A program made the translations under genes and the position numbers. From the IMG/VR virus record IMGVR_UViG_3300032284_001070, positions 1 to 27,771 of that record: DNA of 27,771 nucleotides. One strand, given 5' to 3'. The stretch comes from a virus. Below the pieces are notes generated by a model. It ran no database searches and had not been told where the DNA came from. It saw nothing but the letters and a program-made list of their open reading frames with translations. This document shows positions 1 through 27,771 of this stretch, piece after piece. Each line of letters begins with the position of its first letter. Positions within the stretch are counted from its first letter, which is position 1.

Positions 1-2
1 AC

Positions 3-455
3 ATTGTTAAGAACCTAACAGAACTAAGCACGTTTCCCAAGGCACTCAAGGTATTGGTGGACACCGGTGATCTCAAAGATATAGACCGTGTGTTTAAAAT
101 GAGCGGTCGTTATCTGTTGAATGAAAAGTTCGATATTGATTTCTACAGCACACCCGAAGCCAAGGACAAGATTATAATTGGCAAACGTTATCCTAGTCAG
201 TTTCCATACGAAGTAACTCTGCTACGTGAACAGTACATGGCTCGCCTGCTAAGTTGGCCAATCGAAATGCACAGTGATATGATCCAGTATTATATCACTG
301 CCTGTGACTACATGAAGAGTCGTATGCAGGCAGGCGGATATGCTGACATTGAACATTGCTTGTTCTATGCATTTCCAAAGGATCGTGTGCTTGAAATAGA
401 AGAAGTAGGTGTATATGGAAACATTGCACCCAATGGAGCGCCAATCGTAAACTGA
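3..455 (+). CDS. Unknown phage protein, 5'-truncated by window edge
   Basis: The reading frame is open from base 3 through the first visible non-AUG start candidates, so the true start lies upstream of the window; 150 residues are visible. I do not recognise a family. The visible part is soluble, rich in aromatic and charged residues, and has no membrane segment or signal peptide. It stops one base before the next gene (TGA 453-455, ATG 457), so it is probably co-transcribed with the glycan genes that follow. A glycosyltransferase-like or other glycan-related role is an inference from position only. Confidence 0.75.
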   Translation: MVKNLTELSTFPKALKVLVDTGDLKDIDRVFKMSGRYLLNEKFDIDFYSTPEAKDKIIIGKRYPSQFPYEVTLLREQYMARLLSWPIEMHSDMIQYYITACDYMKSRMQAGGYADIEHCLFYAFPKDRVLEIEEVGVYGNIAPNGAPIVN

Positions 456-456
456 T

Positions 457-1251
457 ATGAAAATAGTCAATGATCAATTCTGGAGAGGGTTTCGAGATGC
501 ATTTACGTCTGCGGAACCATTTGATCATGTGGTGATCGATAATTTCTTTACAAACGAAACGGTAGCGCAACTGGTAGCAGAGTTTCCGGCCTACGATGCA
601 GAAGGAGTATGGAATGCCCACTACAACAATCCGATCGAAAACAAAAAAGCCTGTAACCACTGGGACAAGTTCCCAAGAAACACTTACTCGGCTCTACACT
701 ACCTGTGCGGAACAGCATTTGAACACGCGGTTGAAGCAATCACAGGCAATACAGGCATACAAGCAGACGTCGGACTCCACGGGGGAGGATGGCATGCCCA
801 TACCACCAACGGAAAGTTGAATGTACATGTTGACTACAACATACATCCCAAGCTACAATTACAGCGTCACTACAATTTGATTGTTTATATCACTCCAGAC
901 TGGAATCCTGAATGGGGCGGTGGACTAGAGTTGTGGTCACATGATACAGAAACAGGTGGACCTAAGGAATTGGTAAAGCTGGTAGAAAACCGTTTTAATC
1001 GTGCGGTGTTGTTTGATACCACACAGAACTCATGGCACGGCTTGCCTGCTGATCTAAATTGCCCCGAAGGTATAGTCAGACAGAGCCTGGCAGTTTACTA
1101 TGTTACACCACCTGAACAGAACACAGACCCCAGAGGTAAAGCACTATTTGCTCCATATCGAGATCAAGCAAACGATCCAGACATTCTAGAGTTAATAAAA
1201 AAACGCAGTCAAGTGCAAACTGCTGATCAAGTATATAAAGGACTAAAATGA
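457..1251 (+). CDS. 2-oxoglutarate/Fe(II)-dependent oxygenase
   Basis: A 264-aa protein with the 2OG-Fe(II) oxygenase signature in order: an HxD motif (His124-Val-Asp126), a WGGGLELW strand typical of prolyl-4-hydroxylase-like double-stranded beta-helix folds, a distal iron-binding His (about residue 194, in SWHGLP) and the 2OG-binding Arg (about residue 208, before QSLAVYY). The family couples oxidative decarboxylation of 2-oxoglutarate to hydroxylation of a protein, sugar or small-molecule substrate. T4-like marine phages often carry such genes, usually with unknown substrate. Its stop overlaps the next ATG by 4 nt. Placement at the head of a glycan cassette suggests a sugar or sugar-modified protein as substrate, which is inference. 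Confidence 0.88.
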   Translation: MKIVNDQFWRGFRDAFTSAEPFDHVVIDNFFTNETVAQLVAEFPAYDAEGVWNAHYNNPIENKKACNHWDKFPRNTYSALHYLCGTAFEHAVEAITGNTGIQADVGLHGGGWHAHTTNGKLNVHVDYNIHPKLQLQRHYNLIVYITPDWNPEWGGGLELWSHDTETGGPKELVKLVENRFNRAVLFDTTQNSWHGLPADLNCPEGIVRQSLAVYYVTPPEQNTDPRGKALFAPYRDQANDPDILELIKKRSQVQTADQVYKGLK

Positions 1252-1979
1252 AAATCAAAGTATTTGTACACCTTAACGATATGCCCGGAGCATTCGAACT
1301 AATGAGTGAACAGCTCACAAGAGCAAGCGAATCAGGCCTGCTGGATGCGGCTGACGAAGTATTTCTTTGTACCAACGGCAATGAAGCAAATTTTGCTGGT
1401 GCCAAAGAAGTAATGGCCGAGTTTGAAAATGTTAAGTTTGTTCATACCAGCAATGATTATGCCAGTTATGAATACCCAACTCTGGATTTCATGAAGAAGA
1501 CCTGCGATGCGGCAGATAATGATTTCTATATCTGCTATTTCCATCTCAAGGGCCTGACCAAGCGTACAGATCCTAATGTAATGGACTGGCGTGATTACAT
1601 GGAATACTGGACCATTGATCGTTGGGAAGACAATGTTGACGAGCTCAACCGTGGAGTTGATACAGTGGGTTGCAACTATATTGAAAGCCCATGGCCGCAC
1701 TATTCGGGTAACTTTTGGTGGAGTCGTGCAGACTATATCAAGAAACTAGATCCTCTAACAAACCCACGCAATATTGAATGGGGCAAGCCAAGCCGTTACA
1801 TTGATGCCAATCTTGATGGTGGCAACTTCCGTTATGAGCACGAGGCCTGGATTGGTAGCAAGAATCCTGTGTGGGCAGAATTGCACAGCACACCAGGTAA
1901 AGAAACACCCGGTTGGCACTTTAAGAATTTGTATCCTAAGGAAAACTATGTCACTGAAACCAGCAACGCTGAAGATTGA
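1248..1979 (+). CDS. Glycosyltransferase-like protein
   Basis: A 243-aa soluble protein starting at an ATG that overlaps the previous stop (ATGA). The short N-terminal beta-strand (IKVFVHLND), the central HLKG motif (about residues 101-104) and the NFWWSR.DYI motif (about residues 157-166) resemble uncharacterised bacterial and phage proteins found in polysaccharide clusters that have a nucleotide-diphospho-sugar-transferase-like fold. No complete DxD metal site stands out, so catalytic class is uncertain. It overlaps the following GT9-like gene by 32 nt. A role in assembling a surface or virion glycan is inferred from this resemblance and the neighbours. Confidence 0.6.
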   Translation: MKIKVFVHLNDMPGAFELMSEQLTRASESGLLDAADEVFLCTNGNEANFAGAKEVMAEFENVKFVHTSNDYASYEYPTLDFMKKTCDAADNDFYICYFHLKGLTKRTDPNVMDWRDYMEYWTIDRWEDNVDELNRGVDTVGCNYIESPWPHYSGNFWWSRADYIKKLDPLTNPRNIEWGKPSRYIDANLDGGNFRYEHEAWIGSKNPVWAELHSTPGKETPGWHFKNLYPKENYVTETSNAED

Positions 1980-2883
1980 TAAACCCAATCGTATTCTGGT
2001 AGACCGCCGCAAGGCTGTGGGTGATGTTATCATGATCACTCCGGTCCTGCGCGAACTTCGTAAACGCTATGGCTCAGATGCTTTTATTCAGGTGGTAACA
2101 GAAGAAACTATTGTACTGAAAAATAACCCACATATTGATGCTGTGGTTAATCCTTCTGACATGAGGAGAGAGGATCCCTGGGATCTTTATCTCAATTTAA
2201 ATGATGCATACGAATACAACGTTACCAGCCATTATGTTGATGCATATCTGTATCGTGCGTTTGGTACCACAGAGAACATTGACAAGACTCCGGAAGTGTT
2301 TGCAGATGTAGAAGAAGTTGAAAATGTTGCTGATGCTCAAACAGATATCAATGGACCATATGTGGTGTTCCACATGCGTCAATGGGCATGGGAAAATAAA
2401 AATGTAAGTGCAGACACCTGGACCATAATCATGGCCTGGCTAGAAGCAAAACACCCTGATGTGAAGATGATCAGCGTTGGTTCACAGTATGATTTAAAAA
2501 TGCCAATGGATGCAGGGGATCGTTATATTAATCTAAATGATCAGTTGACCATTGGTGAAATCAAGCAATTGATTGCTGGTGCAAAATTCTTTATCGGTGG
2601 AGACAGCGGCCCTTACCATATTGCCACAGCAACAGACACACCCATTGTTGCACTACTGAGCCATTTGAATCCAGACCAGATCCTGCCCTGGCGTGGTGGT
2701 GAGTTTGGTAAAAACTGTTATCCGATCATGAGCAAGGTGCCCTGCACAGGATGCTATGCTAGACAAACTGCACCTGTGCGCAACCTAAACTGTGAGAATG
2801 CAGAACAATGGGTCTGTGCCAAGAGTTTTGATGCATTAGAAATCACAACAGTATTAGATAAAATATTAAAGGAACAAGAATGA
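1948..2883 (+). CDS. GT9 family (ADP-heptose LPS heptosyltransferase-like) glycosyltransferase
   Basis: A 311-aa protein. I start it at ATG 1948 because the frame becomes GT9-like there: RILVDRRKAVGDVIMITPVL matches the N-terminal GxGD-type nucleotide-sugar loop region of heptosyltransferases. The upstream extension of the same frame is antisense-like sequence under the preceding gene. The C-terminal half has FIGGDSGPYHIA (about residues 214-225), the conserved GT9 donor-binding motif, followed by a Cys-rich stretch near residues 265-290. GT9 enzymes transfer ADP-activated heptoses or related sugars to lipopolysaccharide-type acceptors in the cytoplasm. The stop overlaps the next gene by 4 nt (ATGA), indicating translational coupling. 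The sugar and acceptor cannot be deduced. Confidence 0.85.
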   Translation: MSLKPATLKIDKPNRILVDRRKAVGDVIMITPVLRELRKRYGSDAFIQVVTEETIVLKNNPHIDAVVNPSDMRREDPWDLYLNLNDAYEYNVTSHYVDAYLYRAFGTTENIDKTPEVFADVEEVENVADAQTDINGPYVVFHMRQWAWENKNVSADTWTIIMAWLEAKHPDVKMISVGSQYDLKMPMDAGDRYINLNDQLTIGEIKQLIAGAKFFIGGDSGPYHIATATDTPIVALLSHLNPDQILPWRGGEFGKNCYPIMSKVPCTGCYARQTAPVRNLNCENAEQWVCAKSFDALEITTVLDKILKEQE

Positions 2884-4100
2884 GTGACATCACAGGAACT
2901 ACAAAATTAGACTCATGTTTAGCATGCGGAAGTCTAGATATTATTCCTATGTTGAATCTAAACGAACAACCATTGGCCAATGCGTTCAAGGATTCTGCTG
3001 ATCAGGAAGAACCATACTGGCCATTGGCAGTGAACATGTGTACACATTGCCACCACTTGCAACTAACGCATGCAGTGGATCCAGAATTGATCTACAAGAA
3101 CTATCTGTATGTGAGCGGAACCAGCAAAACCTATATTGACTACATGTCTTGGTATGCTCACTTTGTGCGTGAACAGTTTTCGCGCTGGACCAGTAATGTT
3201 CTTGATATTGGATGCAATGATGGTAGCCAACTGGATGCATTTAAAAAGCTAGGATACAAAACCTATGGTGTTGATCCTGCTATCAACCTGTTGAGTTCTA
3301 GTGTGGAAAAAGGACATGATGTGGTATGTGGATTCTGGAACCAAGAGGTGGCAGAAAGTTTTGACATCAGGTTTGATATCATCACCAGCCAGAACGCCTT
3401 TGCACATATTCCTGATCCACTTACGTATTTAGAAACAGTCAAGAGTGTGTTGGCGGATGATGGATTGATGTTTATCAGTACCAGCCAAGCAGACATGATT
3501 CTAAATGATGAGTTTGATACCATATATCATGAACACATCAGTTTCTTCAACGCCAAGAGCATGAGTGCGTTGGCAGAACGTGCAGGACTGTATCTGCGTG
3601 ATGTTGTTAAAACACCAATACACGGAACCAGCTATATCTTTATACTGGGCAAAAAAGAACAACAGCATAGACTGACCAATATTCTGTCCATGGAAACTGC
3701 ATCAGGACTGTACACAGATGAAACCTATGCGGCCTGGGCGGCCAATACACTACGACTCGTAGACGAACTAAAAACCTTTGTGGAACTGTATCGCCGTAAA
3801 GGATACATCCTGGGCGGGTATGGTGCGGCCGCCAAGGGCAATACACTGTTGAACTTCAGCAAGATCAAACTGGACTTTATCGTTGATGACAATGCACTAA
3901 AGCAGAACAAATACAGTCCAGGCATGAGTATTCCGGTGGTGAGCATTGAACATCTGGATCAATACACCAGCAAAGACAAGATCCTGTTTATTCCACTGGC
4001 CTGGAACTTCTTTAGCGAGATCCGCGGAAAGATACAGGCTCGACGCAATAACGACAATGACAAGTTTCTTAAATACTTTCCTAAGGTGGAAATACAATGA
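2880..4100 (+). CDS. Zinc-binding SAM-dependent sugar C-methyltransferase
   Basis: A 406-aa protein with the three-part layout of NDP-sugar C-methyltransferases (TylC3/NovU type). An N-terminal zinc ribbon has C13/C16 and C54/C57. A class I SAM-binding domain carries motif I (VLDIGCNDG, about residues 106-114). The C-terminal Methyltransf_14-type domain has the diagnostic GGYGAAAKGNTLLN motif (about residues 311-324) followed by a VDDN segment. Family members methylate carbon 3 of 4-keto-6-deoxy nucleotide sugars, giving branched deoxysugars. Length is normal for the family. It overlaps both neighbours by 4 nt. Finding this enzyme in a phage implies that an unusual branched sugar is made or altered during infection, which is inference. 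Confidence 0.88.
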   Translation: MSDITGTTKLDSCLACGSLDIIPMLNLNEQPLANAFKDSADQEEPYWPLAVNMCTHCHHLQLTHAVDPELIYKNYLYVSGTSKTYIDYMSWYAHFVREQFSRWTSNVLDIGCNDGSQLDAFKKLGYKTYGVDPAINLLSSSVEKGHDVVCGFWNQEVAESFDIRFDIITSQNAFAHIPDPLTYLETVKSVLADDGLMFISTSQADMILNDEFDTIYHEHISFFNAKSMSALAERAGLYLRDVVKTPIHGTSYIFILGKKEQQHRLTNILSMETASGLYTDETYAAWAANTLRLVDELKTFVELYRRKGYILGGYGAAAKGNTLLNFSKIKLDFIVDDNALKQNKYSPGMSIPVVSIEHLDQYTSKDKILFIPLAWNFFSEIRGKIQARRNNDNDKFLKYFPKVEIQ

Positions 4101-4933
4101 GCTCAATACATGATGTTACGCTGGTAACAATTGAAACACACTATCATGCACTGGCAGGCCGTGCTCTAGAGGAAACAGTAAAACGTATTCCTTTTAGCAA
4201 CGTGGTTACATTCAGTGATGTTCCATTGTTACAAGGTGCAAAAAATGTTCCTGTAAACAAGATTGGTAGCCTGCGTGACTACTGTGAAATCCTGCTCAAG
4301 GGCATGTGGCCGTTTATCAACACCAGCCATGTGATTTTTGCACAGTGGGATGCAATGGTGTTTGACCAGACACGCTGGACCGATGAGTTCTTAGAGTACG
4401 ATTACATTGGTGCAGTTTGGCCCTGGCAACCACCAGGTCAGAATGTGGGCAATGGCGGATTCAGCCTGCGCAGTACCAAGCTACTGGAAGCATTACGTGA
4501 TCCATTTATCCACATGGTTCCTGAAGGTCCGCACGGTGTACAAGAAGACAACTATATTTCCATTGTGCATCGTAACCTGCTGGAACAAAAATATGGAATT
4601 AAATTTGCACCACAGGATGTTGCGGCCAAATTCAGCTATGAACTTGGTCCTTACTCGGGTAGTATGGCCTTCCATGGATTTTGGAATGTGATAAACTTCA
4701 TGCCCGAAGATACTGTGGATTTCTTCTTTGCAAATCGTCCGCCAAACATGTTCAACGAACTGCATCGTGCGCATCATATTATTGTTGCCCTGGGCAACAC
4801 AGACCGAGTAGACCTAGTAGAGTCAGCCGCAGATGAAATCCGATCCGGTAAAGACTATGCCAACCTTTTTGCCTGGTTGTCACAAGACACGTTTGACAAC
4901 AAAACGGCAATATTGGATTTAATTAAAACTTGA
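4097..4933 (+). CDS. DUF5672-like glycan-associated protein
   Basis: A 278-aa protein whose core carries QWDAMV, then a YDYIGAVWPW segment and VGNGGFSLRS (about residues 117-126). This is the pattern of the DUF5672 group, which I know from bacterial and phage glycosyltransferase clusters and which has a glycosyltransferase-A-like look. It starts at an ATG overlapping the methyltransferase stop and is the last gene of the cassette. The next gene follows after 54 nt with its own promoter-like sequence. Molecular activity is not established; a sugar-transfer role is inferred. Confidence 0.7.
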   Translation: MSSIHDVTLVTIETHYHALAGRALEETVKRIPFSNVVTFSDVPLLQGAKNVPVNKIGSLRDYCEILLKGMWPFINTSHVIFAQWDAMVFDQTRWTDEFLEYDYIGAVWPWQPPGQNVGNGGFSLRSTKLLEALRDPFIHMVPEGPHGVQEDNYISIVHRNLLEQKYGIKFAPQDVAAKFSYELGPYSGSMAFHGFWNVINFMPEDTVDFFFANRPPNMFNELHRAHHIIVALGNTDRVDLVESAADEIRSGKDYANLFAWLSQDTFDNKTAILDLIKT

Positions 4934-4959
4934 CCAGGTACTTCATTATGTGCTAACAT
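4930..4959 (+). promoter_or_regulatory. Candidate sigma70 promoter with dyad over the -10
   Basis: TTGACC (4930-4935) is separated by 18 nt from TAACAT (4954-4959). A 6-bp inverted repeat, GTGCTA (4950-4955) and TAGCAC (4967-4972), overlaps the -10 and predicted transcription start and could be an operator or a weak hairpin. The promoter would serve the gene at 4988, which has its own GGAG ribosome site. Confidence 0.5.
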
Positions 4960-4987
4960 TACTTACTAGCACTTATTGGAGTATATC

Positions 4988-5377
4988 ATGGAACTGAAAC
5001 AAGTAATTGAGTCATGCGGTTTTCGCATTTCGGACGGTTGCGAATACCAATGGCACTGCTATGGCGAACACGCTCGTTATATGGACTTTGCTGATACAGA
5101 CGGTGAAGAATATGCTTCCGTTATATTTGACACTAAAAATCAAACTGTGTACGAGTTCCATCTGAATGTTCCTGGATATGATCAGGCCTTTGGTTGGTGG
5201 AACCCAGACTTCGAATCAAAATATCTTAAAGAAGCTAAAAAGCGCAATGTAACACCCTACGAAGCATGGGACGAAGTCATGTACGAAAAGACTGATGAAG
5301 CAACCATGTTGCAGTACGCCAAAGACATCGGTGAAACCTATTACGACAACCTGCCTATTCCGGAAGCACAGTCTTGA
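4988..5377 (+). CDS. Unknown phage protein
   Basis: A 129-aa acidic protein rich in Tyr and Trp. I choose ATG 4988 because a GGAG ribosome site lies at about 4978-4981; the in-frame TTG 12 nt upstream would place the ribosome site inside the gene. No family recognised, no membrane segment. It appears to be the first gene of a small operon, since its stop overlaps the TTG start of the next gene and that gene overlaps a third. Confidence 0.75.
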   Translation: MELKQVIESCGFRISDGCEYQWHCYGEHARYMDFADTDGEEYASVIFDTKNQTVYEFHLNVPGYDQAFGWWNPDFESKYLKEAKKRNVTPYEAWDEVMYEKTDEATMLQYAKDIGETYYDNLPIPEAQS

Positions 5378-5571
5378 CAACTCTCAAAGAACACTTGATC
5401 ATGTGGCCTGTGATTATTCTCCTGGGTGCCTGCATGTTTGGATTAATCTACGGGATTCATGTCATGATGCCCAACGATCAAGTGGTAGTAAACTGTAGCA
5501 TTGCTGAGATCAGCCCTGACTTTACAACAGAAATGCGCGAGGCATGTCGCAAGGCACGAATGCAAAAATGA
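5374..5571 (+). CDS. Small membrane protein
   Basis: A 65-aa protein with one hydrophobic segment (WPVIILLGACMFGLIYGI, about residues 11-28) and a short charged C-terminus. The TTG start overlaps the previous TGA (TTGA), with a GGAAG sequence at about 5362-5366 as possible ribosome site. An alternative ATG at 5401 would remove most of the residues before the membrane segment. Topology suggests a single-pass inner-membrane protein. Small membrane proteins in phage early operons may act in superinfection exclusion or host takeover, but nothing specific supports that here. Confidence 0.6.
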   Translation: MTTLKEHLIMWPVIILLGACMFGLIYGIHVMMPNDQVVVNCSIAEISPDFTTEMREACRKARMQK

Positions 5572-6035
5572 AAAAGATCTTTTATGAAAAAGTCGGCCGC
5601 AGGTATGTGCCGGTTGCAGAATATGACAATGATCTGTTGGATAGTTTTCCAAAAGGCAATCACTTGGTCATGTGTTATCCCGGCGGTTCCTCACGCAGGT
5701 TCAACATAGAACCTAACTATGCGTCCATGATCGCGGCTGGCAGGGTTGCTGAGGATGCTATGTGCAAGGCTATCAGTAAAGCCAGCGAAATGCGTCCACG
5801 TCAGACTCCTATTACAGAAGGACAGCGCCGTGCATGGAATAAGCTGGCCAAAGAATTTGGTGATGAATTAGCCACATTAAATTTAGCATCTGCTCACGAC
5901 ATTGCTGAAGCAGGTGTTCGGGCACAGATGGTAGAAGCTGAAAAGCTAATGACGAATGAAAGTGTTCGACAAGCATACGAACATTTTATGTTTTTGTGTG
6001 AGCTGACAAAGTCTCATACAGCAGTTGACCGGTAG
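5568..6035 (+). CDS. Unknown phage protein
   Basis: A 155-aa protein. The start at ATG 5568 overlaps the previous TGA (ATGA); an in-frame ATG at 5544 is also possible and would add 8 residues. The N-terminus (KKIFYEKVGRRYVPVAEYD) reads like a compact beta-rich domain, followed by a helical C-terminal half with no hydrophobic segment. I do not recognise the family. It closes the short operon that begins at 4988. Confidence 0.7.
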   Translation: MKKIFYEKVGRRYVPVAEYDNDLLDSFPKGNHLVMCYPGGSSRRFNIEPNYASMIAAGRVAEDAMCKAISKASEMRPRQTPITEGQRRAWNKLAKEFGDELATLNLASAHDIAEAGVRAQMVEAEKLMTNESVRQAYEHFMFLCELTKSHTAVDR

Positions 6036-6065
6036 TATCTTTTTAACTTAACTTGGAGTAATCAC

Positions 6066-6227
6066 ATGAGCCGATTTGCATACACCTACGAAGACCCAAC
6101 CTATGATATTGACGATCATGAGGACTGGGAGGACCTCACTGATGAAGACCTATCCTTGGTCAAGGTCACCATGACCCGAGAAGAGCTCATGGACGAGTTC
6201 AGCCCCCACAATACTGTGAACAGTTAA
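6066..6227 (+). CDS. Small acidic protein (53 aa)
   Basis: ATG 6066 is preceded by a GGAG ribosome site at about 6054-6057 and opens a 53-codon frame ending in TAA 6225-6227. The product is strongly acidic (about a third Asp/Glu, with DIDDHEDWEDLTDEDL) and has no membrane segment. Small acidic phage proteins are often DNA mimics or inhibitors of host enzymes; here that is only a possibility. It is followed by a strong inverted repeat at 6243-6277. Confidence 0.65.
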   Translation: MSRFAYTYEDPTYDIDDHEDWEDLTDEDLSLVKVTMTREELMDEFSPHNTVNS

Positions 6228-6242
6228 TTGTTGCGATAAAAC

Positions 6243-6277
6243 AACAGGCAAAAATATCTGAACTATTTTTGCCTGTT
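6243..6277 (+). terminator. Perfect 13-bp inverted repeat, probable terminator
   Basis: AACAGGCAAAAAT (6243-6255) and its exact complement (6265-6277) flank a 9-nt loop. The descending arm contains five T residues, but no clean T-tract follows, so it may work as a bidirectional or weak terminator. It lies between the 53-aa acidic gene and the extended -10 promoter of the next gene. Confidence 0.55.
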
Positions 6278-6299
6278 TCGCTAAAGTTTTACAAGATGA

Positions 6300-6308
6300 T
6301 GTTATAAT
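6300..6308 (+). promoter_or_regulatory. Extended -10 promoter
   Basis: TGTTATAAT (6300-6308) is a consensus extended -10 (TGnTATAAT) with no good -35 at 16-18 nt. Predicted start is near 6315, giving a leader of about 25 nt that contains the AAGGAG ribosome site of the gene at 6340. Confidence 0.65.
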
Positions 6309-6339
6309 CTAGTTATCGCAACTAGAAAGGAGTAACACC

Positions 6340-6612
6340 ATGTCTAAAGCAACACAAAATTTTACTGCCGAGGATCTCAAGAGTCTCGAGACTGCGGCAG
6401 ACGCAGAACGTGCTAAGGTATTACTTCGTGCTATTGTTGAAAAAGCCAGCACCAGTAAATATCCAATCAAGCCCGAAAAAGTGCAGGCCCTGTACAATAA
6501 CATTGCTAGAGCCCGCAACAAAAACGAAGTGGTTGCCATTGGCTGGAACATGCTGTTAGTGGGCGAAGGGCTTGCTAGCGTGAATAGTAAGTATCAAAAG
6601 CGTTATGCTTGA
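6340..6612 (+). CDS. Unknown small early protein
   Basis: A 90-aa, mostly helical, basic/acidic mixed protein with a strong AAGGAG ribosome site (about 6327-6332). No family recognised. It stands alone as a single-gene unit: an extended -10 promoter lies upstream, and a short GC hairpin (6614-6631) plus the next promoter lie immediately downstream. Strong promoter, strong ribosome site and small size fit a highly expressed early host-interaction protein, which is inference. Confidence 0.75.
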   Translation: MSKATQNFTAEDLKSLETAADAERAKVLLRAIVEKASTSKYPIKPEKVQALYNNIARARNKNEVVAIGWNMLLVGEGLASVNSKYQKRYA

Positions 6613-6613
6613 T

Positions 6614-6662
6614 TGTTGCAAAAAAGCAACAGACAAAACGGTTGACCAGAAATGTCCGTTTT
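6614..6662 (+). repeat. Tandem hairpins overlapping the next promoter
   Basis: TGTTGC (6614-6619) pairs with GCAACA (6626-6631) across an A6 loop. Then AAAACGG (6635-6641) pairs with CCGTTTT (6656-6662), and the 14-nt loop contains the -35 hexamer of the next promoter. The second hairpin ends in four T residues and may act as a terminator for the upstream gene, an operator, or both. A close relative occurs at 6958-6983. Confidence 0.6.
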
Positions 6663-6670
6663 GCTATACT
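6642..6670 (+). promoter_or_regulatory. Strong sigma70 promoter
   Basis: TTGACC (6642-6647), 17-nt spacer, TATACT (6665-6670). Predicted start is near 6677, about 25 nt before the ATG at 6702, with a CGGAG ribosome site in between. Confidence 0.8.
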
Positions 6671-6701
6671 ATAGGCTAAGTTAAACAAAACGGAGCAACA
6701 A

Positions 6702-6959
6702 ATGAAAGCACTCAAAGCATACGTAGAACAAACAAACAAGTGGAACGCTATTTTCAAAGGCCCACAGTTTGATCTAAATAAAGCTGAAGATCGCCAACGT
6801 TTAGCCGACAAAATTGATTCGGCACTTAGCCCAGAAAACCTCACGTGCGATGGCGAATTGAGCCGTGCGCAGGTGCAAGCTCGCTACCGAGAGCTTACAA
6901 CTGTTGCAAAAGAGCTACAAAAGCTAGACCCTAGCGTGAAGTTTTACGAGTATGCATAA
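6702..6959 (+). CDS. Unknown small early protein
   Basis: An 85-aa, charged, helical protein with no membrane segment and no family I recognise. It is a single-gene unit with its own near-consensus promoter (6642-6670) and is followed at once by another hairpin/promoter unit. It resembles the gene at 6340 in size and control layout but I see no clear sequence similarity between the two products. Confidence 0.75.
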   Translation: MKALKAYVEQTNKWNAIFKGPQFDLNKAEDRQRLADKIDSALSPENLTCDGELSRAQVQARYRELTTVAKELQKLDPSVKFYEYA

Positions 6960-6964
6960 AACGG

Positions 6965-6993
6965 TTGACCGAAAATCCGTTTTCGGTTATACT
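6965..6993 (+). promoter_or_regulatory. Strong sigma70 promoter inside an inverted repeat
   Basis: TTGACC (6965-6970), 17-nt spacer, TATACT (6988-6993). The -35 sits in the loop between AAAACGG (6958-6964) and CCGTTTT (6977-6983), the same layout as at 6635-6670. Predicted start is near 7000, leaving a leader of about 39 nt with an AAAGGAG ribosome site for the ATPase gene. Confidence 0.8.
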
Positions 6994-7038
6994 GTGTTTG
7001 TTAGTTAATTAAACCCGACATAAAAAAGGAGCCTTTAA

Positions 7039-8067
7039 ATGTCACAATCTTTCGTTCGTATCAAAGCAGGTGCTTATCGTGCAACAGACGTTAGCGGTAA
7101 GGTATTTCAATTAGTTGAGCAGTACAAGAATACTGCCAAAGGTGGTTATGTTACTGTCAAGAATGGCGGTGCATTTCCTGGCTTCCCAGATGACATCCGT
7201 GTCAAAGTTGACAGCATGAAAGACTACGAGTTCGTAGGTGCTGAAGATTACACAGGTCCTGTTGCAGATGTGGCAGAACCCGAAGTTGAAAAATCCGACG
7301 ACGAGCGCATGGCAGAGATTGCAGAGCGTTTTAACATCCTCACAGAAATGACCAAGGCCGCTACCGCAGGCGATATCCGTGCAATGATTGTTAGTGGCCC
7401 TCCTGGAGTTGGTAAGAGCTACGGCGTTGAGCAAGAGATTGAAAAAGCCACGCTGTTTGATCAGATCGCTGGACGCAAACTCAAAGCAGAAGTTGTCAAA
7501 GGCTCTGCAAGTGCAATTGGCTTGTACCAAGCCCTGTACAAGTACAGCGACGAGAACTGTGTGCTGGTGTTTGATGACTGCGACACTATCTTGTTTGACG
7601 ACATCTCGTTGAACTTGCTCAAAGGTGCTCTTGACTCGGGTAAGAAGCGCAAGATTTCTTGGTTGAGCGACAGCCGTGTGCTCAAGGAAGAAGGTATCCC
7701 AAACAGCTTCAACTTCCAAGGTAGCGTGATCTTCATCACCAACCTGAAGTTTGACAAGATGAAGAGCCAGCGTCTCAAGGACCACTTGGATGCATTGCAG
7801 AGCCGTTGTCACTATCTTGACCTGACCTTGGACACCATGCGTGACAAGATCCTGCGCATCAAGCAGATTGCCAAGACTGGTATGCTGTTCGACGACATGG
7901 ACATCAGTGAAGTTGGTTGCGATGAGATCATTGAGTTCATGGACAAGAACCAAAACAAACTGCGCGAGATGAGCCTGCGCATGGCAATCAAGGTTGCACA
8001 ACTGTACAAGAGCTTTCCAAACAACTGGCAAGCAATGGCGGCTACCACATGTATGCGTAGCGAGTAA
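7039..8067 (+). CDS. AAA-family ATPase
   Basis: A 342-aa protein with a Walker A motif (GPPGVGKS, about residues 120-127), Walker B (CVLVFDDCD, about residues 174-182), a sensor-1-like ITN (about residues 234-236) and a basic segment LQSRCHY that could supply the arginine finger. The first 80 or so residues form a separate non-ATPase region rich in beta-strand-forming residues. Proteins of this type recur in T4-like marine phages as AAA or MoxR-like ATPases of unknown role. It is expressed alone, from a near-consensus promoter upstream to a strong terminator downstream, and uses C/G-ending codons such as AAG, CTG and AAC heavily, which fits high expression. It could be a remodelling chaperone or DNA-associated motor; the sequence does not decide. 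Confidence 0.85.
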   Translation: MSQSFVRIKAGAYRATDVSGKVFQLVEQYKNTAKGGYVTVKNGGAFPGFPDDIRVKVDSMKDYEFVGAEDYTGPVADVAEPEVEKSDDERMAEIAERFNILTEMTKAATAGDIRAMIVSGPPGVGKSYGVEQEIEKATLFDQIAGRKLKAEVVKGSASAIGLYQALYKYSDENCVLVFDDCDTILFDDISLNLLKGALDSGKKRKISWLSDSRVLKEEGIPNSFNFQGSVIFITNLKFDKMKSQRLKDHLDALQSRCHYLDLTLDTMRDKILRIKQIAKTGMLFDDMDISEVGCDEIIEFMDKNQNKLREMSLRMAIKVAQLYKSFPNNWQAMAATTCMRSE

Positions 8068-8098
8068 AGAATTAAGCGGATAATATACCGTTTAATGG

Positions 8099-8125
8099 CT
8101 GTGGTTTGTTAGCTCCTTTCCACAG
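8099..8125 (+). repeat. Inverted repeat downstream of ATPase gene
   Basis: CTGTGG (8099-8104) and CCACAG (8120-8125) form a 6-bp stem with a 15-nt loop. Just before it, ATTAAGCGG and CCGTTTAAT (about 8071-8096) form another stem with one G-T pair. Both precede the main terminator and may be transcript 3'-end structures. Confidence 0.4.
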
Positions 8126-8135
8126 TCTCTTTTAA

Positions 8136-8170
8136 ACCCTACTACCTAACCCGTAGTAGGGTCTTTTTTT
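8136..8170 (+). terminator. Strong rho-independent terminator
   Basis: ACCCTACTAC (8136-8145) and GTAGTAGGGT (8153-8162) form a perfect 10-bp stem with a 7-nt loop, followed by CTTTTTTT (8163-8170). It ends the ATPase transcript. The last two T residues of the tail are also the first two bases of the next promoter's -35. Confidence 0.92.
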
Positions 8171-8197
8171 GACTCCTGCAGTCAGTTCGTGTATAAT
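8169..8197 (+). promoter_or_regulatory. Near-consensus sigma70 promoter, leaderless layout
   Basis: TTGACT (8169-8174), 17-nt spacer, TATAAT (8192-8197). The predicted start falls on the A of ATG 8204, 12 nt after the first base of the -10. No Shine-Dalgarno sequence is present. Confidence 0.85.
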
Positions 8198-8203
8198 TAC
8201 TGT

Positions 8204-9337
8204 ATGAAGACCTTTGAATATGTTGAAGACTACCTAGAGGTAATTGCTGGCAAGCGTCAGCTGGCCAGCGGCCTGCTGTCGCCTATATCATTGTTTGCTA
8301 GTTTTACTCCACTGGTAAACCTAGCACGGTACGATGTCAATTTCTTGGACAATGTAACAGATCAAACCACCAGCGGCAATGCTCTAACGGATAGGCAAGC
8401 TGAACTGGCTATCAAGCTGATACAGAAGTACAAGCGACAGCTACTCACACACAACATTGATATAGATGCAATCGATCCTCCACGGTATCGCAAGTCTCTG
8501 CGTATTCTTGACCGTACGAAAAAGGTAGAGCTGATTGATGGGGCCATACGCATGCGATTTCCTTATGAATCCAAGCTGATTGAATCTATCCGTGACGAAT
8601 CCAAGGAAAGCCAAGGACGCATACACTTTGATCGAGATGTCAAGTTGTGGAAGGTGGCACTCACTGAATACAATTTGAACTGGGCCTGTGAGTTTGCAAG
8701 ACTACACGGTTTCGAAATAGACAAGGCATTACAGGACCATATGGCAAACATTGTTGCATGTGAGCAATCGGAATTTAAAATTGAGCTGGTTCAAACAGAC
8801 AACGGGTTTGCTATCAGCAATGCCTCTGGCAGTTTAGTTGAGTATATCAACGCACACGGCGGCTTTGGGCTGGATAATACCGTGTTTTTAGCTGACATGT
8901 GCTCTGTGCTGGGCTATACCCTATCAGCTGAAGTAGAAGCGTTATTTGCGGAGATATTCACGGCTAGTGATGCACTACTGCTATACAACCGCAGTTACGA
9001 TTTCAATACAGCGCCGGATACCATTGGACGCATAGTGAGCTATGCTCAGCTGACCAATCGTTATCCTATCGTAACCTACAATCCTAATCCAGATGGTTCT
9101 TTGGTAGAGTGGCAACGGCATTTTGCACCCGAGGAAATTTTGGTGGTCAAGAATCAAAAACATAGTGATGTGCAGGTGCTTCCACAGCATAAATTAATAT
9201 ACAGTTCACAGATAATACGAAGCCTAGAACACATTCCTCTACTGGTAAGTCAGATCGGAATGATTGTAGGCTCAAGCAAACAGACCATGGTCACCGTGGC
9301 CGAGAAAATCTTCTACACCCAAATGAAATTAGGTTAG
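8204..9337 (+). CDS. Unknown replication-block protein with HARP-like segment
   Basis: A 377-aa protein. I start at ATG 8204; a GTG at 8189 lies within the promoter and would be upstream of the predicted transcription start. Residues about 107-174 (IRMRFPYESKLIESI, then IHFDRDVKLWKVAL) resemble the HARP domain of SMARCAL1-type annealing helicases: hydrophobic-PY, a helix, then a D..K.W.V strand pair. The remaining sequence is not recognised, although the C-terminal third ends in a hydrophobic IPLLVSQIGMIVGS segment. It lies directly before uvsW. The HARP-like call is by eye and suggests binding of branched or fork DNA; function is otherwise unknown. Confidence 0.7.
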   Translation: MKTFEYVEDYLEVIAGKRQLASGLLSPISLFASFTPLVNLARYDVNFLDNVTDQTTSGNALTDRQAELAIKLIQKYKRQLLTHNIDIDAIDPPRYRKSLRILDRTKKVELIDGAIRMRFPYESKLIESIRDESKESQGRIHFDRDVKLWKVALTEYNLNWACEFARLHGFEIDKALQDHMANIVACEQSEFKIELVQTDNGFAISNASGSLVEYINAHGGFGLDNTVFLADMCSVLGYTLSAEVEALFAEIFTASDALLLYNRSYDFNTAPDTIGRIVSYAQLTNRYPIVTYNPNPDGSLVEWQRHFAPEEILVVKNQKHSDVQVLPQHKLIYSSQIIRSLEHIPLLVSQIGMIVGSSKQTMVTVAEKIFYTQMKLG

Positions 9338-9344
9338 ATGATAT

Positions 9345-9374
9345 TTGCTTTTGTACTATCGTGTGTGTTAATAT
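9345..9374 (+). promoter_or_regulatory. Candidate promoter, leaderless layout
   Basis: TTGCTT (9345-9350), 18-nt spacer, TAATAT (9369-9374); an overlapping TATAAC lies at 9372-9377. The predicted start is at the A of ATG 9381, and there is no ribosome-binding sequence upstream of that ATG. Confidence 0.55.
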
Positions 9375-9380
9375 AACCAC

Positions 9381-10835
9381 ATGTTTGCAACACTAAAAAT
9401 AAAAGACGAAGTTAATGTAAAAATTGAAGGACTTGAATTATCAGATCGAACAGCTCTGGTAAAGAAATACAAGTACGAGATTCCTGGCGCTAGGTATCAG
9501 CCTAGCGTTCGTCTTGGCCGCTGGGATGGCAAGGTAGCCTACTTCCAGCTTGGAGGCACTACCTATATTAATCTGTTGCCGGATATCATTGAATATTTGG
9601 TTAGCCAAGGCTATCAAATAGAACTAGAAGACACTCGTGAGTACAAACGAGATTTCAGCTTCAGTCAAGTCAATGCACACAGTTACAGCCACATCATGTG
9701 GCCCAAAGGTCATCCTAAAGAAGGAGAACCCATGGAACTGCGAGACTATCAACCTGATATCATCAACAGGTTCTTTGACAACCCACAATGTGTACAAGAG
9801 ATCGCAACAGGTGCAGGTAAAACTGTGATCACAGCCGCACTATCAGATGCAGTATCGCAGTATGGTAGGAGCATTGTGATCGTGCCCAACAAGAGCCTGG
9901 TAACACAGACACACAAGGACTACAAGAACATGGGACTTGATGTTGGCGTGTACTTCGGGGACGATAAAGAATACAACCGCCAGCATACTATCTGTACCTG
10001 GCAAAGCCTTAACATACTGCTGAAAAATACTCAAGCTGGAACAGCTGAAGTGACCATTGGTGAGTTTATCGAAGGCGTTGTGGCCATTATTGTAGATGAA
10101 GTACACATGGCCAAAGCAGATGCATTAAAGACTCTGCTCACAGGGGTGTTTGCCCGGATACCTCTACGTTGGGGACTCACTGGAACTATCCCTAAGGATC
10201 CTTATGAGTTCATGGCCATTAGATGTAGTCTAGGCGATACTGTAGGACAACTGAGTGCAAGCGAACTACAGGCCGCAGGACACCTGGCCAACTGTCATGT
10301 TAACGTTATACAGCTACTGGACCATGTGGAGTACAGCAACTATCAGAGTGAACTCAAGTATCTATTAGAAACCACTGGCCGGTTAGACTATATAAGTACT
10401 CTAGTAGAGCGCATTCGAGAGACTGGCAATACCTTGATCTTGGTTGATAGGGTAGCGGCTGGCAAAGCTCTCCAAGAGAGAATTAAAGATGCTGTGTTTG
10501 TATCAGGGTCCACCAAGGCCACCGCGAGACAAGATGAATACGATGACATTGCCATTGCTGATGGCAAGGTTATTATTGCTACTTACGGTGTTGCCGCTGT
10601 GGGCATTAATATTCCTCGCATTTTCAATATGGTTTTACTTGAACCAGGCAAGAGCTTTGTGCGTGTCATACAGTCAATCGGTCGTGGAATACGCAAAGCA
10701 GAAGATAAGGACTTTGTTCAAATCTGGGACATAACCAGCACCTGCAAATTCGCCAAGAGACATCTAACCAAACGCAAACAGTTTTATAAGGAGGCTAACT
10801 ACCCCTTCACAATAGAAAAGGCAGAATGGCAATAA
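9381..10835 (+). CDS. uvsW: UvsW-type SF2 DNA helicase
   Basis: A 484-aa protein of the length and layout of T4 UvsW. An N-terminal DNA-binding domain (residues 1 to about 110) contains the conserved RLGRWDGK segment. The SF2 helicase core has Walker A (ATGAGKT, about residues 142-148), DEVH (about residues 237-240), LTGT motif III and motif VI (QSIGRGIRK, about residues 431-439). In T4, UvsW unwinds R-loops and branched DNA, drives fork regression and helps switch from origin- to recombination-dependent replication. It follows the HARP-like gene and overlaps the next gene by 10 nt. Confidence 0.95.
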   Translation: MFATLKIKDEVNVKIEGLELSDRTALVKKYKYEIPGARYQPSVRLGRWDGKVAYFQLGGTTYINLLPDIIEYLVSQGYQIELEDTREYKRDFSFSQVNAHSYSHIMWPKGHPKEGEPMELRDYQPDIINRFFDNPQCVQEIATGAGKTVITAALSDAVSQYGRSIVIVPNKSLVTQTHKDYKNMGLDVGVYFGDDKEYNRQHTICTWQSLNILLKNTQAGTAEVTIGEFIEGVVAIIVDEVHMAKADALKTLLTGVFARIPLRWGLTGTIPKDPYEFMAIRCSLGDTVGQLSASELQAAGHLANCHVNVIQLLDHVEYSNYQSELKYLLETTGRLDYISTLVERIRETGNTLILVDRVAAGKALQERIKDAVFVSGSTKATARQDEYDDIAIADGKVIIATYGVAAVGINIPRIFNMVLLEPGKSFVRVIQSIGRGIRKAEDKDFVQIWDITSTCKFAKRHLTKRKQFYKEANYPFTIEKAEWQ

Positions 10836-11335
10836 TGAGAATATTAACACTAGACAATGTGGCGTTTGAAATGAACGACATACCAGAAGAAGTAGATGAC
10901 CTAAGGTTCTGTGTATTTGACAACAGCGATCCCAAGGAGCCTGACTACTTTTTTATACCACTGATCTTTCTAGAGAGCTTTAACAGTCCAGCACTGGTAC
11001 TCAAGGTAGGAGACAATACTATAAAGATGCCAGTGGATTGGCAGGTGCTGATTGGAGAACATGATCTAGGGGATCTAGAAGTTGTTCCGCTTACCAGTAT
11101 AAACGATCGTGGGTTCAATGTGTTCTGCTTCAACCCACTGAGCAGTTTTAAACCAGAGTTTCACGGTATTGAAATCGTAGACATATATCAAGACGTTAAA
11201 TGGTATTTTCCCAAACTCAAGCCAGGGCAGATGCTGGCCATCCCATTAACGATTGGTAGCAAACCCATGTGTGCATATTTTATTAAAGATGTATCTCGAC
11301 AGAGCGAGGTAGTAGATTACGGAAAGGCGTGGTAA
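10826..11335 (+). CDS. Unknown conserved phage protein
   Basis: A 169-aa acidic protein starting inside the end of uvsW. ATG 10826 has AAAAGG about 5 nt upstream and is preferred; ATG 10835, which overlaps the uvsW stop, is the alternative. The sequence looks beta-rich, with no membrane segment or recognisable motif. Its overlaps with uvsW and with the cupin gene (TAATG) show it belongs to the replication-block operon. I do not recognise the family. Confidence 0.75.
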   Translation: MAIMRILTLDNVAFEMNDIPEEVDDLRFCVFDNSDPKEPDYFFIPLIFLESFNSPALVLKVGDNTIKMPVDWQVLIGEHDLGDLEVVPLTSINDRGFNVFCFNPLSSFKPEFHGIEIVDIYQDVKWYFPKLKPGQMLAIPLTIGSKPMCAYFIKDVSRQSEVVDYGKAW

Positions 11336-11676
11336 TGGAAAAATTAAACATTCATGACATAGGCGGAGAAGTGGTCAAGGACAACGAGACCTATGTGCTA
11401 AAGGATAACAAGACCTTGAAAAATCTTGTGTTAAGCAGTACACTACTTCGTGTAGGCCAGCAGACTCGCGGACATCGTCATCCAGGGCAGGAGGAAGTCT
11501 ACTTCTTTGTAACCGGACAGGGCAAGATGATTGTTGGTGATGAAACTGATGAGCCTTTTGTTGTACGTGCAGGAGATGTGGTACTGATTCCGGATGGAGT
11601 ATTCCACCGGGTGATTAATGATGGAGATTTTAACATGCTGTTCAATTGTGTTTTTGACGGAAAGCGTAATCACTGA
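11335..11676 (+). CDS. Single-domain cupin protein
   Basis: A 113-aa protein with both cupin motifs: GHRHPGQEEVYFFVTGQG (G-x-H-x-H-x4-E-x6-G, about residues 44-61) and GDVVLIPDGVFHRVIN (about residues 80-95), giving the expected metal ligands His-His-Glu-His. Small cupins act as sugar isomerases or epimerases, dioxygenases or binding proteins. Start at ATG 11335, overlapping the previous TAA, with GGAAAGG about 8 nt upstream. A sugar-related role linked to the glycan cassette is possible but unproven, because the gene sits within the replication operon. Confidence 0.88.
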   Translation: MEKLNIHDIGGEVVKDNETYVLKDNKTLKNLVLSSTLLRVGQQTRGHRHPGQEEVYFFVTGQGKMIVGDETDEPFVVRAGDVVLIPDGVFHRVINDGDFNMLFNCVFDGKRNH

Positions 11677-11939
11677 TGGGAACTCTTAAACCGGGTGCAA
11701 CCTACATCTATGAAAACGCAGGTGGTATAACATACCAGCGTGAGTTTGGTGCAGACCCTAGCACCCGAAAAGAAATAGGATACACATACGACCCACGCAC
11801 AGATGATGGGCGTCCACTGAGAGATCATCTCGAAGATGCCAAGATGTGGGGAGAGATACGCCGTATGGCGCGGACAAATCCCACATTGCAAGATGCACTA
11901 GAACGTGCTATAGTTATATACACCCTGAGTAAAGAGTAA
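11676..11939 (+). CDS. Unknown conserved small phage protein
   Basis: An 87-aa protein with TGATG and TAATG junctions to both neighbours, so it is translationally coupled. The N-terminal half (GATYIYENAGGITYQREFG) is followed by a helical C-terminus. I recall similar small proteins in T4-like cyanophages but no function. Its position just before gp62 places it in the DNA-replication operon. Confidence 0.75.
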   Translation: MGTLKPGATYIYENAGGITYQREFGADPSTRKEIGYTYDPRTDDGRPLRDHLEDAKMWGEIRRMARTNPTLQDALERAIVIYTLSKE

Positions 11940-12445
11940 TGGCAACCAAACCCAAAGCACCTGTTGATTACAATTCTAAGCTATACATTGGCAATGAATT
12001 GGCCGCACTGGACCGCAAGGACCGCGGCTATTACGACAGCATGACCACGGAAGAACAAAAGAAGTTTAGTCCGTTTCTCATGATACGCTGGGGTAGTAGT
12101 GTAGAAGCAGGTTCGCCGGATGAGAGATTGGTGCAAGCATACTATGTGCAGTCAACAAATGAATACCTGAACAAGTATTTCTTTTCATTGAGCAAGCATC
12201 CAAAGTTGCAGTGGCTACTGGCAACAACCATTAGTCCAAATGCAAAGACCAGACGCCATACCTGGATAGCAAACAAAAAACGTGAAGGCTCAGACAATAA
12301 GTTGAACAAGTTTTTGCGTGAAATTTATCCTCATCTGAAGGAAGACGAAATTGAGTTACTCCGAAGCATCAATGATAAAAGAGATCTTAAACAGTTGGCA
12401 AGGGACCACGGCTGGGATGACACAAGAATCAAAGAGTACTTTTAA
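11939..12445 (+). CDS. Clamp loader small subunit, gp62-like
   Basis: A 168-aa protein whose layout matches marine T4-like gp62 (clamp loader A subunit). It has a short N-terminal segment, then FSPFLMIRWGS, a helical YVQSTNEYLNKYFFSLSKHP region, a basic patch at TRRHTWIANKKREG, and a C-terminal ending of the type IELLRSINDKRDLKQLARDHGWDD. In T4, gp62 and gp44 form the 1:4 clamp loader that opens gp45 and places it on primer-template DNA. Neither gp44 nor gp45 is in the window. Similarity is judged from recalled family patterns rather than an alignment. Overlaps the next gene by 29 nt. Confidence 0.75.
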   Translation: MATKPKAPVDYNSKLYIGNELAALDRKDRGYYDSMTTEEQKKFSPFLMIRWGSSVEAGSPDERLVQAYYVQSTNEYLNKYFFSLSKHPKLQWLLATTISPNAKTRRHTWIANKKREGSDNKLNKFLREIYPHLKEDEIELLRSINDKRDLKQLARDHGWDDTRIKEYF

Positions 12446-13118
12446 ATGTCGGTACTGCGAAAAAGAATTCCGCAAGGAAACAACTCTTGTGGCACATCTC
12501 TGCGAACAAAAGCGCCGTTGGCAACAGGAAAAAGAAACAGGAGTGCAATGGGGACTACAAAGCTATTTGCAGTTCTATGAAACAACACAAGGAAGCGCCA
12601 AGCTAAAAAGTTATGAAGATTTTGTCACTAGCCCTTATTATAATTCTTTCGTTCGCTACGGCAGATATTGTGTATCTGTACGGGCTATCAATCGCCGCAG
12701 TTATTGTGAGTGGCTCTTAAAGAACAACAAGAAACTGGATCACTGGTGCAAGGATTCCTACTACGAAGAATGGTTGCTGGAATACCTGCGCAGGGAAAGT
12801 GTACAGGATGCACTGGAACGTGGACTAAAGGAAATGACAGACTATGCAGAAGCTCATCCAGAACTCAAGAACGGTTATGTCGATTACTTTCGGTACGGTA
12901 ATAGCAATCGTATCGTACACCATATATCAACAGGACGCATTAGTGCTTGGGTTGTTTATAATTGTGATACAGGAGTTGAGTTTCTTGACAAACTCATGGA
13001 AGACCAAATCTCGATCGTGATGCCCTACATTGATCCAGACCATTGGCATCGTAAATTAAAAGACTACATGGCTGATGCCGAGTGGTGCAAGATGATCCTC
13101 AAGGAAGCAGGCCTATGA
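12417..13118 (+). CDS. Zinc-finger protein of unknown function
   Basis: A 233-aa protein starting at ATG 12417 within the end of the gp62-like gene; the frame is open upstream, but that part lies antiparallel to nothing conserved and deep inside gp62. It carries a CxxC...HxC finger (Cys11, Cys14, His27, Cys29: KCRYCEKEF...VAHLC) followed by a long basic helix and a Tyr/Trp-rich body. Zinc fingers of this kind bind nucleic acid or protein. In T4 the gene after gp62 is regA, a translational repressor, but this product does not resemble RegA. It is coupled to the next gene by ATGA. Confidence 0.75.
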   Translation: MTQESKSTFKCRYCEKEFRKETTLVAHLCEQKRRWQQEKETGVQWGLQSYLQFYETTQGSAKLKSYEDFVTSPYYNSFVRYGRYCVSVRAINRRSYCEWLLKNNKKLDHWCKDSYYEEWLLEYLRRESVQDALERGLKEMTDYAEAHPELKNGYVDYFRYGNSNRIVHHISTGRISAWVVYNCDTGVEFLDKLMEDQISIVMPYIDPDHWHRKLKDYMADAEWCKMILKEAGL

Positions 13119-13708
13119 AATTTAAATCAGACATTGATATCGACTTTGGAGATCGTACTCAGATACTCAAAGCAATCAAGCACACACCTGCAAGCATACA
13201 GCGTGATGGTGCATTGATACAGCACAACACAGGAGTGTATGTTACGCCAATTCCAGTGGACCCAGAAAAGGGCATAGCCAGCATTGATCACGAAAGCGCA
13301 GACGAGCGTGGGTACATTAAATTGGACCTGCTGAATGTTAACCTGTATCAGAGTGTGCGCAATGAAGCACACCTGACTGTCCTGATGCAAACAGAGCCTG
13401 CATGGGACTTGTTCAACGCAGAACAGGCCTTCTTTGAGGAGTTAATACATGTAAAGGGTCACTGGAATCTGCTCAAGCGTATGCCGGAGCCTGTGGACAG
13501 TATTCCTAGGCTAGCAATGTTTTTAAGTGTTATACGCCCTGCAAAAAGACATTTGGCAGGAAAAACCTGGGCGGAAGTTGCCACAGAAGTTTGGAAAAAG
13601 CCAGAAGACAATTCCTACTACTTTAAGAAAAGTCACGCGATTGCGTATGCAAATCTAGTGGTAGTGAACATGAACCTGTTAGCCGAGCTTGCGTACCAGG
13701 GTAATTGA
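13115..13708 (+). CDS. Miniature DNA polymerase III alpha (DnaE)-like protein
   Basis: A 197-aa protein starting at ATG 13115 (ATGA overlap). Four blocks line up in order with bacterial DnaE. DIDIDFGDR (residues 6-14) matches the PDFDVDF catalytic strand. IQHNTGVYVTPIPV (residues 35-48) matches the HAGGVVIAP segment. YIKLDLLNV (residues 67-75) matches VKFDFLGL, whose Asp is the third catalytic residue. YYFKKSHAIAYA near the C-terminus matches FNKSHSAAYA. The PHP, fingers, beta-binding and OB regions are absent, against about 1160 residues in E. coli DnaE. It may be an active small polymerase-like protein, a decoy or a structural derivative; the sequence cannot tell. Confidence 0.7.
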   Translation: MKFKSDIDIDFGDRTQILKAIKHTPASIQRDGALIQHNTGVYVTPIPVDPEKGIASIDHESADERGYIKLDLLNVNLYQSVRNEAHLTVLMQTEPAWDLFNAEQAFFEELIHVKGHWNLLKRMPEPVDSIPRLAMFLSVIRPAKRHLAGKTWAEVATEVWKKPEDNSYYFKKSHAIAYANLVVVNMNLLAELAYQGN

Positions 13709-14080
13709 TCGTCTTTTACTTTTCTTGGCCGCGATTTCTTTAAGACTTACCAGTGGGCCAAATTTGATTTCTACATCTCTGCTGTTGAGAGTTTTTAAAC
13801 TGTATCTGAAAGGTGACCAGTCTGTGCGTAAAAATACATTTATAGGAATCAATCTATTGGATTCCCACCACCAATTTTCTCCTAGTGCTAGGAATAGTTT
13901 TTTCTCGTCGTCTGTTCGGAGCGCGGCAAAGTCGTAGACGCTGGTAATCACATCATCAACATTTTGGATGATGCCAATATACTCGTTACCACCATAGCCA
14001 ATGTAGCTGATGAAAGGATAGTTTTCTAATAATTGCCGATAGTATTCACTTAATTCGGGCTTCGGGGATTTTGTACTCAT
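13679..14080 (-). CDS. Unknown late protein, only minus-strand gene
   Basis: A 133-aa protein read from ATG at 14080-14078 to TAA at 13681-13679. The product has aromatic-rich segments (ISYIGYGGNEYIGIIQ, ENWWWESNRLIPIN) and a basic C-terminus; no family is recognised, though I recall similar proteins in T4-like cyanophages. A perfect TATAAATA late box lies just upstream on this strand. It runs convergently against the DnaE-like gene and overlaps it by 30 bp. A competing plus-strand frame (13689-13937) lacks a ribosome site and recognisable product, so I prefer this one. Confidence 0.7.
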   Translation of the reverse strand: MSTKSPKPELSEYYRQLLENYPFISYIGYGGNEYIGIIQNVDDVITSVYDFAALRTDDEKKLFLALGENWWWESNRLIPINVFLRTDWSPFRYSLKTLNSRDVEIKFGPLVSLKEIAAKKSKRRSITLVRKLG

Positions 14081-14086
14081 CAGTTC

Positions 14087-14094
14087 TATTTATA
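14087..14094 (-). promoter_or_regulatory. T4-type late promoter TATAAATA, leaderless layout
   Basis: TATAAATA reads 14094 to 14087 on the minus strand, an exact T4 late consensus. With the usual spacing, transcription would start at or next to ATG 14080, which has no ribosome-binding sequence. Confidence 0.8.
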
Positions 14095-14108
14095 GATTTC
14101 GAATCCGA

Positions 14109-14137
14109 TTGATTTACTTTTGAAAAGCCTGTATACT
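14109..14137 (+). promoter_or_regulatory. Sigma70 promoter, leaderless layout
   Basis: TTGATT (14109-14114), 17-nt spacer, TATACT (14132-14137). The predicted start is about 14144, the second of two consecutive ATG codons (14141 and 14144). No Shine-Dalgarno sequence is present. Confidence 0.75.
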
Positions 14138-14140
14138 CTA

Positions 14141-15172
14141 ATGATGTTTGACATAGTACAACAAGAAGTTTTAGCACTACTGCCTGCTAAACAAAAACAC
14201 ACGAACAAGTGGATCAGCTTCAATGCTCCTTGTTGTACGCATCGTGGTGAGACACAGGACCGTCGAGGCCGCGGAGGTGTTGCACCAAATGCAGATGGTA
14301 GTATCAGCTATCACTGTTTCAATTGCCATTTCAAAACCAACTACAGACCCGGGCGAGCGATAGGATACAAGTTCAAGCAACTGTTAGAATGGCTTGGCGC
14401 CAGTGACCGAACCATACAGCGACTGAGCATCGAAGCCCTTCGCATACGTGATCTAATTGCTCCGCCCGAAGTAGTAGAAAAGAAAATACAGGAAATACGT
14501 TTTGAGCCAAGGCCCTTGCCCGAGGGTGTGGTCAGTTTAAGCGAGTTCCGCGAACTGCTGGTTAATGCAGATGAAGAAATAGAAATTCCTGAGGAACTGG
14601 CACGTGGACTAGAGTATCTGTCAGAACGTAGGATAAACCTGGATAAGTACGAGTTCTACTTTACTGATGATACTGCACACAAGATGAACAAACGGATTAT
14701 TATTCCGTTTATCTGGAAGCAGGATATCATAGGATACACCAGTAGGACCTGGGACGAGAATGTCAAGCCCAAGTACTTTAACAGCCATGAACCAAACTTT
14801 GTATTCAATACAAACATGCAAACACCTGATCGTAAGTTTGTTATTGTGGTTGAAGGCCCATTTGATGCCATGGCAATAGATGGTGTTGCTATACTGGGCA
14901 ATGAGATCAGTGAAGAGCAAGTGGACATAATAGACAGCCTCAAGCGTGAGGTTATTGTAGTACCAGACTGGGACAAGCCAGGGCAATCCATGATTGATGC
15001 GGCGCTGGAATACGGATGGAGTGTGAGCTTTCCTGTATGGCGTGAAGAATACAAAGACGTTGCGAGTGCGGTAGAAAAACTAGGACGATTATTTGTGCTC
15101 AAAAGTATACTTGAAGCCAAGCAATCGAATGGATTAAAGATTGAGCTACTGCGGAAAAAAATATATAATTGA
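14141..15172 (+). CDS. DNA primase, gp61-like
   Basis: About 343 aa. An N-terminal zinc-binding domain has CCTH (residues 31-34) and CFNC (residues 59-62). A TOPRIM domain has VVEGPFDAM (about residues 235-243, with the catalytic Glu) and VVPDWDKPG (about residues 272-280, the DxD). This is the layout of T4 gp61 primase, which makes pentaribonucleotide primers and works with gp41 helicase. Start is ATG 14141 or 14144; a TTG at 14120 lies inside the promoter and is rejected. The helicase gene follows directly, as expected for a primosome pair. Confidence 0.92.
   Translation: MMFDIVQQEVLALLPAKQKHTNKWISFNAPCCTHRGETQDRRGRGGVAPNADGSISYHCFNCHFKTNYRPGRAIGYKFKQLLEWLGASDRTIQRLSIEALRIRDLIAPPEVVEKKIQEIRFEPRPLPEGVVSLSEFRELLVNADEEIEIPEELARGLEYLSERRINLDKYEFYFTDDTAHKMNKRIIIPFIWKQDIIGYTSRTWDENVKPKYFNSHEPNFVFNTNMQTPDRKFVIVVEGPFDAMAIDGVAILGNEISEEQVDIIDSLKREVIVVPDWDKPGQSMIDAALEYGWSVSFPVWREEYKDVASAVEKLGRLFVLKSILEAKQSNGLKIELLRKKIYN
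15141..15169 (+). promoter_or_regulatory. Sigma70 promoter, leaderless layout
   Basis: TTGAGC (15141-15146), 17-nt spacer, TATAAT (15164-15169), all within the last codons of the primase gene. The predicted start is 15175-15176, on the ATG of the helicase gene. No ribosome site is visible, only an A-rich stretch. Confidence 0.75.
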
Positions 15173-15174
15173 TT

Positions 15175-16593
15175 ATGACAAAAGACTATAACGTAGATTT
15201 TCAAAAACTATTTCTTGAGATGATGTTGCATGATGCACAGAGTTTTGTGCGTGTGCAGAACATATACAATGAGGAGAACTTTGATCGGAGTCTACGATCG
15301 GCCGCAAAGTTCATCAAAGAGCACAGCGAGAAACACAAGACATTGCCTACCCTGGATCAAGTACGAGCAGTGGCAGGCGTGGATCTTAAACCCATGCCGG
15401 ACATGGGCGAAGGACACACAGACTGGTTCATGGAGGAGTTTGAAGGTTTTACCCGACGCAAAGAACTTGAACGTGCTATTCTTAAAAGTGCAGACCTGAT
15501 CGAAAAGGGCGACTACAATCCTGTAGAGAAACTGATCAAGGATGCGGTACAGATATCGCTAACCAAGGATCTAGGCACAGACTACTTTGGAGATCCTCGA
15601 ACCAGGTTAGAAAAGTATTTTAACTCGGGTGGACAGATGAGCACTGGCTGGCCGCAGATGGACAGGATCTTGTTTGGCGGCATGAGCCGAGGCGAGTGGA
15701 ATGTGTTTGCAGGCGGCTCTGGATCGGGTAAATCCTTGGTCATGATGAACCTGGGTTTGAACTGGGTACAGGCAGGGCTCAGTGGCGTATACGTCACACT
15801 AGAATTGAGCGAAGAATTAACTGCGCTTAGAACGGATGCAATGCTTACCAGCATGAGCACAAAAGATATCCGACGTGACATGGATACCACAGAGCTCAAG
15901 GTTAAAATGGTAGGCAAAAAATCAGGATCCTATCAGGTCAAGGGTTTGCCTGCACAGAGCAATATCAACGACATACGCAGTTTCTTAAAAGAATATCAGA
16001 TACAAACAGGCCGCAAAGTGGATTTTATAATGGTCGACTATCTGGATCTGTTGATGCCTGTGAGTGCTAAGGTAAGTCCAAATGATCTGTTTGTTAAAGA
16101 CAAGTATGTATCAGAAGAACTGCGTAATCTGGCCAAAGAAGAACAGATATTTTTGGTAACAGCATCACAGTTGAATCGTAGTGCAGTGGACGAAGTAGAA
16201 TTTGATCACTCACATATTTCAGGTGGTATCAGTAAAATTAACACAGCAGATAATGTGTTTGGTATTTTTACAAGCCGTGCCATGCGTGAACGTGGACGCT
16301 ATCAAATACAGTGTATGAAAAGCCGTAGCTCAACAGGTGTTGGGCAGAAAATTGATCTGGATTATAATGTTGAAACCATGCGTATCACTGACTCGGGCGA
16401 AGATGCTAGCAGTAATCATCAAGACTCCAACAGCATCATGAGCCAGATCAAAGCATCAACTAATGCATCGCCAAAGGTAGCCCCAACTAGTGTAGATGCA
16501 GAAACCGGTGAAATCTCATCTACACCCAAAGCAAACGTGCAAGGAAACAGGTTAAAAAGCATGCTAGCGGATATCAAGAACAAGGATCTCTAA
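15175..16593 (+). CDS. Replicative DNA helicase, gp41/DnaB-type
   Basis: A 472-aa protein of the T4 gp41 length and layout: a helical N-terminal domain, then a RecA-like core with FAGGSGSGKS (Walker A, about residues 178-187), YVTLELS, a Walker-B strand FIMVDYLDLL (about residues 284-293) and a TASQLNR motif, followed by a flexible polar tail of about 70 residues. Gp41 is the hexameric 5'-3' helicase of the T4 replisome and the partner of gp61. I start at ATG 15175; a TTG six bases earlier is possible but overlaps the -10. The stop overlaps a 16-codon ATG frame (TAATG). Confidence 0.93.
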   Translation: MTKDYNVDFQKLFLEMMLHDAQSFVRVQNIYNEENFDRSLRSAAKFIKEHSEKHKTLPTLDQVRAVAGVDLKPMPDMGEGHTDWFMEEFEGFTRRKELERAILKSADLIEKGDYNPVEKLIKDAVQISLTKDLGTDYFGDPRTRLEKYFNSGGQMSTGWPQMDRILFGGMSRGEWNVFAGGSGSGKSLVMMNLGLNWVQAGLSGVYVTLELSEELTALRTDAMLTSMSTKDIRRDMDTTELKVKMVGKKSGSYQVKGLPAQSNINDIRSFLKEYQIQTGRKVDFIMVDYLDLLMPVSAKVSPNDLFVKDKYVSEELRNLAKEEQIFLVTASQLNRSAVDEVEFDHSHISGGISKINTADNVFGIFTSRAMRERGRYQIQCMKSRSSTGVGQKIDLDYNVETMRITDSGEDASSNHQDSNSIMSQIKASTNASPKVAPTSVDAETGEISSTPKANVQGNRLKSMLADIKNKDL

Positions 16594-16643
16594 TGCCTCA
16601 AGAATCGTTTATGACTAAATATAACTATATTTGGAGCAGATAG
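16593..16643 (+). CDS. Possible 16-aa leader ORF
   Basis: ATG 16593 overlaps the helicase stop (TAATG) and opens 16 codons ending at TAG 16641-16643, two bases before a TTG start at 16646. It may only bring ribosomes to the next gene by translational coupling. Chance cannot be excluded for so short a frame. Confidence 0.25.
   Translation: MPQESFMTKYNYIWSR
16615..16621 (+). promoter_or_regulatory. Late promoter CTAAATA
   Basis: CTAAATA (16615-16621) matches the relaxed late box seen before other virion genes here. Predicted start is near 16628-16630, just before the TTTGGAG ribosome site of the next gene. Confidence 0.55.
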
Positions 16644-16645
16644 CC

Positions 16646-16909
16646 TTGCTGAAGAAAACACGCAGTATATTAGATGAATTAGATAACCATCTGATTGCTA
16701 AAGACAAATCATTGCTTATTGAAAGCCGCGCTAGTCACGTGATACAGGGTGCAATAAACCTGGTCAATACCATACGTGAAAGCTACGGCGATGAAGAAGC
16801 GGCCGAATTGGAGCGTCGTCTACTTAACAGCATCAGGTCGCAAGACCCTGCTAAGTTTACAAGAGGAATTCGGAGAATAAAAAATGAAGTCACACCTACT
16901 ACTAATTGA
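16646..16909 (+). CDS. Unknown conserved small late protein
   Basis: An 87-aa protein. TTG 16646 is chosen because GGAG lies at 16633-16636, nine bases upstream; a TTG at 16631 would contain that site, and a stop at 16622 blocks any longer start. The product is helical and charged (LLIESRASHVIQGAINLV, ERRLLNSIRSQDPAKF). I recall close relatives next to the gp41 helicase in T4-like marine phages, function unknown. It overlaps the next gene by 26 nt and begins the late virion-type block. Confidence 0.7.
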   Translation: MLKKTRSILDELDNHLIAKDKSLLIESRASHVIQGAINLVNTIRESYGDEEAAELERRLLNSIRSQDPAKFTRGIRRIKNEVTPTTN

Positions 16910-18770
16910 ACGTAAAATTTATGAAGATCCACTGTTTCAAGGTGGATACCAACTGGGCAGATACCTAACAGAAGCAAAACTATCAGCCGCACAAGTACAA
17001 CAGGTTTTTGCCGCAGTTGAACAAGGCGCCGCTTCAGGCGGTAACGTGGCCAAAGCAGGTGATCCTGCATCCAGCAATCGTACCATGCTTGGTAAAGGCG
17101 CAGACGTTGTAGGCAAAGTTGGTAAGTTTTTTGACACCGTAAAAGACAAGATCAGCAAAAGCGGTCCTGTTGCAGGATTCGATGCCACAGTGGACAGCCT
17201 ACAAGGTCAGCTGATACAGGCGTCGGGCGGTGAGCAAGGCAAGGTTTCACAAGCGATCAACAAGTATCGCGAGTTTGCAAAAGCACACCCTGTTATGCAA
17301 GGTGCTATCTATGCAGGCCTGATTGCACTAGCAGGTATTAGCGGTGCAGGACTAGGCGGTGCGGCCATACTAGGTGGTATCAAGGTATTTGATCGTTTGT
17401 TGCAAGGCGACAAAGCGAGCTCAGCACTATGGAAAGGCTTCAAGACTGGCGCACTGGCATATGGTGCTAGCAAGTTGTTGAATCAACCTGCTCATGCAGA
17501 TCCTACTACCACTACCGTTACACCAAATGTTGAGCCACCAATGCCACCGGCACCAGATGTTACAAATGTTGTACCAGATGTTCCACAAGTGGTGTCAGTA
17601 AACTCTGGTGATACACTAAGTCAAATTGCTCAGGCACATCAGACCAGTGTAAAAGCATTGATGCAGGCCAATCCTGGTATTACTAACCCTGATGCTCTAC
17701 AGATTGGAACACAGGTTACGATTCCTCCGATCAACTCCACGACCTACATGGGCGGAGTTGGTACAGCCAGCGACACAGCCGCAAAGGTCGCTAGTGGTGC
17801 ATATCAGACCAAGGCCGCCGCACTGGCCGCACAGAATGCCGCACTAAGATCCGGCTATGAAAATCCTAACAAAGCAATCAACGAATGGGTGGACCGAGAC
17901 CGTACAGTTCGTACCTGGGCACTTAACGAAAGCATTGGTAAACCACGCACAGGAGTATTCCTAACATCAGCAGGTGTAAGCGAAGTTTGCCGTCGAGTTG
18001 ACTATTGCGAAAGCATTGACGAAGGCGTGTGGGATGCTGTTAAAGGTGCAGGCAAGTGGGTAGCTGACAAAGGCGAAGCCATTGGCCAAGGCATTGGTAA
18101 AGCAGTCAAGACCGGCTGGCATGATGCCACAAATAAAATTACAGCAAACCGTTTAGATGTTAACTTCCGTCGTGGTGCAGGCCGTGACCTGATGACCAAT
18201 GGATCAGTTGACAGCAAGGCACTGATTGAATTCCTCAAAGGCGAAGGCGTACAAGATGGCCTGATCCAGAGTGTGTTCAAGAGCATGGGTATCCCAATGG
18301 GAGGCAAGTCAGGCGGCAAGGTCAAAGGACAAGTTAGCCAGACAGCCAATGCACAGCGTAAACGTGCGGCACGTGCGGCCAAGAAAGCAGGTGCCCAACC
18401 ACAAGCGGCACCAGGCGGAGCACCAGCACAGCCACAAGCGGCACCAGGCGGAGCAACAGCGGCCAAGATGGCAGGTATCAAACCACAACCAGCCCCGACT
18501 CCGAACTACGGACGTCAAGCATCTGGCTACGGTTCGCAAACTACCTCTTTCAAGAGTCCTGGTTCTATGCCAACCAATGCTACCAATGCAACACTTGGTG
18601 GCGCACAAAATACACAACCTGCTAAACCTGCTAAGAAAAAGAAAGCACCAGCACCAGCACCTGCTACGGCGGCCGCAGAACACAGAATGTACGGCGGCAA
18701 ATACATACGTGAAGGTGCAGACGAAAAACTTGCACGTGAATTTGAACACTTCTTAAAACACCTGGGGTAA
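16884..18770 (+). CDS. LysM-containing virion-type protein
   Basis: A 628-aa modular protein. The N-terminal part carries LTEAKLSAAQVQQVF, a motif I associate with T4-like phage virion proteins. A Gly/Ala-rich hydrophobic segment lies near residues 139-170. A LysM domain (VNSGDTLSQIA to IGTQVTIPP, about residues 239-283) binds N-acetylglucosamine-containing glycans such as peptidoglycan. A second membrane-free helical region contains LIEFLKGEGVQDGLI. An Ala/Pro/Gln/Gly-rich tail (about residues 490-600) holds two exact 11-residue repeats, and a short conserved-looking end has KYIREG. It may be an internal or injected virion protein that contacts the cell wall; this is inference. The next gene follows after 3 nt. 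Confidence 0.75.
   Translation: MKSHLLLIERKIYEDPLFQGGYQLGRYLTEAKLSAAQVQQVFAAVEQGAASGGNVAKAGDPASSNRTMLGKGADVVGKVGKFFDTVKDKISKSGPVAGFDATVDSLQGQLIQASGGEQGKVSQAINKYREFAKAHPVMQGAIYAGLIALAGISGAGLGGAAILGGIKVFDRLLQGDKASSALWKGFKTGALAYGASKLLNQPAHADPTTTTVTPNVEPPMPPAPDVTNVVPDVPQVVSVNSGDTLSQIAQAHQTSVKALMQANPGITNPDALQIGTQVTIPPINSTTYMGGVGTASDTAAKVASGAYQTKAAALAAQNAALRSGYENPNKAINEWVDRDRTVRTWALNESIGKPRTGVFLTSAGVSEVCRRVDYCESIDEGVWDAVKGAGKWVADKGEAIGQGIGKAVKTGWHDATNKITANRLDVNFRRGAGRDLMTNGSVDSKALIEFLKGEGVQDGLIQSVFKSMGIPMGGKSGGKVKGQVSQTANAQRKRAARAAKKAGAQPQAAPGGAPAQPQAAPGGATAAKMAGIKPQPAPTPNYGRQASGYGSQTTSFKSPGSMPTNATNATLGGAQNTQPAKPAKKKKAPAPAPATAAAEHRMYGGKYIREGADEKLAREFEHFLKHLG
18399..18455 (+). repeat. Direct repeat of 24 bp with 33-bp period
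   Basis: CCACAAGCGGCACCAGG begins an exact 24-bp repeat at 18399-18422 and again at 18432-18455. It encodes two copies of a Pro-Gln-Ala-Ala-Pro-Gly-Gly-Ala linker unit in the 628-aa protein and reads as a recent in-frame duplication. Confidence 0.85.
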
Positions 18771-18773
18771 TCA

Positions 18774-19532
18774 ATGGGCGGTAAAGCAATACCGGGTTCA
18801 ATTCCTGTTGCCAAAAAAGATGTCCCAGCGGTTGTTGCCGCGGCCGAAAAAGCTATTCCTACGGAACTATTAAAAGGTCTACAGGTAGATATCGGTAGTG
18901 GCGGATATGCAGTTGAAAGTGGCGACATTGATCTCATGATCGAAGCCGCAGATGCTATTACATTGTTTAGGACTCACGAAGAAAAGAATCCTTTACTGGC
19001 CGCAAAGAAAAGCCTGGAGGCATACTTTCGCGGCAAAGGACTAGAAGCCAAAACAAACGGAAACAATGTAAGCATTGGAATACCTTACAAAAAGGATCTG
19101 GCACAAGTAGATGTTATGGTTGTGCATGATGCAGGTATGGTTGCACCCTATCACCAACATGGTCCACGCGGCAGTTACAAAGATCCAGACTTTAAAGGCC
19201 AGCCTATATTTGTCCTAATGAACAGCATTGGCAAAGCTCTGGGGTTGAAATTTGACGCATTTGGTGCTAAACTAATGAAGCGTGATGATAACTCGGTTGT
19301 TGCCCGTGATAGAGATAGTGTTGCTAAAATACTTTTGAATCCGGGTGCAACTGGTGATGACCTTAACTCTGTCAAGAGCATCATGGCCGCATTGGCCAAT
19401 GATCCATTACGCGATAAAAAACTTGAACAAGCCCGCGATGACGAAGCCAAAGGATTTATCAAACTGCCAGAAAGTGTGCAGGTAGGAAGTCCGACCTGGT
19501 TTCGTACCATGCAGAACATACTGGTAAAGTAA
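18774..19532 (+). CDS. Pol-beta-type nucleotidyltransferase
   Basis: A 252-aa protein with the minimal nucleotidyltransferase signature: Gly41-Ser42 (DIGSGGYAVESGDIDLMI), the metal-binding Asp51-x-Asp53, and a third acidic strand AQVDVMVV with Asp113. The spacing fits the pol-beta superfamily, which includes CCA-adding, antibiotic- and toxin-type NMP transferases. Substrate is unknown. It is packed between the LysM protein (3-nt gap) and a KxDG ligase-like gene (TAATG overlap), so it is expressed late with virion genes. All three catalytic acids are present, so it looks active. Confidence 0.75.
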   Translation: MGGKAIPGSIPVAKKDVPAVVAAAEKAIPTELLKGLQVDIGSGGYAVESGDIDLMIEAADAITLFRTHEEKNPLLAAKKSLEAYFRGKGLEAKTNGNNVSIGIPYKKDLAQVDVMVVHDAGMVAPYHQHGPRGSYKDPDFKGQPIFVLMNSIGKALGLKFDAFGAKLMKRDDNSVVARDRDSVAKILLNPGATGDDLNSVKSIMAALANDPLRDKKLEQARDDEAKGFIKLPESVQVGSPTWFRTMQNILVK

Positions 19533-20659
19533 TGAAGATAAAAGAAGTCATCACTGAAGACACAAAACTTAAATCACATATTGCCCACCCAGAAGATATG
19601 GTGTTCACCAATGGCATTCCTGGTGCTAATCAAGCAGTAGATGAGTTGTCTAAGATGGCCACCGGCAAAGAACTAACAACAATCAAGTGGGACGGATTCC
19701 CGGCACTGGTGTTTGGTCGTAATGTTGACGGCAAGTTGAGCATAACAGACAAACACATGTTTGATAAAAAGGACGGCAGTGGCCGTGTGACCAGTCCACA
19801 AGCATTCCGCCAGTATGATGCGGCCCGTGGCGCAGATCGATCAGATCTCTACAGTAAAATAGATCTGATCTGGCAGGCACTGGAAAAAATCATTCCAGCA
19901 AACTTCCGTGGTTACTACATGGGTGACCTGTTGTATGCAGGTGCTCCTCAGAACCAGGGCGGCTTTTTTGTATTCAAACCCAACACCGTTACCTACAAGG
20001 TAAAAGTAAACAGCGATCCTGGCAAGCACATTGCAAGTAGCATAGCAGGCATTGCAGTACACACATTCATTCCTGGCATAGGAGAAGGCGACCAACCACT
20101 GAGTGGACTTGGTGGCTTACCTACCACTGGACCAATTTGGTTTGTAAGCGGAGAAATGCCTGTGCCACGTGTGACCATAGACAGCGGTGCAATCAATGGT
20201 GCCAGAGCAGTTATCAACAACTACGATGACGCAGTTTCAAGTTTAATATCACAACTGACACAGATGAAAGCCAAGGGAGTACTTGGCGCACTAAGTACAT
20301 ATATCACAAGTAGAATCTCTGGTGGCAACTTTAACAATATGACAGAAGGGTTTTATCAATACCTTCCTACTCGATTGTCTGGTGGTGCACAGGCAAAACT
20401 ACTTGGTGCGAATAAAGATGGCTGGTTGTACAAAGAAGGTGCGGCAGGCATCAAAGGTATGTTTGCGATCTGGGTGGCATTGTACAATCTCAAGTTGAAT
20501 ATCAAGCAACAGATTGATTCACAGGTAAGTGGTGATGTACAGGCATTTGTAGGCAACACACCAGGTCACGAAGGCTATGTTGTAGGTGGTGGCGACCAGA
20601 AGATCAAGTTGATTGATCGATTGGGATTCAGCAAAGCGAACTTTGCAAAGAACGGATAA
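19532..20659 (+). CDS. Ligase-like (KxDG) covalent nucleotidyltransferase candidate
   Basis: A 375-aa protein with an ordered set of ligase/capping-enzyme-like motifs. TIKWDGFPALVFGR (Lys52-Trp-Asp-Gly55) matches motif I, where Lys is adenylylated. FRGYYMGDLLY resembles motif III, with Asp for the usual Glu. GGFFVFKP is IIIa-like. HEGYVV (Glu347-Gly348) with KIKLID (Lys357, Lys359) matches motifs IV and V. The middle has an unusually long insertion between III and IV. Such enzymes join or repair RNA or DNA ends via an AMP intermediate. The family assignment is by eye; a non-ligase role is possible. It directly follows the nucleotidyltransferase, suggesting joint action. Confidence 0.6.
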   Translation: MKIKEVITEDTKLKSHIAHPEDMVFTNGIPGANQAVDELSKMATGKELTTIKWDGFPALVFGRNVDGKLSITDKHMFDKKDGSGRVTSPQAFRQYDAARGADRSDLYSKIDLIWQALEKIIPANFRGYYMGDLLYAGAPQNQGGFFVFKPNTVTYKVKVNSDPGKHIASSIAGIAVHTFIPGIGEGDQPLSGLGGLPTTGPIWFVSGEMPVPRVTIDSGAINGARAVINNYDDAVSSLISQLTQMKAKGVLGALSTYITSRISGGNFNNMTEGFYQYLPTRLSGGAQAKLLGANKDGWLYKEGAAGIKGMFAIWVALYNLKLNIKQQIDSQVSGDVQAFVGNTPGHEGYVVGGGDQKIKLIDRLGFSKANFAKNG

Positions 20660-20660
20660 G

Positions 20661-21218
20661 ATGTTTGACTTTATAAAGAAAGAGTTGGTAGAAGCGAGAC
20701 TGTTTAGGAGTCCTGATGACCTAGACGGACTAGCCGGTTACGACATTGCCAATCTGATTTTTGCAAGTTTCCTCATACTAGAAATGATGCGGCACGATGA
20801 TCATTCCTTGGCACTGAGCTATGTTAACCGTACCATGCAGTTCAAAGACTTTGATCACATGCGTGGAGGTACAACGGATCTGGCCAATATGATCGCGGTA
20901 TTGAGCAATCAAAGCGATTATGAAGATCATCTGAATCCTACCTGGGGCCTAACCAGCCCGCAGTTGCAAATCACTGCATATCTACGCGGTTGGGGATTTG
21001 CAGACGAAAGCAGAATACGACAGTTTTTACTAAAGCTGGGCGAAGACCTGCGTATCTTCAACAGCGATTTAAGCTCTGCACGGCGCATAGTAAGCAAGTG
21101 GAAACACGCTACACACAGCGAAAAACACTCTGCCTGGAGCAACATTAACAGACTACTTAATAAGCATGCTGTACAGCTGGATCTATACAAAACAGCACAC
21201 TCTATTTTTCCCTATTAA
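20661..21218 (+). CDS. Unknown late conserved protein
   Basis: A 185-aa helical protein. ATG 20661 is preferred because it directly follows the previous stop; the frame is open upstream only inside the ligase-like gene. The sequence (ELVEARLFRSPDDLDGL, DIANLIFASFLILEMMRHD) resembles a class of T4-like marine phage proteins found among virion genes. No catalytic motif. It is the last gene before a 69-nt gap that contains a late promoter. Confidence 0.72.
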   Translation: MFDFIKKELVEARLFRSPDDLDGLAGYDIANLIFASFLILEMMRHDDHSLALSYVNRTMQFKDFDHMRGGTTDLANMIAVLSNQSDYEDHLNPTWGLTSPQLQITAYLRGWGFADESRIRQFLLKLGEDLRIFNSDLSSARRIVSKWKHATHSEKHSAWSNINRLLNKHAVQLDLYKTAHSIFPY

Positions 21219-21239
21219 CAGCCGTTTTTTTATCGCAGG

Positions 21240-21247
21240 CATAAATA
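21240..21247 (+). promoter_or_regulatory. Late promoter CATAAATA
   Basis: CATAAATA (21240-21247) differs from the T4 late consensus by one base. Predicted start near 21253 leaves a leader of about 35 nt with an AGGAG ribosome site for the gene at 21288. Confidence 0.7.
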
Positions 21248-21287
21248 TTTACATGCGCAATAGGCGCTACATTTTAGGAGAAACAAA

Positions 21288-21701
21288 ATGACAATCGGAG
21301 CAACCCCATCAACCAATTACAGCTATGAAGGCGCAGTTGGTTATATCAACGGCTACAACCCAGCTAACACAACCGGCTTCCAAAAGAACGTCGGCGTAAG
21401 CATCCAGGCTTACATCATCACTGTTAAGAACGTTAGTGCATCTGCACAAGACCTACGTTCAGAGACAGGCGCTGGTAAAACAATCGATGCGATCTTCCGC
21501 TTACTACCACAAGGTACAGTGGCTTACTTCATCACCAACACAAACGCTGGCACAATCAGCTTGATCGTTGATGGCGTAAACGCACCAGTAGCGGCCGCAC
21601 TACAAGCTGACATCCGTGCATTAGGCACATCAGTTGGTAGTAACACCATTGACGTGTCTGGTACTACAGTAGCACTTGGTTCAAGTATCACAGTAGCATA
21701 A
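21288..21701 (+). CDS. Probable abundant virion protein
   Basis: A 137-aa protein, low in Cys and Trp, rich in Ala, Gly, Thr, Ser and Val, with alternating beta-strand-like pattern and a compact Ig- or jelly-roll-like look. It uses GGC, ATC, AAC and GTT codons more than its neighbours, has a strong AGGAG ribosome site, its own late promoter and a strong terminator right after it. These traits fit a highly expressed small structural or decoration protein of the capsid or tail. I do not recognise the family, so the role is inferred. Confidence 0.72.
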   Translation: MTIGATPSTNYSYEGAVGYINGYNPANTTGFQKNVGVSIQAYIITVKNVSASAQDLRSETGAGKTIDAIFRLLPQGTVAYFITNTNAGTISLIVDGVNAPVAAALQADIRALGTSVGSNTIDVSGTTVALGSSITVA

Positions 21702-21733
21702 TTCGTCGTTTACAATTAGTTTTGTAAAACAGG

Positions 21734-21758
21734 AAAAGCAACTTCGGTTGCTTTTTTT
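21734..21758 (+). terminator. Strong terminator with UUCG tetraloop
   Basis: AAAAGCAAC (21734-21742), loop TTCG (21743-21746), GTTGCTTTT (21747-21755), then further T residues to 21758. It is a perfect 9-bp stem with a very stable cUUCGg loop. A weaker TTTACAA/TTGTAAA hairpin precedes it (about 21709-21728). Confidence 0.93.
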
Positions 21759-21787
21759 GTGGCCATACAATCAGGATAAGTAATTGT

Positions 21788-22231
21788 ATGACCGATCCAC
21801 GATTACACTACTTTGCAGGATACACCCTGGTAGATATTACATCTACCGGAGTTATTCGCGACCGTGGCACTGACGAACTTAAGAGAAATCAACAGCGCAA
21901 CTGGGAAACAGTATTGCAATGCATTGGCCTAAGAACACAACCAATGCAGATGGTGCAGAAAAAATCAGAAGTAAACCTAGAGGACATGGAGTTCGGTGAG
22001 ATGTATACCGGAACACAGTCTGTCTGGAGTTTTGCATTTGTTGTTGAGCACAATGATATATTCCGCAAAGATGATGATCCGGTTGGTCTATTAGATGACA
22101 GTTTTGATACTGTGCCTGTGATTACAGGGCTTGAAGAAACCGCACGTTTTATACTACCAATCTTCTACACAAATGGTGCGATTAAAAATATATACTTTAA
22201 GATCCTGCCATTTGACTTAAATAAAGCATAA
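21788..22231 (+). CDS. Unknown conserved late phage protein
   Basis: A 147-aa protein with an AGGATAAG ribosome-site-like sequence upstream. It is beta-rich and acidic (HYFAGYTLVDITSTGVIRD, then ENRW-free QRNWETVLQCIGLRTQP), without membrane segments. I recall homologues in T4-like cyanophages described only as conserved or structural. It begins a new run of late genes after the terminator; I see no clear promoter between the two. Confidence 0.72.
   Translation: MTDPRLHYFAGYTLVDITSTGVIRDRGTDELKRNQQRNWETVLQCIGLRTQPMQMVQKKSEVNLEDMEFGEMYTGTQSVWSFAFVVEHNDIFRKDDDPVGLLDDSFDTVPVITGLEETARFILPIFYTNGAIKNIYFKILPFDLNKA
22217..22223 (+). promoter_or_regulatory. Weak late-promoter-like TTAAATA
   Basis: TTAAATA lies at the end of the previous gene and could start a transcript for the small ORF and coiled-coil gene that follow. 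Evidence is the motif alone. Confidence 0.25.
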
Positions 22232-22234
22232 GAG

Positions 22235-22336
22235 ATGCGTAAGGTAATTACATCAGCATTTATTATGGCTCATATTAAGGCTCATCAAAAACGTCATCGC
22301 TACCCATTAGGAGCGACCCTGTGTCCACGAATATAG
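22235..22336 (+). CDS. Possible 33-aa basic peptide
   Basis: ATG 22235 lies 3 nt after the previous stop and opens 33 codons to TAG 22334-22336, filling an otherwise empty 89-nt gap and overlapping the GTG start of the next gene. The product is basic (IKAHQKRHRYPLG) with a hydrophobic start. The ribosome site is weak (AAGAG). It could be a real small peptide or chance. Confidence 0.35.
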   Translation: MRKVITSAFIMAHIKAHQKRHRYPLGATLCPRI

Positions 22337-22587
22337 AAAAACAGAGCCTTGAAGCCCACGTTGAACTGTGTGCAGAAAGGTACGAAAAATTGGAAAATAA
22401 ACTCGAAAATGTCGAGAAGAAGGTGGAGAGGTTAGAAGAGCATATTATTGCTATTCGAGAAACTCTAGCGGGTGCCGGCGACAAACAAAGTAAACAGTTG
22501 ATCGCAATTGGTACAGCGATTGTAACTGTGCTAATCACTGGAATACTGACTATTCTGGTAAGTTACATTTCTAATATTAGCAAATGA
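22321..22587 (+). CDS. XhlA-like coiled-coil membrane protein, possible holin
   Basis: An 88-aa protein with a GTG start and a TAGGAG ribosome site (about 22307-22312). Residues about 10-50 form a heptad coiled coil (ERYEKLENKLENVEKKVERL), and one transmembrane helix (AIVTVLITGILTILVSYI, about residues 66-83) is at the C-terminus. This is the layout of the XhlA/BhlA haemolysin-type phage proteins, which assist holins in host lysis. No endolysin lies nearby, so the lysis role is inferred from topology only. Confidence 0.6.
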   Translation: MSTNIEKQSLEAHVELCAERYEKLENKLENVEKKVERLEEHIIAIRETLAGAGDKQSKQLIAIGTAIVTVLITGILTILVSYISNISK

Positions 22588-22796
22588 AAATAATCGAACT
22601 GGTCAACAATCTAACAATCCCTATCACAAACGAAGAAAGTGATGTGCTTGGTAGATTTTATGACAAGAAACAAATCCTACGCAAGGATCTCAATGAACGC
22701 GAAGTAGCAGTTGCAAATTCTTTAGTTAACAAAGATGTGCTAGTTCGTAGGAATCAAAATGGCCAAATCACGTACTTCAAAAAAACGCAATCCTAA
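22584..22796 (+). CDS. Unknown small late protein
   Basis: A 70-aa protein overlapping both neighbours (ATGA at its start, 38 nt at its end). The pattern of a short helix, TNEE..VLGRF, LNEREVAVANSLVNKDVLVR and a terminal beta pair (QNGQITYFKK) looks like a small winged-helix-type fold, which I recall in similar proteins of marine T4-like phages. Whether it binds DNA or has a structural role is unknown. Confidence 0.65.
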   Translation: MKIIELVNNLTIPITNEESDVLGRFYDKKQILRKDLNEREVAVANSLVNKDVLVRRNQNGQITYFKKTQS

Positions 22797-23361
22797 ACTA
22801 CTAAAAAAAGCTACCCAGCTGGCTGGAATACAGGTAGCTGAAGAACTAACAGTTGCATACGTAGACTGGTGGATGCAACAGGAAATCAAGCGATTAATAT
22901 CAAACAACACCTTGGTAATTCTTCCTGCGCCCGGAGGAGACACCTATCAGATTTCCACTTCCAGAATAACCAAAAGAAAAGAGTGCTGGGAAGTAACCAG
23001 CTCTGTGAACGATAAGATCAAGATCTTTAGTTCACGTGAAAGTGCGGTGTTCTACTGCCTGTTTGAATACAAGAAGCTCTACGTCAAAGCACAGGAAATT
23101 TCAATCTATGATAGCCATGTGCTACATCTAGAAACTGACCGAAGATTTTTAAAGCATAAGTACATGCAAGCAAGAGAAAAGGGTCAAGGGTTTGAGATGG
23201 ATCTGTATGAAGCTAGGCTTAGTGACGTGGTTCCTAAACTAGAGCATGCTAAAGATTATCTTCAAAAATTGCTTAACTCGGCTAAATACATTAAACTTTG
23301 GGACACTAACAACCATGAGACTATCAGAAATCGGAAGCAAGGCGACAGCCAAGAGAATTAA
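22759..23361 (+). CDS. Unknown late protein
   Basis: A 200-aa protein starting inside the previous gene and ending 47 nt into the next one. It has a basic N-terminus (AKSRTSKKRNPKLLKK), a mixed middle and a helical C-terminus. I recall relatives in T4-like cyanophages annotated as hypothetical or structural. The late promoter of the following gene lies within its last 80 bases. Confidence 0.68.
   Translation: MAKSRTSKKRNPKLLKKATQLAGIQVAEELTVAYVDWWMQQEIKRLISNNTLVILPAPGGDTYQISTSRITKRKECWEVTSSVNDKIKIFSSRESAVFYCLFEYKKLYVKAQEISIYDSHVLHLETDRRFLKHKYMQAREKGQGFEMDLYEARLSDVVPKLEHAKDYLQKLLNSAKYIKLWDTNNHETIRNRKQGDSQEN
23282..23288 (+). promoter_or_regulatory. Late promoter CTAAATA
   Basis: CTAAATA (23282-23288) lies inside the preceding gene. 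Predicted start near 23294-23296, about 20 nt before the ATG at 23315. Confidence 0.55.
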
Positions 23362-23998
23362 TAAAATCAATGAAAGCCGCTTTGGCTTCAGCATTGATTA
23401 CAATAAACTAACCCCTGAGAAGGCACGTAGTTTAAGCAAAGCACTGGGCGAAAACCTAAACCAATTGCGTAAAAGCTATGGCGCACACACCGCTGAGAAG
23501 AATCCAAAATACATGGAAATGCTCATGGTACGTGAAGGACTAGCTCGCTGGGTTGAAGAACACCGCCAGATTAACGAAAGTGAAATGGGCAAATCAGAAG
23601 CTATCCTAGCCGCCAAGGACATGGTAGACTCTATCCAGGACATGATTGAAGATGTTAGCAAGATGCAGAACGAACAGATGCCTGCTCTGATTGACACAAT
23701 CCGTGACCAAATCGGTAGCGAACAAGCTGACCAGTTTAAATCTCAAGTTGGTAGTGTTCTAGGCAACATCCTACAACAACTAACAGGTGCTCGTGAGCAA
23801 GCAGACAGCGCCGCACGTGGCCTAGCAGGCGAAGGTACTCCAGACATGGGAATGCCTGGTATGGGTGCCATGGGTGCTCCGATGCCTGGTAGCGCACCTG
23901 GCATGGGTCCAGAAAGCGACCTCGATGGCGATGATGGCTTTGGCGCCACAGACGCGGCCGCAGGTGGTGACGAAGACCTAGGCAGAGAAACACGCTAA
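23315..23998 (+). CDS. Scaffold-like or internal virion protein
   Basis: A 227-aa protein starting at ATG 23315 (the frame is open upstream only within the preceding gene). It is mainly helical and charged, with a long coiled-coil-like middle (MVDSIQDMIEDVSKMQNEQM) and a C-terminal Met/Gly/Pro-rich stretch (about residues 174-205: GMPGMGAMGAPMPG) ending in an acidic tail. This composition fits prohead core, scaffold or internal proteins of T4-like phages, by inference. It has its own late promoter. Confidence 0.65.
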   Translation: MRLSEIGSKATAKRINKINESRFGFSIDYNKLTPEKARSLSKALGENLNQLRKSYGAHTAEKNPKYMEMLMVREGLARWVEEHRQINESEMGKSEAILAAKDMVDSIQDMIEDVSKMQNEQMPALIDTIRDQIGSEQADQFKSQVGSVLGNILQQLTGAREQADSAARGLAGEGTPDMGMPGMGAMGAPMPGSAPGMGPESDLDGDDGFGATDAAAGGDEDLGRETR

Positions 23999-23999
23999 A

Positions 24000-24392
24000 A
24001 TGTTAATTAAAGAAGTGGCTGACGCTGGTGGTAAAAATACAGCAGAAGCTGATCTTATTACCACATTAGAATTCTTACGCAACAGAGCACATAACAAAAA
24101 ACTCACACCAGTAATCAGCACCCAAAGTTTGATTAACATGGTTAAAAACATAGGTGGTAGTGAGTTTTTTAATTACGATGTACTAGCATCTGCGCAGGAA
24201 CAAAATTCAGCGGTTGGTCAATTGATTAAATCACTAGACCGTGAGAAGGTAACACTTCAAGGGTTCGGCGATGAAACAGACGCTAGTGAAGTTGATCAGC
24301 AGGAAGCAAACAAAACAAAAACAGGGTCTGTACCTGACCCACAAAAAGTAGTCGGGTCCATGGCCAAGAAAGCATTAAGCAAGCGTTCGTAA
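24000..24392 (+). CDS. Unknown late protein
   Basis: A 130-aa protein beginning one base after the previous stop. The N-terminus (MLIKEVADAGG) resembles starts of other late proteins here (MKIKEVITED). The middle is helical, and the C-terminus is polar and disordered-looking with a basic end. No family recognised. Probably co-expressed with the scaffold-like gene. Confidence 0.68.
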   Translation: MLIKEVADAGGKNTAEADLITTLEFLRNRAHNKKLTPVISTQSLINMVKNIGGSEFFNYDVLASAQEQNSAVGQLIKSLDREKVTLQGFGDETDASEVDQQEANKTKTGSVPDPQKVVGSMAKKALSKRS

Positions 24393-24407
24393 TAGAAGGA
24401 GCTATAG

Positions 24408-24992
24408 ATGGCATTACTCGACTCAGTTCTCAATTTAGTAAACAAAACCCCAAAAGACCCAGACGCACCAAAGCCACCAGCAGGTAGCCGCAGTGAGCGT
24501 GAAGCACGTATCAAAGACAAAGCAGGTATGGTTATCAACGTATTTGCTCTATGTCTAGCAATCAACGCCTGGTACGGCGGCAAGCTAGGTAGCACAGTAT
24601 TAAACAACACCATCAAGGCCAACGACACCTACAGTTTCTATCAAGATAAATCGTTAAAGCAATCATTAGCAGAGCAGAACCTGTATGAAGACGAACACAA
24701 TGGCGACCGAGCTCGTGCTGAAGAAATGAAAGCCAAGATTGATCGTTACGAAAACGAACCCAAAGAAGGCAAGAAAGACCTAATGGCCAAAGCCAAGGCA
24801 CTAGAAGCCGAACGCGACGATGCTAAACAGCGTAGCCCATGGATTGGATACGCTAGCACAGCATACCAAATGGCCATTGTTGTACTATCCGCAAGTATCT
24901 TGGCTGTGAGCATGTACCTATTCTGGGCCAGCTTTGCTGTTGCAGGATTTGGCCTATTGTTAAGCCTACAGGGTGTATTCCTCTGGTTCTAA
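24408..24992 (+). CDS. DUF4337-like membrane protein
   Basis: A 194-aa protein with an AGAAGGAG ribosome site. One transmembrane helix lies near residues 42-58 (MVINVFALCLAINAW), a long charged helical domain with YQDKSLKQ follows (about residues 75-145), and two close transmembrane helices end the protein (about residues 150-194). Length and layout match DUF4337 proteins of bacteria and phages, whose function is unknown. It follows directly on virion-type genes, and the next gene has a separate early-type promoter. Confidence 0.75.
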   Translation: MALLDSVLNLVNKTPKDPDAPKPPAGSRSEREARIKDKAGMVINVFALCLAINAWYGGKLGSTVLNNTIKANDTYSFYQDKSLKQSLAEQNLYEDEHNGDRARAEEMKAKIDRYENEPKEGKKDLMAKAKALEAERDDAKQRSPWIGYASTAYQMAIVVLSASILAVSMYLFWASFAVAGFGLLLSLQGVFLWF

Positions 24993-24996
24993 ATCA

Positions 24997-25025
24997 TTGA
25001 CCTTCCTGGTCTAGAATGTTAGTAT
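24997..25025 (+). promoter_or_regulatory. Sigma70 promoter
   Basis: TTGACC (24997-25002), 17-nt spacer, TAGTAT (25020-25025). Predicted start near 25032, followed by an AAGG ribosome site and the TTG start at 25050. It is an early-type promoter inside the late block. Confidence 0.65.
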
Positions 25026-25049
25026 ATGCAATACATTTAAGGCCTTATT

Positions 25050-25760
25050 TTGATAGTCAATAGATACGAATACAAACCAATCTCTCGAACAACCATTGAA
25101 GGCAAACGTCACTACAGTTTGCCCAATGGTGTTGCTGTTCCAAGCGTTACTACAATCCTAGACAAGACCAAACCAGCTGAAGCTCGCGAAGCTCTGGCCA
25201 ATTGGAAAAAGGCGGTAGGCGAACAACGGGCTCAGCAGATAACAACTGAAGCCGCTAACCGCGGCACACGCATGCATGCCTACTTGGAAACATATATCCA
25301 GATGGATGAAATGAAGCCATTGCCTACCAATCCCTTTGCACACCCTAGCTGGTTCATGGCGGCTGAGATCATACTCAAAGGACTGCCTAATGTAGACGAA
25401 TTCTGGGGTTCAGAAGTACCGGTGTACTACAGCGGGCTATATGCAGGCACAACAGACTGCGTGGGTGTATGGAAAGGCCAGCCTGCTATCATGGATTTCA
25501 AGCAGAGCAACAAGGTCAAAAAGCGTGAATACATCAGCGATTATTTTATTCAACTTGCGGCCTATGCGGCGGCACATAATGACACTCACGGTACTGAAAT
25601 TAATACCGGGGTAATTTTGATGGCCGTACAGCCTAAATTACTAGAAGATCAGACGTATTCTACGCCAGAATACCTGGAATTTGTTATCGAAGGTGACGAG
25701 TTTAAGTACTGGACAGATGAATGGATGAAGCGAGTCGAGCTCTATTACCTTGTCAGCTAA
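25050..25760 (+). CDS. PD-(D/E)XK exonuclease
   Basis: A 236-aa protein starting at TTG 25050 (AAGG about 8 nt upstream; an in-frame stop at 25020 excludes longer starts). The nuclease core is complete: RGTRMHAYLE (motif I His), GSEVPVYYSGLYAGTTDCVG (with the catalytic Asp), IMDFKQS (D-x-K, about residues 148-154) and a C-terminal QLAAYAAA (Q-x3-Y). This is the RecB/Cas4/MGME1-like exonuclease type common in marine T4-like phages, likely acting on single-stranded DNA ends in replication or recombination. A role in host DNA breakdown is also possible. Confidence 0.87.
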   Translation: MIVNRYEYKPISRTTIEGKRHYSLPNGVAVPSVTTILDKTKPAEAREALANWKKAVGEQRAQQITTEAANRGTRMHAYLETYIQMDEMKPLPTNPFAHPSWFMAAEIILKGLPNVDEFWGSEVPVYYSGLYAGTTDCVGVWKGQPAIMDFKQSNKVKKREYISDYFIQLAAYAAAHNDTHGTEINTGVILMAVQPKLLEDQTYSTPEYLEFVIEGDEFKYWTDEWMKRVELYYLVS

Positions 25761-25763
25761 ATA
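25757..25763 (+). promoter_or_regulatory. Late promoter CTAAATA
   Basis: CTAAATA (25757-25763) overlaps the end of the exonuclease gene. Predicted start is about 25770, roughly 20 nt before the tailspike ATG at 25789. Confidence 0.6.
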
Positions 25764-25788
25764 CTGATTATAACTGGGAAATACAGCA

Positions 25789-27423
25789 ATGGCCATCGTC
25801 CAAATATCGCAAATACAAGTTCGTAGAGGACTACAACAAGATCTACCACAACTCGCTTCGGCCGAATTTGGCTGGAGCCTCGACACACGTCAGTTGTATA
25901 TTGGTAACGGTACTATTTCAGAAGGTGCGCCAGCTGAAGGTACCACAGAGGTCTTGACACAGTATAGTGACTTGTTGAACATTGGTAACGCATACACCTT
26001 TAAAGGCGCACAGTCGGGATACACATCACAAACTGGTTTATTTTCTACGACTCCAATAACAAGAACGCTACAACAAAAACTTGATGATTCCATCAACGTA
26101 GCTGACTTTGGCGCACTAGGGGATGGAACCACAGATGACACGGCGGCTATACAACGTGCGATTGACCAGGTATTGTTCGGCGGATTTGCGTTAACACTTA
26201 CAAAACTGCGCCGAGAGATTCACTTTCCAGCTGGCCTTTTTATTATCAGTGGTACTCTAAGTTTGCCAAGTTATGTTACCTTGATTGGTGCAGGTGCTCA
26301 GCGTACAATTATCCAGCAGAACTCTAGTGCGCCGGTACTACAACTCAAAGATGGATCTGGACAAACAGGAACCAGCTATGCTACCAATGGAGCGGCCACC
26401 GCATCCTATGTTGCATGCCGCTACATGACTCTGAGCAGTTCTACTTCAAAGAATATCTTAAATCTTGATTCATGCTCTGATATTGACTTTTTAAGAGTTA
26501 GATTTGTCGGTAGTCAGACAAACTCAACCAGCACCAGTATCACCGGTCAGAATGCTGTGTATGCCGTTCCAACCAATTATGCTCTAGGAAATATTAATAA
26601 CCTGCAATTTGTTGACTGCTCGTTCAACAACTGCACACAAGGCATGATCCTAAATACCAATAATGTTAAAATCATTGGTTGTGATTTTACAAACATGAGC
26701 AGAGCAATAACCGTTGATACCACAATCTCTGCGGCAAAGACTTCTGATATAAAAATATCCAGTTCAAGTTTTAACAGCATTGGTAATCAAGCAATATATG
26801 TAAATGCCAGCACAGTAGGAACACCTGTGCATGTAAACAGTATCGGCAACTATTATGGCGAGTGCGGAACTAACTATGTTGGATCCGGGCCAGTGACCAA
26901 TGTTATATATTTTAATGCCAGTTCCTGCTATAGCATCAGTGATTCTTTTGCTAGAACAGATGCAGATAACGGTGCATACAGAAGAGTGCAACATGTTCTT
27001 GGATCTATCAACTACACCATCACAGCCAACAGTGGCATACAAAACGGCATGGTGCGCACAGGCGCAGGCAAGATAGTAACCTTGAGCGCAAGCCAAACCA
27101 ATGCAAACACAGGAATCGTTTTAAACGGATCGACACATAACGCATTTGCTATTCGATATCTATTACAACGTCCTAGCATTCCAGCCTGGCGCAAAGGAGA
27201 ACTCAGTGTGATCGTTGATACAGTTACCAATGTAGAATACATTGACGAATATGTTGAGTACCCTAATCAAACAAGTGCAAATTATTTTACCTATCCAGGT
27301 ACTACCGGAGTAACATTCACAGTGGTTAGTCTTGGATCAGGAAAGTATGCACTTAACTACACCAGTGACTCTAGTGGAACCGGTACATTCACTTATAACA
27401 TCAACGATATTCAATACAGCTAA
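25789..27423 (+). CDS. Tailspike/tail fibre with pectate-lyase-type beta-helix
   Basis: A 544-aa protein. Residues 1 to about 55 (IQVRRGLQQDLPQL, FGWSLDTRQLYIGNG) match the small repeat domain found at the N-terminus of many phage fibre and tropism proteins. NVADFGALGDGTTDDTAAIQ (about residues 104-123) is the start of the Pectate_lyase_3 right-handed beta-helix, followed by regular Asn/Ser/Thr-rich rungs (to about residue 450) and a beta-rich C-terminal domain. Such proteins bind and often cleave host surface polysaccharide. Catalytic residues cannot be assigned by eye. A late promoter precedes it. Confidence 0.88.
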   Translation: MAIVQISQIQVRRGLQQDLPQLASAEFGWSLDTRQLYIGNGTISEGAPAEGTTEVLTQYSDLLNIGNAYTFKGAQSGYTSQTGLFSTTPITRTLQQKLDDSINVADFGALGDGTTDDTAAIQRAIDQVLFGGFALTLTKLRREIHFPAGLFIISGTLSLPSYVTLIGAGAQRTIIQQNSSAPVLQLKDGSGQTGTSYATNGAATASYVACRYMTLSSSTSKNILNLDSCSDIDFLRVRFVGSQTNSTSTSITGQNAVYAVPTNYALGNINNLQFVDCSFNNCTQGMILNTNNVKIIGCDFTNMSRAITVDTTISAAKTSDIKISSSSFNSIGNQAIYVNASTVGTPVHVNSIGNYYGECGTNYVGSGPVTNVIYFNASSCYSISDSFARTDADNGAYRRVQHVLGSINYTITANSGIQNGMVRTGAGKIVTLSASQTNANTGIVLNGSTHNAFAIRYLLQRPSIPAWRKGELSVIVDTVTNVEYIDEYVEYPNQTSANYFTYPGTTGVTFTVVSLGSGKYALNYTSDSSGTGTFTYNINDIQYS

Positions 27424-27771
27424 TGTGGAAATCTCAACCCAGTGATCGTCTTGATCATTGGAAGCAGTTTAGGCAACAACTTGCTTCCCTGCCTCTTGAC
27501 GAGGCCCTTGTGGAGTGTTCAACCTTTTGGCAACGAGCTCCCTTTACTCCATACTATCTCGATTACCTAACAGTCGACCAATGGCCAACTCCATGGGAAT
27601 TGGTGTACGAAAACTACTATTGTGATCTTGCAATAGCACTAGGCATAGTGTATACTATACATCTAAGCGGCCACTCATCCGTAGAAGATATTGGCCTGCG
27701 TGTTTACCAGGACACAGACACCAAACATCAGTACAATTTAGCCTGGATCAATCAGGGGAAATATGTTCTTA
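27423..27771 (+). CDS. Conserved phage protein, 3'-truncated by window edge
   Basis: ATG 27423 overlaps the tailspike stop (TAATG) and the frame stays open to the window end (116 codons). The N-terminal pattern (FRQQLASLPLDEALVEC, then WQRAPFTPYYLDYL and WPTPWELV) is one I recall from T4-like marine phages as a conserved hypothetical protein. It is Trp/Tyr-rich and soluble. Function unknown; coupling to the tailspike suggests late expression. Confidence 0.75.
   Translation, partial: MWKSQPSDRLDHWKQFRQQLASLPLDEALVECSTFWQRAPFTPYYLDYLTVDQWPTPWELVYENYYCDLAIALGIVYTIHLSGHSSVEDIGLRVYQDTDTKHQYNLAWINQGKYVL

Follow-up and report, generated by a model that had tools for sequence, protein, structure and literature searches.

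Leaderless mRNAs of proteobacteria and their phages tend to be regarded as isolated cases, such as lambda cI. IF3 can inhibit their translation, and in E. coli start codons other than AUG work poorly on leaderless mRNA. In the TA-led genes of bacteria, a TANNNT -10 box lies ~12 bp upstream of the start codon and there is no Shine-Dalgarno (SD) sequence (Zheng et al. 2011, PMC3160421); the mechanism of leaderless initiation has been reviewed (PMC9031893). The paper on AR9 called phage transcripts often leaderless, yet the AR9 leaders are 26–491 nt long. We came across no description of jumbo-phage replication genes with leaderless mRNAs in the literature searched, outside which most subscription papers lie.

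We analyzed a viral DNA of 27,771 nt (IMG/VR record IMGVR_UViG_3300032284_001070), the whole of which is called the window here. A first-pass annotation had proposed that five of its genes have promoters placed for leaderless mRNA, and all five promoter/start pairs were confirmed in the window sequence. The features concerned, together with two leadered promoters for contrast, are as follows.

6303..6332, + strand: leadered promoter of gene 6340, with TATAAT at 6303–6308 and SD AAAGGAG at 6326–6332
6642..6695, + strand: leadered promoter TTGACC-17-TATACT of gene 6702, with SD CGGAG
8136..8169, + strand: intrinsic terminator with a 10-bp stem and 7 T (fold -14.7 kcal/mol, z -4.1)
8169..8197, + strand: putative sigma70 promoter TTGACT-17-TATAAT (-35 at 8169, -10 at 8192–8197), which would place the 5' end at A8204
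8204..9337, + strand: gene 8204 ('HARP-like'), 377 aa, with a C-terminal RecA-like helicase lobe predicted by fold
9345..9374, + strand: weak putative sigma70 promoter TTGCTT(9345)-18-TAATAT(9369–9374), 6 nt before ATG 9381
9381..10835, + strand: UvsW-like SF2 helicase (PHROG 16, E 3e-72)
13679..14080, - strand: late-type gene, divergent from the primase (PHROG 11637, E 8.5e-34)
14087..14094, - strand: T4-type late octamer TATAAATA, an exact match, 6 nt before ATG 14080
14109..14137, + strand: putative sigma70 promoter TTGATT(14109)-17-TATACT(14132–14137), 6 nt before ATG 14144
14144..15172, + strand: DNA primase, T4 gp61-like (PHROG 47, E 2e-39)
15141..15169, + strand: putative promoter TTGAGC(15141)-17-TATAAT(15164–15169), inside the 3' end of the primase gene
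15175..16593, + strand: DnaB-like replicative helicase, T4 gp41-like, 2 nt past the primase stop (PHROG 19, E 1.5e-63)

The first base of the box lies 12, 12, 12, 11, and 14 nt before the ATG of 8204, 9381, 14144, 15175, and 14080, respectively. As the annotation had stated, the five starts lack an SD; by our count none of them (0/5) has one of at least four matches, and clear SDs were seen at 6340, 6702, 7039, 21288, and 24408. When the window was scored alone, 3/30 gene starts had a promoter score of at least 9 at the leaderless distance, vs 0.47% of all ATGs (binomial p = 4e-4). Promoter-like sites per se showed no enrichment in the region (16 vs 14.5 expected from shuffles). What is unusual is their spacing from the start codon, not their presence as such, and the real significance of this spacing comes from the relatives.

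The set of relatives comprised 159 sequences (1.73 Mb), i.e. the window and related IMG/VR loci. ORF starts in this set peaked sharply 5–7 nt past a sigma70-like -10 box (37, 109, and 51 starts vs ~15 per position), and decoy motifs gave no such peak in the same sequences. The peak was made up of different genes: the primase (52), the 8204 gene (47), the helicase (27), UvsW (11), the 11939 family (11), and the 10835 family (8). Since the loci were retrieved via two of these same genes, the counts overstate the leaderless share of a genome; five longer contigs (449 kb) held 13 strict leaderless cases vs 4 expected. With orthologues counted as distinct when their upstream regions were <80% identical, the leaderless-type geometry was found in 36/43 for 8204, 43/49 for the primase (down to 38% amino acid identity), 15/62 for UvsW, 13/39 for the helicase, and 12/57 for 10835. 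The AAA gene 7039 displayed it in 0/30 distinct orthologues and had an SD in 29/30.

A TTG -35 element stood at exactly 17 nt spacing in 82/100 upstream regions that had been chosen by -10 position only. ATG was the start codon in 117/119 leaderless-type vs 105/131 other starts (p 3e-6, ignoring the kinship of many loci), a bias that may be partly built in, as ATG was preferred in both groups where several starts were possible; the two exceptions were GTG, as in PA5oct. An SD of at least four matches preceded 14/119 leaderless-type vs 56/131 other starts (p 5e-8, the kinship of many loci again being ignored), and a pyrimidine lay directly before the ATG in 76/119 leaderless-type starts, as expected at a transcription start site. 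The geometry, its conservation, and the start-codon and SD bias are read directly from the sequences. The proposal that these genes are deliberately leaderless is well supported by the conserved spacing, the near-exclusive use of AUG, the SD loss, and the conserved 17-nt -35 spacing, and we consider it highly probable that selected leaderless promoters are carried by a group of jumbo phages akin to Pseudomonas phage PA5oct. The description of the group as the replication genes plus one late gene was too narrow: in relatives, the same geometry was found at further late genes and at other early genes, among them the orthologues of 10835, of 11939, and of the exonuclease at 25050. Neighbors such as 7039, as well as many UvsW orthologues, are leadered instead.

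An alternative is that longer transcripts from upstream promoters dominate, that the ATG-proximal boxes have little or no activity, and that the SD-less starts are used by virtue of AT-rich unstructured mRNA and protein S1. Such transcripts would fit the tight packing of the genes on one strand, the lack of enrichment in promoter-like sites, and the leadered promoters of some UvsW relatives. However, the 5–7 nt spacing is fixed across relatives at 35–50% identity, with the -35 at 17 nt in 82%, and boxes without function should show no link to ATG use and SD loss. Gene 8204 is cut off from the genes upstream by a strong terminator, and the primase sits behind an oppositely oriented gene. The terminator's final T doubles as the first base of the 8204 -35 box, a fusion of T-run and -35 that recurs in 20/36 distinct 8204 orthologues, and therefore little read-through into 8204 is expected. 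We regard the dominance of upstream transcripts as improbable. It is very improbable that transcription begins at these ATGs while translation in fact starts at later codons, which would create short leaders: although the start assignment here is computational, the relatives' proteins can be aligned from their first residue, their ATGs are equally far from the box, and a downstream in-frame start with an SD was not seen in the sequences inspected.

The individual genes differed in how the leaderless-type arrangement was kept. Relatives that retain the gene and lose the -10 box, which the first-pass annotation had named as evidence against its reading, were found to some extent for UvsW and the helicase, and not for the primase or 8204. 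The ATG start of 8204 was kept in orthologues down to 33–40% identity. This gene showed no Pfam family and no significant PDB sequence match; in its structure model (pLDDT 89.9), residues 262–377 matched SF2 helicase lobes with Z ~10 over 110–116 residues, and by fold only it is predicted to carry a C-terminal helicase lobe. The primase has a second in-frame ATG at 14141. The 9381 promoter is weak when taken alone (~7 bits, TAATAT, spacer 18), and the UvsW_N domain match of this gene is also weak (23.1 bits, below the cut-off of 25.3). UvsW orthologues devoid of the geometry were mostly leadered, often with a leadered promoter and a TTG or GTG start.

For the helicase, translation could instead be coupled to that of the primase, the TGA of which lies 2 nt before the ATG, with TATAAT merely encoding a conserved C-terminal Tyr-Asn. 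The box is indeed formed by the codons of the primase's last two residues, Tyr-Asn, and the -35 falls in conserved Ile-Glu-Leu codons; the box is also absent in many relatives; these often carry an SD together with a TTG start, and in some an AAGGA motif is located within the last part of the primase gene. On the other hand, the C-terminal Tyr-Asn was TAT AAT in 12/12 cases, though in these genes 37% of the Tyr codons are TAC and 51% of the Asn codons AAC, TATAAT was kept even where the primase had a longer C-terminus (IYNKL, LYNKL), and an ATG start followed the box in 13/13. Coupling of this one gene is a serious possibility, if somewhat short of an even chance.

The late octamer of 14080 was kept in the closest relatives (L002, L003, L084, and L085) and was variable further away, so that the late-gene claim for 14080 appears to hold only among the closest relatives. 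A further box lies near the start of another gene.

21775..21782, + strand: degenerate late box GATAAGTA, 5 nt before ATG 21788; the relatives have exact TATAAATA

An TATAAATA-like box was present in 15 distinct orthologues of 21788, the start lying 2–8 nt after it in 13, 7 of these at 5 nt, and 21788 is a candidate for a further leaderless late gene. Exact TATAAATA-to-ATG pairs in the relatives numbered 27 at 5–8 nt and none at 9–14 nt. Judged by this spacing, there appears to be a second leaderless-type class, with late promoters at some late genes; these genomes also contain late-type genes (g16637, g21288) with 20–40 nt spacing and an SD.

What we infer is where the transcripts begin, how they are translated, and whether this brings an advantage. 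Host-type sigma70 promoters at 8204, UvsW, and the primase would start transcription on the A of the start codon, and the helicase would, less certainly, be driven likewise; its start could also be served by coupling to the primase, whose stop lies 2 nt before it. The predicted mRNAs would begin with 5'-AUG and lack an SD, and the 14080 gene would be placed likewise behind its T4-type late promoter. The 5'-terminal AUG would be recognized by a 70S ribosome, or by a 30S subunit with IF2 and fMet-tRNA. Selection would have acted gene by gene, most strongly at 8204 and the primase, with gain and loss at UvsW and the helicase, and at some late genes too.

Among cultured phages, PA5oct, SCTP-2, Phosso, Atu_ph07, XaC1, and the 121Q/Munch group have a homologous primase-helicase block in the same order. 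The window helicase is 49% identical to that of PA5oct and equally 49% to that of Phosso, and the placement of PA5oct in the tree is unsure. The PA5oct primase has TTGACA-17-TATAAT-6-GTG and its exonuclease TATAAT-7-ATG; the SCTP-2 primase has TTGACA-16-TAGCAT-6-ATG. In PA5oct, the primase transcript would start at the second GTG of TATAAT-GTGCGC-GTG, and that of a structural gene at the ATG following TATAAATA-CGTGT. No whole-genome leaderless excess was detected in PA5oct, SCTP-2, Munch, Phosso, Atu_ph07, XaC1, or the Vibrio phage; therefore, the peak across genomes is a property of the environmental group, PA5oct and SCTP-2 having just single genes of this type.

When the primase upstream regions of 12 cultured phages were judged by eye rather than scored by script, the geometry was missing in 10/10 IF3-bearing phages, most of whose primases had an SD and a more distant upstream -10 box, whereas the 2/2 phages devoid of IF3 (PA5oct and SCTP-2) were leaderless-type. 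IF3 was not found in the 50 environmental contigs, which are fragments. The first-pass annotation had further suggested a different translation route during the takeover of host translation; the single lead towards such a route is this association of leaderless-type primases with missing phage IF3. One rather doubtful reading is that IF3-bearing lineages moved these replication genes to SD leaders and that those lacking IF3 (the environmental group, PA5oct, and SCTP-2) run them leaderless, which would tie leaderless expression to the phage's own initiation control, perhaps through 70S initiation while SD-led translation is redirected. We do not claim IF3 as the cause of leaderless status, as the helicase and primase trees need only 1–2 changes. 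bS21 was rejected as a separator of the classes: it occurred in 6/50 environmental contigs and PA5oct, but also in 3/5 IF3-bearing phages checked.

If the selected leaderless promoters are real, replication orthologues that are leaderless beside SD-led neighbors would constitute a natural experiment on why genes go leaderless, and PA5oct, a cultured Pseudomonas aeruginosa phage, makes the question testable at once. Starts may be misplaced by gene callers that favor SDs; for the PA5oct primase, the annotated start is apparently 6 nt upstream of where the transcript probably begins.

Lambda cI has in common with these genes the proposed 5'-terminal AUG and initiation without an SD; it is, however, one gene only, for the repressor of a temperate phage, whereas the present set comprises several replication and late genes in jumbo phages of the T4 superfamily. 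The octamer TATAAATA is identical to that of T4-type late promoters, and its position relative to the expected start site is as in T4; unlike in the T4 type, several start codons here are at or adjoining the expected transcription start. The signature of the TA-led genes, by which leaderless genes were called in bacteria, is the same as found here (TANNNT at 12, 12, 12, and 11 bp, no SD), but it occurs here in phages, at few genes, conserved per orthologue, and with a parallel late promoter class.

All five of the promoter-start sites described in the first-pass annotation were found at their positions, the first base of the box lying 11–14 nt before the start codon:

8204, 'HARP-like' gene, sigma70-like promoter
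9381, UvsW gene, sigma70-like promoter
14144, primase gene, sigma70-like promoter
15175, helicase gene, sigma70-like promoter
14080, minus strand, late-type gene, late promoter

The window is a 27,771-base IMG/VR virus record with a G+C content of 43–47%, and among annotated phages its helicase is most similar to those of jumbo phages, for instance that of Pseudomonas phage PA5oct (49% identity). At its sigma70 boxes, the gap between the -10 hexamer and the ATG is 5–6 nt. RNA polymerase usually begins transcription about 7 nt past this hexamer, so the RNA is expected to begin with the A of the ATG or an adjacent base.

Within the window, 3/30 gene starts scored at least 9 bits as a promoter at leaderless distance vs 0.47% of all ATGs (p = 4e-4), a small effect that is suggestive; promoter-like sites as such showed no excess in the region scanned. 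We fetched 80 loci via the helicase and 80 via UvsW, giving, with the window included and duplicates removed, 159 sequences (1.73 Mb). Long-ORF ATGs following sigma70-like promoters numbered 37 at 5 nt, 109 at 6 nt, and 51 at 7 nt, compared with approximately 15 per position at other distances, whereas six decoy motif pairs of matched composition gave no 5–7 nt peak. The peak was made up of primase (52), the 8204 gene (47), helicase (27), UvsW (11), and smaller sets. It is the relatives, rather than the window alone, that settle the question of chance.

Orthologues were counted once upstream regions sharing over 80% identity had been removed. The spacing described in the first-pass annotation proved to be conserved at the 8204 gene (36/43 distinct orthologues) and primase (43/49), where it persisted at protein identities down to 33–40%, but it was found in only a minority at UvsW (15/62) and helicase (13/39); the 10835 gene had it in 12/57. 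When the -10 box was picked by position alone, TTG stood at exactly 17 nt spacing in 82 of 100 upstream regions. An internal contrast comes from the AAA gene at 7039, close upstream of 8204: the geometry occurs in 0/30 of its orthologues and a Shine-Dalgarno (SD) match of at least 5 in 29/30. Judged from sequence, the case for selected leaderless promoters is strong at the 8204 gene and primase, good at UvsW within the window's subclade, and moderate at helicase and 14080.

ATG was the start codon in 117/119 leaderless-type genes (the other two used GTG) vs 105/131 orthologues of these genes that are not of leaderless type (p 3e-6, ignoring relatedness of loci), with a start picker that preferred ATG among several possible starts in both groups alike. 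SD matches of at least 4 were rarer in the leaderless type (14/119 vs 56/131; p 5e-8, likewise ignoring relatedness). Both biases are consistent with leaderless initiation. Many leadered UvsW orthologues have TATAAT about 20–28 nt upstream and a TTG or GTG start, and box-less helicase orthologues often have a TTG start preceded by AAGGA. The exonuclease gene at 25050, leadered with a TTG start in the window and leaderless-type with ATG in PA5oct and three fetched loci (L028, L029, L052), is a direct example of switching between the two forms.

A distance of 64 nt separates the primase start from the start of a divergently oriented gene, the late promoter of which points the opposite way. The helicase promoter sits within the primase gene, TATAAT encoding the last primase residues, Tyr-Asn; these codons were TAT AAT in 12/12 cases, even though the genes concerned use TAC for 37% of their Tyr codons and AAC for 51% of their Asn codons. 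Since the helicase ATG is only 2 nt past the primase stop, helicase translation could instead be coupled to that of primase, and a leaderless helicase promoter is therefore likely but not secure.

At 8136–8174, gene 8204 is preceded by a terminator fused to the promoter: the intrinsic terminator (fold -14.7 kcal/mol, z -4.1) closes with a T-run, and the final T also serves as the opening base of the -35 box, a fusion common to 20/36 distinct orthologues. Read-through is thus probably small, and the leaderless promoter is probably the chief mRNA source. The gene product had no Pfam match and no significant PDB sequence match; in its confidently predicted structure (pLDDT 89.9), residues 262–377 form a RecA-like helicase lobe (Z about 10 over 110–116 residues), and the protein is perhaps a degenerate relative of the adjoining UvsW helicase.

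Exact TATAAATA octamers (T4-type late promoters) preceded ATG 27 times at 5–8 nt and never at 9–14 nt; the 14080 gene of the closest relatives is among these cases. The most consistent late leaderless-type set was formed by orthologues of gene 21788, of which the window copy has a degenerate box; their late box is likewise preceded by a T-run similar to that at 8204. The late-type genes 21288 and 16637 in the same genomes showed 20–40 nt spacing and an SD. One genome thus uses leaderless-type and leadered forms of both promoter classes, early and late.

Among five longer contigs of the environmental group, 449 kb in all, strict promoters were followed at 5–7 nt by 13 ATGs vs 4.1 expected (p 3e-4), whereas there was no genome-wide excess in PA5oct, SCTP-2, Munch, Phosso, Atu_ph07, XaC1, or Vibrio phage 2.275.O. 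Outside the environmental group, only single genes qualified, namely PA5oct primase and exonuclease and SCTP-2 primase. PA5oct primase (L162:10953) reads TTGACA-17-TATAAT-GTGCGC-GTG, the annotated GTG abutting the -10 box and a second in-frame GTG following 6 nt on. This layout suggests that the second GTG is the likely leaderless start and that the annotated start is probably wrong, 6 nt too early. In environmental contig G001 (L187–L194), an early promoter with a conserved spacer, roughly TTGACCAATAAAGATCAAAATGCTATAAT, recurs at several leaderless-type genes, suggesting a phage-specific element within the spacer. Upstream of the replication region, window positions 457–4933 hold an ORF block with overlapping starts, by eye of glycosyltransferase, methyltransferase, and 2OG-oxygenase types.

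A phage-encoded IF3 was present in 10/10 cultured relatives with no such geometry at primase and was not found in PA5oct, SCTP-2, or the 50 longest environmental contigs, which are fragments. Raised IF3 levels inhibit translation of model leaderless mRNA in E. coli (PMC9031893). Because one or two changes on the helicase and primase trees explain the pattern and the contigs are fragmentary, we regard the association between missing phage IF3 and leaderless primase as a testable lead, not a result. Genes for ribosomal protein bS21 occurred in 6/50 environmental contigs (G001, G002, G004, G008, G009, G010); in G008 (L329:7434–7670), which has no IF3 gene, the neighbours of bS21 are Hsp20- and ClpS-like genes, an arrangement shared with PA5oct, whereas Vibrio phage 2.275.O carries IF3 and bS21 side by side.

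The translation route and biological purpose of the leaderless promoters are what we infer. Leaderless genes with a TANNNT signature are already known (PMC3160421); new here is gene-selective, orthologue-conserved leaderless expression, as predicted for a jumbo-phage group and two promoter classes.

Follow-up and report, generated by a model that had tools for sequence, protein, structure and literature searches.

A new example of the split, minimal DNA polymerase III alpha of jumbo phages in an uncultivated viral contig

A 197-residue protein encoded within the replication cassette of the viral contig analyzed here (the window, which is the entire 27,771-base contig) resembles a small part of the bacterial replicase DnaE. 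What does such a fragment do in a phage: does it act as a self-contained miniature enzyme, persist as a remnant, interfere with the host, or form one part of an enzyme encoded elsewhere? A phage-specific minimal DNA polymerase III (Pol III) alpha, divided between two distantly encoded proteins and accompanied by a B-family polymerase, has been described in the group 2.2 jumbo phages (Iyer et al., 2021; PMC7824862). The gene in the window is a new example of this split enzyme, already described in 2021 from genomes. The same study proposed cooperation with the B-family polymerase, in one-strand synthesis or repair, and suggested that the split protein represents an ancestral form of Pol III alpha (Iyer et al., 2021; PMC7824862). 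In the main text of the Atu_ph07 paper (PMC6102473), gp316, the N-terminal half, is the sole protein named Pol III alpha. A literature search with thin coverage of subscription journals found no experimental study of the split enzyme. Added here to the 2021 description are the cut point, the invariant residues, the predicted folds, and the spread of both halves.

The C-terminal half and its assignment to the C family

The open reading frame runs from an ATG at 13115 to a stop at 13708 (197 codons); an AAGGA-type ribosome site is present in the window sequence, and the start overlaps the preceding gene in an ATGA. The features of the gene and its surroundings are as follows.

9381..10835, plus strand: UvsW-type helicase, left end of the conserved cassette
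12351..13118, plus strand: upstream conserved gene, phrog_11058, with weak zinc-finger similarity; the listed TTG start is uncertain
13115..13708, plus strand: C-terminal half (C half) of a split minimal Pol III alpha, 197 amino acids, based on reading frame and translation, conservation in 150/150 relatives, hhalign and AlphaFold2
13130..13144, plus strand: DIDID codons (D6, D8, D10), encoding the metal-binding DxD strand that matches E. coli alpha 401-405
13325..13327, plus strand: D71 codon, third catalytic Asp, in YIKLDLL; equivalent to E. coli alpha D555, with hhalign pairing YIKLDLL and LVKFDFL
13535..13540, plus strand: R141-P142 codons, fingers motif of the 'RPGP' type, equivalent to E. 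coli alpha R639-P640
13622..13648, plus strand: FKKSHAIAY codons (170-178), fingers motif, equivalent to DnaE 756-764, FNKSHSAAY
13679..14080, minus strand: small convergent gene, phrog_11637; overlaps the C-half gene at the latter's 3' end
14120..15172, plus strand: DnaG/gp61-type primase of the same replication cassette
15169..16593, plus strand: gp41/DnaB-type replicative helicase

By profile comparison and predicted fold, the 197-residue protein is a C-family (DnaE-type) protein with all three catalytic aspartates. The sequence-only reading had proposed a miniature DnaE-like protein on the strength of these aspartates and of four short segments, and both observations stand: D6, D8 and D71, corresponding to D401, D403 and D555 of E. 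coli alpha, are present and invariant among 150 distinct relatives, and the four segments occur in the same order as in DnaE. Residues D10, H37, G40, K69, R141 and P142 are invariant in the same set, as are K144, F170, K171, H174 and Y178. Comparison with DnaE family profiles, suggested as a check, returned a C-family match: when an alignment of 46 relatives was compared by hhalign with eight full-length DnaE proteins, the match had E = 1.6e-9 and a probability of 96%, spanned DnaE ~510-642, and paired H37 with H511, D71 with D555, and R141-P142 with R639-P640. A second profile-profile run with a different match-column rule gave E = 3.8e-7, and chance resemblance to DnaE can be ruled out in this comparison, as the best of 30 column-shuffled decoys reached only E = 0.013. 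The C half matches the PHROG profile phrog_11778 (annotated 'DNA polymerase') at 4e-58; through its KSHAIAYA segment it also shows weak similarity to three larger families of phage DNA polymerases. The homology was detected by profile-profile and fold comparison; single-sequence searches of Pfam and the PDB found no C-family match, the NCBIfam search was uninformative, and a C-half HMM searched against PDB sequences gave no informative match.

Structure prediction, another check suggested, points the same way. The AlphaFold2 model of the C half has a pLDDT of 93.4, and its 11 top-ranking Foldseek matches in the PDB are all Pol III alpha (E from 5e-3 to 0.34, best probability 0.99), followed by an unrelated entry at E = 1.1. 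In a viral structure library, the named top matches are DnaE-type or DNA polymerases. The best Foldseek E-values are modest (5e-3 for this half and 4e-2 for its partner, described below), with unrelated folds scoring far worse; model and fold matches together predict a palm fold for the C half.

The gene neighborhood is also conserved. Across six reference phages (with annotation partly missing in Atu_ph07 and SCTP-2), the order reads UvsW-type helicase, several small genes, C half, convergent small gene, one or two genes, primase, and helicase. In the window, too, the C half lies with UvsW on one side and gp61/gp41 on the other; this placement is an observation of the present analysis and not a requirement set by Iyer et al. 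(2021). All six reference phages have a small convergent gene at the equivalent place, and such constancy is unusual in a cassette that otherwise runs in one direction. The phrog_11058 protein directly upstream (12351-13118, plus strand), which shares the ATGA overlap with the polymerase half, contains a possible zinc finger, CRYCEKEFRKETTLVAHLCEQ, and is a candidate functional partner of that half. Just upstream of UvsW, a 382-residue protein (8189-9337, plus strand) matches nothing in Pfam and resembles an uncharacterised PHROG only weakly.

The separately encoded N-terminal half

The triphosphate-binding GRGS motif is absent from the 197-residue chain and is carried by a separately encoded N-terminal half. 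PF07733 matches a second, distant locus in 6/6 complete reference jumbo-phage genomes, over profile positions ~18-98 only, in reading frames of ~170-180 residues. Profile-profile comparison of this N half with DnaE 317-392 gives E = 2.1e-10, and none of 85 distinct N halves departs from GxGRGS. Its AlphaFold model has a pLDDT of 91.2, and in the PDB its ranks 1-14 are occupied either by Pol III alpha or by further DNA polymerases (best E 4e-2). In five of the six reference phages the N half lies 2-3 genes upstream of a gene annotated as clamp loader; Phosso is the exception, its closest AAA ATPase being more distant.

The two chains abut one another on the DnaE sequence. The N half carries GRGS and stops where DnaE reads 'FERFLN', and the C half starts just before DnaE 'PDFDVDF'; in Phosso, the N half ends in GRGSSVASYVLFLIGIHRVNSITYELDFDEFLN, a stretch that reaches residue ~393 in E. 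coli alpha numbering, and the C half starts just before residue 401. N halves end 33-39 residues past the start of GRGS in 105/105 phage loci, and nearly all C halves start 1-7 residues ahead of DxDxD. The consistency of these ends and starts places the cut in the chain at DnaE ~393-396, after the GRGS segment and before the DxD strand. No fused or adjacent N and C gene was found in 178 C-half and 105 N-half loci. Nor was a full-length DnaE found elsewhere in the six reference phages, where a single weak, stop-containing match was all that PF07733 detected besides the N half. The N half was not found within the 27.8-kb contig, so that we can only infer the partner for the phage of the window; it is present in the large IMG/VR relatives G017 and G018.

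These observations bear on what the C half could be on its own. The earlier suggestion of a self-contained small enzyme or a remnant does not fit the location of GRGS in a second protein, nor the recovery of that N half from 60 phage records, as against 63 for the C half. Phages are known to attack host replication, and since the C half resembles alpha it might, by mimicry of part of that subunit, act as a decoy for the host replicase or inhibit it; we regard this as highly improbable, given that the catalytic aspartates are invariant in 150 sequences, that a partner with the missing motif is equally conserved, and that the tau- and clamp-binding regions, which are alpha's link to the host replisome, are absent. 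Catalytically idle halves with a purely structural part in the phage replisome would accord with the presence of both in replication cassettes, but such strict conservation of metal- and triphosphate-binding residues is unexpected for a scaffold, and there is little to recommend this reading either. The sequence-only reading had raised both an inhibitor and a scaffold; neither gained positive evidence, and strict catalytic conservation in both halves argues against them.

Distribution of the halves and the accompanying B-family polymerase

A tblastn search with the C half recovered 63 phage records, each with at least 80% query coverage, and identities were 32-46% among the 60 matches listed of these 63. 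Carriers include RaK2, GAP32, 121Q, CBB, PA5oct/Paride, Atu_ph07, Phosso and SCTP-2. Compared with the split Pol III alpha of group 2.2 (phrog_11778 for the C half, phrog_11127 for the N half; RaK2, GAP32, Atu_ph07 and PA5oct-type phages), the window protein is alike in length, catalytic residues and neighborhood, and differs in being 32-46% identical to the listed named phages, in coming from an uncultivated phage, and in having its partner outside the contig. Two overlapping scans of IMG/VR confirmed at least 299 and at least 589 candidate stretches. The RaK2 N half recovered 60 phage records; 59 of them also appear among the C-half records, of which 60 out of 63 were listed. Among 19 large IMG/VR contigs, 11 contain both halves, seven the N half only and one the C half only; the two largest N-only contigs have no match to the gp41 helicase, which both controls match, and incomplete contigs are thus the simplest reading. 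The divergence of N and C halves is correlated across 17 genomes (r = 0.86, with 0/5000 permutations as high), as expected from shared inheritance, and is therefore not evidence of contact. Plasmids gave no match. In bacterial and archaeal genomes, 12 contigs match; the titles of 11 mark them as MAGs, and the 12 are probably phage contigs binned with cells. One IMG/VR contig (G016) contains two N halves with identical scores, at 22499-23005 (plus strand) and 94662-95168 (minus strand), possibly reflecting a long inverted duplication or an assembly artefact.

The sequence-only reading had found a C-family gene unexpected beside the B-family polymerase of T4-like phages, and this pairing is borne out in the relatives: a B-family polymerase is present in all 14 large records searched, which comprise the six reference phages together with eight large relatives from IMG/VR. 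This T4 gp43-type polymerase, encoded in the same phages, has an unrelated palm fold and is a separate enzyme. No A-family polymerase was found in the six reference phages. Unsplit C-family proteins also occur in phages, such as the DnaE-like proteins of Streptomyces phage Bovely and Serratia phage Spe5P4, but these have ~900-1160 residues and an N-terminal PHP region.

A possible two-chain polymerase

Together, the N and C halves align to DnaE ~317-392, ~396-412, ~510-643 and ~756-775. Like bacterial DnaE, the C half contains, in order, equivalents of the Pol-beta-type palm DxD...D, H511, K553, R639-P640 and the KSH helix; unlike it, the split enzyme distributes the palm over two genes and lacks the PHP domain, thumb, middle fingers, helix-hairpin-helix, OB, and everything else C-terminal, including the clamp- and tau-binding parts. 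The region from D10 to H37, where the thumb would lie, has 26 residues in the C half and ~105 in E. coli, and the middle fingers are reduced to ~26 residues from ~110. The earlier statement that the PHP, fingers, tau- and clamp-binding regions were all gone is therefore only partly right: the loss of PHP and of the tau- and clamp-binding regions stands, and the fingers are partly kept, as R141-P142 and as FKKSHAxAY at 170-178 (DnaE F756...Y764).

We consider it probable, from these alignments and models, that the C half and its distantly encoded partner form a two-chain minimal C-family DNA polymerase that helps the B-family replicase. The C half would be the metal- and template-binding half of a heterodimer, and the N half would bring the palm's helical portion, including the triphosphate-binding GRGS. 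Because these motifs are on different chains, each half would need the other, and neither alone would have a complete nucleotidyltransferase site; docked, the two should rebuild the Pol III alpha palm and shortened fingers, with GRGS of one facing D6, D8 and D71 of the other. The lack of a thumb makes processive synthesis by the two halves alone doubtful, and the pair probably receives help with its grip from the phage replisome. The genomic setting suggests that synthesis beside the B-family replicase may be short, in gap filling, in repair, or on Okazaki or recombination intermediates. The data establish homology, conserved residues, a complementary break point, co-occurrence of the halves, coexistence with a B-family polymerase in relatives, and the predicted fold of each half; that the halves assemble and are catalytic, and that beside the B-family replicase they fill gaps, repair DNA or synthesize one strand, is inferred.

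It is also conceivable that the pair is an active nucleotidyltransferase, not a templated polymerase, which tails ends or modifies nucleotides during recombination-dependent replication. The retention of catalytic residues after loss of the thumb and middle fingers, and the location of the C half in the UvsW cassette, would suit such an activity. However, the DnaE-typical R141-P142 and KSHA helix are invariant, which suggests selection on template and dNTP binding, and we consider this alternative unlikely. The stronger form of the polymerase reading, to which we would give about even chances, is that of a working enzyme whose active site is assembled from chains of ~175 and ~195 residues, cut between GRGS and DxD, and which serves as a second dedicated polymerase of B-family jumbo phages, possibly the smallest of the C family. 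Should the pair prove active, two genes would together make up a C-family polymerase of minimal size that has neither thumb nor PHP domain, and the phages would clearly exemplify the retention of two unrelated replicative polymerase families. The split enzyme bears on the origin of Pol III alpha and on the need of jumbo phages for a second polymerase, and the exact residues and cut point make it directly testable.

A further candidate component is the DnaQ/epsilon-type exonuclease (PF00929), found as a stand-alone gene in four of eight split-polymerase genomes at the positions below; with this distribution, a dedicated epsilon-type partner is not a constant of the system.

W02, 109954-110460: stand-alone epsilon-type exonuclease
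W03 (Paride, OR805295), 50409-50870: stand-alone epsilon-type exonuclease
W04 (Atu_ph07, NC_042013), 460326-460781: stand-alone epsilon-type exonuclease
W06, 208086-208601: stand-alone epsilon-type exonuclease

The B-family matches themselves fall in two frames in Paride (88906-89946 and 92423-92683), in two open frames in Atu_ph07 (212336-213688), and in different frames up to ~7 kb apart in the IMG/VR relative G002 (382173 and 389554). The B-family polymerase gene of these three phages thus seems also to be split or interrupted.
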